NCBI GenBank assembly: GCA_950295325.1
Contig: OX485808.1
Span: forward strand, 29,222,527-29,286,526
Direction of reading: 5' to 3'
Origin: Polytrichum commune
Lineage: Eukaryota > Streptophyta > Polytrichopsida > Polytrichales > Polytrichaceae
DNA: 64,000 bases
Shown in pieces: positions 1 through 64,000 of this stretch. Position 1 is the stretch's first letter. Each line of letters opens with the position of its first letter. A program made the position numbers and the translations under genes. Below the pieces are notes generated by a model that did not search any database, was not told the DNA's origin, and saw only the letters and a program-made list of their open reading frames with translations.

Positions 1-1200
1 TGAGTATGTTGTGGTTGACTTGGTGGAGTGCTATTTATAATGTAGAAAGTTTGTCATTAGAAAAACCCAACCGTTGAAGAATGTTGTTAGCTTAGATCGA
101 TATGTAGGGGCACCTTCTTCATGCATGTACAAGAAGAGAAGAGTAGATTAAGACCTTTCTTCCCATTGAGTGTGCTTGTCAGCCTGAAGAATATTTTGAC
201 CAAATAACTTGCAGGTGCAGGTGCAATAATTTCCGTGAATTGGAGCATGGCTACAAGCGTTGCAATTATGGTGAAAGGAACCTTTGGGGTTGTTGTCACT
301 GCTACTGTTGATACATAATTGAAGGTTTGTTTTTACCTTTGATGTTGCCACTACATTTCTGCCCACTACTTATGGGTAGTCTATATATAAGACACGTGCC
401 TCTCTTTCATTTATAGTGTTTATGAGGAGTTCAATTGGTGTGTTGAGAGTGTTTGTTGGACGAAAATGCAGCAGGGTGGCTAATGTTGTGGATTGTTCCT
501 GGTATAACTTTTGTTAATATCGGTTGTTACTATGGACGTACTAGATCATTATTTTTCTTTGTCAGTAATAGGCTTCTCCTCGAGGTTTGAACATGGCTGG
601 GTTTGCTATACATTATCAATGATCTGTAGAGTGTAGATACCGAAAGTTGTAAGTTGGGAATATTTATTTGTCAATTAGTTCTCATTACAAATTGCAAACA
701 AATAATCAAGTTCTCACAGCTAACCTCCATAGTGAATTGTGAATACTAAATTTGTGACCAATGTCGTGTACTTTCAAGAGCTGAGATCATTGGTTGTGGA
801 GGAACCGAAAAGTGAAGTAGCAATGTTTGAAGCAACTTGATGCTTTCTTGCCTTTAATAAAAAGGGAATTCTTTTGATTAGGTCAGAGAAATTGTGGCCG
901 CAGATGCGTATTTTCAAGAGCTAGAATCATTGGTTTGTGGGAAAACCAACATTGAATGTTTGAACTTGGGTGTTCCAATTGTATAGCAACTTGATACTTT
1001 CTTGCCTTTAGGGAAAGGGGATATGTTTTTTAATCAAGTGAGAGATTATTCGTGGGGCCTTTTTCATGGAGGTATGGATATCAACGTACAAACGCGATTG
1101 ATTGTTCATTTTTGCATGAGTATTAATAGTATGACATGGCAATCAATTCGTAGATCCCATGTGGCTCTAATTCTTTCCATCCTTTTTGTTTCGTATGCAG
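1..1200 (+). other. 5' flank and probable leader/intron of NLR copy 1
   Basis: This stretch has no convincing coding region. It aligns throughout with 27463-28432 upstream of the second NLR copy, so it belongs to the duplicated block. A pyrimidine tract ending in GTATGCAG at 1193-1200 looks like a splice acceptor directly before the kinase exon, which suggests a 5' leader exon and an intron here. About 130 bases near 900-1110 are absent from copy 2. A small minus-strand Cys/His-containing ORF (148-366) is shared by both copies but matches nothing I recognise. Confidence 0.5.
382..398 (+). promoter_or_regulatory. Candidate TATA box followed by a G-box
   Basis: TATATATAA at 382-390 is followed at once by CACGTG at 393-398. 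The position, about 0.8 kb before the first coding exon, fits a promoter with a leader intron. The equivalent site of copy 2 (27843-27851) reads TATATTTAA and has lost the CACGTG core. CACGTG is a known bZIP/bHLH binding site; its use here is inferred. Confidence 0.35.
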
Positions 1201-1203
1201 GAT

Positions 1204-2871
1204 ATGATGGATGATGAATCCAATATTCTAGGGCTTTGTATATGCAATACCAACTACATACAACAACTTGTGCACGAGGGTGGTGCCAAGTTTGCATTGA
1301 ATCAAAGTCAATGCACATGTCTTGGGCAAACGCTTGAACAAATCACCAGAAATATAGCCAATATTTTCTCCCATGCTAATGAGTTTCTTAGCAACTGTGA
1401 CTTGCTTTTGAGAGAGTTGTTTCGAATTATTGACAGGGCCAAGCTATTGGTACAAGAATGCTATGGTGAGAAATGGTGGCATGCAGCATTGCTCCAAATC
1501 CACAATGAAGAGGCGTTCCAAGACTTGTTTAGGGATCTCATATCGTGTCATGATAATATTTATCAACACCTAAAAGGCCAATGGGTTGGACAGTTGGACC
1601 AATTTAGGAATGATCTGAGTTTCTCATTAAGCACCATGAGTGAACGAGGAGTTGAAGATCATCGTGTATTGGTGAGGCGATTACAAGCATCCGTAGAATC
1701 AAGGCCTTCATCCTCCACAAACAAGGACCTTGAGGAGGAGTTTACAATTGCAGCATACTTGTTGAAAAGATATGATAATCAACTGAACTATGTAAATGGT
1801 TACCACCATGTGGAGGTTGATGCACAATTGGGTTGGGGACGCTCAATCTCACTTGCAAGTGGTGCGTTTGGGAGTGTAGAGAAAACAACTTGGTTTGGTT
1901 TGCCTTGTGCAAAGAAAATGCAAGTTTTGGGTGAAGGATTGGAAGATGGGGATAAAATCTTTAAGAGAGAGGTTGGCATACTTGCAAGTGTCAATCATCC
2001 AAATGTCGTCAAGTTCATATGTTGTTGCCGAAAGCAAGAGGAACGCAAATGTTTCATTGCTATGGAGCTTTTGGACACAAGCTTGGAGGATTTGATCGAA
2101 GAGGTATCAAATGGCGGAACAAGGACACCCTTCCCAATTCAAGTAGCCATGGACATCATCATACAAATCGCCAAGGGCATGAGCTATCTACATGAGAAAA
2201 AAATTACGCATCGGGATTTAAAACCCGCCAATGTATTGGTGCGTAAGACCATGGTTGACAAATCATTCAAGGACAACTATGTGAATGTGAAGTTGGCCGA
2301 CTTTGGGCTTTCGAAAATGGATGTGTATAGCAACATTTCAAAGGAATTAAGCCAAGGTATAGGGTCAAGGTTGTACAAAGCACCAGAGTTATTCCAAAAC
2401 AACAAACGAAAAAGAGAGAACATGTATTCTCTAGTGGAAAAAGTGAATGCACATGAAGCCGATGTATATAGCTTTGGTGTGATGTGTGCAACAATACTAT
2501 CAGGAAAAAAACCATTTGAAGGCGATGATCATGATCTTCCTACAAGGCTAAGGTCAGGTGAGAGGCCACAGGTGCCTGAAGATTGTCCGGAGGCTTTGGT
2601 CTCCTTGATCAATGAATGTTGGTCATTAGACCGAACAAAGAGACCCATATTCAAGGAGATTTGCTTAACATTGGAAGTTTTGAGAAGCTCCATTTTAAGG
2701 GGAGATGTTGTACTTAGAAATCAAGAGGTGAAACATGAGACCACCGTGTTTAAAAGGATTTCAAATTTACCTCACAACATCATGTACACTCTCAAACGCT
2801 TTTGGAGGACATCAACTTTGGATGGGAGTGAAGCTAATGAGGCCCATAATACAAGTCAAATTCATGACAAG
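1204..2871 (+). CDS. NLR copy 1, exon encoding N-terminal helical region and Ser/Thr kinase
   Basis: First recognised coding exon of a kinase-NBS-LRR receptor. An ATG lies just after a GTATGCAG acceptor; an earlier in-frame ATG at 1195 is possible if no splice occurs. Residues 1-200 are helical with no motif I can name with certainty; they could be a HeLo/DUF1221-like bundle as in plant MLKL proteins. The kinase follows, with glycine loop LASGAFGSV (about residue 216), lysine in CAKKM, catalytic HRDLKPAN (about 336), DFG (about 366) and APE (about 393), so all catalytic residues are present. Without splicing the frame stops at 2904. A donor AAG|GTATCA at 2871/2872 joins in phase 0 to the NBS exon at 3126, across a 254-bp intron. 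Such proteins are intracellular immune receptors; the kinase substrate is unknown. Confidence 0.82.
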
Positions 2872-3125
2872 GTATCAATCCTAACTATATATGGAATAGT
2901 TTAGATAATAGTTTACATGAAATTTGGAATGGGCTCAAAATATAATCAATTTATCTCGTCAAATATTGGACCCAAATGCAATTTTGTAATCTTATTAAGA
3001 GTAGTGTATTTGTCTAAGTGAGATAATCAGAATACTTTGATGGCATTCATAGAAATCATACTCTTTTGCATTTATTGTAACCCATTTTTGAAACCAATAT
3101 CTAATATCGAATTTTGGATCTATAG

Positions 3126-4247
3126 GGTTTTCAAGTTTTTGCACCATCGTCATGGGCAAACCGAATACTTCCATCACAAGTGCGGTCCACACATTCACTA
3201 CCGTCACTCCCGATTCATTTTGTCAATATTGATAAAAAAATCTCAAACGTGTTATTTCAACTAAATTCTAATCATATTCTAGGCATCGTCGGGATGGGTG
3301 GAAGTGGAAAGACCACTTTGACAAAGGCCATTCTTCATCGTGTGCATCAAGACTTTGAAGCAACAAGCTTTGTGGCAAACATGAGAGACTCCAAAAATGT
3401 TTTGGATATACAAACACAATTGTTGAAGGATCTCAACTACACGAGCTCCATATCCACCATAGAAGAGGGGTTCAAGTGCTTACAAAACATATTTGAGAAG
3501 AAGAAGGTCTTTGTTGTCTTTGATGATGTTGCCTCTGAAGAACAACTCCATGGGCTAGTTTCGTCTACGTGGTTGTTTGCTAACGGTAGCAAGATCATTG
3601 CCACAAGTCGAAATTGGCAAGACTTAAAAACAACTTGTGTTTCACACACTGGAAAGATGGACATGGAGTTATTGGACGAAGATGAAGCAAAGGAGCTATT
3701 CTACAAGCATGCATTTTCTCATCAACAACCTCAAGGGCTGCAATTTGAAGAAGTTGCAAATAAAGTCATCGAAGCATGTGGTGGATTGCCTTTGAGCTTG
3801 GAAGTATTGGGAGGTTATTTGTGTGGAGTTAAATGGCTTAGGGTATGGCAAGAAGCATTGCAAAGACTACAGAAGGGAAAATGCCTTGGTGGTAGTTGGG
3901 ATAACGAAAGGATATGGAGAACGTTGAGGATAAGCTACGACAATTTGGATGAAGAAGAGAAGAACATGTTTTTGGACATTGCTTGTTTTTTTTGTCGTGA
4001 TGTTCTCGAGGAAGGGATGCAAGAAGAGAAGGCGTTGACAATATGGGATTCTGATGATAGTAATGCCCATTCAGCACTTTTGAATCTCATGGACCGAAGT
4101 CTTGTGCGGATCGATTCGGATGGGATGTTGGCAATGCATGATCATTTACGTGACATGGGACGTATGATAGCATGCAAAGAGCATATTGGAGGACAAAGAA
4201 TTTGGAATATGGATGAGTTGGAGCCCACCAAATCCGATGCATGCATG
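3126..4247 (+). CDS. NLR copy 1, NB-ARC exon
   Basis: This exon encodes a complete nucleotide-binding switch domain. The acceptor CTATAG|GG at 3125 opens it in phase 0. The motifs in order are P-loop GMGGSGKTTLTKA, RNBS-A SFVANMRDSKNV, kinase-2 VFVVFDDV, RNBS-B GSKIIATSR, GLPL CGGLPLSLEVLGG, RNBS-D MFLDIACFF and MHD AMHDHLRDMGRM. The RNBS-A and FLDIACFF forms resemble the TIR-NLR type rather than the coiled-coil type, although no TIR domain is present and a kinase replaces it. The exon ends at GCATG|GTAAATG (4247), again in phase 0, and joins 4460 across a 212-bp intron; the unspliced frame stops at 4325. NB-ARC domains bind ADP/ATP and drive receptor oligomerisation. This copy has no lesion. 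Confidence 0.88.
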
Positions 4248-4459
4248 GTAAATGAATATTCATCACATTTGTTGAGTTTCATTATCATAAAACTATCGGT
4301 TTTAATGAAATTTAATTTGCACTAATAGGATTTGTTGAGGAGAAGAATGTGGGAAGTAAATCTATTTGATTTGCAGTGTTTTAATCTACTCATAGAGTAT
4401 GACAAATGCACGCACTTAAAGGATTGCCATAACAATGTTTTGTATCGTGGTTGATGCAG

Positions 4460-6385
4460 ATGATACAAAATGTGGAAGGTCTTTATACGGATGGATCTCG
4501 TTGTAATTACAACATGATAACAACTTTGGATATGGCTAACATAAGGCTTTTGCATATGAAGGATTGTGAAAACTTGGATTGTTTGTACAAAACAATGAAG
4601 AATGCGAGTAAATTGAGGTGGATGCGGATAAATATGTATTGTGAAAAAATCGAAGAGCTGCAACCATCATTTTTCATTCCATTCAAACAATTGTGTGTGT
4701 TGGAGATGAAAGGGTTTCTGCATTTGGAACACCTTCCAAGTGAAATTGGTATGCTTGAGATGTTAAATTATCTTACCTTGATTTTTTGGACGGGATTGGA
4801 ATTCCTACCAGAGACATTGGGCAACTTGACTTCCTTGGTTGAATTGAACCTGAGTGGTTGCTGGAGTTTGAAGGAATTACCGGAGACATTGGGCAACTTG
4901 ATTTCATTGGTTAAATTGGAAATGATTAATTGCATGGACTTGGAGAAATTACCGGACACATTGGGCAACTTGACTTCATTGCTTAAATTGGACATGATTG
5001 GTTGCTCGAGCTTGCAGGTATTGCCAGACACATTGGGCAACTTGACTTCATTGGTTGAATTGTACTTGAGTGGTTGCTCAAACTTGGAAGAATTACCGGA
5101 GACATTGGGCAACTTGACTTCATTGGTTGAATTGTACTTGAATGGTTGGTCGTACTTGGGAGAATTACCGGAGACATTGGGCAACTTGACTTCATTGGTT
5201 GAATTGAGCATGAGTGGTTGGTCTGACTTGGAGGAATTACCAGACACATTGGGCAATTTGTCTTCATTGGTTGAATTGAACATGTCTGGTTGCTCATGCT
5301 TGAAGGAATTACCGGACACATTGGGCAACTTGAGTTCATTGGTTAAATTGGACATGAGTGATTGCTCGAGCTTGAAGGGGTTACCGGAGACATTGGGCAA
5401 ATTGACTTCATTGGTTGAATTGCACATGAGTGGTATCTCGAGCTTGAAAGAATTACCGGAGACATTGGGCAACTTGACTTCATTGGTTGAATTGCACATG
5501 AGTGATTTCTCGAGCTGGAAGGAGTTACCGGAGACATTGGGCAACTTGACTTCATTGGTTCAATTGCACATTAGTGATTGCTTGAGATTGGAGGAATTAC
5601 CAAAGATATTGGGCAACTTGACTTTATTGGTTGAATTGGACATGGGTCGTTGCGAGAGCTTGAAGGAATTACCGGAGACATTGGGCAACTTGACTTCATT
5701 GGTTTATTTGAATATGGGGCTTTGCTCTGGGTTGGAGGTATTACCGGAGACATTGGGCAACTTGACTTCATTGGTTGAATTGCAGATGAGTGGTTGCTCA
5801 AGCTTGAAGGAATTACCGGAGACATTGGGCAACTTGACTTCATTGGTTAAATTGGACATGAGTCGTTGCCGGAGCTTGAAGGAATTACCGAAGACATTGG
5901 GCAACTTGACTTCATTGGTTAAATTGGACATGAGTTATTGCTCGAGCTTGAAGGAGTTACCGGACACATTGGGCAACTTGACTTCATTGGTTGAATTGCA
6001 CATGAGTGGTTTCTCAAGCTTGAAAGAATTACCGGAGACATTGGGCAACTTGACTTCATTGGTTGAAATGTCTTTTAGGTGGTGCCAGAGCTTGAAGGAA
6101 TTACCGGAGACATTGGGGAACTTGAGTTCATTGGTTAGATTGGACATGAGTTATGGCAAGAGCTTGAAGGTATTACCGGAGACATTGGGCAACTTGACTT
6201 CATTGGTTAAATTGGACATGAGTGGTTGCGAGAGCTTGAAGGTATTACCGGAGACATTGGGCAACTTGACTTCATTGGTTAAATTGGACATGAGATTTTG
6301 CTGGAGCTTGAAGGAGTTACCAGAGACATTGCGGGAGCTTGAAGGAATTACCAGAGACATTGGGCAATTTGACTCCATTTGTTGA
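4460..6385 (+). CDS. NLR copy 1, leucine-rich-repeat exon (21 near-identical 24-aa repeats)
   Basis: The C-terminal recognition domain begins after acceptor GATGCAG at 4459, in phase 0 with the NBS exon. About 110 residues of divergent LRR lead into a tandem array from about 4800 to 6330. The unit is 72 bp / 24 residues with consensus LPETLGNLTSLVELDMSG followed by CxSLKE. I count 21 full units plus a broken one. The scaffold (LP.TLGNLTSLV.L) is almost constant, while positions on the predicted exposed face (after LV, and around the Cys) vary. The frame ends at 6385, where a partial repeat shifts phase; LRR-like DNA continues out of frame beyond. The repeats probably arose by unequal exchange within the array. 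Confidence 0.85.
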   Translation: MIQNVEGLYTDGSRCNYNMITTLDMANIRLLHMKDCENLDCLYKTMKNASKLRWMRINMYCEKIEELQPSFFIPFKQLCVLEMKGFLHLEHLPSEIGMLEMLNYLTLIFWTGLEFLPETLGNLTSLVELNLSGCWSLKELPETLGNLISLVKLEMINCMDLEKLPDTLGNLTSLLKLDMIGCSSLQVLPDTLGNLTSLVELYLSGCSNLEELPETLGNLTSLVELYLNGWSYLGELPETLGNLTSLVELSMSGWSDLEELPDTLGNLSSLVELNMSGCSCLKELPDTLGNLSSLVKLDMSDCSSLKGLPETLGKLTSLVELHMSGISSLKELPETLGNLTSLVELHMSDFSSWKELPETLGNLTSLVQLHISDCLRLEELPKILGNLTLLVELDMGRCESLKELPETLGNLTSLVYLNMGLCSGLEVLPETLGNLTSLVELQMSGCSSLKELPETLGNLTSLVKLDMSRCRSLKELPKTLGNLTSLVKLDMSYCSSLKELPDTLGNLTSLVELHMSGFSSLKELPETLGNLTSLVEMSFRWCQSLKELPETLGNLSSLVRLDMSYGKSLKVLPETLGNLTSLVKLDMSGCESLKVLPETLGNLTSLVKLDMRFCWSLKELPETLRELEGITRDIGQFDSIC

Positions 6386-6700
6386 ATTGTAGATAAGTGG
6401 TTGCTCGAGGTTGAAGGAATTACCAGAGACATTAGGCAACTTGAATTCATTGGTTTCTTGGATGATAAATTTGACTGAATTACTGGATATATAAGGGAAA
6501 TTGACTTTATTCGGTATATTGAACTTGAGTGGTCCTAATTATCATTGGAATTAATAGAGACATTGGAAAATTAGATTTTATTTGTAGCATTGAACCTGAG
6601 CGGGTGCCAGAAATTTAATGAATTGTCCAAGGCGTTGGGCAATTTAACTTCATTGGTTAGTGTGAGCCATTCAAACTGTTCACGATTTGAGTTAAGGCTC
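6386..6700 (+). pseudogene. Degenerate LRR repeat DNA after the stop of NLR copy 1
   Basis: Units with recognisable repeat wording (GAAGGAATTACCAGAGACAT, CAACTTGAATTCATTGG) continue past the stop in other frames with growing decay, up to GGGCAATTTAACTTCATTGG near 6650. The original array was therefore longer, and its end was cut off by an indel inside a repeat (around 6330). Confidence 0.7.
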
Positions 6701-7188
6701 ATGGTCTATATAGATGTTGAGGTTAATTATTAGAAACATCCAATATATAGGTGGCTACAAGAATTTAGAAGATCCGCATGTGGATTCAAATTGTATAGGA
6801 GATTGGTATTAGGTCTAGATCAACCCGGGTTTGAATATAGTTGGTTGCATTGACAAATGCAATCTCAATTCAATTTGTGGTAAAAACAAAAAAAAATTGT
6901 AAGTGGATACAGAGAAGAATTTGCAACGCATGTATATTTAAAACCTTCTCAAATAATTTTTTACTGTTTAAGAGGCTTTGTATGTTTAGCCAACTTGAAT
7001 TAACCAAACCGCTTGTAATATGCGTTAAGGTTCGCGATCTAGGTAGAAAAAAAATTAGTGGTTAGAAATTAGATTTCGGTTTATTAGTAAGTATCTAGAC
7101 AATTAGACAATTGTTGAAGATGAAAATGAACGATGGCGTCGATCGGATAAACCATCAAGTGGATAAGGGCGTAACCATAAGATAGTGA

Positions 7189-9255
7189 TGTGAGCCCGAT
7201 GTTGTGCCCACAATTCATGTTAAACTTATAAAACACCAAAACATTAGAATTAGAATGTCTTGAGTTAATTAAGGATTAGATGGGGGTGTTGTTTGGAAGT
7301 TAGACCTTTGTTTTGTTAAGTTGTTGACTTGAGTTATTAAGCGCTAAAAAGTAAAAAACGAGTTAATTACGTTGATTAGAGTTAAGTGATGCCATACTCA
7401 AATGGTTTTAGGGTAAGGTTATGGTGTTGGGCCGAAAGTATTGTTCATTTGGGCTTAGGGAGCTGTTTGTTTTAAGAAGGGGGGTCTCATTGGGAAGTTG
7501 GATGAGGCAACTGCTGGATTTCCGGATCGGTGGAAGGGGGTCTTGGCAGGGAAATGAGCTCTCTCTCATTCTCTCAAGCTCTCTCAGAGACAGCACTAGT
7601 AGAAAACATGGTAAAAAAAAACCGCAGTCGTTTGTCCATTGCGGTTCTTTTGACCACCCTGATCTGCAGTCACTAAACGACTGCAGATTTTTCTTTTTTG
7701 GTTTACCAACTAAATTTTTAGGAATTTGGGGGCTTTTAATATATTGCTGAAAAGGTCTTGAAATAACCTTTCCAACGGTGTATTACATGCCCCCAAAATT
7801 TTAAAATTGTAGTCGTAAAACAAAAAACAAAAATCTGCAGTCCTTTAGTGACTGCAGATCAGGGTGGTCAAAAGAACCGCAATGGAAAAACGAATGCGGT
7901 TCTTTTTTACCATGTTTTCTACTAGTGCAGGGGCCGAGGGCGGAGCCCTGCGGAATTTCAGAATGCCAAGGTTCTCACTGAGTTGTCTTCGGTGACTAAG
8001 TGAGGTGGGGAGCGCTGATGAGGGATGAGCCCTGTGGCGATGGGGAGCGTTGGGATTCGGGGAGAATGAAGCTGCATTGCTTCCCTGGGTAGTGAACTCG
8101 GGCCGAATTCGGAGGCAAGATCTAAAGGCGCACTGGAGATGAGGGTAGCCGCGCCAGTGGCAAGCCTCAGTGCTTGAGGCACCTGCGGCCCGGGTGTGGA
8201 GCTAGTGAGAAAAGGTCGTTTTTCCGAGAGGTTCAGTTGCCACAGGTGCAAGAGTGCCGATCAAACTTGGAGTGGCGAATTCAGATTGCGAGGTCTGGAG
8301 CGCAACTGCTGCCCCGATAAGCAGGGATCACCTGTCAATCAATTTATTCTGAGACCTCCACGAATTCTGCACAGAGGTGATGAGGTTCAAACCCCCAGCC
8401 TAGCTCAAAGTTTGGTATTTGTCGCGACTGATGAGGGAGCGAGTTGGTGGGATCCTCAGGCTCCAACATTCATCACACTGCTCCAGCAAGGTGAGTAGTG
8501 ATGTCGTCACATGTGTGATATGCGGGATGAAAGGACGCAGCAGAGGGTGGAGAACACTCAAATTTCAGTAGCCACATTGCTACTTCACACTACAGGCCAA
8601 TATTCGATCTTTGGAAGAGTTGTGTCAAATTCTGCTGGGCGAACTGTGATTGGATCGACTGCCCTCGATCAGCTGGAGGGTTAGTCGGGACTTAGGCCAC
8701 ATTTCTGTTGGAAGTAAGGAGCGAGAGTAGGAGGGGAGTTGGCGTCCACTTTGGGAAGGTGACTGCTTTCTTGCTGAGTCGGAAGGGAGCTGGTCGACTG
8801 TGTTTGATAGCCACAGGGGTCCAATGATGGCTCGGTAAGCTAATTAGAGCAAGGGTTAGTGATGCAGGGTAGGGTTATTGGTAGAGAGGGCTTCGGTTAT
8901 TCACTGGAGTTGACGCTTGTGTGTGGTGTACCGGCAGCAAGGCTCAAATGAGGGTTATGATGAATGTAGCATTAACCACAAGCTAAAAATGCAATTAGAG
9001 GTGGTTTGGGATTATGGCCATTAGGTAGGATTTAATAGGGAATGCATAGATTTGAATGTGATTTTGGGTGGTGTGTAACCCAAGTGTTTGTAAACACTGG
9101 TGGTTAAATATAATAAAGAAGAGGTGTCAAGTGCACCAATTCATCATTTGGACTGGACCTAAGTTCCAATGGTTCATTAAGGCCAGTGGAGTTCATGTGA
9201 GCCGTGAGCTCTCACCCGGATTACGACGCACAAGGGTGGGGGTTTATGGCTGACA
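7189..9255. mobile_element. Solo LTR of a Gypsy family related to the intact element
   Basis: The segment starts TGTGAGCCC...GTGCCCACA and ends AAGGGTGGGGGTTTATGGCTGACA, closely resembling both ends of the intact 1813-bp LTRs at 31201 and 40203. It is flanked by the 5-bp duplication AGTGA (7184-7188 and 9256-9260) and is absent from the matching site in copy 2 (about 44380). Without the nested MITE it is about 1730 bp. There is no internal region, so this is a solo LTR left by LTR-LTR recombination. The interior has diverged, so it belongs to an older or sister family. Confidence 0.85.
7594..7927. mobile_element. CACTA-type MITE nested in the solo LTR
   Basis: A 334-bp foldback with termini CACTAGTAGAAAACATGGT and its reverse complement. 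The inverted arms extend for over 100 bp, including CTGCAGTCACTAAA. It is flanked by the 3-bp duplication CAG (7591-7593, 7928-7930), the usual CACTA footprint. It encodes nothing and is non-autonomous. Confidence 0.9.
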
Positions 9256-11600
9256 AGTGACGAACAGAGGATGGTGTTAAGCGGATGAAGGCCTTTGGAT
9301 TAAATGAGCGGCGATTCAATATCGTTGGATTTAGAAATCTTGAGAATGTTGGCTAGGGTGTTGTTGGCCATAGGTGTTTATTGTTAGATGTAGGTATGAT
9401 TGGATCTACGTTCGGTAAGACTTTATGGTTGGAAGGAATCATCCTGCCAATGAGAGTGTGAAGGTTCATTTCTTATTTCTTTGTCTTGTGATTACAAATA
9501 TCTCATTTTATCCCCTTTGAATGTAGGTAGATATAAAAAGTCCGTACAATGATAAGAATAAGAATGTTGGAAAAAAATTAATAAACTTTATGGATGTTGA
9601 ATGAAAGGATTTTTGAATCTTGTTAAATAGTTGTGTTATTATATAGTTGCATTAGCTTTTGATTTTATAAGTTTATGGTTGCATAAGTTTTTAGCTCACC
9701 TCTTGCTTCATAAGATTCCGCATTAGTGTTACACATTAGTATTATGTATTAGGTTTTGCATTGGGACTTGCATTAGGGTTATCATTAGGATTTGTATTAA
9801 GATTTGTATTACATTATGCACTAAGGTCTGCATACAGATCCGTAGTAGGATCTGTATTAGGTTCTGTATTAGTTTCTATATTGGTTTTTGGTATAGAATT
9901 TTTTGTTGTTGTATGGAGCTCAGAAACATGATGTAGAGATAGAATTAAGAAATAGTGATATAGTGGAGATTTAAATGAAGGATTAAGTTAGAGATTCAAG
10001 CTATAGCTTAAGGTCTAGGTTTAGTTTTTATTTGGTCGTTGATTTGTAAAGGTCTACTATCCAAGTACTATTCCTTAGGCGAGTGGCTTAACCCTCAAAC
10101 ACCCATAGTACTCAACCAACCCAACCTAGGGTGGCCGGTGAAAAATTCAATCCATGTGGGTGCCTTAAGCAAACCCACCATCGTGGTAGTGATGGATGAA
10201 TTATAGATGAACCTATGGTGTTTGAAGATTGGATGAAAAACAATATGGTACGGGATGAATTAATGGGCTTAAAATTGTCCGGATGAATGTAATGCGCAGG
10301 TGAAGGTTAGGCACATATGAATAGAACGCTTAGATAAGCGAAATGAAATTAAACATTTATAGGAATTAGAAGGTCATTGTCTAAATGCACTAAAGTAGTC
10401 CACCTATCCTGCCAATCTTCTGGGTTGTTACTGAGCTTGGAGTTACAATTGTCATTATAGTTGGATTAGACTTGGGTGGTTGGTGAAACATTGGCCAAGT
10501 TGAGTTCATTGGTTAAATTGTATTTGAGTGGTCGTGATAATTTGAAGAAATCATGACAGAATTTGAGCAACCTGATTTCAATGATGTTGAATGACTATTC
10601 CAAAAAAATGTGAATACATCCTAATTATCAAATCGAGGACGTTGGATAATGAAAACATATTAATGCATTATCTATCAATTGTGATTATTTGAAATAGAAG
10701 TAGAAATCAAAACATGGCTGCACCTAATCAATAACGAACACACTCAATATATATGACTACATTGTATCATCAATAAAAGTTTTATAACTACTCCTATTTC
10801 TTTCATTCCCCTCCTCCACCTTGTCATCTACGAATGGGTTTAGCCCTAAAAGATGTAGAATCGAAATATATGGCTGGTATATACAATTTATACGAGCCTT
10901 AGCAACTCCAAAAATGATGTTATATATGTATGGGTTTGAAACTTTATTTTATATTTTTTCTTATTTTAAGGAGAATATATATAGAGTTGTCATTGGTTAT
11001 GAAAATAGAGTCCCATATCACTAGATTTTGTTGAACTCATACATTTTATGGGCCCTTTCTACATCATGACATTATTCATGAATGAAAGTATAATTAGATA
11101 TAGAAGTAAGTATGATGTCGTGAAGAATCCATTGCACAACTTTCTGTCTATGAGTAGCAATTTTGGTATAATATTGATGTATTATTTTCCAACCCACAAT
11201 AATTCATATTGTCAATAAAATTCCATGTTCCTCGTTTTGAACATATGATATTGTGGGCTTGAAAATGAAGTGCATCAAGAAAAATAACATTGATCAAAAT
11301 TATCGTGGTATGTCAAAGTTATAGGAGGCCACAATATGGAAGGTGTTGCTCAGACCTAAATGATATCATCATCAACTTCAACATATGGCCGATTCATATC
11401 AAAGTAGACACGTGCCTAAACTGAAGACAACAACTGGACACTTATACTTCAAAGACATATAGTTAGGTGTGGATCTAAGAACTAGCACCATAAAAGACAT
11501 GTCTTTAAAAGAGAATGACCTTTCTAGGTTCAATAATCAACATGATTGCGGGAACCACTATAAAACTACTTATTGAGCATGAGAACATTCATGTTAATAA
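9256..11600. other. Non-coding 3' part of duplicated NLR block
   Basis: No gene is visible. The stretch aligns with about 44388-46200. Positions 9720-9900 hold a cryptic T/G-rich repeat (variants of GTATTAGGTTCTG) preserved in both copies. A short relic of LRR wording occurs near 10490-10530 (GTTGAGTTCATTGGTTAAATTG), also present in copy 2 near 45640, so older LRR fragments lie downstream of the genes. Confidence 0.6.
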
Positions 11601-11603
11601 CCA

Positions 11604-11695
11604 ATAAGATATCCATCAAATCTTCCAAAATTATGAGGTAAATGGCTACGGGCATGATTTGGACTGCCAATCATGTCACACCAGGTAATTGTGTG
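11604..11695. repeat. Dispersed ~95-bp repeat, member 1
   Basis: Contains AATAAGATATCCATC ... GGCTACGGGCATGATTTGGA ... CAATCATGTCACACCAG. Similar wording appears at 13526, 46644 and 50041, so this is a four-member family in the window. No terminal inverted repeats are evident. Confidence 0.5.
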
Positions 11696-11785
11696 TTTTA
11701 AATCTGACTAGAAGTAAATGCAGAGAGGTATATAAAACTAGGCACATCTACTTTAGACTTCTAATATCATGAGAGTTAGGACCGG

Positions 11786-11925
11786 TTTACACCAAGTACC
11801 ATGAAGTCGGACCATAGAAGTTGGCCTTCTTTCATGGGCCGACTTCATGGTCCAATTTGCATGGTCTAATTTCTTAAGAAATCAATTTACAAAGCCTTTG
11901 GGCCTCTCGCTAGGTGTAAACCAAA
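11786..11925. repeat. Short foldback, possible MITE remnant
   Basis: GGACCGGTTTACACC at the left faces GGTGTAAACC at the right, with internal complementary pieces CATGAAGTCGG / CCGACTTCATG. The right terminus is imperfect and no clear duplication of the target is seen. Confidence 0.35.
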
Positions 11926-12223
11926 TGTCGACCAAGAAGAATGACCATGCACCAAAAAGTGAATGTGCGGATCTTTTTAATATATGCCCAAAAAGGGCAT
12001 TTTTGAAAAGAATTCAAGTTTGACCATTCTCTTGTCTTTCTTGGGTTTCACTTGTGTTCACTTCTTGTTAAATGTGTGGAAGATGTGGCTTGAAAAATCT
12101 TCTCACAACAAATCTTACTAAAAGAAAATGAGCGATTTAATTTGTACACGTTCAATATAATTTACATGTCACATGTAGCTTGTGGTACACATTGAGCATT
12201 ATTTGCAACGCGCTTCACCATGT

Positions 12224-12672
12224 TGTGAGCCCAAGAACGTGCTCACATGAGTAATTAGACTAAAAAACCAACCGTGATTGCGATGGGAAAAGCAATGTCC
12301 AACTCAATTGACATTAAAAAGATAAAACAAACTAAAGTTGCGTTAAGTTGAGAAGAGCTAAATGGTAAAAACTAAGTTAAAAAGCAAGTAAACGGGAGAA
12401 GATAAAAAGTCAAGTGGAGTTCGTTTTTTTGGGCTATCCTAAGAGATGCCGGGAAGCGCGAAAAAGGGGGAGCAAGAGGGAGGGGTCTCGGGTGCTAGGG
12501 AAAGTGAGGCTCATAATCATGCGGGAGGGAGAGAGCACTGAGAGCTCGTGGAAGCCTTGCTGCGACAGAGAACGTGTTGTGCGGTGCCGTTGAGGAAGAA
12601 AAGGGTAGTGAGTGTTGCCTCGGTGGTGGGAGAGATGGTGTGGTCAGTTGCAACAAGCGCAGACGAGAGTGA
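12224..12672. mobile_element. Fragment of a Gypsy LTR of the TGTGAGCCC family
   Basis: Starts TGTGAGCCCAAGAACGTGCTCACA, matching the 5' end of the intact LTR and of the solo LTR, and then drifts. A G-rich, CT-rich section near 12480-12560 resembles the solo LTR near 7540. I cannot define its 3' end; it may extend past the nested MITE to about 13450. Confidence 0.45.
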
Positions 12673-13222
12673 GGGCCAAGTTCCATGTGCCGGTCCCGGT
12701 CCGTTTTTTAAATGGGTGAGAAACGGGTGACATCATCCAAAAAATGGGTGATGCCACCCATTTTATGGAGGGGTACTTCTATGTGGGGTGCCGGTTTTTC
12801 CCAATTTCCTACTTTCTAACTAAATTTGGTGAGTGATAAGACATGACACTTTATGAAGGTCACCGGCAATGAAGGTCATCTAGATTCTAAAAACATCATA
12901 AAATACACATTCCCTAGGAGTACTCCTCAAAAGAAGGGACTCGAAGAACCAAGTGGCCTTTAGTATCCAAGGGTGTACCCTAGGTGACCGGCCGATCCGG
13001 TCACCGGAGCTTTCTAACTGGCACATGTCCTTCTTGTTACTGTTAGGACCGCTAGTCCTTTGGCACCCGTTCTTGCACAACACAAAATGTGGGACACCCA
13101 TCCATGGGGGGGTACCGGTCCTTGGGTGAGAAGGATGGGCACATGGCAGCACCCTCTTTTCACCGGCCCACCCATTTGTTTTAAAAAAAAACGGACCGGG
13201 ACCGGCACATGGAACTTGGCCC
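12673..13222. mobile_element. 550-bp MITE with long terminal inverted repeats
   Basis: Left end GGGCCAAGTTCCATGTGCC, right end its reverse complement; the arms match for about 45 bp, including GGTCCCGGTCCG. It is flanked by TGA on both sides (12670-12672, 13223-13225). The GGGCC terminus and 3-bp duplication suggest the PIF/Harbinger group, although TGA is not the usual TWA target. No coding capacity. Confidence 0.8.
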
Positions 13223-13525
13223 TGAGGGAGAGTAGTTAGGGGAGTGGGATCCTGCTGTTGGGAAGTTTGGTGCCCAGTGCCGATGAGAGAGGATTCAACA
13301 TAGGACAGGGAAGATTAGAAATATAGTGAGGAGGTGCGATTCCAGGGTTATGATGATTGATTGATTGGTGCATGCATGCGGGAGAGGAGGAGTGAGGGAC
13401 CCTGCATCTCACTGATGAAGCGGCGTGTCGGGTCGGATGCTCGAGCCATATGAGAATCCGAGTGTGAAGCAGCAATGACATAAGATCATTTAACATAAGA
13501 AACAAATCTCCGCTTTGATAATGAA

Positions 13526-13610
13526 TAAGATATTCATACAGGCTCTAGAAAGTTTAAGGAAAAATGACTACAACCTCAATTTAGATTTGCTATGATCATT
13601 TCGTACTATT
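13526..13610. repeat. Dispersed ~95-bp repeat, member 2 (diverged)
   Basis: AATAAGATATTCATACAGG ... GACTACAACCTCAATTTAGA aligns with the members at 11604, 46644 and 50041. It is preceded by CGCTTTGATAATG, which recurs as CGCTTTAATCATG at 46630. Confidence 0.4.
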
Positions 13611-13865
13611 TAGGTGTTTAATGTTCTACGAGAAGTGGGTTGACTGGGAAATTTTAAAATATGTGAGTGTGCAAGCACGGTCAAGTGGACAACCCCTAAT
13701 CCATGCCTAGTGTCAAGTGAAAGTGATTTAATTTTATGTACTAACTTTGATCTTTGTGAAGAAAAAAATCATAGACGTTTTAACATACTAATCTACAAAT
13801 TGTAGCAATTTGTGATGACAAAAAAAGTCTACATATTTTAGAAGACGGTGCAAGTGATGTGCAAG

Positions 13866-14248
13866 TAGATGATATTGAAAAAGTGATTGTCTAAATTTTT
13901 TTTTAAACATGATAGAATTACATTAATCGAAGGTATTCTGCAAAGTTTTGTGATGATGCCCTCAAGTAGAAAATAGTTTCATAGATTATAAAAAATTCCT
14001 AACTTCGAAATAGTTAAGGTCATGAAATCTACGTCCAAAACCAAACTCAACCATTTGCTTTTGATCATCACTTTTGATGCTAAGTATTGAGGATCTCAAC
14101 TTGATATTCTACAATTTGATTTTTTAACAAAACAATGGAGGTCATCATAAAAAACATTTCAATTTAAATAACGCTTTGCTACTACTTCTAGGCCTTTGAC
14201 CCAAACATGAGCACCTTTTTGGTCCACTTTACCATGCTTGCACCCACT
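13866..14248. repeat. Inverted repeat arm, left
   Basis: This sequence is the reverse complement of about 19051-19440 with moderate divergence. Examples are CAAGTAGATGATATTG against CAATATCACCTACTTG, and GGTCCACTTTACCATG against CATGGTAAAGTGGACC. The arms enclose 4.8 kb. This could be an old DNA transposon with long terminal inverted repeats, or two copies of one repeat in opposite orientation. Confidence 0.6.
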
Positions 14249-16860
14249 AGAAGTTGTGTGAAATGATTTGAGCACCAATGTACATTTATTGTGTGGGCCA
14301 AGTACCAAGTGTACACTACGAAAAGAGGCTTCTTGACACCCTCTCGATGTACTTCTAGTCCCGTAAGCCGTTTTGCTTTCCAGACCTTAACAACAATTCT
14401 AAATCATTAGAGTGATCCTTGATTTGACCGTAGTTTGGGTTGGAAGTTGGTTGTTTTGCATACAAAACTTTGCATGTTCCGTAAGTTCCCGGTGCATCCT
14501 TGGAGTTGGTGCGGAGTTCTCATCCAAGAACTTTCTATATTGGATCACCAAGGACCAAACAAAATTTGGCATGCCAAGACGTGCTAAAATGAGTTTAGTT
14601 CCCAATAATCTCATTTAAAAATATCTTCGTTTAAACCTGCACACCCACTCCAAGCATGCACCGAAAACTTACCGAACATGGAAAGTTTCATATGCGGAAC
14701 AAGCAACTTAAAATCCAGTTGAATTCAACGATAATTATATTGGCTTAACAAAGTCATCATGTTCCAACCTACATTGCCATAATATTGTCTTAAGACGCAG
14801 ACCATGAATGTGGAATGCCTAACATATTTGAGCGTAACGAGCAAGTCCATCTGCGTTCTTGAAGATGGTTGTGGAGGAGGGATGGCTTGTGGAGTCCACC
14901 TTGATTACAGCCCGCCACTTTGCCAATAGAGCCCTCTACTACCAATACCATCACAAAACAAACAACTGGATCTCCTCGTTCGTAGGGTTGGTTGAGTTTG
15001 AGAAATGATTGGTTCAAATTCATGATTTTAGTCGAAGTGTCCATCATTTTAAAGAAATCTACAGAATGCACCTTTAAATTAATAATGGAATCTTGAAAGG
15101 TATCAACATGTAATCGGTTGGACTTGGAAACACTTGGATCTTGACAACCCATTGTGCCCAGAACCTCCCCGGAAACTAATCTCCATCTCGGGTTTACGTA
15201 TGAGCTTCAAGTGTAAGAACCAATGTCTCATCGGACATAATTGGGTCACTTACATAATACACCCCTTTACCATAAAGAATTTGATCTTAAATACCAGATT
15301 GAGACACTTTGGTTTGTGCTCCCTATTAAAGTTCAACCTCAGGATAACCACTCCATTCTATCTAGATGACTTTAAATGCTTCAAAAAAATTGATGATTTG
15401 CTACTTCACAAAATCTCAGAGCAACATGCTTCGAAAGAAGGAAGGCAGTGAGAGGAATCCATTGATCTGCACATTTGTGTTTAAAGTTTTTTTAATTTTT
15501 TTAAAAAAAAATTATGCTTTCAAATGTCCATGGTTTCCCAATTCGAAGCATTTTACCTAAAGCAAAGACCACCATCCAGATCCAGATCTCCCCATGTATT
15601 TATTTTTTCAATTCTAAAAAATTCAAATAACTTCTCAAGATTTGTAGTCCTTAAAGATATCTACAATACAAAAGAAGCTTTGTATTAATGCTTATGCTTT
15701 AAAAACATGTTTTAGCAGCTCTCAAGTAGGTTCCAAAGACACTGACCCTTAAAAATACTGCAAATAGTTACCAGGCCAGGGAAGAGTGTGATCTGTGCAA
15801 TTGCAAAGGCAACCTAATTGCACATTCTATCAGTGTAGCTCATTATGCTCACATTGATGCAATTATGGATAGCAAGAAGCTCAAGCATACAAGGAAGTAG
15901 GGAGGTTACGTTGCCAAAGATCCATCGCCATGTCTTTTACCAAGGATCAGTCCATGTTCCACTTCAACAAAGCACTAAACCTCTTCACGGGCAACTTCCC
16001 CCTTCACAACATTGTTAGCTGGAGAGAGGCAATTATCGCATACGAGCGTACCTCTCTTCCATCCAACATAAGAGCCCTCAATTGGTATGCAACCCGGAGG
16101 TGAATACATCTGGTCAATTTGACAGTGGAATTAGTTTTAAAGACCCCAAATTAGTCTAGTTCAAGTCATTCGAAATGAATATGCCACAAACCTATAGGGT
16201 GTCAAGTATTTTTACGTTGGATGTATGAAAGGTGTGCTTGTATGTGACAATTCCCTCCTTGTTAGCCTCTCAACACCCACAGCTTTAGAAATTTCTTAAA
16301 TTCCATAGTCTAATAGGTAAAAACGTTGACTCCATGTCAGCAAGTCCAAAATTACTCCCTCTGAAGATTACGACATGTACGGGTGCATCTACATACATCT
16401 ATCATCCCATATGCTTTCCCACCTCGAAGTTCATGCACATTTTGCATCAAACATCCAATGAAATTCATGTAATAAACATATCAATTACTCAGGAGTTGTA
16501 TGGTACGTCTGATTTTTCAACAAACACCCTTCCTTACCTTCACAATTTTGAGCGTTTAAAACAAACATCAACCATATTTGGAACCATAATCACACGAACA
16601 CGTTTGGTATCCATTATTACTCGTAAAAATTCCACTAGGCAGACTTCCTCCTAAGGAAGAGCTTGCCACACGACAACCGGGCCAATTACATAAGTTACTT
16701 GTGGGCCAATCATACCCCCATAAGGCATACACCCTCCGCAACCAATTGCACCCTGAAGACACACTCTTTATTAGTTGACGTTTTGGGACTAGGTGAAAAG
16801 CAATGGTGATGAGGCAATTTTGTAAGTATGTCATATTTGACGTTGTGGTAAATGAACTTA
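14249..16860. other. Gene-poor stretch
   Basis: Only short ORFs occur (for example minus 14790-15152 and plus 15134-15451). None shows a domain, codon pattern or partner I recognise. No structural RNA was seen. Confidence 0.5.
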
Positions 16861-17262
16861 TGTTGGCGAATATGATCATATTGGCAATTAATGAGCATGA
16901 TATTTTGAGACCTCTAGGCATCCTCTAGACATCTAGTTTGGACCCTTCGCGAATAGTGTGTAAGATATTAAATACCAGAAGCGGTGTAATAATTTATTTT
17001 GTGTGGTGATGTAATAATGGCTTGAAATGTAAGAAACAGAACATGTTGCGAAGTCACTTATGTTGTCGAATATGATCATATTGGCAATTAGTGGGCATGA
17101 TGCTTTGAGACTCCGGGCATCCTCTAGGCATCTAGTTTAGACCCTTCCCAGATAATGTATGTGACATTAAATACCACAAGCGATGTAATAATTTATTCTG
17201 TGTGGTGAAGTAAGAATGGCTTGAAATGTGGGAAACAGAACATGTTGCCAAAGTCATGGGAG
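16861..17262. repeat. Tandem direct repeat, two ~200-bp units
   Basis: Units start at 16861 and 17061 with TGTTGGCGAATATGATCATA / TGTTGTCGAATATGATCATA and both end near AACAGAACATGTTGC. A partial third unit lies near 17935-18000 (GTGTGACATTAAATACCAC). Confidence 0.75.
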
Positions 17263-18798
17263 ACTCCGATACATCTGTCGGCATGTAAGTTAAAGCTAAC
17301 TCGGATGGAATCCTGGAGAAAGCCGAGGCCCAGAGGGACCACCATTGCCCACTTGGACTTGGCAACATCAAACGAAGGAGTAAGTCAATCAATCCCCAGA
17401 CAGCTCCCGCAAGTGCATAACATTGGGTCAAAATCAGATGACAAAACTTTATAAACTTTGTTCATTCATCCGTGTGGTAACCACGGTACAAAAAAACAAC
17501 AACAATTCATATATTATTGTTAATGTGATAAATTATACTACTAAAAGTAATGTGGAATATAGATAAATTAGCGCATGGCAATTTAACTGTACATATTAGT
17601 GTTGAAATTACACAAACTTGTAGTGAGAATTAATGTTGACGAAGTTCAATTTATGGTATTTAGTGTCACGTGCGTAATAATGTCACTTGCCCTATTCTGA
17701 GGCATATGCAGGTTGCATTGATGAATAGCAATTTCATGATAAGTGTCGTCTTATGACACTTGGTGTTCAAGTGCACTTATCAATATCTTGGCATGAGCAT
17801 GTTCAATAGTGTTATGAGGTGGATGTCTATTCCCACAATGGTCTACAACTTGACCAAAGTGTACTTGCCATTAGTATCCTCAAGAATAATTTTCTCTTTG
17901 TATACTAAAATGTAAAGACGTGACACTTGCCATTTAGGCCCTTTGCAAATAGTATGTGTGACATTAAATACCACAAACGGTGTAGTTTGAAATTTGTAGG
18001 AATCACATAATTTGTTATTCCAAAAGATTGATTTGAATTTTTTTTTCATTTTATCCTACTTTTATCCTTGAACTAATACTCAAGGTGTTGGTGGAAAGTC
18101 TTTGAGAAGCATAGGAGAAGATCCGGGGTCTTTAGTCCACATTATATCCACCTTGACTGGGAAATTGTGTGGCCCACATTGATTATTTCCATGCAAATTG
18201 TCCACCCACACTAATAGATGATTTAGTGCAATGGTGTGGCATCCACAAAAGCGTGAGTTACAAAATTTTGTCATGAAGAGCCATCTTGCTTTGAGCAAAT
18301 GAATTGATGACAAGTCGTCGTGATTTCATCCACAAATGATCATGTAAACCATACACACCCAATCTCTGTAAGATCATGCTCGTAGCATCCAATGTGCACG
18401 TGATATCAAGGAGTTTTTGTGGGAACTTGTTATCATGGGTGAATCCAAAAGGGAAGAATGTATAGAATGTAACAATGCATGATTTGAATCTCATTTTCTT
18501 CCCAAAAGATTTGAGAGACGTAGAATGAACTCAAAAACTTATGAACATGTATGGTTTCAATTATGAAGACTTTAACATTTAATTGAATTGGTGTGTGTAT
18601 GTTGTAATTCTATTCATTTATGTATACCTTAAAGGGATGATGTTTCATAGCAAAGTCCAAACATAATTAATTTTGACATATATTAATATTTCATATTTCC
18701 TAATATTTTTACTAAATATGTAACACGTGCATACGTATTTATTAATAAATTGCAATTTACGGAGGGTTTGGAGATAAAATACACACATGAGATAAATT
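17263..18798. other. Gene-poor stretch
   Basis: Apart from the partial third repeat unit near 17935, I see AT-rich DNA without recognisable genes. Short minus-strand ORFs (18080-18313, 18258-18494) have no identifiable domains. Confidence 0.5.
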
Positions 18799-19050
18799 GA
18801 TGGAAGTGTCAAATACATAATAATTATCCTTCAATTCTCCCTTGGGTGCAATGTCAAAAACACCTTGCTGATATGGATGGGGTCCATATTCCCCAAACCA
18901 ACATGAAGTAATGAATGCGTCAAGTTAGTTAGCCAATTATTGTAGGACTTGTGTAGTCAATGGTAGATATTATTGCATTCATTCCAAAGATTTAGACATT
19001 GTTGTCACATCCAATTATGAAATAGTGTCCTCAAGTTACATACATAGCAT
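18799..19050. repeat. Direct repeat A, copy 1 (~250 bp)
   Basis: Begins GATGGAAGTGTCAAATACAT and ends ACATACATAGCATG. It is nearly repeated at 19442-19694. The inverted-repeat arm 19051-19440 sits exactly between the two copies. Confidence 0.8.
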
Positions 19051-19440
19051 GGGTGCAAACATGGTAAAGTGGACCAAAATAGTACTCCCGTACACTAAAA
19101 CCATAATTTTTTGGTCAAAGGCCTAAAAGTAGTAGCAAAGTGTTGTTTAAATTGGATATTTCTTCATGATAACCTCTATTGTTGTGTTAAAACATTCAAA
19201 TGTAGAATATCAAGTTGAGATCTTCAATACTTATCATCAAAAGTGATGCTCACAAGCAAATGGTTGAGTCTAGTTTTGAATGTAGATTTCATGACCTTAA
19301 CTATTTTGAACTTGGATTTTTTTTTTCATATTCCTTGAGGTCATCATCACAAAACTTTGTAGAGAACCATTAATTTAATGTAATTTCATCGTATTTTAAC
19401 AAGTTTTAGAAAATCACTTGTTCAATATCACCTACTTGCG
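19051..19440. repeat. Inverted repeat arm, right
   Basis: Reverse complement of 13866-14248. It is flanked on both sides by the direct repeat A. Confidence 0.6.
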
Positions 19441-19441
19441 T

Positions 19442-19694
19442 GATGGAAGTGCCAAAAACATAAGAATTACCCTTCAATTCTCCATTGGGTGCAATGTCAA
19501 AAACACCTTGCTGATATGGATGGGGTCCGTATTCCCCCAAACCAACATGAAGTAACAAATGGGTCAAATTAGTTAGCCACTTATTATAGGACTTGTGTAA
19601 TCAATGGTATGTATTATCGTATTCATTCAAAAGATTTAGACATTGTTGTCACATTCAATTGTGAAATAGTGTCCTCAAGCTACATACATAGCAT
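19442..19694. repeat. Direct repeat A, copy 2 (~250 bp)
   Basis: Begins GATGGAAGTGCCAAAAACAT and shares CACCTTGCTGATATGGATGG with copy 1. Moderate divergence shows that the duplication is not recent. Confidence 0.8.
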
Positions 19695-19699
19695 AGCAA

Positions 19700-21750
19700 A
19701 GGAAACGATCCTAAATTCGTGAGATTGAAACTTCAATATTATGGTATTTTAGAAATAATTGTGGAGATTCAATTATCATCTTCTCATAAAGAGCGCTGCT
19801 CAAAGAGAAGTGGTTCCAAACAACAATAGAGTCACACAACTTAATTACACATAGGGAAAATGAGAACGAGTTTTTTGAAAATAAATACACATGCTATATT
19901 AGGAGATAAGGGGAGCTCAATTAGGCACACAACTGTTTTATTACAATGGTAGTGAAGAAGAAGATTGGAACTATGTGGTAAGGTAGAGGGTCCTTAAACC
20001 AACACTTTAAGCTATTGCACATACATATGCCTATGTGGTTGATAAAAAAAAACATATAGCCTTTGGACTAAACATAGGTATCAAGAAAAAATAAATTATT
20101 AACCTCAATTGAATATTTGATGAATATTCAAAGTCAAAACCACTAGCTTCCTTAAACCAATCCATAGGCTTTGTTTATGATGACCTTGCATATGATGAGG
20201 ACCCCCACCTTCATTGCTTGAAATAAACACAAAATTGCCTAGAACCAACTGAACATAGTTGGGTATTAAACCCAAACTACATCAAAGCCCAAGTAGTAAT
20301 GGTATGCAAAGCCACATGGCTGCCTCCATGATCCCACCCGGTTCACTTGCAAAATCATCACCATGCATCTTGGGAACCAACCCCTTGCATCTTGGGAAAT
20401 GACCCCATTGTGCTTTGTGGACGTACTTCCTTGGCTTTGTGAATTGAATGGCTAGAAAAGGCACTGACAAGCCAACCTAAGCCCACCTTGAACCAACCCG
20501 TAATAGAGTGGAGCCCGTTACCTACCCTACATGGAGGTAGTGGAGGTCGCTATGAGGTGGCACCACTAATGGCACCTTAAACCATCACTCCATGGGCCCG
20601 GACACTCCTACATCACGGGAAAAGGTTCAAGGTAATAAAATGTTGGCAATTGGGAGGCGTTTATAGGTGTTGGTTCTGGGTGGGGTGTTGGTTTTAGCAC
20701 CCTCTACCTTAGATGTTGAGGGTAGAGGCTACAAATCATCTTATTACGATATGAGGGGTAATATATAGTAGTCATTCATAGAAAGCCAATTAAGAAACCT
20801 TAATGAAGCAAACTCTTCAAGAGAAATTGACGCATCATAGGAAACTATTAGGGCCACTTTACACCTAGAGGCCGGGCCAATTCGTTGTGTAAGAGGCTTG
20901 AAATCCTCACTTGTGATTGGCCAAAAGGTTGAAATCGGCCCCAACCCCTTTACACCTAGCGGCCGGGCCGATTTGGTGGTATGAATTTTTCAATCAAATT
21001 ATGCATGGTATGACACCTGTGACATGCACCCATGTGACAATGGATGACATGTTTGTCAATCTAATAGTTCATGCACAATTTTTTCAAGTGCCTTTATATG
21101 GTGTTAGAAAAGGAATTTTGATACAGATGTCACGAAATCGCATTTTGGATTGCATGCCAAACTCGTAGCCCTAGCCCCTAAATTGTCAATGGGCAGAATT
21201 GGAATATGGCACAAACGCATTTCCCGTTGACCAAACTTTTTGGTGTTCACTTATCTTGATATTACAATTATGATGCTCGTAACACAACATTTATTAAGGT
21301 TTGATTTGTCATATAATAGAGGTAATTAATGTATGCATGTGGTGGAACTCACACTAAGGATTTGCCTTGGGATTGGGGAGCACATGATGAATTCATCAAT
21401 GGGTTAGTTTGAATTAACTCTAGTTCATTGTTTCAAACCTTGGTTCCAAAACGTATGTTGCACTTTTGAGTCTTTGGGTGTGAGTGGAGGTTGAAGGGTT
21501 TTAGGGGTTGTTGGATCTGCAAACTAGAATTACGAAGTTGTCGATTTCTCTTCTTGATTTGAAATGTGTCCTCACACCTAAGTCTCATATCTCTTTAGTT
21601 TGGAAATTTCAATCCTCGCTGACTGATACTCCTAATTTTGTCCATGCCACTTTAGTTTCTTGGCTCTAGATGTGTTGGCCAACTTGAGTGATGGATGCTT
21701 TGTATTTTGATTATAATTAAGTTTTTTTGGTGTTGATGACCCCGTCTGCA
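19700..21750. other. Gene-poor stretch with Harbinger-like termini
   Basis: No gene is recognised. TTA|GGGCCACTTTACACC near 20850 and a second GGCCGGGCC block near 20955 resemble PIF/Harbinger-type ends, but they lie in direct orientation and I found no partner, so no element is called. Confidence 0.4.
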
Positions 21751-21759
21751 CACAAAACA

Positions 21760-22660
21760 ACTTGTGCACAAAATGGTAAGCATTGACCTCCTCCGCATTG
21801 GTTGTGGCACCAAGATGTTTACAATGTGGATGAGATTGGTTTGTTTGATTGTGCCCAACCAAACAAGACACTTAGTGCGAGGAAGAAATTTGTGGGTGCA
21901 AAATTTAAAAGGACCGGCTCACTCTTGCTCTTGTTGTAAACACGACATTTCATTGACAAGTTGAAACTTATGATTAGTTAAAAGTCTCTACGTCCAAGAT
22001 GCTTTGGAATGTGGTTGCCAACACATTATGTGTGGTGGTTTGCCAACCAAACAACATGAATGGCATCATATGTATGTGAGAGTTGAATGATGAGCCTCAA
22101 TGTACATTTCAAATCTCAAAAGTGGAAGGTACTTTTAATTAAGGACAATTATCCTACTCATTTCCCAAACCATGTCGGTAGGGGTGAATCATTTGGTTTT
22201 TCAACCTTGTAATTGAGCAATATTATTATTGTTTTCTTGCTACATAATGTTACAAGTGGGGTACAACCCTTGGAATAGGGTATAATTGCTCCATCTATAC
22301 AATATAAGAAAAATATTCTCTATGAATTTGATTCTCGTACTACTCACCGGAAGTTGAGGAAAATAAAAGGGATGCTATTATGTGATGTTCTCAAGTTTGG
22401 GGAGAGAGGAATCCCCAAACCATACAAAATAGCTAGAGGATGTTCAAGAATTTACTTGTAGATTGGAGTACCAATTTTGCCATGGATGATGAACGTGAGA
22501 AATCAAGAATGAAAGAAGTAGCAAATGCATTGGCAAGTCTCGTTTCCTCTTTGAATCCTGGAAATGAAGAAATGCCTATTGAAACATATGTAATCGGGCT
22601 GACAATTTCTTTGCAAATTTCTTACAATCATGTTGTCATTTGTGTCCAGGTGTTTTTGCT
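21760..22660 (+). pseudogene. pogo/Tigger-like (DDE_1) transposase remnant
   Basis: Translating the plus strand with frame changes gives DDE_1 signatures in the correct order. YNVDEIGLFDCAQPNKTLS (from about 21817) matches the first catalytic block (NxDETGLF ... PxKTL). KSLRPRCFG follows near 21985. LLIKDNYPTHFPNH (about 22135) corresponds to the second Asp block (LLLDNAPxHP). VTSGVQPLE then stop then GIIA (about 22250) matches NTTSxLQPLDQGII. Several stops and frame shifts separate these blocks, and no terminal repeats were found. In life such enzymes cut and paste Tc1/mariner-superfamily elements into TA sites. This copy is dead. Confidence 0.75.
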
Positions 22661-22669
22661 GGACACTTG

Positions 22670-24020
22670 ATGGAGCTTGGATTCCTTGGCACGTTATCAA
22701 TGTGTATGAGCCAAGACATGAACTGGGCCTGTGATCGGGGAGAACCGGCACTTAGTTACCAATGAACCGGTTGAATTTGATAAATAACCGATTGAAGTTC
22801 AAGACTGCAAGGAAATTAGCAATCATTTTAGAGGAGTTTATAGAATATACCTCAGTTTATTAAAGGAAACCGGAGGATGTCAACACGTAACTGGGTAAAC
22901 TTGCAAACACTATGATGTCAACCGATTATGCCCAAAAATCTCCCAGATCACCGATACTTGCAGTGGTGATTTTTCACAAGGTCCCTAACATGTCTAGGGA
23001 CATGTTCATTAAAAAAAAACATTTTCAGTGGACGGGTTCTTAGAAGATGAACTGGTTTTGGGACGTGTCAAATTCACTTTGGATGGGTTCTAAAAATAAC
23101 ATTTTTTAATAATAAAATTTCCCAAAAAATAAATGATACAAATATCAATTACATTATGTCATATATGACATCTGAATATAAGCATAATGCAATCAAACCA
23201 CTAATACCCAATCAAAATATCAATCTTGAAGTGTTTGATTCACCTGCATACATTAATTCATCAACCACAAAATTTAGAACCTTTTTAACATAATGTCTAA
23301 GATTATAATTGAAGGTAAAATTAGTATATATAAACATGTTAAAATTTTTAAAAACAAAGAGCTACTTACCCTTCAAAGAAGTGGATGAATTCTCCTATCC
23401 TTCATGTTTCTCCAAACAATAATCACTGCATTCCAATTGATGTTTTCAACTGGAATATTCAGAGGATTGGACTCTTCTGAGGACACCCCACAAAAGGCGA
23501 ATGCATTCACTTGACTTTTTAAATTGCAAACACTAGGATCTCAACTCACTTAACTTACTTAGTTGGCATGGTTGATGAGTCCTATTGGAGCTGCTTCAAG
23601 TTCATGAATCCTCATCATTGATCAGTGTGCTGCTTGAGTCACCGGAGTGCCATTTGTTTATTGAAGGTGAAACAGCCATGGGAAAGGATGAACTTAAAGA
23701 CCATGTCAAAAAGTGCAACTTAGGGAAAAAAAGAGGAAAGGAAACGACACTCATCACCACAGTTGGTTCAAACCGCGACAGGGAAAGAAGAATTGGAAGA
23801 TACGATCAGTATCTTCGGAAGTAGATATAGTCCGAGAGAAAAGGATGAAGGAGACAACAAGCTGCTGTGAAGGATCTAAGTTTGTTTCTCTGAACTAGTC
23901 TATGTGGACGAAATGGGGCAGGTGGCAGCTAAAATAGATAAAGCAGAATTGAAGGAAGATACTATTGTTTCCAAGTGCAACCAATCACATGCCGACATCT
24001 TTCGGGTTATCGTTATCAAT
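22670..24020. other. Gene-poor stretch
   Basis: AT-rich DNA with short ORFs only (23585-23824, 23713-23898), which are lysine-rich and carry no recognisable motif. I see no RNA gene or element boundary. Confidence 0.5.
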
Positions 24021-24021
24021 T

Positions 24022-24147
24022 TGTTTTTTTCTTTAACCTTTTCATAGACGGGTTGGTTTAAAAATTACCGGTTTTGGGACGGGTTGTTTTTTCTTTAACC
24101 TTTCCATGGACGGGTTGGTTTTGAAATTACCGGTCTTGGGACGGGTT
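24022..24147. repeat. Tandem duplication of a ~62-bp unit
   Basis: Two units of TTCTTTAACCTTT ... GACGGGTTGGTT ... ATTACCGG ... GGGACGGG lie head to tail. Confidence 0.8.
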
Positions 24148-24318
24148 GCAATTTTTTTTGCCTTTCAATTCGAGGTTTTTGGACGTGGACAGGTAAAAAC
24201 TTTGTGAAAAAGCACCCCTGGATACGGGGCAAATAATATCCCCACAAGACCCACACAATGGACAAGATGCGAACGCTGCCCAAGCCTGCCAGCTGCCACT
24301 GACTCAGCATATTTGTGC

Positions 24319-24321
<3 letters not shown>

Positions 24322-24356
<35 letters not shown>
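24322..24356. repeat. (TA)n microsatellite
   Basis: An uninterrupted run of TA dinucleotides. It is flanked by two related ~95-bp segments (24214-24305 and 24410-24506, both ending TTGCCAGCTGCCACTGAC or close), so a small duplication surrounds it. Confidence 0.95.
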
Positions 24357-24358
<2 letters not shown>

Positions 24359-24509
24359 TCAGTGTTCTTACAATAGTAACAAAACTTCTTCTAAACTGGG
24401 CCCTCAGTACTCGGCGGTATACAGGGCAAATCAATAATATCCCCAAAAGACCTACACCACGTCGGAGGTATCAACTCCGCCCGAGCTTGCCAGCTGCCAC
24501 TGACGCGGT

Positions 24510-25390
24510 TTCCACTGCAGGCACTCGGTGGTGGCGAATCTTGTGTGCATGGTGCCCAGTGGAGCCTCTCACCACCTCCCACACACCTCGCTCCTTTTCG
24601 CCCCGCATGTCTGTAGTGTCTTGCACCGGATCGCATTCGATTGCACTCGCTCACGCGTCCCTTGTTAAGAAAAAGGCATTTGGCCTGACCAAGAAATTCC
24701 GCTCTCACACGAAAGCCGCGTCACGCATCTAGGCTGAGCCGTCCGATCACATTCCGCCCGCTCACCACGTCTCCAAGCCAGCCACGAGCACCGGGGGATC
24801 AAGCAAATGCGATGAGCGATGATGATGGTGGTTGCTGAGAATGCGATGCAGTTAGTAAGCACAGCTATGGCCCTCTTATCAGCTTCAGCTGCAATCGGGT
24901 GAGCTTTCCCTATTGCACAATAGCTTTGAAACGGAGCAGCTTTGGCAGCAGCAGGGTTGATGATGAAACCCTTGCACAATCCTTAACCTGAACGGGTTGC
25001 AAAGTTGTTGTCAAATGGTTATGGCCGAACGCGTGGTTGTCGCCTAGGGAGCGAGAAAAGGAAAAAAAACAAAAAAAAAAACAGAAGAAATGCTATGTTC
25101 CTGTCTGTTCCGCAATGTTTTGTTGTGGTTTGCTTTGGTTTTAACTTGGGGCGCGACGGTGCTTCTTAGGTTCAGTTGACAATGTCTTCTTCGAGGGCTT
25201 AATGTTTCTTTTGGAGAGACGGAAGGAAGTGGCGGCGTTCTCTTGCTCCGTGTGGTTGCTGGCTCAGACTTGTTAACAAGTGGGTGCAAGAGAGGTATTT
25301 CTTCCGTGCACACATGTGTCCGAGTGTTACCGTTTTGTGGCACTGATGGTTTCAAGTACATGGGCTAGATGGTTTTAGTTCTTTGGTCTT
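24510..25390. other. GC-richer intergenic stretch, no gene recognised
   Basis: This section is richer in CpG than its neighbours. It holds minus-strand ORFs of about 100 codons (24665-24979, 25044-25361) that show no domain I know. It could be a decayed promoter or first exon; the sequence does not decide. Confidence 0.35.
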
Positions 25391-25394
25391 GTTG

Positions 25395-27430
25395 TCGTAG
25401 GACAAGTGGGATGCAATATCACGTGATGAAGAAAATACTACAACAAAATGAAGCTTAGGCTTTGATTACCTATATTTAGGTCTTTGTCGATACTACCTCG
25501 CTCAACCCAAAGGCGATGGATGTCGTCATGTTGCTCTGCTTTTAAAAAGCTAATAAATGTGCATTGATTTGAAAAATCCCTCGCACTGAATGCCGTTGGC
25601 ATGACATACTAATGTACACCCATAGAATATGAGCACATTCACTTGGTCTTCGCAACCCTAGGCTGTGTTTGTAAGATATGATGATCGCAATTGGTATGTG
25701 TTTCTAAATATGATGAAGTTACACCAGTGAGTTTTGCCTTCTGGTCCATTGGAACTTTGGTTCGATCCATAACCTTCTAGGGGGCATAAAAGTTTGACCG
25801 GTCAGTTGATACAAGTGCTGTCGAGATGAATTCGGTACCCGATTGAGAGAACTCATCGCTTTATCATGTGACAGTAGTATCCTGCCACTTGGATCATTGA
25901 TGGATCGTACATGCCCTTTTTCGCGGGTCTAGCATATCTCACTTGTGGTTCAGTCGATTTCGTTGGGTGCTGTTGCATGAGTTTTTCGATGTTGTCTTGT
26001 GCGCACCACCTTGTACGCTATGTCGGGGCCCCTGTCCGGGACACATGGATCACAAAATGCTCACCATTGGTGGTCTCTTAGAAAAGCATTCAAGTATAAT
26101 GTAGTTTTCCGGTTATGGTTATGTTGCAACTAGTTTGCTTTGGTTGCTTCTCCATCTCCAGTTGAGTATCAGTTAGAGTGCTTTATTCGCATTTACTTCA
26201 CTCGTTAGGGACGATGACTTCAATCAGATGTGCGACATGGTTTACCATCGTTGACCTGCCGTAGATTCAAACCGAATATATTATTGTTGGTTGCGTCATT
26301 GTAGGGTAAGTGTGATGTGGTATCATGTGATGATGAAAATATTGCAACAAAATGAAGCTTAGGCATTGATTACCAATATTTAAGTCTCTGATGATATTGC
26401 TTCTGATGTCGTTATGTTGCTCTACTTTTAAAAAGTTGAAAAATGGGCATTGATTTTAAAAATTCCTCACACTAAATGCCGTTGGCATGATAGACTACAT
26501 TACACCCGTAGAATATCAATACAATCAAGACGTCTTGGCGAGTTTTGTCCGTCCTATCAAATACGATGATGGCAATTGTCCATGGCAAATTCTATTCAAG
26601 GGACCTAAACGTTTGACCTCTCAGCTGATACAAGTGTTATGGGGATGTATTTGGTACCCTGCAAAGAAAGGATACATCACTTTATCAAATGCTAGCAGTT
26701 TCTTGTCACTTGATCGTTATTGGATTGTACATGCCCATATTTACGGTCTAGCATATTTTTGTTGCGGTTCAGTTGGTAGCTACTATGTGGCATCAGTCCT
26801 TCGAGACAACATCTTCTATACAATTTGTAGGCCATTAGTATTGCCTTTCGGCTTACATGCGTTTCTCCATTCTTGACACCCAGTGTTGTTTGCTTTTTTG
26901 CTTGCTCATTTTGGTCTTTGTCGAATTGGTTAGCGGTTGAGGGTTTCATTTGGGCTTACCATGGCAGGGATGATGACTTCAATTAGATGTGTGAGATGGT
27001 TTTCCATCATTGATCTTAACCCATTGAGGGATATTCCATTCTAAGGTGACATGATGTAGTTCCAAACCAAATATCTCGTTGTCGGTCATGTTGTTGTACG
27101 GAAAGTGTTGTGTGGTATCACGTGATGGAGAGAATACTGCAATAGAATGATTCTTATGCTTTGATTACCAATATTTAAGTCTTTGATGACACTGCCTCTC
27201 AGCTCTACCCTATTAAATGGACCTACAAGTTTGATCTTTCAGTTGATACAAAGTGTTGTGGTGATGAATTCGGTACCCAATGAAGAAATAATTCATCACT
27301 TTATTATATGGCAGTATGTCACTCGATCATTATTGGATTTGACATTGGTAGATGCCAATTATGCAGTATCCTTATGTCCATGGAAGATATTACATTTCGC
27401 CCAGTTTAATAGCTTCACACCTTGATTGGC
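25395..27430. repeat. Three diverged tandem repeats of 0.8-0.9 kb upstream of NLR copy 2
   Basis: Units start near 25395, 26300 and 27089. Each carries a variant of CACGTGATGAAGAAAATACT, then AATGAAGCTTAGGC, then GATGAATTCGGTACCC. The third is cut short where the NLR duplication block begins. Small ORFs inside (26487-26876) are not conserved between units and are not called. Confidence 0.7.
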
Positions 27431-28435
27431 ATTGCTTGCTATCTTTTGCTTCCATATGTGATTGAGTATGTTGTGGTTTACCTGGTGGAGTGTTATTTAG
27501 AATGTAGAAAGTTTGTCATTTGAAAAGCCCAACCGTTGAAGAATGTTGTTAGCTTAGATTGATATGTAGGGGACCTTCTACATGCATGTACAAGAAGAGA
27601 AGAGTAGATTAGGACCTTTCTTCCCACTGAGTGTGCTTGTCAGCCTGAAGAATATTTCGACCAAATAACTTGCAGGTGCAGTTGCAATAATTTCCGCGAA
27701 TTGGAACATGGCTACAAGCCTTGCAATTATGGGGAAATGAACCTTTGGGGCTGTTATCACTGCTACTGTTGTTACATAATTGAAGGTTTGTTTTTACCTT
27801 TGATGTTGCCACTACATTTCTGCCCACTACTTATGGGTAGTCTATATTTAAGACAAATGCCTCTCTTTCATTTATAGTATTCATGAGGAGTTCAATTGGT
27901 GTGCTAAGAGTGTTTGTTGGACGAAAATGCAGCAAGGTGGCTAATGTTGTGGATTTTTCTTGGTATTTTTCTTGTTAATATTGGTTGTCACTACAGACGT
28001 ATTAGATCAATATTTTTCTTTGTCAGTACTAGGTTTCTCCTGGAGGTATGAACATGGTTGGGTTTGCTATACATTATCAATGATCTGCAGAGTGTAGATA
28101 CCGAAAGTTGTAAGTTGGGAATATTTTTTTGTCAATTAGTTCTCATTACAAATTGCAAACAAATAATCAAGTCCTCACAACTAACCTCCATAGTGATTTG
28201 CGAATACTAAATTTGTGACCAATGTCGTGTACTTTCAGGAGCTGAGATTATTGGTTGTGGAGGAAGCCAAAAGTGAAGTAGCAATGTTTGAAGCAAGTTG
28301 ATGCTTTCTTGCCTTTCATGAAAGGGGTATCCTTTTGATTAGGTCACATGAGTATTTATAGTATGACATGGCAATCAATTTGTATATCCCACGTGGCTCT
28401 AATTCTTTCCATCTTTTTTGTTTCGTATGCAGGAT

Positions 28436-30106
28436 ATGATGGCTGATGAATCCAATATTTTGCGGCTTTGTATATGCAATACTAACTACATACAACAACT
28501 TGTGCGCGAGGGTGGTGCCGAGTTTGCATTGAATCAAAGTCAATGCATATGTCTTGGGCAAACGCTTGAACAAATCACCAAAAATATAGCCAGTGTTTTC
28601 TCCCATGCTAATGAGCTTTTTAGGAGCTGTGATTTGCTTTTGAGAGAGTTGTTTCGAACTATTGACAGGGCCAAGCTATTGGTACAAGAATGCTATGGTG
28701 AGAAATGGTGGCATGCAGCATTGCTCCAAATCCACAATGAAGAGGCGTTCCAAGACTTGTTAAGGGATCTCATATCGTGTCATGATGATATTTATCAACA
28801 CCTAAAAGGCCAATGGGTTGGACAGTTGGACCAATTTAGGAATGATCCGAGTTTTTCTCTAAGCACCATGAGTGAACGAGGAGTTGAAGATCATCGTGTG
28901 TTGGTGAGGCGATTACAAACATCCGTAGAATCAAGGCCTTCATCCTCCACAAACAAGGACCTTGAGGAGGAGTTTTCAATTGCAACATACTTGTTGAAAA
29001 GATATGATAATCAAGTGAACTATGTAAATGGTTACCACCATGTGGAGGTTGATGCACAATTGGGTTGGGGACGCTCAATCTCACTTGCAAGTGGTGCGTT
29101 TGGGAGTGTAGAGGAAACAACTTGGTTTGGTTTGCCTTGTGCAAAGAAAATGCAAGTTTTGGGTGAACGATTGGAAGATGGGGATAAAACCTTTAAGAGA
29201 GAGGTTGGCATACTCGCAAGTGTCAATCATCCAAATGTCGTCAAGTTCATATGTTGTTGCCGAAAGCAAGAGGAACGCAAATGTTTCATTGCTATGGAGC
29301 TTTTGGACACAAGCTTGGAGGAATTGGTCAAAGAGGTTTCGAATGGCGGAACCAGGACACCCTTCCCAATTCAAGTAGCCATGGACATCATCATACAAAT
29401 CGCCAAGGGCATGAGCTATCTACATGAAAAGAAAATTGCGCATCGGGATTTAAAACCTGCCAATGTATTGGTGCGTAAAACCATCATGGTTGACAAATTA
29501 CTCAAGGACAACTATGTGAATGTGAAGTTGGCCGACTTTGGGCTTTCAAAAATGGATGCGTATAGCAACATTTCAGAGGAATTAAGCCAAGGTATTGGGA
29601 CAAGGTTGTACAAAGCACCAGAGTTATTCCAAAACAACAAACGAAAGAGAGAGAACATGGATTCTTTAGTGGAAAAAGTGAATGCACATGAAGCCGATGT
29701 ATATAGCTTTGGTGTGATGTGTGCAACAATACTCTCAGGAAAACAACCATTTGAAGGCGTTGATCATGATCTTCTCACAAAGCTAAGGTTAAATGAGAGG
29801 CCACGGGTGCCTGAAGATTGTCCCGAGGCTTTGGTCTTCTTGATCAATGAATGTTGGTCATTAGACCGAACAAAGAGACCCACATTCAAGGAGATTTGCT
29901 CAACATTGGAAGATTTGAGAAGCTCCATTTTAAGGGCAGATGTTGTATTTAGAAATCAAGAGGTGAAACATGAGACCACCGTGTTTAAAAGGATTTCAAA
30001 TTTACCTCACAACATCATGTACATGCTCAAACGCTTTTGGAGGACACCAACTTTGGAGGGGAGTGAAGCTAATGAGGCCCAAAATACAAGTCAAATTCAT
30101 GACAAG
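28436..30106 (+). pseudogene. NLR copy 2, kinase exon (intact part of a broken gene)
   Basis: This exon follows the same acceptor GTATGCAG at 28432. It encodes a full kinase with loop LASGAFGSV, CAKKM, HRDLKPAN, DFG and APE, very similar to copy 1. One extra codon (isoleucine in RKTIMVDK) lies between the catalytic loop and DFG. The donor AAG|GTACCA at 30106 joins the NBS exon at 30367 in phase 0; unspliced, the frame stops at 30139. Because the downstream NBS exon is broken, only a kinase, or kinase plus partial NBS, could be made. A truncated kinase product could still be active, but nothing here proves expression. Confidence 0.7.
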
Positions 30107-30366
30107 GTACCAATCCTAACTATGTATGGAATAATTTAGAGAATAGTTTACATCAAGTTTCGAATGGGCTCAAAATATAATCAATTTATCTCCTCTAATA
30201 TTGGATCCAATATTAAAATTTGAAATCTTCTTAAAAGTAGTGTATTTATCGAAATGAGATAATCAAGATGCTTTGATGGCATTCAAAGTACCTTGATTAT
30301 ACCCTTTTGCATTTATTGTAACTTAGGTTTCAAACCAATATCTAATATCGAATTTTGTTCTTATAG

Positions 30367-31200
30367 GGTTTTCAGTTTCTTGCACCATCGTCATGGAGAA
30401 CCTCAATACTCCCATCACAAGTGCGGTCCACACATTCATTACCGTTACTCCCGATTCATTTTGTCAACATTGACAAAAAAATGGCAAAGGTGTTATTTCA
30501 ACTAAATTCCAATCATATTATGGGCATCGTCGGGATGGGTGGAAGTGGAAAGACCACTTTGACAAAGGCCATTCTTCATCGTGTGCATCAAGACTTTGAA
30601 GCAACAAGCTTTGTGGCAAACATGAGAGACTCCAAAAATGTTTTGGATATACAAAGACAATTGTTGAAGGATCTCAACTACGCGAGCTCCATATCGACCA
30701 TAGAAGAGGGGTTCAAGTGTGTACAAAACATATTTGAGAAGAAGAAGGTCTTTGTTGTCTTTGATGATGTTGCCTCTGAAGAACAACTCCATGGGCTAGT
30801 TTCGTCTACGTGGTTGTTTGCTAACGGTAGCAAGATCATTGCCACAAGTCGAAACTGGCAAGACTTAAGAACAACTTGTGTTTCACACACCGGAAAGATG
30901 GACATGGAGTTATTGGACGAAGATGAAGCAAAGGAGCTATTCTACAAGCATGCATTTTCTCATCAACAACCTCAAAGGTTGCAATTGGAAGAAGTTGCGA
31001 GCAAAGTCATCGAAGCATGTGGTGGATTGCCTTTGAGCTTGGAAGTATTGGGAGGTTATTTGTGTGGAGTTGAAAGGCTTAGGGTATGGCAACAAGCATT
31101 GCAAAGATTATAGAAAGGAAAATGCCTTGGTGGTAGTTGGGATAACGAAAGGATATGGAGAACATTGAGGATAAGCTACGATAATTTGGATGAAGAGGAG
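30367..31200 (+). pseudogene. NLR copy 2, NBS exon 5' part with premature stop
   Basis: The acceptor CTTATAG at 30366 opens the exon. P-loop GMGGSGKTTLTKA, VFVVFDDV, GSKIIATSR and CGGLPLSLEVLGG are intact. At 31111-31113 a TAG stands where copy 1 has CAG (after ALQRL), ending the frame before the winged-helix region. At 31200 the exon is cut by the Gypsy LTR. The nonsense change is separate from the insertion, so this copy carries two independent lesions. Confidence 0.88.
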
Positions 31201-33013
31201 TGTGAGCCCAAAAGGGTGCCCACATTTAGTCTTAGACCCTTGAAACGTTAGTTGATGCACTTTGAAGTAGCATGTTACTTCACAAAAATATAAAAAGAAT
31301 GAAATGTTAGTCTTAGAAGTACCATGTTATAAGAGGCTAGGATGTGAGTTGTTATTGTGTTTTTACCTTCGGAAGGATTTGAGTGAATGAGGATAGGTAA
31401 GGAGAACTTGGATTGAGTAGTTAGTGAGTAGGCTAGTACAAATGGATGGAGACAACCAAAGTGACTCAAGAGGCAAGTGCATTCGAATTGGGATGAATGG
31501 AGGATCACATGGAGCGCACAAGTGGACCACCTCATCATGGCCACTTAATGGGGAAGGCCCAAGGAAGAATGCAAGGTGGAGGATAAGCAAATTCTCAAAG
31601 CACCAATCAAATCACGAGTTAAGCATCGTGGTTTGAATTAAGTGGTGAGCGACGATTTGGGAAAGTAAGGGGAGAAAGTTATGGCGGCGAAAAGCGAAGG
31701 AGGCTAAGTTTGGGTTGAAGCATCCCAAGTTTGGTAAGGTGTGGTAGGTAGAAAGCCAAGGCTAGTTAAATGTTCGAATTAGGATCCTTGTTGATCATTT
31801 GAGGGAGGAAGACTTAGAAGATAGGATTGGCGCCTACTAAGTAGGAGGAAATCTCAAGGGCTTATCGTGAGCCTTGAGGGTGCTCACCCCCTCAAGCTTA
31901 CTATATAATCCCTCATTCTTCCCTCACTCATCCTCTCTTTCCTTTGTGCTCCAAGGCACCCCACGAGTTATAAGTGTGGGTGTGGGAAGCCATATTGGAG
32001 CACATGTGTGTGCTTAGTTTTTAGTTTGAGAGCCAAGGCTTGTTAGCCTTGAAGAGGGCTTGACCTCTTGGTAGAATTAGTGTTGACGTGAAGGATTTTA
32101 AAGTTAATTCATGATTCCAATTTGTGGTACTTTAAGTTCATGTTTTGAATACACGTGGTTGCAAGTTCCATGTTTAAGAGTTGAGCACTTGATGTTGTGA
32201 TGAGTGCAAAAATATACTTGTGTGGATTAGTTAGTCTTAGTGAAGTTAGGAAATTCTCTCTCCCCCTCTCCTCTCTAGGATTTTAGGATTTTAGGATTAG
32301 AGAAGAATTGTGTGATTAGAAAGGGGTTGTTAGTAGAATTAGGGAAATTAGGTAGGAAGATTAGTTAAGGGCTTGAATAATTAGTGAGGTAGTTGGGGAT
32401 TACAACTACAAAGTTGTGGGTTCATGAAGGAGCTGGGTTTGTGTAGTTAGAAAGTAAAGAGCTGGGTTTATGAAGGACCTGGGTTTGTTTAGTTAGAAGC
32501 TAAGGAGCTGGGTTCATGAAGGAGCTGGGTTTATGAAGGAGCTGGGTTTGTTTAGTTAGAAGCTAAGAAGCTGGGTTTATGAAGGAGCTGGGTTTATGAA
32601 GGAGCTAGGTTTATGTAATTAGAAAGTAAAGAGATGGGTTCATGAAGGAGCTTAGTAGATAGCCTACCTAATTAGCTCATAGACAAGTAGTTAGTTACAT
32701 TATGCTAGTTAGTGTTATGTGTGGCTTTCACAAGTAAATGTATTTGAGATTGACTATAGAGAATAGTGTTTTTTTTAACACTTGCATCCTCTCTTTAAAA
32801 ATAAACCACGTGCACAACTTAATGGAGAATGTGGAGCACTCTCGCGATGGCAAGACAAAGGAAGCAAAGACCAAAGTTAAATCCAAGACCACTTGAAGGG
32901 TGAACCTTGCACTATGGACTCATCCAAGTCCAAATCCAATACCGCGGAGGAATGTGAGCCCAAACCCACTACTCGGACTACGGACGCTTAAGGGTGGGGG
33001 GTTTGGCCTCACA
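31201..33013 (+). repeat. 5' LTR of Gypsy element
   Basis: 1813 bp, TGTGAGCCC to GGCCTCACA. Contains a minisatellite near 32400-32650 built on GAGCTGGGTTTATGAAG variants and a TATA-like box at 31902-31909. Confidence 0.97.
31902..31909 (+). promoter_or_regulatory. Candidate TATA box in 5' LTR
   Basis: TATATAAT followed by a CT-rich initiator-like stretch; the same box is at 40904-40911 in the 3' LTR. The location in the middle of the LTR fits a U3/R boundary slightly downstream. Confidence 0.5.
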
Positions 33014-33017
33014 TAAT

Positions 33018-33035
33018 TGGTGCGTCCGCCGGGAG
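33018..33035 (+). promoter_or_regulatory. Primer-binding site of Gypsy element
   Basis: TGGTGCGTCCGCCGGGAG lies 4 bases after the 5' LTR. The leading TGG pairs with a tRNA CCA end; I did not identify which tRNA. Confidence 0.6.
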
Positions 33036-33922
33036 CGAAGCGGAAGGTAGTTACAAGACTTGGAGGCGACTAGGAGACTTGGAGGCAACTAGGAAAAATT
33101 GGAGACACAAACTTGAGAGAAGGGAAGGAGCACCCGAAACTCGGTAAGTATTCTCTCTTTGGGTTACATTTGAATTCATTGTATTTCAACTATTCCTTGG
33201 AATGAATTGCATTGTCAATTACGCAAATTCATTTTTGAGGAAGGAGCGCGGCGAAGGTACGTCCTCAACCTTTTTGGGGATTTGCTAAGAACTTAAAAGG
33301 AACCTATAACCGAGTAGCTCATTAAAACATTAGAGGGTAAATTCACCTTAGGACATTGAACTTTGACACTCACCTCGGGGTGAGTCTCAAAGTTTTGGGA
33401 GTTGTCATTTCATGCTCTAGATTAAATTAATATTTCACAAAGTTTATGGTGTTGTTACATTGAGTCACGATTGAGGGGAGTGCTAACTCACAGGGGGATG
33501 CGATTGCTCAAGGTATGTTTATTTCTTCAAAGTGAACTCATTAACTAATTAAGGAATGCCTTTTGTACTCGTGATTGTTGTTATCCGTTGTAGAGGGTAA
33601 TTCCCGAATTGTGGATGGTGTGAGAAGTTGAAGGGTGAAGCCTCGACTTTTAACATAATCTACTCGGAAGGTCACCCCCTCACAATCGGTATTGTGGTGA
33701 GTGTTAATTTGCGGGAAGGTGCGGAGGTGATGCTCCGACTTAATCAAAAAATTAACATGAACATGCCTATCCCCTATTGGGATTCTTTCACCTAAGTGGG
33801 CTTGCAGGTTCTTTTCCTCACCTCCTAAAAAAATTATAACCACACCAAGACAAGTGAAAATATTAAGAGGGGAATTGCTAGGATTATGTGTGGTCAAGTG
33901 AGGGTCGATCGATTCTTATGGA

Positions 33923-36900
33923 ATGCAAGGTAGGACTCGCTCACAAAAACCAAGTTTGATAGTAGGACTAGAGAAATCTACTCGAAAGAGGCGGTCCTCT
34001 AAAATCAGTGATAGATTAGAACAAGATAATGTTAGAATAGAGAGTTGTTTGAACGTCGAACCTAGGACTAGGTCAATTCTAGACACCTTAGAACTTGGAG
34101 CTCAACTTGAAGAGGAGATCACTCCCTCCAAATTGAGTGGTGAAACTTCTTCGGAAAATTACACACTTAGAGAAGAATTCCCGGTAGAAGTTGATAGGGG
34201 ATTGTTGAATAGTTCACCGGTCACCATGGCCGAGGAACGGGGGATGGATCCACCACCCATACCCCCAATTCCGCCCATACCTCCTATACCTCCAATAGAC
34301 CCATTGGTTAGGCCAAGAGGCCTACCAATTGTGGTTCCACAAAATTTAGCGGCGATGGATATGCCATCTCATCTCCCTAAATTTTATGGGACCAAGGATG
34401 AGGACCCCTCTCGGCACATGGAACGGTATATCGAACGGTTGGCTAGCTTCCTCATAACCGACCCGGGTTATTGGTTAGTGTGGTTTCCTACCACTCTAGA
34501 GGGGGAAGCCTATGAATGGTATCGGGATCATGCCGAGGGACATTTTAGGGGATGGGAACAATTACAAAGGGAGTTTCTTAACGAATTTAGGCCGGAAGTG
34601 GGTCAAAGTACCGCATTAAGGGCATTGTCGTCATTGAAGCAAGGAAGGGAGGAAGAAATTTCGGCTTACATTAGGAGGTTTGATTTAGTGTGCACTAGAT
34701 TCGTGGGTACCATGCTCAACGACGACACGCTAAAGCAATTTTTCATTCAAGGGTTTTTTAAGTCCGGAACTATTAGGGGTGTTCTAGAAAGGAATCCCTT
34801 GACCTTGGCGGATGCCAAGCGTGCGGCTAGAGATATTGAAAACTTGGATAAAGATCACGAAAGGCTATGGAGAAGGGAGGATGAATTGATCCCACAATTC
34901 ATCCCCATACGCCCTAGGGTGGTAGCGGTAGAACCCGCTAAGTATGAGAACCAAATTCCATATGCCATTGTGGACACCGGTCCCCGACCTTTAGCGGTTA
35001 GGGAACCGGCACCTCTTTTGGCACTACCGGCCCCTAGAACGGATCCACACTTGGAGGAGGTTGAGAGAAGACTAGGTGCTAGCCAACTAGGATTCCAAGA
35101 GGCTATGATAAAACAAATGCAAAGCCTCACGGATCAAATGTCATTAATGATCCGGAGTCAACAACCGGGGCCTCCACCCCCGGTTGAGTCGGGTAGGCAT
35201 TCTTCCGGATTATGGTGTGTCCAATGTGGCCAACCGGGCCACACGCGTCAATTTTGTAGAAGTGGACAAAACCGTGACCAAAGAGGAAACGGTAACCCAC
35301 CTCAACAAAATCAACGAGGTCAAGCGCCACCTCACTATGGAAATGGAAGCAATAGAGGACCACAACCTAGAGGGCAAGGTGGCCAAAATTTAGAGAAGAA
35401 GGAATTTCATCCCTTTTGTGGAAGGTGGCACGCTCAAGGACAATGTTGGTCCGAAGGTCAAGAGTTTAATTGTAGCAATTGTGGAGGAAGTCATCCCTCG
35501 GATACGTGTCGCCAACCGGACAAAATAATTAATGTCCCTTACCCGGTGGCTAATCCACAACAACAAGCAAGGGATAATATGCGAGGTGCTAGGCCACAAG
35601 GAGTACCGGCCAATGAACTTAGGCCACCTAACTTATACTATGACCATAGTAATGCTAGGCAAACTTTTCATCCACCGGCGGGCTTGCAAACTACAACCGG
35701 TTACATTCCAATACAAAATAGACAAGGAGTTCCACCTAATGGTAGTAACGGGAGACAAGCGCCTCCAACGGATCCGGGACCATCTAACTCCCAAGATGTT
35801 AGGTTCATGGATGGAGTGTTGGAGGCCACATGTGATGACATGCTTCCTCTCCCAACGAGAATTGGAGAGGAGCAAAGTCAATGGCCTCCTCACACCAATG
35901 CTATTACATATGAGTTAGTGAAGGGTAAGGGTGTGGTTGAAGAAGCACCTGCACTAGCGGTAACTACTAGGGCTAGGAGAGGGGATGCCTCGTTGGAGGT
36001 AGGAATAGGAGAGCAAGGAAATTACTCTTCGGATGAAGAGATTAATCTCTCCGAGTTGCATAGGGTAGCTAGAAGAGCTACTAAGGATGTGGAGAGGGAA
36101 AATATAATTTTACAAGATAGGGAGAGGACTAATGCGGTACATGACTTGGATAATAGCGATGTGGGTGAATGGGAAGGACCGGGGGTTCCCGTAGACGAAT
36201 TCGACGTAGTGGGTAATTCTAAGGTGGAAAGATCTACCGGGTACGACTTGTGGGCGGACCTTAGTACACTCAAGGCGGATATTACTTTCGGCCAACTATT
36301 GGAAATTTCACCCACGGCAAGGAAAACATTAAAGGAGGGAATGCCGGTACACAAGAGGATGAGGAAGGTGAAAGCTAAAATAGCCGCTAGGATCCAATCA
36401 CAAGGTGGAAGAGACGTGAAAGCTATAGAAATAGAAGTTGTTATAGTAGATAAGGTGGTTCCTAATGTGCTAGTCGACGGAGGGAGTAGTCTAAATATAC
36501 TACCGGAGGATACTATGAAAAAATTGGGACTTGGACTCACGGGGCCTTCACCTTTGGTCATAAATATGGCAAATCAAAGTTCGACTACGCCTTTGGGGAT
36601 GATCAAGGATTGTAGAATGACTACGGGAGGTGAGGAGTACTTGGTCACCTTCCATGTCATTAAAATGCACTCCAACAAGGACACCTTCCCCATTTTGCTA
36701 GGTAGGCCTTGGTTGCGGATGGCGAATGCTATGGTCAATTGGGGTGGACCTAAACCATCCATCACTTATGGTCCGGAGGGTAATAGGGTCATAGTGTCCA
36801 TTGGTTCATTAGAAGGATGGATGAAGAAGGAGATGTATTTGCCATTGGAGAAGGAAATTGATGACTTAAACGAGAATGAGATTGGCAAGGCATTGGTGGG

Positions 36901-39900
36901 AGTCGTCCATCCCGAAGGTCAAAGGGTTGTTATAGATTCGGGCTCGGGAAGTCTAGGTCCTAATTTTTACAATTATGGGGATAATGGGGATTATGCCCAA
37001 TGGCTAAGGGAGTACCCCGAGTCCGAGGTTGATGTAATGGTTACATTTCACCAAGTAGGCTTAGGGAGTGAATTTCCTAGTGTTAGTTTAGGAGAGGGCT
37101 CATTCTTGGAGCCATGTGAGGTGCTCACCGAGGAAGAGTGGATTAGCGGTGGGTTAACACCTTGGGTAGATGACGTGGAAGAGGGTGAGGTTAGTTTAAT
37201 TCATGTAGATGGGACTCAAGAGGAGGATGTGATTATTGAGTCATCGAAATTGGAGGAGCCTTTACATTTCAAGACCACGTCTACGGGGATAGTTGTAGGT
37301 CAAGATGTGAAAGATTACCCCAATGTGCCTTCCGATTGGTATCGGAACAAAGAGGAACAAGCACATGTGTCGGAAGCGGATTGGCGGTACGTGGATGTGA
37401 AATTAAAGAATGGAAAAACCCGACAAATGAAGATGGGCTCCAAATTGGGGGAGAAAGAGGTTAGGGAGTATAGCAATTTGGTGGATGAGTTTAGTGATAC
37501 TTTTGCATGGTCCTACGATGAGCTTAAGGGAATTCCTAGGGAAATGGTAGAGCACCGGATTCCTTTAATTCCGGGGGCGAGGCCAATTAGACAAAAGGAG
37601 AGGAGGATGAATCCTCAATTGCAATTGTTGGTGAAAGCGGAATTGGAAAGGTTATTGAAGGCCGGGTTTATCAAGCCGGTGGAAATCACGGATTGGGTTT
37701 CTCCTATGGTCTTAGTAAAGAAAAAAAATGGGAAATTAAGGGTTTGTGTCGACTATAGGAAATTGAATTCGTGCACACAAAAGGATCACTTCCCCTTACC
37801 TTTTATCACCTTGTTGCTTGAGGAGGTTGGAGGTCATTCGCGATATACCTTTATGGATGGGTATGCGGGTTATAATCAAATTTCCATAGCCCTCCAAAAT
37901 ATCCATAAAACGGCTTTTACTACACCTTGGGGTACTTTTGTGTGGGTAGTGATGCCATTTGGGTTATGTAATGCCCCGGCTACTTTCCAACGATTAGTAA
38001 TGTATATCTTCACCGACTTGTTGTTCAAATCCATGACCGTCTTTGTGGACGATTTTAGCACACAAAGTAATGTGGATGATCACCTACATTGTGTTAGGGA
38101 GGCATTGGTTAGGTGTAGGAAGATGAGGTTAGCATTGAACCCGGATAAGACATTTTTGGGAGTGAATAAGGGAGTGTTGTTGGGTTATGTTGTTAGTGAG
38201 AAAGGTAGAGAACCCGATCCGGATAAGATTGCGGCCATAAGCGACTTGGCAACTCCAACCAATTCCAAGGGGATCTCTAAGTTGTTAGGACATGTGGGAT
38301 GGTACCGGGAACTTATTCCTAATTTTTCAAAGATAGCGGTGCCCATTACCCATTTGCTCAAAAAGGATGTCAAATTCGAGTGGACGGATGCTTGTCAAAA
38401 AGCCTTTGAGGAATTGCGGGATAGGTTGAGCACCTATCCGGTGTTGATACCACCCAATTGGGGTAAACCTTTTCACGTCTATTGTGATGCTAGTAATGTG
38501 GCAATAGGGAGTGCGCTTTGTCAAGCAACGGGAGAAAAAGAGAAGGATCAACCTATAGCTTATGCGAGTAAGCAATTGACCCCCGCCGAAAGAAACTACT
38601 CTACAACGGAGAGGGAGTGCCTAGCCATGGTGTTTTCCGTTAAAAAGTTTAGGCATTACCTCATGTGCAACCCGGTTGTATTTTTTGTTGACCACATGGC
38701 TATCAAGTATCTAATTAACAAGGCGGAGTTAAGTGGTAGGTTAGCTAGGTGGGTTTTGTTATTAGAAGAATTCGACTACACGGTGGAATATAAACCGGGT
38801 CGTGTGCATTTACAAGCGGACCACTTGTCTAGGTTGTCGGAGGAGATAGGAAAAAATCCGGTAAATGATATGTTAGTAGATGATAGCCTCTTTGTGGTCA
38901 CTTCTACACCGGAGTGGTATGCGGGCATAGTGGAATTTCTAACAACCCACAAGTTGCCCAAAGAGTGGACAAAAGAAGAGAGAAGGAAGGTGAGGGTAAA
39001 TAGTAGGCAATTTGTTGTAGTGGGCCATAGGTTGTTTAGAAGGGGGTCCGATGGTATTTTACGACGATGCGTGTCAAAAACGGAGGTTGAAGCGATTTTA
39101 ATCGCTTGCCACGATAGCGCTTGCGGCGGTCACTTCTCGGGTCAACTCACCGGGCAAAAAATACTTAGAGCGGGCTACTTTTGGCCTACACTATTTAAGG
39201 ACGCCCATGACTATGTAAGGAAATGCGACGCTTGCCAACGGTATGCCCGAAACGACCTTAGAATGGAGATGCCTTTACATGTATCATTACCCTTAATTCC
39301 TTTCGAAAAATGGGGCATCGACTATGTGGGTGAGGTCCATCCCCAATCTTCAAAAGGAATGAAATATATTGTGGTGGCAACCGAATACCTCACCAAGTGG
39401 GCGGAAGCCAAAGCGGTGAAGACCGACACGGCGGAACACGCGGCAACATTTATGTACGAAAACATAATTTCGCGGTTCGGGGTGCCGAAGATCCTAGTAA
39501 GCGATAGGGGTACTCACTTTTTGAATGACTTGATTCGAGAGATGACAGAGAAATTTAAAATTGATCACCGGAAGACTACTCCCTACCACCCACAAACCAA
39601 TGGACAAACGGAAAGGGTTAACGGAATTTTGGTGAGTATACTACGCAAGACGGTTATAGACTCGAAGCGGGATTGGGATACGAAACTAACGGCGGCACTT
39701 TGGGCATACCGTACAACCTATAAGGTAACTACGCGTGCTACACCATTTTCCTTAGTCTATGGTCTTGAAGCGACACTACCAATCGAATATGAAGTCGAGT
39801 CACTTAGGGTGGCCGTGAGTGCGAGACTTACCGAAAGTCAATCCTTACGAAATCGACTAACCGATTTGGAAGCACTTGACGAAGGGAGGAGAATGGCGGC

Positions 39901-40162
39901 TCAACATATTGAGGCAATCCAAAGAAGGAGAAAGATTACTTTCGACAAACGACATAAGAGAAGGGCCCTAACACCGGGAATGATGGTCATGATTCAAGAC
40001 GCACGAAAGCTTGAATTTCCGGCGAAATTCAATGCGGTATGGTTAGGACCTTACCTTGTCTATGAGGTCTTTCCTAATAATTCAATTCAATTGGAAACGT
40101 TGAATGGTGAGCTCTTTCCTACCCGTACATCTGGAAGTAGATGTAAGGAGTACCGAGCTTGA
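33923..40162 (+). CDS. Gypsy Gag-Pol polyprotein (2079 aa, intact)
   Basis: A single unbroken frame carries all replication functions. Gag (about residues 150-300) includes a WYRDHAEGHFRGW-type core, followed by zinc knuckles CVQCGQPGHTRQFC (about 432) and CSNCGGSHPSDTC (about 517). The aspartic protease has VDGGSSLN (about 850). The reverse transcriptase shows VCVDYRKLN (about 1274) and FVDDF in place of YVDD (about 1373). RNase H begins near YCDAS (about 1520). Integrase has the zinc-binding region ending CDACQ (about 1768), Asp in WGIDYVGEV (about 1797), Asp in SDRGTHF (about 1860) and Glu in TNGQTERVNG (about 1895). No stop or frameshift separates gag from pol. The frame looks competent, so this element may still be mobile. 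Start ATG at 33923. Confidence 0.95.
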   Translation: MQGRTRSQKPSLIVGLEKSTRKRRSSKISDRLEQDNVRIESCLNVEPRTRSILDTLELGAQLEEEITPSKLSGETSSENYTLREEFPVEVDRGLLNSSPVTMAEERGMDPPPIPPIPPIPPIPPIDPLVRPRGLPIVVPQNLAAMDMPSHLPKFYGTKDEDPSRHMERYIERLASFLITDPGYWLVWFPTTLEGEAYEWYRDHAEGHFRGWEQLQREFLNEFRPEVGQSTALRALSSLKQGREEEISAYIRRFDLVCTRFVGTMLNDDTLKQFFIQGFFKSGTIRGVLERNPLTLADAKRAARDIENLDKDHERLWRREDELIPQFIPIRPRVVAVEPAKYENQIPYAIVDTGPRPLAVREPAPLLALPAPRTDPHLEEVERRLGASQLGFQEAMIKQMQSLTDQMSLMIRSQQPGPPPPVESGRHSSGLWCVQCGQPGHTRQFCRSGQNRDQRGNGNPPQQNQRGQAPPHYGNGSNRGPQPRGQGGQNLEKKEFHPFCGRWHAQGQCWSEGQEFNCSNCGGSHPSDTCRQPDKIINVPYPVANPQQQARDNMRGARPQGVPANELRPPNLYYDHSNARQTFHPPAGLQTTTGYIPIQNRQGVPPNGSNGRQAPPTDPGPSNSQDVRFMDGVLEATCDDMLPLPTRIGEEQSQWPPHTNAITYELVKGKGVVEEAPALAVTTRARRGDASLEVGIGEQGNYSSDEEINLSELHRVARRATKDVERENIILQDRERTNAVHDLDNSDVGEWEGPGVPVDEFDVVGNSKVERSTGYDLWADLSTLKADITFGQLLEISPTARKTLKEGMPVHKRMRKVKAKIAARIQSQGGRDVKAIEIEVVIVDKVVPNVLVDGGSSLNILPEDTMKKLGLGLTGPSPLVINMANQSSTTPLGMIKDCRMTTGGEEYLVTFHVIKMHSNKDTFPILLGRPWLRMANAMVNWGGPKPSITYGPEGNRVIVSIGSLEGWMKKEMYLPLEKEIDDLNENEIGKALVGVVHPEGQRVVIDSGSGSLGPNFYNYGDNGDYAQWLREYPESEVDVMVTFHQVGLGSEFPSVSLGEGSFLEPCEVLTEEEWISGGLTPWVDDVEEGEVSLIHVDGTQEEDVIIESSKLEEPLHFKTTSTGIVVGQDVKDYPNVPSDWYRNKEEQAHVSEADWRYVDVKLKNGKTRQMKMGSKLGEKEVREYSNLVDEFSDTFAWSYDELKGIPREMVEHRIPLIPGARPIRQKERRMNPQLQLLVKAELERLLKAGFIKPVEITDWVSPMVLVKKKNGKLRVCVDYRKLNSCTQKDHFPLPFITLLLEEVGGHSRYTFMDGYAGYNQISIALQNIHKTAFTTPWGTFVWVVMPFGLCNAPATFQRLVMYIFTDLLFKSMTVFVDDFSTQSNVDDHLHCVREALVRCRKMRLALNPDKTFLGVNKGVLLGYVVSEKGREPDPDKIAAISDLATPTNSKGISKLLGHVGWYRELIPNFSKIAVPITHLLKKDVKFEWTDACQKAFEELRDRLSTYPVLIPPNWGKPFHVYCDASNVAIGSALCQATGEKEKDQPIAYASKQLTPAERNYSTTERECLAMVFSVKKFRHYLMCNPVVFFVDHMAIKYLINKAELSGRLARWVLLLEEFDYTVEYKPGRVHLQADHLSRLSEEIGKNPVNDMLVDDSLFVVTSTPEWYAGIVEFLTTHKLPKEWTKEERRKVRVNSRQFVVVGHRLFRRGSDGILRRCVSKTEVEAILIACHDSACGGHFSGQLTGQKILRAGYFWPTLFKDAHDYVRKCDACQRYARNDLRMEMPLHVSLPLIPFEKWGIDYVGEVHPQSSKGMKYIVVATEYLTKWAEAKAVKTDTAEHAATFMYENIISRFGVPKILVSDRGTHFLNDLIREMTEKFKIDHRKTTPYHPQTNGQTERVNGILVSILRKTVIDSKRDWDTKLTAALWAYRTTYKVTTRATPFSLVYGLEATLPIEYEVESLRVAVSARLTESQSLRNRLTDLEALDEGRRMAAQHIEAIQRRRKITFDKRHKRRALTPGMMVMIQDARKLEFPAKFNAVWLGPYLVYEVFPNNSIQLETLNGELFPTRTSGSRCKEYRA

Positions 40163-40202
40163 CTAGGCAACTTACCCTTGGAGCAAGAGATGTTTGGATT
40201 TA

Positions 40203-42015
40203 TGTGAGCCCAAAAGGGTGCCCACATTTAGTCTTAGACCCTTGAAACGTTAGTTGATGCACTTTGAAGTAGCATGTTACTTCACAAAAATATAAAAAGA
40301 ATGAAATGTTAGTCTTAGAAGTACCATGTTATAAGAGGCTAGGATGTGAGTTGTTATTGTGTTTTTACCTTCGGAAGGATTTGAGTGAATGAGGATAGGT
40401 AAGGAGAACTTGGATTGAGTAGTTAGTGAGTAGGCTAGTACAAATGGATGGAGACAACCAAAGTGACTCAAGAGGCAAGTGCATTCGAATTGGGATGAAT
40501 GGAGGATCACATGGAGCGCACAAGTGGACCACCTCATCATGGCCACTTAATGGGGAAGGCCCAAGGAAGAATGCAAGGTGGAGGATAAGCAAATTCTCAA
40601 AGCACCAATCAAATCACGAGTTAAGCATCGTGGTTTGAATTAAGTGGTGAGCGACGATTTGGGAAAGTAAGGGGAGAAAGTTATGGCGGCGAAAAGCGAA
40701 GGAGGCTAAGTTTGGGTTGAAGCATCCCAAGTTTGGTAAGGTGTGGTAGGTAGAAAGCCAAGGCTAGTTAAATGTTCGAATTAGGATCCTTGTTGATCAT
40801 TTGAGGGAGGAAGACTTAGAAGATAGGATTGGCGCCTACTAAGTAGGAGGAAATCTCAAGGGCTTATCGTGAGCCTTGAGGGTGCTCACCCCCTCAAGCT
40901 TACTATATAATCCCTCATTCTTCCCTCACTCATCCTCTCTTTCCTTTGTGCTCCAAGGCACCCCACGAGTTATAAGTGTGGGTGTGGGAAGCCATATTGG
41001 AGCACATGTGTGTGCTTAGTTTTTAGTTTGAGAGCCAAGGCTTGTTAGCCTTGAAGAGGGCTTGACCTCTTGGTAGAATTAGTGTTGACGTGAAGGATTT
41101 TAAAGTTAATTCATGATTCCAATTTGTGGTACTTTAAGTTCATGTTTTGAATACACGTGGTTGCAAGTTCCATGTTTAAGAGTTGAGCACTTGATGTTGT
41201 GATGAGTGCAAAAATATACTTGTGTGGATTAGTTAGTCTTAGTGAAGTTAGGAAATTCTCTCTCCCCCTCTCCTCTCTAGGATTTTAGGATTTTAGGATT
41301 AGAGAAGAATTGTGTGATTAGAAAGGGGTTGTTAGTAGAATTAGGGAAATTAGGTAGGAAGATTAGTTAAGGGCTTGAATAATTAGTGAGGTAGTTGGGG
41401 ATTACAACTACAAAGTTGTGGGTTCATGAAGGAGCTGGGTTTGTGTAGTTAGAAAGTAAAGAGCTGGGTTTATGAAGGACCTGGGTTTGTTTAGTTAGAA
41501 GCTAAGGAGCTGGGTTCATGAAGGAGCTGGGTTTATGAAGGAGCTGGGTTTGTATAGTTAGAAGCTAAGAAGCTGGGTTTATGAAGGAGCTGGGTTTATG
41601 AAGGAGCTAGGTTTATGTAATTAGAAAGTAAAGAGATGGGTTCATGAAGGAGCTTAGTAGATAGCCTACCTAATTAGCTCATAGACAAGTAGTTAGTTAC
41701 ATTATGCTAGTTAGTGTTATGTGTGGCTTTCACAAGTAAATGTATTTGAGATTGACTATAGAGAATAGTGTTTTTTTTAACACTTGCATCCTCTCTTTAA
41801 AAATAAACCACGTGCACAACTTAATGGAGAATGTGGAGCACTCTCGCGATGGCAAGACAAAGGAAGCAAAGACCAAAGTTAAATCCAAGACCACTTGAAG
41901 GGTGAACCTTGCACTATGGACTCATCCAAGTCCAAATCCAATACCGCGGAGGAATGTGAGCCCAAACCCACTACTCGGACTACGGACGCTTAAGGGTGGG
42001 GGGTTTGGCCTCACA
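40203..42015 (+). repeat. 3' LTR of Gypsy element
   Basis: 1813 bp, same length as the 5' LTR; I noticed one substitution (41554). The sequence just upstream (GGAGCAAGAGATG) is only weakly purine-rich, so the polypurine tract is poorly defined. Confidence 0.97.
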
Positions 42016-42308
42016 AGGAGAAGAACATGTTTTTGGACATTGCTTGTTTTTTTTGTCGTGATGTTCTCAAGGAAGGGATGCAAGAAGAGAAGGCGTTGAC
42101 AATATGGGATTCTGATGATAGTAATGCACATTCAGCACTTTTGAATCTCATGGACCGAAGTCTTGTGCGGATCGATTCGGATGGGATATTGACGATGCAT
42201 GATCATTTACGTGACATGGGACGTATGATAGCATGCAAAGAGCATATTGGAGGACAAAGAATTTGGAACATGGATGAGTTGGAGCCCACGAAATCCGATG
42301 CGTGCATG
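42016..42308 (+). pseudogene. NLR copy 2, NBS exon 3' part after the Gypsy insertion
   Basis: Resumes with the duplicated AGGAG and encodes MFLDIACFF, the winged-helix region and MHD (TMHDHLRDMGRM), ending at donor GCATG|GTAAATG as in copy 1. It is separated from its 5' half by 10.8 kb and lies downstream of an independent stop, so it cannot be read as part of a normal receptor. Confidence 0.88.
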
Positions 42309-42523
42309 GTAAATGAATATTCATCACATTTGTTGAGTTTCATTATCATAAAACTATCGGTTTTAATGAAATTTAATTTGCACTTATAGGTTTCATTGTG
42401 GATAAGAATGTGAGGGAAGTAAATCTATTTGATTTGAAGTGTCTTTAATGTATTCATAGAGTATGACAAATGCACGCACTTAATGGATTGCCATAACAAT
42501 GTTTTGTATCGTGATTGATGCAG

Positions 42524-43852
42524 ATGATACACAATGTGGAGGGTCTTCATACGGCTGGATCTCGTTGTAATTACAGTATGATACCAACAATGGATATGGC
42601 CAACATAAGGCTTTTGCATATGAAGGATTGTGAAAACTTGGATTGTTTGTATAAAACAATGAAGAATGCGAGTAAATTGAGGTGGATGCGGATAAGAACG
42701 TGTTTCGGAGAAACTAGAGGTGAAAGAATCCAAGAGCTGCAACCATCATTTTTCATTCCATTCAAACAATTGTGTGTGTTGGAGATGGAGTATTTAGAGC
42801 ATTTGCAACACCTTCCATGTGAAATTGGTACCTTCGAGATGTTAAAATATCTTACCTTGATTTGTTGTTCGAGATTGGAATTCATACCAGAGACATTGGG
42901 CAACTTGGCTTTCTTGGTTGAATTGAACCTGAGTGGTTGCTCGAGCTTGAAGGTATTACCAAAGACATTTGGCAACTTGGCTTCCTTGGTTAAATTGAAC
43001 ATGACTTGGTGCTCGAGGTTGAAGGAATTACCGGAGACATTGGGCAACTTGACTTCATTGGTTGTATTGATATTGAATTGTTGCTCGAGCTTGGAGGAAT
43101 TACCAGAGACATTGGGCAATTTGACTTCATTGGTTAAATTGGACATGTTTAGGTGCTCGAGCTTGAAGGAATTACCGGAGACATTGGGCAATTTGACTTC
43201 ATTGGTTAAATTGGACATGACTAATTGCTCGACCTTGAAGGAATTACCGGACACATTGGGCAACTTGACTTCATTGGTTGAATTGGACATGGATCATTGC
43301 TCGAACGTGAAGGAATTACCGGACACATTGGGCAACTTGATTTCATTGGTGAAATTGGACATGAGAAATTGTTGGTGCTTGAATAAATTACCGGAGTCAT
43401 TGGGCAACTTGACTTCATTGGTTGAATTATACATGACTCATTCCTGGAGCTTGAAGGAGTTACCAGAGACATTGGGCAACTTGACTTCATTGGTTGAATT
43501 GGACATGAGTTGTTGCTCGAGGTTGAAGGAATTACCGGACACATTGGGCAACTTGACTTCATTGGTTAAATTCAATTTGTTGATGTGCTCAAGTTTGAAG
43601 GAATTACCAGAGACATTGGGTAACTTGACTTCATTGGTTCAATTGAACATGAAGGGTTGCTCGAGCTTGAAGGAATTACCAGAGACATTGGGCAACTTGA
43701 CTTCATTGGTTAAATTGAACATGACTGGTTGCTCGAGCTTGAAGGAATTACCGGACACATTGGGCAACTTGACTTCATTGGTTATATTGAATTTGTGTAA
43801 TTGCTCGAGCTTGAAGGAATTACCAGAGACATTGAGACATTGGGCAATTTGA
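42524..43852 (+). pseudogene. NLR copy 2, LRR exon (13 near-identical repeats)
   Basis: Starts after acceptor GATGCAG at 42523 in phase 0. The leader resembles copy 1 but has a small insertion (TCFGETRGERI). I count 13 full 24-residue units of the LPETLGNLTSLVKLDM type plus a broken fourteenth, against 21 in copy 1. The frame stops at 43852 after a partial repeat (GAGACATTGAGACATTGGGC) throws it out of phase. The repeats are as uniform as in copy 1, so this array was still being homogenised until recently. Confidence 0.85.
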
Positions 43853-43960
43853 CTCCATTGGTTAAATTGTCCATGAGTGATTGCTCGATCTTGAAGGAAT
43901 TACCTGAGACATTGGTGAAGTCTGACTTCATTGGTTGAATTGGACTTGATAGGTGTTTGC
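43853..43960 (+). pseudogene. Out-of-frame LRR remnant after NLR copy 2
   Basis: GAAGGAATTACCTGAGACAT and TTCATTGGTTGAATTGGAC continue the repeat in a shifted frame for about 1.5 units before similarity ends. Confidence 0.7.
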
Positions 43961-46200
43961 AAGAGCTTAGAACATCCGCATGTAGATTTAAATTATATAA
44001 GAGACTGGTATTAGGTTTAAATCAACCCGAGTTTGAATACAGTTGGTTGCATTGATAGATGTTATGTCAATTCAATTTGTGGTTAAAAAAACAAATAATC
44101 TGTAAATGGATATTGGGAAAAATTTACTACGCATGTGTATTTAAAATCTTCTCAAATATGTTTTACTATTTAAAAGGTATTTTATTATTAGCCAACTTGA
44201 ATTAACCAAACTGATTGTAGTTTGCGTTAAGGTTCATAATCTAGGTAGAAAAAACTTTATTGGTTAGAAATTAGATTTTGGTTTATTAGTAAGTATCTAG
44301 ACAATTAGACAATTGTTGAAGATGTAATCGAACGATGGCGTCGATCGGATGAGCCATCAAGTGGATAAGGACGTAAGCATAAGACACAACGACGAATAGA
44401 GGATGGCGTTAAGCGGATGAAGCCCTTTGGATTAAATGATTGGCGATTGAATATCGTTGGATTTAGAAATCTTGATAATGTTGGCCAGGGTGGTGTTGGC
44501 CATAGGTATTTACTATTAGATGTAGGTATGATTGGATCTACGTTCGGTAAGACTTTGTGGTTGGAAGGAATCATCCTGTGAATGAGAGTGTGGAGGGTCA
44601 TTTCCTATTTCTTTGTCTTGTGGTTACACAAATATTTTATTTCATCCCCTTTCAATGTAGGTATATATAAAGAGTTCGTACAATGATAGGAATAAAAATA
44701 TTGGAAAAAAACTAATAAACTTTATGGATGTTGAATGAAAGGATTTTTGAACCTTGTTAAGGACTTGTGTCATTGTATAGTTGCATTAGCTTTTGATATA
44801 ATAAGTTTATGGTTGCATAAGTTTTAGCTCACCTCTTGCTTCATAAGATTCCGCAATAGTGTTATATAGTAGTATTATGTATTAGGTTTTGCATTGGGGC
44901 TTGCATTAGGGTTATCATTAGGATTTGTATTAGGATTGGCATTACATTATGCACTAGGGTCTGCATACAGATCCGTAACAAGATCTGTATTAGCTTCTGT
45001 ATTGGTTTCTGGAATTGAAAGTTTTTTTTGTTGTATGAAGCTTAGAAACATGATGTAGAGATAGAGTTGAGAGATGGTGATATAGTAGAGAATTAAACGA
45101 GGGATTAAGTTAGAGATTAAAGCTACAACTTAAGTTCTAGGTTTAATGTTTATTTGGTCGTTGAACTGTAAAAGGTCATCTAACCAAGTAGTATTCCTTA
45201 GACGAGTGGCTTAATCCTCAAACACCCATACTACTCATCCAATCCAACCTAGGGTGGCCGGTGAAAAAATTAATGCATGTGGGTGCCTTAAGCAAACCCA
45301 TCATCACGGTTGTGATGGATGAATTATAGATGAACCTAGGATGTTTTAAGATTGGATGAAAAACAATATGGCATGGGATGAATTATTGGGCTTAAAATTG
45401 TCCGGATGAATATAATGCACATGTGAAGGTTAGGCACGGATGAATGGAACGCATAGATAAGCGAAATGAAATTAAACATTTATAGGAATTAGAATGTCAT
45501 TGTCTATACGCACTAAAGTAGTCCACCTATCCCGCCAATCTTCTGGGTTGTTATTGCGCTTGGAGTACCAATTGTCATTATAGTTGGATTCGACTTGAGT
45601 GGTTGCTCACGCTTAAAAGAATTGCTAGAAACATTAGCCAAGTTGAGTTCATTGGTTAAATTGTATTTGAGTGGTCGCGATAATTTGAAGAAATCATGAA
45701 AGAATTTGAGCAACCTGACTTAAATGATGTTGAATGATTGTTCCAAACAAATGCGAATACATTCTAATTATCGGATCAAAGACGTTGGATAAGGAAAACA
45801 TATTAATGCATTATCTATCAATTGTGATTATTCGAAATAGGAGTAGAAATCAAAACATGGCTGCACCTAATCAATAACGAACACACTTAATATATATGAC
45901 TACATTGTATCATCAATAAAAGTTTTATAACTACCCCTATCTCTTTCAATCCCCTCCTCCACCTTGTCATCTACGAATGGGTCTAGCCCTAAAAGATGTA
46001 GGGTCGAAATATATGGCTAGTATATACAATTTATACGAGCCTTAGCAACTCCAAAAATGATGTTATATATTTACGGTTTTGAAGACATGTCTTTAAAAGA
46101 GAATGAATTACGTGCTCAAAAACATGATAACCCTTCTAGGTTCAATGATCAACATGATTGCGGGGACCACTCAAAACTATTTGTTGAGCATGAGAACATT
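43961..46200. other. Non-coding 3' flank of NLR copy 2
   Basis: Counterpart of 6740-7188 plus 9256-11590. It contains the same cryptic GTATTAG repeat (about 44870-45010) and an LRR relic near 45590-45670. A CACTA-like start (CACTACAACAAAAC near 46204) marks the point where similarity with copy 1 ends, but no matching right end was found. Confidence 0.55.
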
Positions 46201-46643
46201 CAACACTACAACAAAACACGTCTTTTATTCCAACACCCACTTCACTACATGTCTTTTACTACTATAAACAGTGATTGGAAGAATTATAGAAATCCACCTT
46301 TGCTCATTTCATGTCTGAATTAACTTTGCGGAGTCATGGTAGTGAAGTGGGACAACAATTCAGTTGGGAACACACTTGTAAGCGTGTTTGGGAACGTCTA
46401 ATAGAACGTGCATGACTGTGGGTAGTGAAGTGGTCGATTTGGATTTGTCAAGTCAAAGTCTTATATATTTCAGGGGTTTAGACTGAGTACCCACAAAAAA
46501 TGACCCATCTATTTTTTGAATTCATAACAAGGCTTGGATTATGTGCTCAAAATTTGTTAAATGGTCAAAATCAATAATCAATGTAAAGGGGGTGGGACAT
46601 GTATGGTCATTAAATGCGAAAGAGAACCTTCGCTTTAATCATG

Positions 46644-46735
46644 AATAAGATATTCATAAGAGTCCCAAAAATTACAAGTCACGTGGCTACGACCTTGATT
46701 TGGATTGCTAATCATAACACACTAATTACATGTGT
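46644..46735. repeat. Dispersed ~95-bp repeat, member 3
   Basis: AATAAGATATTCATAAGAG ... GGCTACGACCTTGATTTGGA ... ACTAATTACATGT. Confidence 0.5.
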
Positions 46736-46867
46736 CTTATTCTAGGAAACACGGGTGCATAGCTAAATGTGTTTTTTTTAGGCTTGCTTATCTTCTATGA
46801 AAAATAAATTTTAAAACAATTCAATTAGCTCAATTACAAGGACAAATAACCACCCAAGGTTGCACAA

Positions 46868-46883
46868 CCCCCCCCCCCCCCCC
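46868..46883. repeat. Poly-C tract
   Basis: Sixteen consecutive C residues. Confidence 0.95.
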
Positions 46884-47051
46884 TTCCTTTTTACCCTTTT
46901 TATCTAGATACCAAAAGGGATCACCTCGGACATGAGGCAATAACACTTGTCCCATTGCCCTGCTCCATTAACCCATTTCAAGTCTACATGTGAGCTTCCA
47001 ACTATGATCAAGGTGAAGCATCCCTCATTCATGCCAACATGAGTGGTTGGT

Positions 47052-47053
<2 letters not shown>

Positions 47054-47095
<42 letters not shown>
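47054..47095. repeat. (TC)n microsatellite
   Basis: About 21 TC units without interruption. Confidence 0.95.
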
Positions 47096-47097
<2 letters not shown>

Positions 47098-47099
47098 AA

Positions 47100-47720
47100 A
47101 AGAATGATGTGGTTTGCTTCGCTTGACACCTGCCAAGGTAAGCATGCTTAATTTGGTTACTTATCTTAAACGGACACCTATTGTGTGTTTGAGTGGTGGC
47201 TTAGGTGCATGTCTAATAATGGATATCATAAAGATATTACGCTATGTACTCAAAAAACTTTAACCAGTGTAGGCTCAATAGTCAACTCAATGGGCCCAAA
47301 ATCTATAAGGAGCCAACTAGCAAGTACTTTCATTTATCTCAAAAATTAAATGAAATATATTATAATAAAATTTTAAAGAGACCTTATGTTAGAATCAATG
47401 TTTGTCACTCATGCTGGCCCATCCCAAGAAGGAATAACATCCACCGTTCCTTGCAACAGTTGAACTCATTATACTTTAAGTTACTTATAGATAACGAGGT
47501 CATATTCATTGGGTGTTGATTGAGTCTGAGTCACAAATGGAATTAGGTCCCAATTTTAGAATTATGAATAAAACGAAAAGAAAAGATATAGATGCTTTGA
47601 TTTGTCCTGGTACTACACTGCAAGCTGCACTCAACTTTAGTTAACTAGATATAACTAGAGTTGACTAGATGTTTTGGTAGGTCAAATCATGAACAACTAT
47701 AGAACTTTACGAAAGGCAAC
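47100..47720. other. Intergenic, nothing recognised
   Basis: A 91-codon plus-strand ORF at 47244-47519 has no identifiable domain; the rest is AT-rich non-coding DNA. Confidence 0.5.
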
Positions 47721-47721
47721 T

Positions 47722-48053
47722 ACACTAAATATGATATTTAATGTTTGATACACTAAATATGAACGCATACACTAAATATCACTAACCCTATGAAAATAAA
47801 TTACATTTAATGTAAACTCAAACACTAAATGTCAACTATGCTAATATGTGGAAGTTACATGCACGAATTTAGTGTTGGTAAAGATATGAAAAAAAATTAA
47901 AATAAAAGGGGAAGAGAGGTGGCGATAGGGAAGGTGGTAGTGCATTTATGTCTAACACTAATCATCAAACAATTGAAAATTAGTGTTGAGCAGAATAGGG
48001 TGGTAACAACACTAATTATAATCGAACACTAAATATCATATTTAGTGTAGTTA
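47722..48053. mobile_element. MITE-like foldback with AACTACACTAAATATGAT ends
   Basis: AACTACACTAAATATGATATT at the left is matched by its reverse complement at the right over about 34 bases. Further ACACTAAAT words recur inside in both orientations. No clear target duplication was found. Confidence 0.5.
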
Positions 48054-48157
48054 ACTAATAGTTGAATTAGTTGGTTAGTTGTCCAAGGTCTGGAATCTTT
48101 CACCGTTTTCCATCCTCCTTACATGGGCAAGTTCAGGCTTGGCCTCCCATGGGTCGG

Positions 48158-48751
48158 CCACCCCCGTCACTGAGGCGCTGTGAATGAGCCTCTTGATTTC
48201 GCGAGCATAGTGCATCCGGACCGTTGATCCACCAAGGCCCATCCAAGGGCCTCAATGATCCTAGGTGGCGAGGGGGGTGGGGGTGGTGCTTGCCACCAAG
48301 GCGGGGTGGGGCCGTGGGCCTCATGTCTTTTTTCGGGGAGGCCGGCTTTAGGGTGGTGTCGGGCCTAGTGGCTAGGTGGGCTCGGTGGGCTAGGCAGCTA
48401 GGTAAGCTAGGTAGGCCTACTTACTAACTAGCTATTTGGTTACCCTTACTCTACTCACTAAATAACTAGTTGGTTACCCTTACTTGCTAAGGGCCACTTC
48501 ACACACGAGCCAAGAGCCATGACCGTGAAATTGTGAGAGCCCACAAGAAAGTGTCTAAAGGCCGTCCCAAGACACCTCCAAAATCATGTAGTGCGGTCAC
48601 GGATCCTCAAGTGTAGTGTGAAGTCATATGTACCGGGCCCTCAACCAAATGCTATTTCATTGAATTTCTATTCATGCGGGTCCTCACACATGATAAAATA
48701 GAATAAACCAACGGTTGTGAGCGTTTGGAATGCGATGGTCTCCCAATTTTG
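48158..48751. repeat. Long inverted duplication, left arm
   Basis: Reverse complement of 61705-62333 at high identity. It includes 330 bp of GC-rich flank and the outer ~260 bp of a Harbinger-like MITE (starting GGGCCACTTCACACACGAG at 48491, preceded by TAA). Similarity stops inside the MITE at CCCAATTTTG. Confidence 0.85.
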
Positions 48752-48890
48752 GTGGCCGTTTAATGAGATATGTGGGAAACTTTGATATATAAGTATAGAA
48801 TGGGTTGATATCGAGATATAGACATTGCATGATTTATTAAATTACCTTATGATTTAAGTTATTGATCGTAAAATCATTTGTTTTGTAGAG

Positions 48891-49751
48891 GCGGTTACGA
48901 AGGCTGAAGGTGAAGCGGACATAATTTGTAATGATGCAAATGTCAGTATGCTTCCATTATCTTTGGAAGACGAACCCATGGAAGATTTGGGCACCCAAGT
49001 TAGTCAAGGGACTAATATTACTGTTGATTCCATAAATGATAGGGTTCAAGCCATTATGCGTGTTTTTTTCATCCGAGATAAAATTGATTTACTAACTCAA
49101 CCACAATTTGATGCCTTGGAAAAAGCGGTTAAGGTGTTCGGGAGAACCACGAAATCAATATTTAATCCTAGGGTTACACCCAAAGCAATTAGTCTACCTC
49201 GTGCAGGAACTAATATTTCTTCTATCCAAGCTCATGTGACTAGGACAAGATTTGGTCATAGGAGGCCTTGGAGGGGAGAGGACACAATGGTCACCATGGA
49301 AGATGATATGACCCAACCTTCTACTACAACCGAGATAAGTACGCAAGGTTTACAAAGGCCAAAAAATACAAGGGAAAAACACCAACGACAAAATGTTGCC
49401 CGAAAACGAAAGTGCGTACAATTTCCAAAGGTTTTCAAGCAAAAATGTCGTGTGTGCGGAGACTATAATATCATTTTATCTAGTTATGATTCCACCTCAT
49501 GTAGGAATTGTGCTTCACAAGTGACTAGAGGCAAGTTAGAATTTGGAACAATTGGCATTGATGGGTCAATGGTTGGAAAGTTGGTGGAGATTTTCAATGA
49601 CGAAACAAACAAATGGTATATTGGTAGGCTATCATGTTACAACCATTGCAAGGAGGGAGACTATCCACAATCATATAGCATAGAATTACAACATAATGGT
49701 AATGTCATTAGAGGCATTACATTTCTAGATGAAAATATTCGATTTGCTTGA
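48891..49751 (+). CDS. Unidentified protein (exon) with zinc-ribbon-like cysteines
   Basis: An open frame of about 287 codons. It is preceded by a pyrimidine-rich acceptor (TTTTGTAGAG, ending 48890) in phase 0, so an upstream exon is likely; the first ATG in frame is 48948. The N-terminal half is acidic and then basic (RKRKC). Four cysteines in CRVCG ... CRNCA (near residues 170-190 from the ATG) could bind zinc. The C-terminal part (GSMVGKLVEIFNDETNKWY then IGRLSCYN) has the look of a small Tudor- or Agenet-like barrel, but I do not claim membership. It lies next to the LINE insertion and inside an inverted duplication, so a transposon origin is possible. Function unknown. Confidence 0.5.
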   Translation, partial: AVTKAEGEADIICNDANVSMLPLSLEDEPMEDLGTQVSQGTNITVDSINDRVQAIMRVFFIRDKIDLLTQPQFDALEKAVKVFGRTTKSIFNPRVTPKAISLPRAGTNISSIQAHVTRTRFGHRRPWRGEDTMVTMEDDMTQPSTTTEISTQGLQRPKNTREKHQRQNVARKRKCVQFPKVFKQKCRVCGDYNIILSSYDSTSCRNCASQVTRGKLEFGTIGIDGSMVGKLVEIFNDETNKWYIGRLSCYNHCKEGDYPQSYSIELQHNGNVIRGITFLDENIRFA

Positions 49752-49759
49752 CAATAGGC

Positions 49760-50150
49760 ATAATACATAGATTATGTAATGTAGGTGACACTAAGTATGA
49801 TACAATTATTTACAAATGTATATGGGCATTTTGTGGTCACTCTTCTTAATTGGACATGTATATTTGAGTGGTATATGTGCAAGTCTTGAAGTTAGGTATG
49901 GACACCAAAATGCATGTCTTGAAAAGATAGAGGACATCGTGTTGAGAATTTATTAACCATGCTAAATGGAACAAATCTCATAATTGGGGATGCCTAAATG
50001 GTAATTGTTTTAATTTATGGAATGTTCATTTTGATAGTGAATAGAATATTCACATGAGCTCCTCAAATTATGAGGAAAGTGGGCACGGGCACAAATTGGA
50101 TGTGCTAATCATCTCGCATTAATTACATGTTTGGCATCCTAGTATCTTAG
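49760..50150. other. Spacer between the unknown ORF and the LINE
   Basis: No gene. Contains the fourth member of the dispersed ~95-bp repeat (50041-50135: GAATATTCACATGAG ... GGGCACGGGCACAAATTGGA ... ATTAATTACATGT). It ends with ATCTTAG directly before the target duplication. Confidence 0.55.
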
Positions 50151-50189
50151 TACAAGTGGGTGATCACAACCCCTAACCTTATCAAACTA

Positions 50190-50660
50190 TTTATCTCAAC
50201 CCTTGAACAAAACCCCTTAATACTATATACCAAAACAACTATATACCAAACCGAATATCAAACCAAATACCAAAATCCAACCAAACAACAACACCAAATC
50301 AAATACCAAACCAAATACCTACACCTTTTCAAAGACCAATACCAAATAAAAAACCAAATCAAACACCAAAACCAAACCAAATACCAAATCAAATACCAAA
50401 CCAAATACCAATACCAAATCAAATACCTACTCCAAATCAAACACAAAATTAAGTACCAACACCAAAACAAAAACCAAAACATATACCAAACTAAATACCA
50501 AACCTAATACCAACATCTAAACCAATACCCAACCAGATATCAATACAACCACCATCACCCACAACTATACCAACATCAAAACCACCACCACCACCAAAAC
50601 CATCACCAAAACCAATATAAAAAACAACACCAAACCCAAAACCCAAAACTAACACCAAAA
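50190..50660 (+). repeat. A/C-rich degenerate repeat at the 5' end of the LINE
   Basis: Variants of ACCAAATACCAAATCAAAT and ACCAAAACCAAAT recur with irregular spacing and shift to CCACCACCACCAAAACC near 50580. The small ORFs here on both strands reflect the repeat, not genes. Confidence 0.85.
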
Positions 50661-53483
50661 CTCCCTGTGCCATACAACTACCATCTAATATCACCTAACT
50701 CACTTTTCACAAGCAAATACACACTCATACAAAATCACCAATTGACCGACTCAAAAGTTAAACAATATCACGAACACTACTTCATCAACAACAAAGCTAT
50801 AATAAAATGCTACAAACTAATACTGTAGATAGGTTTTTAGATTGGGTTCCAATTAAGAAAACCACACAGGGAAGACTAAATGAGTGTCAGGTGTTACATC
50901 TAGGGATCACCATTGAGTTAATTGATAGATTACAAGAGAATTAAGATGTATTTAGAACAACAAACACATGGAAAAAGACTTCTAGAGTGAGCTTTAGGAT
51001 TGATTCAATTAAGGTTGAGGGTCACTCACAGCAGTACATGCAATTGATCAGTCACTCCCTCACAACCCACTCTCATCAGTAACATCACTCTTATAATGTG
51101 TTTTGCAATTCAGGGAGTCACAGCTCAGCCATAGACATTTGAGTACGCCATAGTCTCAGAAACCCAAGGTAAAAAACTCCTTGAGGTGACCATAGTCTCT
51201 CCAAATAAGTAACCAAGGACTATAGGCCATACCACAGTTAGTAAGGATATCATGTTCACACTTGACTCCTCCTATGGTTAAGTGATTGATTTAATTAGAT
51301 AAAGACCACAGAAATGAATTATTTCCTTAGTCAATTTTAGACTTAACACTTTCACAGTGGAATTTAATGCATTAAAATAAATTATGGAAATTAACAAAAG
51401 TCTAACGTGTGACAGTAACCTAGTGACCGAGTCTAGAACCGAACCGAACAGAACCGGGACCGTAAGAGTCTAATCGCAGGACCATAGTCTACACGGCACG
51501 GCCATAGTCTAGTCACCAGTAACAGTCACAAGTATCAAGTCACGTCTGAAAGGTAGGGCCATAGTCTGAGTAACTAGTAACCAGTAACAGTAGCCAATAA
51601 CCAGTTAGCGTCAAGTTCTCGACAAAGGAGCGGGCTACTTCTCCTTATAAGCTTGCCCTTCTCCTCTCACCCAAACCATATGGGTTAATGCTCCACGCTT
51701 CTCGCGCAGCTACTTCCTCACGATCATACGCGTCGGCTCCGTCAGCAGACTCCACTTGCACGCAGCATCTTCTTCTTCTTCGCTAGGCGCATCGTTCCTT
51801 TCACATGCAATCTTCTCCTTGTGAAATTGAACTGATACTTCGTCTCCACGTTTCTACCAGTGCACTCTTAGAGATTTCATGGAACTAATTCCGAAGTTCC
51901 ACTAGCTCACATCGAGAACTATCCTCATTAGTAGAAAAAGAGGACCATCACAGTCACTTTCTTGCTTCTCAAACTGCAATCCACCTTCATCGGGGAGAAT
52001 CACTCTTCCGGTGGCATTTGATCGTTCTCCGATAAGGTGCTTTATTCATAATTTGATGAACGAACCAGGGTAACAATCTGCCACACTAGATGCTCTCATT
52101 TAATTCCTCACAAGATTCTAAAGTATTGTAAACTAACTATTCGAACACATTGTCTCCGGGATAGACACACTTAATTCCCTCGCAGGTAGTTTGCTGGTAC
52201 GTCGTCTCACCCGGCCACTGTGCAGAGTAAATTCTCTCAACTGGGGAATGTAATTTCTAATAACCAAAGTTTATCACTTCGACCCCTACCCCCACTTTCT
52301 GATTGTCACCTATGCCAATTTCAAGGCAATCTCCGAATCTTTGTCCGAGAGCAAGAGGTACCAAAGAGAGAACTTCACGCACTGAATTGATATAAGACTA
52401 TTGCCTACACAAATTGACATTCCCAACAGTTTTTACATATCTCCTTTCACAGGGATATATACTATTCTTGCACTTACTTCGTATGAGTTACATGGGTGCT
52501 GGTTTGGTAAAGGTTACTCCACTCTCAGGAGTTCAATTTCGAATCCTACACTCATATCCAGATTCGATCAAATTAGGACTTTCTACACATCAGGTTTCTT
52601 CCGAAGAATGATGTGAGATCACTTCCATATGTGACTGATTCTTTTATCTCCTCCCGAGAGGATCACTATAACTTCCCTCGCTGTACTCACCTAAGTGAAT
52701 GATGCAGTTACTCACGATGAAATTTCACATTCCACTTGTAAGTTATTGTCATGAATAAGAATATTGAAATGGAGACACTACCACTGTTTCACACAGTGTC
52801 AATCCTAACAAGCACTTACAGCAGTAAGTCACAATTGGGAATTTAAAGCTGCAGTAATTCATACCAGGATGTTTCTCCCCAAGAATTCCCAATTCGATCC
52901 AGAGTTTCACACTCGATCTCTGTAACTGATATACTTGCAGAAATTAAGTTCTCACACCAAATAATTTACTCCCTTCACAAGAGTAAGATATCCCAGATTC
53001 TCCCTAGGTTCTTCCCGAACCAAGAAGAATACACTTTGACTTACTTGATTCAACACAAGCATCAACACCACAAGTTCAATTCTCACACACACAATTGATA
53101 AAAGAGCTTCACGCTATTGTATTATGTAGAGTTTAAAATATACAATCAAAAAGGGCTTCACACCTAGGCTAGAATCGCTCAAAAAACTGCCAGACAAGGG
53201 AGACTCTCTTCTCGAGAGGTACTGCCTTTCTCCTCTCCCTCTTCTCCTCTATATCCCCTAAATTAACTACCTCGTCTCTTGGAATCAGATTTCATAAGGC
53301 TCTTCGACTTGGTCACATGTCTATTGCCCTACCCAAAAGACTCTTCCTCTTGGGATCTGTTTCATATGAACTAAATGTTTCACCCTTAGCTCATTTCGGA
53401 TAATTGGTCACTAATGACTTACTTTAACGTCCATTTCACATTCTGAGTGCCAATATGAATTCACATCCTATCAAAATTCTAAA
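50661..53483 (+). promoter_or_regulatory. LINE 5' leader without a long ORF
   Basis: No ORF of note and no separate ORF1 protein is seen. The word CCATAGTCT recurs several times (51168-51560), and AGTCACCAGTAACAG (about 51510-51525) is similar to the reverse complement of AACTGGTGAC-containing DNA in the 3' part (about 61150-61180). Being inside the target duplication, this stretch travelled with the element and should hold its internal promoter, though none can be pinpointed. Confidence 0.5.
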
Positions 53484-55147
53484 ATGACTATTCTGAGACC
53501 AAAAATTGTACCACAAATACTAAATACCATACAAAAGATACATATAAATACAACATTCAATAATACTCCAACTAAAACAAAAACCAAAACACAATCACTT
53601 ACTAAACACGTCAAAAGTAATAACCAAACAACCAGTAATAAACCTACAAAATACCACCAGCAAGTGCCTTATACACCTGGGGAAGGCGGATTGCCCACAC
53701 TTACAAAGAATAAAACGGCCTCGGCCTCCCGGCCTCGCCACAAAACTAAAAACAAATACCAATTCACAAACACCTGGACACCCAACACAATAACAAATCA
53801 CGAACCTAAAAGCAATACAAGTACACACTTTTCAACTAAAAAACTAGAAAGCACAATACCCGCCTTACCTAACATATTTACTACAACTAAGTTCATACTC
53901 AATAAATATCAAAAAATACATAAGAAAAAACCAAAATTACTTAAAATCTACGGATACCTTTTCATCAATAAATTAATATTATTACAATGTGGAGATATAG
54001 AACCTAACCCCGGCCCAATGCCTGATATCCTGCACACACACCCCGCTACACACAAAAAGAGAGCCAAAACATATTTTATCCCAAACACGATAAAACTACA
54101 ACCTGAGTACCAACACATAGCAAACATGTTCGCTCCAATACTAAAACGGAATCACCCCTTAAATCACCAAACAACCATCATGTACCCACACCTCCACCAA
54201 TACATTCTAACACAAAGTTATTCCTATTCAACTCATATACTATATGCTTTAGTCATTACGATAAACCCCTCAATAGACACATGCAACAACATATTAGCCC
54301 AACCCCGCATTTACCACTTTAACGACATATGGACCAATACACTAATCATTAGACTAGCCAACCTTAACAACCTTCCCAAGCGGCACATTCTTACACAACA
54401 CCCATACACAATATTTGTCGAAAATAACCAAGATATAATACACCCCAAAGACTCTATACATACCGAGTTATATCAATATATCCACAACCAAGACACTCCA
54501 CCTACACTAACCACACTCCAAAGGAAATTCCCCTTTCTCCCTGTAAAACTGATTACCGAGTCACTCCGGTGCTTAGAAAACATAGATGAATACTCGCACC
54601 CACCTCCACTCCCAAACATCCCCACACCAGCCCCAAAAACAATTACAAATACTAACCACGAAACAAATATAATAACATGGAATGCCTCATCACTTAACAC
54701 AGCCTTACCAAACCTACAAAGCTTAATAAACCTCTCCTTTAACAACACAGCGATTATACATATCCAAGAAACCAAACTCACAGCAACTAAATCCACAAAA
54801 TACATTCAGAACCAATTCCCTGAATACAAGCTCATTTTTAACAACACACACGCACTTACAAGATGCATACAACAAAGAATGCCTTACACCCCCGGTAGAG
54901 GTGGTCTTCTCACACTTATTCATAACAAATACGCATTTCCTGGAAATGTTACCAAGATACCCACACCAGCAAATATCTCCCCTTATCTACAAATAATAAA
55001 AATACACAACCATCTACTCCTGCCATGGCTAATCATACATATGTATATGCCCACATACGTAGATGACACCCACCTCATTCCCTACCTCAAAACCACAATT
55101 ACCAACCAAATAACTGCGCACCCTAACCACACGCACATTTTAATAAA
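53484..55147 (+). pseudogene. LINE polyprotein part 1: basic N-terminus, 2A motif, EEP endonuclease
   Basis: ATG at 53484. Residues 1-165 are Lys/Thr/Asn-rich and lack known domains. Residues 165-178 read LILLQCGDIEPNPG then P; this fits the 2A consensus D(V/I)ExNPGP, at which ribosomes skip a bond and release the upstream segment. From about residue 393 an EEP (apurinic-type) nuclease begins: ITWNASSL, catalytic Glu in IHIQETKL, then GRGGLLTLIHNK and YMPTYVDD. Near 55145, just at the ILI(G)D site, the frame shifts by one base, and the unshifted frame runs into a stop at 55238. The EEP nicks target DNA to prime reverse transcription. Confidence 0.85.
53982..54017 (+). promoter_or_regulatory. 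2A-type ribosome-skipping site in the LINE ORF
   Basis: Codons for LLQCGDIEPNPGP. All residues of the core DxExNPGP are kept. Skipping would occur between the last Gly and Pro (54014/54015), releasing a 177-residue N-terminal product. The preceding stretch YGYLFINKLILLQ is hydrophobic, as in 2A sequences of animal CR1/L2-like elements. Confidence 0.75.
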
Positions 55148-56644
55148 GATATTGTACTCACCGGAAGACAAAATAACAATAATCACACGCCACCACAAGA
55201 GGACGACATACAATGGAAAAACTTCACTACAACCCTAAACCTAGAATATATTCCAACAAACACTAACTTTTCAAGACAAGGAGGTTATAATTACACGTCA
55301 ACCAGCCTTATAGACGGTTTCTATATCAACTCACCAGATAACAATAGATTCGCCTCTACAACTAATACAAACATAAACCTAAACTCAGACCACTATCCAG
55401 TCACCTTACACATACCTCAAAACCTACTTATAGCTAGACCACCTCCCCCCGCAAATACTACACCAACTAGAATACTAAATCCAATCCCGTCGGAGAACTT
55501 AGAGAAATTTAATATCGAATTTTTTGAAGCAAATACCACGCAAGTAAACGAATTAACCATCCTACTAGAAAACCATAACAACCTCACCCCGGACCAATGG
55601 CAGGAAGCTTGTACAATATTAGACGACATTGTAGAAAAAATCTCAGTAACCATTGAAAAAACCTGCAAAGCAACACCAATACCAACCCTTACAAACAGAA
55701 CAGCTCAGCAAGGTGGTTTCTTACCACGGAAACTATCCAAAGAATGGAAACGACACCTCGACACATACCATCTTATTAGAAAAACGATATACATCGCAAG
55801 AAACAACCCACACTGGCAAACTCATCCCATTTTAAATGAAATCCGTAACCACCGACATGTGCAAATTCCACATCCACCTACAACAAGCACTCCCCCAAAT
55901 GAATGGATTGACACCATAGCCGCTATCGCAAAAACCTCCAATAAAGAAGCCAGGAAAATCACCACAAAATACACCAAACACTGTATTCTTAAAGCCGTAT
56001 CAAATTACCGCCAAATGTATGAAAAATGTCCCAAAAAAATAAATAGGAAAGTCTTTAAGCACTCCGAAACCTCACCCCTCGACTCCATCACGGATAGACA
56101 AAATAACATATTAACCAATCTTGAAGATATTGCAAAAGAAATTCACATTCAACAATCCATCAGTAATCGTCCAACAGTACCCACATGCTACTATCATAAC
56201 ATTCACCCACCACACTGCACATGTGGCGTTAGGCAATATCCATGGCATGACTTAGAAGGATTCACGATTGAACAGCGGGGAGAACCCCATACCCCCCTGC
56301 ACACATACTTTGATCAAGAAACATACGACTTCTGCCTCAAAAACCTAGGAAATAATAAAGCCCCAGGACCAGACAAAATTCCTAATTCAATCCTAAAGAA
56401 TATGCCTCCACATTTTCACAAGCTACTCTTTCTATTCTTTAAACACTGCTACCAACAAAAACAAATCCCTGCATCCTGGAAAACTAGTCTAACGGTTTTA
56501 CTATACAAAAAAGGTGATCCATCACTACTTACTAACCATAGACCCATTGTACTAGCTAACACCATATACAAACTATACACAAGCACATTAACATCTATTC
56601 TCTCAGCTTATGGTGAAAGATACCAAATACTGCATGATAGCTAA
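55148..56644 (+). pseudogene. LINE polyprotein part 2: end of EEP domain and start of reverse transcriptase
   Basis: In the shifted frame (about 55148 on) the EEP domain finishes with its two last signatures, SLIDGFYIN and NSDHYPVTL, so the nuclease is complete apart from the frameshift. After a linker with cysteines (HCTCGVRQ) the RT fingers appear: NNKAPGPDKIPNSIL (about 56350) and YKKGDPSLLTNHRPIVLAN (about 56500). A TAA at 56642-56644 interrupts the frame between HDS and EGFRAERG. It is one substitution from a sense codon, and the same frame continues at once. Confidence 0.85.
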
Positions 56645-59600
56645 GAAGGATTCAGAGCAGAAAGAGGAACATCCAGACAACTTCAACTCCTCATTGCAGC
56701 ATTAGAAGACGCAAGATTTACGAACCAAGATATATATATGCTTTACATTGATTTCAAAAACGCTTTTGATTTTATTGATCATGCAAGACTCTTAGCCATA
56801 ATGAAAGACCTTGGATACCCAATGGATGTAATAAACCTCATCGGTAATATATACTCACAATCCACTACTATATATCTTGGAGAATACTTCGGCAAAACCC
56901 TACCCATCCCCATTCAAAGAGGTACAATACAAAGAGACACTCTCAGCCCTTACTTATTCTTAATATTCTTAGAACCCCTCCTTACATGGTTACAACAAGG
57001 TGACAATGGATATACCTTTGGAACTTCCAAAATTAAAATCACATCTGCAGCATATGCCGATGATCTAGCAGCGATTGCCAATAAATTAAAATCATTACAA
57101 ATACAACTAAACAAATTAGATAAATTCTGCGAATGGGCGGGAATGGACCTTGGAATACCCAAGTGTGCAGAGACTGGATGCCCTAATAAATCTAAAATGA
57201 ACCCCATAACATTCAAAGCCATGATTCAATCCACTAATATAAACTACAGAAACCAACCATTACCAGTCTTAGATCAACACGAACCATACACCTACTTGGG
57301 AATCAATCTCGCACCATCTCTTAAATGGAAAGCACAAATTAATACCACTACAGCTAAAGTTATTAAACAATGCCAAGCCCTTGTCGCATGCCCAGCCAAC
57401 ATGAAACAAAAAATCAACATGGCAGATACAGTCATACGTGCCGGTATTGCATACAGCTTTTACGCAGTACCATACTCTATTCCGGCTATCAAAAAACTAG
57501 ATAAGAAGATTATAGCACTTCATAAAACAATATGCGGATTACCAAAAATCACATCTAATATCGCTACACAACTCCCACACAATCTATTCGGAATCAAAGC
57601 ATTCTCTCTACATAATGCCTACTTGCGGTGTATCGGAGAACAACTACAAAATGCCCTCAATGACAAAGGTAGACTTGGCAAAATTTATCATGGCCTAACA
57701 CAATTTATACTTGCAAAATTTGGAGGTTCCAAAGAAATAACCCGCATTAAATACCATCATTGTGTTAGATCACCTATCACTAGAACGTTATTCCTACTTA
57801 AACATGAAGCAGGAGTTCACCTAAAAAGTACAATAAATTGTTTCTTATTAAACCCATCCACACTTGAAACTGCATGGTTGAAAGAAGCTCAAAACCTACA
57901 AGGCCTAAACCCCAACACTTCACTTAAATTATTACAAAAACTTCTATCGTACAATATAATAAAATTAGAACAAATAATCATGCCCAATGGCATAACCTTA
58001 ATGAACCCAGACGACTTTAAAATATACCACTCCAATCCTACAAAACTCATCAAAAGTGCATTAAACATCGCGAATCAACTATTTTGCCATCCTTCCTGCC
58101 ACCAAGAATACTACCTACCATGCCCACATCATTACTCCCCACGAACCTTAAAGAATGATTACACAATAATAAATCATACCATCCTCCCTCAACACCCAAC
58201 CCCCCCTATACACCCCCCTATACACCCCCCAATCCCCCATCTACCCCCTCCTCCCAACAATATGCTTAACAACCCCCGTCAATTTCCTATACACACAATA
58301 CTAGATCACAAACAAAAACAACTCATAGATTCTAACAGGATTAAAAGAAATGACACATCATACCTTTGCCAATGGACTACAACAAATAATTCCAAATACA
58401 ACAAATGGCGCACCCAAAGAGAGTTATTTCCCTACTGTGATGCCTATACTAGTTGCCACAACACCGAACTACTTACCCAATATTATACGAAAAAGCAACA
58501 CAAATACTTCACAAATATCGTCAATGCATACTTCTCCACGGAACAACTAAGAGATACCAGATACGTTACCCCTGCTACAATAATCCCATTGGCACAAATC
58601 TCCATTAATGAATGCAACCCAGAGAGTGACATCGAAACAAATACTAACACTATCCAAATACAATTTGACGTCGCCCACATATATGAAGACAACGGCCGGC
58701 ACCTCATTACCATCCCAAAAACTAGATTATTGTGGCTATGGAAACAATACCATCAAGCTAAAGATACCCCACATAATCTAGAACCACCTACCCAATCATT
58801 TGAAACTGAAATCGTGTGGCTATACCAGAGGTATAAATACCGCATTCCAAAAAATGACCCACTTAAACGCGCCCAATATACTATACCAACTCCACTACTA
58901 GATTTCCTAATAATGACATTTAATATCAACCATTCATACTTCTCATCCCCAGTTACCTGTCCCACACAATTCACCCAATTCCACTCACCATTCTCTAGGG
59001 ATAGAATATTTGGATCCCTAGGGAAAGCATTTGACCAAAAATGGAAGGGAATTGGCTACGCCCACCCCCATAACGCAACAGACGTACAACAAGCCATCCA
59101 TTGGGCCCGCATTGCGGCCAAAAACGACCCAAATACAATCACTATACTTATCTCAAAAGATATGGATTTGTACCATAACTTTAACCCATACACTGGGCCA
59201 TTCTTGGATACATACATCATTGCCCACTTTGCAGCAGACACCATTACATACGAAGAACCCACAATTCCCCCCGAACTCAATACCACGAGAAAAGAATTAT
59301 CAACACTACGAATATTCTGTATCCACCACCAAAACAATCACATCGGTACCTACGAACAAATGAATCAACTAGTCAACATAGCAAATAACCTCCAAATATT
59401 ACAAATTCACACACAAATTGCACCTCCCACCCCCTTAAATACCGCCGTTAACCCTAGCAAAAAATGGGCTAAATCCAACTATCCAAACACCCCCAATAAC
59501 AATAACATACTTATTCCACAACTCCCTAATTACCAAACCAACTTACCATTAAAATTCCATCCACAATTCAGCTACTATACAGACGGTTCTTTTATGAAAC

Positions 59601-61033
59601 CCAAAGAAATTAACCCTGGAGTATGGAGAAGAGAAAGGGCTGGCTATGGAATCTATAGCCCAAAGGGCCTCAACATCTCCAAAAGACTACATGGACTCCA
59701 AAACATATTACGAGCAGAAATGATAGCCATACATGATACACTAACAATCATTAATACACTATATCCAAATGAACCCGCCTACATATTTACCGACAGTCTC
59801 AATGTATTATACCTACTCAACACACAAATTAAACACCCCACACTTCACAATAGCCACCCTGATCAAATCACCCTTGCCACCATGGTACAACTACTTCAAA
59901 ACCGTACACAACCAACCACACTATACAAAGTCAGAGCACACGTCAACATTAACGGCAACGAACAAGCAGACAAATTGGCAAAAGAAGGGCTAGAACTAGA
60001 TCACAGAATTGCTATTCACCCATTTGAACATGCCCATGCCACCCCATACTACTACCAAAAGGACGTTTGGGCCTCAATGATGGACGTTCCTGATAAAGGC
60101 CCTGTTAGATTCCTAGAAAAACAAATTAGTAAATACGACAGGGAAAACAACTTGGAAAACATGGCCACACAAACCCCCAACACTTACAAATGGACAGGAA
60201 ATGCAGATATAGACAAAGAACTTTCTAATGAATCCTGGGAAAACCCGGAAATCACGGATAAACAAAAATCATGCCTCATCAAATTCCGAACAGGAACCTA
60301 CATGGGCAATGCTCGAAAACAATTGTTCTTCGGTAGACAATCATATCCCTCTATCACATGCCCCATTTGTAACTCATACGAACCGGACACGTGGTTACAT
60401 GTACTACTTACGTGTAAACAACAACATATACATTCACTTCACGTCAAAAGACACAACAAAGCTGTATGGGAAATTAGGAAATTACTGATCTCATCTGAAA
60501 AATCTCGATGTTATATTCTCATGAACGCTGGCACCTTCAATAATACATCCCAGGAAAACACCGTTCCCAATTGGCTACTCCCTTGCACATGCGGTACACA
60601 AAGATGTTATTGTAACTCCAAATTTAGACCTGACATCCTTTGTGTTAGAGGATTACCGTACCAAAATGACCCCCCCACAACCATGGACCCCAACCTCACC
60701 ATACAATTCATCGAATTCACATACTGTAATGATAGATTCTCTCCAGAAACACTCGAAGCAAAAAATAACAAATATAAACCATTAATCGATAGTATTGCTG
60801 CTAGAGGATGGAAAGTTGACCCCCTTATTATAATCACCGCAGGCGCTAGAGCCACTACACACACCCCTTCAATGAAATCACTTGAAAATAAATTTAAAAT
60901 ACCTATGCCTATCATTAAAAATACTTCTAAAAACATCAATACTATCGCTATTAAATATGCCATGTCTATCCTCCTACACAAAAGAAGAATAGAAAACCAC
61001 CAACCCCTACCCCAAACACTAGACCCCCCATAG
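56645..61033 (+). pseudogene. LINE polyprotein part 3: RT palm, RNase H, CCHC, restriction-like endonuclease
   Basis: Continues in the same frame after the TAA. RT palm motifs are YIDFKNAFDFIDH (Asp), RGTIQRDTLSP (the usual QGD is QRD) and AAYADDLAAIA (catalytic YADD), then TYLGINL. A proline-rich linker (about 58195-58255) follows. RNase H has Asp in YYTDGS, Glu in LRAEMIA, Asp in FTDSLNVL and Asp in GNEQADKLA. A CCHC finger follows, CPIC ... WLHVLLTC (about 60360). The C-terminus has CTCGTQRCYC, then RPDIL (about 60627), FIEFTYC (about 60708), NKYKPLIDS (about 60770) and IITAGARA (about 60833). These match the PD ... E/D ... KY ... GARG pattern of R2-type restriction-like endonucleases. The ORF ends at 61033. 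Confidence 0.85.
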
Positions 61034-61321
61034 ACAAAGCCATAAAACTTTGGTAACTAAGCCACTCTACTCCATCCACCAACAAATGCACTAGAGACTT
61101 GGGGACCCAAACCATACTAACAACCCCCCCCTAAAAACTAACCAGTTGGTTTCTGTTACTAGTAACTGGTGACTATAGTGTCTACTCTCGAAAGGGAGGA
61201 GTAGATCTTTACCTCCATACCTTTGTCCTGTGGGCATCGGATTGGGGGAGGATCGAACAGACACTTCATTCACGTCGGTCTCCTCCGGAGACCGAAGTTT
61301 TTCTTCTTTTTTTCTTCTTCT
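61034..61321 (+). other. LINE 3' part and T/C tail
   Basis: Non-coding. CTCGAAAGGGAGGAGTAGATC and TCTCCTCCGGAGACCGAAG could form hairpins near the end (TCTCCTCCGGAGA is nearly self-complementary). The tail is a TTC-type microsatellite ending at 61321. Such a structured 3' end may be recognised by the element's own reverse transcriptase. Confidence 0.6.
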
Positions 61322-61456
61322 TACAAGTGGGTGAAAAAAGAGAATGTCCGTTTAAGACGTGATTACCTTACAATGTTGGGGGAAGTTGGAAGTGCCCACA
61401 TTGCTTTGAAGTGTAAATTCATGTATGAGTACGTAAAAGAAGTGACCCAACCTTAG
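61322..61456 (+). pseudogene. Possible host exon interrupted at its edge by the LINE
   Basis: Starting at the right-hand target duplication the DNA reads openly from TACAAGTGGGTG (YKWVKKENVRLRRDYL ...) to TAG at 61456, 44 codons. At the left-hand copy the same 13 bases follow ATCTTAG, which could be a splice acceptor. The element may thus have inserted at the start of a last exon. The peptide resembles nothing I know, so this remains a suggestion. Confidence 0.3.
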
Positions 61457-61473
61457 CCATCCCTTGCCACTTA

Positions 61474-61965
61474 GGGCCACTTCACACACGAGACTGAGAG
61501 CTTGTAACCCTTACACTTTGAGCACTCTCATTGGTGGAAAAGGCGGTCCAAGTTCGATTCACATTACGTTTGAAGGACCAACAGAGTAAGTGAATGCAAG
61601 ATGGATGTAAAGTCTACATTGATTCCTACATGGCATCAAATGGGTCACGTTTTATGGTCACTTGGACTACTTTCAAAAACCACATCTCGGAGGTAGGCGT
61701 AACACAAAATTGGGAGACCATCGCATTCCAAACGCTCACAACCGTTGGTTTATTCTATTTTATCATGTGTGAGGACCCGCATGAATAGAAATTCAATGAA
61801 ATAGCATTTGGTTGAGGGCCCGGTACATATGACTTCACACTACACTTGAGGATCCGTGACCGCACTACATGATTTTGGAGGTGTCTTGGGACGGCCTTTA
61901 GACACTTTCTTGTGGGCTCTCACAATTTCACGGTCATGGCTCTTGGCTCATGTGTGAAGTGGCCC
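61474..61965. mobile_element. PIF/Harbinger-type MITE, 492 bp
   Basis: Left end GGGCCACTTCACACACGAG, right end CTCATGTGTGAAGTGGCCC. It is flanked by TTA on both sides (61471-61473, 61966-61968), the standard Harbinger target. It has no transposase. Its right half lies within the inverted duplication and is copied at 48491-48751. Confidence 0.88.
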
Positions 61966-62333
61966 TTAGCAAGTAAGGGTAACCAACTAGTTATTTAGTG
62001 AGTAGAGTAAGGGTAACCAAATAGCTAGTTAGTAAGTAGGCCTACCTAGCTTACCTAGCTGCCTAGCCCACCGAGCCCACCTAGCCACTAGGCCCGACAC
62101 CACCCTAAAGCCGGCCTCCCCGAAAAAAGACATGAGGCCCACGGCCCCACCCCGCCTTGGTGGCAAGCACCACCCCGGCCCCCACCTACCTTGGTGGCAA
62201 GCACCACCCCCACCCCCCTCGCCACCTAGGATCATTGAGGCCCTTGGATGGGCCTTGGTGGATCAACGGTCCGGATGCACTATGCTCGCGAAATCAAGAG
62301 GCTCATTCACAGTGCCTCAGTGACGGGGGTCGG
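61705..62333. repeat. Long inverted duplication, right arm
   Basis: Reverse complement of 48158-48751. This arm has an extra ~33-bp tandem copy of TTGGTGGCAAGCACCACC (about 62156-62210) that is missing on the left. It ends about 170 bp before the PPR start codon, so it may contain promoter sequence of that gene. Confidence 0.85.
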
Positions 62334-62503
62334 CCACGGGTTGAATGGAATTGGAAGAGCGGATGAATTGATTGCATGTCCGAACTTTAGAAGGCTAGTA
62401 GTGCTCTCTGCAAAAATCAAGGTATGTGGATTTATGCATTTATCCGCTTGCTTGGAAGAGCCTGAGGATTATCGGAGGAGAGAGGCGAGGAGCTAATGGA
62501 AAG

Positions 62504-63136
62504 ATGAAGAATTCAGGAGGCAGCAGCAGAAGGCTCCAACTTCAGCTCCAGCTCCTGCAATGCTTTCGTCGTCTTCATTCCTTCCAACCTTCCACCCATG
62601 GCAAACAATGTGGACAACGATCTACTGCAGCAGCAGCATACTTCTTCCACACAGATAACAATAACAATGTGGGTGTGGATCTCAGAAGCTCCCGGGACAT
62701 CCAGAATTCATCTTCAGATGAGCAGCCCAGGCTGAATCAGCAGAGTGTGGATATGGAGGTGGAGAGCTCATGCCGAATTTTGGCCAGAGGACCGTGGGGA
62801 TCCGACAAGGAGATTGCACTCAGAGGATTAGGGTTAGGGTTTCACCATAGCTATGTTCCTTTGGTGTTGAAGAAGCTTGCGAATGTGGACGTTGCACTTC
62901 AGTTCTTCAAGTGGATGGGCGTGGAAACAGGGAGAAGGCACAGCTATCGAGCGTATTATACGCTCATCGCGGCTTTAGGTGATGCCAAAAGGTTCAAGGA
63001 AGCTGAGGAGTTGGCGAGTGAACTCAGGCAGAAAGGAGTAAGGCTATCACCACGAGTCTTCATTCACCTTGCAAGAAGCTATGGAAGTGCGGGGTTGCTG
63101 GAAAAAGCTGTTGAGGCATTGAGTATGGTTATGTAG
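62504..63136 (+). CDS. P-class PPR protein, N-terminal part (before a frameshift)
   Basis: ATG at 62504 is the first in-frame ATG. The first 50 residues are Arg/Ser/Gln-rich with almost no acidic residues (MKNSGGSSRRLQLQLQ ...), consistent with an organelle (mitochondrial or plastid) targeting peptide. After an acidic linker come RGPWGSDKEIALRGLG and the first two PPR units (from about YRAYYTLIAALGDAKRF). The frame ends TAG at 63134-63136 after EALSMVM, in the middle of a PPR unit that continues in the next frame, so one indel separates the two halves. PPR proteins bind organelle RNA and affect its stability, splicing or translation. Confidence 0.75.
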   Translation: MKNSGGSSRRLQLQLQLLQCFRRLHSFQPSTHGKQCGQRSTAAAAYFFHTDNNNNVGVDLRSSRDIQNSSSDEQPRLNQQSVDMEVESSCRILARGPWGSDKEIALRGLGLGFHHSYVPLVLKKLANVDVALQFFKWMGVETGRRHSYRAYYTLIAALGDAKRFKEAEELASELRQKGVRLSPRVFIHLARSYGSAGLLEKAVEALSMVM

Positions 63137-63888
63137 TGACAGCACCGGCGTACAATTCAGTCGTCGATGCGTTTGTTAAAGCGGGTTACTATCAGAAGGC
63201 CCTTGCTGTTTACAAAGTTATGGGACAGTCAAGAATTCAACCTACCACATACACATTCAATATTCTTATGAATGCCTTTAAGAAAGCACAGAAAGTGGAC
63301 TCGGTGTGCAAGTTGTTTGAGGAGGTGCAGAACCAGAACTGCATACCTGATGTCGATACTTATAGTACTCTGATAGATGCACTCTGTAAGTGTGGGGCAG
63401 TAGATGAAGCGGCGAACGTGTTTGCGGACATGAAGACTCGTGGATGCAGGCCTAACATTTTTACCTACAATTCAATGATCGATGGGTTAGGCAAAGCTGG
63501 ACATGTCGACGAAGCGTATGCTCTCTATGACGACATGGCCTCTGAAGGTCTTGTTGCTTCGAGAGTAATCTACAACACTCTGATTTATGGGTTAGGCAGG
63601 TCTGGTCGATCGGATGCTGCGGGAAAGCTGTTCAGAGAGATGAAGGCTAAGGGTGTTCAACCTGACCATGTGACATTCACTTCTCTTGTATATGGTCTCT
63701 GCGTTGCGGGTAGAGCAATTGAGGCTCGGCAGATCTATGAAGAGGCCAGGGCTACAGGCTGCTTGGTCGATGTTAGTATATATAATGTTTTGATCAACGG
63801 TATATGCAAGGCCAAGAAAATTTACGAAGCTTGGGAGGTTTTCGGGGAATTGGAAGGTGAACTTCTCATCCGGTTTTGTAGTTTTTGA
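63120..63888 (+). CDS. P-class PPR protein, main repeat array
   Basis: Continues the array in a second frame: EYGYVVTAPAYNSVVDAFV onward. Seven further 35-residue PPR units follow, giving nine in all; examples are TFNILMNAFKKAQKVD, TYSTLIDALCKCGAVDEA and TYNSMIDGLGKAGHVDEA. Residues 5/35 of successive units read N/D, S/N, N/S, N/D and T/D for the five clearest. By the PPR code this predicts U, A, C, U and G. There is no E or DYW domain. The frame ends at 63888 after FGELEG; GAAG|GTGAAC near 63856 could be a splice donor, so the gene may go on beyond the window. Either the frameshift is an assembly error or the gene is a pseudogene. Confidence 0.75.
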
Positions 63889-64000
63889 CACAAACCTTGG
63901 GTATATGCATGTGAAAAAATGGCCAAGTCAAGCTGCATCAATGGTGCTAAAACTGGCACTTCAATCGCCGAACATATATATTATTATTATAGTTGAATGA
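63889..64000. other. End of window
   Basis: Non-coding, AT-rich, with a short ATT run; either intron or 3' flank of the PPR gene. Confidence 0.4.

Follow-up and report, generated by a model that had tools for sequence, protein, structure and literature searches.

A Probable Dualen/RandI-Type LINE with Two Endonucleases, Now Decayed, in the Land Plant Polytrichum commune

Dualen is a LINE group in which an APE-type endonuclease and a restriction-like endonuclease (RLE) are described together (PMC4640811, PMC3636483), and LINEs with two endonucleases have been proposed as a bridge from RLE-type to APE-type elements (PMC4640811). A preliminary description of the locus discussed here held that this group was established only in green algae, a view borne out by the table of a 2015 survey, which places Dualen/RandI in green algae only (PMC4438587), but opposed by a 2025 genome paper, in which LINE/Dualen is annotated in cryptophytes (PMC12747079). 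The presence of Dualen in relatives of Chlamydomonas has also been reported (PMC8226300). Additionally, 2A-like sequences are known in non-LTR retrotransposons, including L1Tc and other APE-type cases (PMC4981915, PMC12846837). No description of Dualen/RandI in a land plant was found in the open-access literature searched. The original Dualen report, from 2005, is said to have named a cysteine protease. R2 elements are not known to have an EEP endonuclease, RNase H or 2A sequence, and they target rDNA.

The element analyzed here lies in a window of 64,000 nucleotides, meaning the whole stretch of DNA that was studied (Polytrichum commune, assembly GCA_950295325.1, contig OX485808.1, positions 29,222,527 to 29,286,526 of the forward strand), and is probably a Dualen/RandI-type LINE with two endonucleases, present in this land plant as a dead copy. 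The earlier claim that a single bounded element of a land plant carries two different endonucleases is supported by sequence, predicted fold and relatives. The element combines EEP and RLE with reverse transcriptase (RT) and, downstream of the RT, RNase H, a set that is shared with Dualen/RandI (PMC4640811, PMC3636483), whereas it differs from that group, by description, in its land-plant host, in a PCIF1-like pseudo-methyltransferase, in a 2A motif and in that no protease was found; on the best reading, the pseudo-CAPAM domain and the 2A motif would mark it as a variant of that group. With R2 it shares a C-terminus of CCHC finger and RLE, the RLE fold and the best-scoring solved RTs, but the RLE is not its sole endonuclease, RNase H and 2A are present, and no rRNA match (nor any Rfam match) was obtained in 50000–61500. 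Likewise, EEP is not the sole endonuclease, in contrast to the plant L1 and I groups, and the 2A-bearing LINEs (L1Tc, sea-urchin elements and others) are described as APE-type, whereas this element also has an RLE.

The inserted element occupies 50164–61321 (11,158 bp, including a nested insertion of 2.7 kb) on the plus strand, as do all parts of the LINE given below. It is flanked by 13-bp target-site duplications, TACAAGTGGGTGA, at 50151–50163 and 61322–61334 (no strand assigned), which are identical at 13 of 13 positions; when 40-base flanks from within the window were paired at random 5000 times, a single pair had at least 13 bases in common. The bounds given in the preliminary description are thus right. 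The top strand of the element is rich in A and C, the adjoining 2-kb blocks not being so, and the 3′ UTR (61034–61321) ends in a T/C-rich tail of TTC repeats rather than poly(A); RandI tails are also described as short repeats, not poly(A) (PMC3747384).

Comparison was made with 133 relative proteins drawn from ENA and JGI records, six of them from the first protein search. The Met start of one, P0013, stands opposite position 50178, where 14 bases separate it from the 5′ junction, so the 5′ end of the element may be nearly complete. The earlier term "full-length" nonetheless goes too far, since an insertion interrupts the copy and its coding frame is broken. Its open frames run from 53418 to 55238 and, in a different frame, from 55127 to 61033; when all 133 relatives were placed on the element by tblastn, a frameshift was located near 55139–55148, within the EEP, at a point that several relatives (e.g., P0014, P0026 and P0031) cross in one frame. 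This frameshift, together with an in-frame stop at 56642–56644, contradicts the proposal that 53484–61033 forms one translated region. Because of the nested insertion, the frameshift and the in-frame stops (the second at 50505–50507), the window copy should not make a full protein and, judged from its sequence, looks dead.

The nested insertion (50824–53515; 2,692 bp; no strand assigned) is LTR-type, resembling a solo LTR, and does not belong to the LINE: it has TG...CA ends and is bordered by a 5-bp duplication, AATAC, at 50819–50823 and 53516–53520. Joining the flanks at the empty site gave a stop-free peptide in the same frame as the relatives, and P0007 aligned over the joined junction, from test-peptide residue 1 to residue 111. 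As no internal LTR pair was found within 50824–53515, the source is likely a long solo LTR or a non-autonomous LTR element. Since the insertion is a later one, the LINE proper would measure approximately 8.5 kb.

On either side of this insertion lies the N-terminal part of the coding region, comprising an A/C-rich, low-complexity section at 50164–50823, which contains the stop at 50505–50507 and with which residues 1–186 of P0013 align, and the remaining ORF1-like section at 53516–53990. A degraded second copy of the segment preceding the 2A motif is also present at 50694–50819 (P0022 residues 89–132, E 1.7e-6). The StopGo/2A-like motif itself, GDIEPNPGP at 53991–54017, is preceded by a hydrophobic stretch and sits 5′ of the EEP; it had been overlooked in the preliminary description. 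When 120 relatives were aligned with the window, the motif was reached by 68 rows, across which GDIExNPGP is conserved at 91–100% (G 63, D 67, I 65, E 63, N 68, P 62, G 64, P 66), the residue between E and N being free, as in 2A. The strict pattern is found in 52 of the 133 relative proteins, many of the others being fragments that end short of the motif. The motif fits the core (D/G/C/N)(V/I)ExNPGP given in PMC12846837 and may make ribosomes skip a bond. Artificial 2A sequences are reported to function in plants (PMC12846837, PMC4981915), and natural StopGo use by plant viruses is described as lacking evidence in the 2026 survey PMC12846837, against which the present motif is a candidate native plant StopGo.

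Between the 2A motif and the EEP lies a conserved region (54018–54659) with no Pfam match above cut-off and no peptidase match. A cysteine protease was considered for the element and rejected, no peptidase having been found in Pfam scans of the three window ORFs and of 23 relatives; in the N-terminal alignment, C is the commonest residue in only four window columns among those filled in at least 20 rows.

The EEP/APE-type endonuclease (54660–55430) is recognized by its motifs, which were located as previously named (ITWN at 54672, QETK at 54765, SLIDG at 55304 and SDHYPV at 55385), and by Pfam matches above cut-off in relatives (Exo_endo_phos_2, 6.1e-8, in P0005; Exo_endo_phos, 9.8e-7, in P0034). 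The window's own EEP pieces, in which the frame shifts inside the domain, gave no Pfam EEP match. Among nine relatives of one scan, the EEP passes the Pfam cut-off in four, falls below it in two and is absent in three; P0120 gave no match although its sequence spans the domain. Against PDB sequences, the EEP profile found only weak exodeoxyribonuclease III matches (best 5.3e-4).

The RT (56336–57310, with the in-frame stop noted above) carries the reported YADD at 57053–57064 and is matched in the window's own ORF by RVT_1 (3.5e-17). As a single sequence, the RT of P0003 matched 9nl2 (2.2e-30), R2Tg (3.7e-30) and R2Bm (3.8e-19), and matched human L1 RT at 2.2e-18 and weaker; with the family profile, R2 chains alone pass 1e-5 among solved structures. 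In an unrooted tree of ten rows with R2, human L1 and P0006 as references, the family forms one group (support 100/99) beside P0006 (99/96) and apart from R2 (97/95), L1 and P0006 being long branches and the composition of R2Bm being odd. As far as these sequences go, the family RT is neither R2 nor human-L1-like and is deeply separate from both. Since few RT references were compared, membership of the Dualen/RandI clade is likely rather than proven.

Among the relatives, P0006 thus provides the nearest RT outside the family. It shares the 2A-like motif (GIEPNPGP) with the family, as well as EEP and RT by Pfam, but neither an RLE nor a PCIF1-like domain was detected in it; its RNase H was recognized by eye and by a weak BLAST match (E 0.30), not by Pfam.

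The C-terminal part of the element begins with RNase H (59570–59992; RNase_H 8.8e-13 by Pfam in the window's own ORF), in which the motifs noted earlier were located as YYTDG at 59573, RAEM at 59711, FTDSLN at 59786 and ADKLA at 59966. It is followed by a CCHC zinc finger of the form CPIC...H...C (60359–60415; CPICN at 60359), part of which is lost in P0127, and by a second cysteine cluster, CxC..CxC (60584–60613), immediately 5′ of the RLE core. The R2-type RLE extends over 60392–61006, and the C-terminal block named in the preliminary description was located in it (RPDIL at 60626, with RPD at its start; FIEF at 60707, its E at 60713; KYKPL, with its K, at 60770; GARA at 60842). The R2-like fold predicted there was recovered by Foldseek with low query-normalised TM-scores (0.45–0.54), both AlphaFold models of this study being modest in confidence (mean pLDDT 62.7 and 56.7).

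It might be supposed that the element is an EEP-only LINE of the I or plant L1 type, with the zinc motifs and the RLE-like block persisting as a vestige for DNA or RNA binding and a single nuclease at work. Such a reading would accord with P0006, which has an EEP and no detectable RLE, and with the RLE profile, which matches no R2 chain among PDB sequences even at E 10 and finds RNase H only, so that the case for the RLE rests on fold and motif. It is nonetheless unlikely: the residues PD, E and K are kept wherever they are spanned (5/5 and 4/4, down to 38% identity), which would be needless in a vestige, and the fold is R2-like. A vestigial RLE is accordingly disfavored.

A PCIF1/CAPAM-like methyltransferase fold, also overlooked previously, lies between the RT and RNase H at 58688–59386. 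PF12237 matches it in the window at 4.2e-9 (Pfam) and above cut-off in seven of nine sequences that span the domain; the Pfam name, which refers to a WW domain, was rejected as its identity, on the statement in PMC7641849 that this family is a CAPAM-like methyltransferase and on the fold search, in which PCIF1 was the best match in Foldseek with a low query-normalised TM-score (0.30–0.40). A plain HMM of the domain missed the human PCIF1 stretch and matched zebrafish PCIF1 over the helical part only, as far as FGSxG. The methyltransferase fold with a helical part ahead of it is what the domain has in common with PCIF1/CAPAM; it differs in standing within a retrotransposon polyprotein and in lacking NPPF, at whose place HPHN is found in the window (59063–59074). 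An active methyltransferase with an altered motif, marking the RNA of the element or the target DNA, would be in keeping with the conservation of the domain and with PCIF1 as its best fold match, but is rather improbable, as NPPF, its slot located by hhalign, is replaced in all nine sequences (by an HP-type motif in eight and by IPPH in P0132). The catalytic motif of the domain appears to be lost, so that RNA binding, perhaps to the capped 5′ end of the transcript of the element itself, is more likely than methylation. No paper combining PCIF1 with "non-LTR retrotransposon" was found in the open-access literature searched.

None of the 133 relatives was seen to carry all modules in a single frame. 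The EEP and RT share one frame in P0005, the RT is joined to the margin of the PCIF1 region in P0003 and P0133, and P0002 runs in one frame from the end of the RT through PCIF1, RNase H and the CCHC finger as far as the RLE terminus. The records of both P0026 and P0001 give a contig of 13,377 bases; if this is a single contig, as is probable, both nucleases would lie on it. That one LINE was inserted into another, giving an EEP and an RLE of different origin, is very improbable and was rejected, for although the copy does carry one nested insertion, it lies 5′ of the 2A motif and not between the nucleases, and the overlapping single frames of relatives join EEP to RT, RT to the margin of the PCIF1 region and PCIF1 to RLE. 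Related loci were also sought in viral contigs and prokaryote genomes, and none was confirmed there.

As for the working of such a dual-endonuclease LINE, we infer the strand roles of the nucleases, the skipping at 2A and the binding partner of the PCIF1-like domain as follows. Working copies would be translated from a single frame, in which the 2A motif would skip its last Gly-Pro bond and thus separate an ORF1-like protein from a large enzyme. Given the family and the target-site duplication, the large enzyme would move by target-primed reverse transcription, and the 13-bp duplication is consistent with staggered cuts. One endonuclease would nick the first strand to prime cDNA and its partner would cut the second; the RLE, being tethered behind RNase H and the zinc finger, is the likelier second-strand cutter. 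RNase H would take away the RNA template, while the PCIF1-like domain would hold RNA, possibly by the capped 5′ end of the element transcript.

A bolder proposal, put forward tentatively as the less probable case, is that the family represents an old, undescribed class of LINE in plants and their relatives, in which a StopGo-split frame gives an ORF1-like protein and an enzyme composed of EEP, RT, a dead-CAPAM cap reader, RNase H and RLE. Were this so, the family would contain the first StopGo native to the genome of a land plant and the first LINE-borne CAPAM domain, and it would be a living intermediate with first- and second-strand cutting shared out between two nucleases. The PCIF1-like domain looks like an RNA-cap methyltransferase that a retroelement took up and whose catalysis was then dropped. 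In this land-plant family the catalytic sites of both nucleases are conserved, and the family offers a system for asking which nuclease makes which cut.

Regarding the host setting, the gene content of the window speaks strongly for a land plant, and genes of the kinase-NB-ARC-LRR kind point to one outside the seed plants. Algal contamination is unlikely as the source of the element, because the element lies between plant genes of the kinase, NB-ARC and LRR types (kinase ORF, 1.1e-42; NB-ARC, 2.4e-35; LRRs, 3e-67). The window also holds a Gypsy-type polyprotein of 2086 residues and PPR repeats (4.7e-75).

Outside the family formed by the dual-endonuclease LINE and the relatives that share its architecture, the closest RT belongs to P0006, a protein of 2161 residues retrieved by sequence search, in which a 2A-like motif (GIEPNPGP), an EEP domain and an RT are present and neither an RLE nor a PCIF1-like domain was detected. 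P0006 is possibly an RLE-less sister of the family.

Within the LINE, the approximately 210 residues between the 2A motif and the EEP domain (window 54018-54659) are conserved, with no Pfam match above the cut-off in either the window or the relatives scanned. Further downstream, a second cysteine cluster, CxC..CxC (60584-60613), follows the CCHC finger and precedes the RLE core. Of five sequences aligned here, four retain it, the exception being the relative P0127, which carries CSY in the first half. The stretch immediately 5' of the 2A motif at 53991 recurs as a degraded second copy at 50694-50819, from which the NPGP portion is missing, and a degraded second copy of this segment is likewise observed in the relatives P0007 and P0013. 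The LINE is also interrupted by an LTR-type insertion of 2,692 bp (50824-53515) with TG...CA ends and a duplication of 5 bp (AATAC). This insertion contains no pair of LTRs within it and resembles a very long solo LTR.

Elsewhere in the window, repeated ORFs at 1171-6382, 28403-31110 and 42515-43849 encode NB-ARC, LRRs and a kinase that matches RPW8 weakly, and constitute a duplicated cluster of disease-resistance genes. Pfam was run on the first of these units; the others were assigned from the similarity of their initial sequence. At 33902-40159, an open frame of 2086 residues without stops encodes the polyprotein of a Gypsy-type LTR retrotransposon, comprising gag, protease-like, RT, RNase H and integrase domains.
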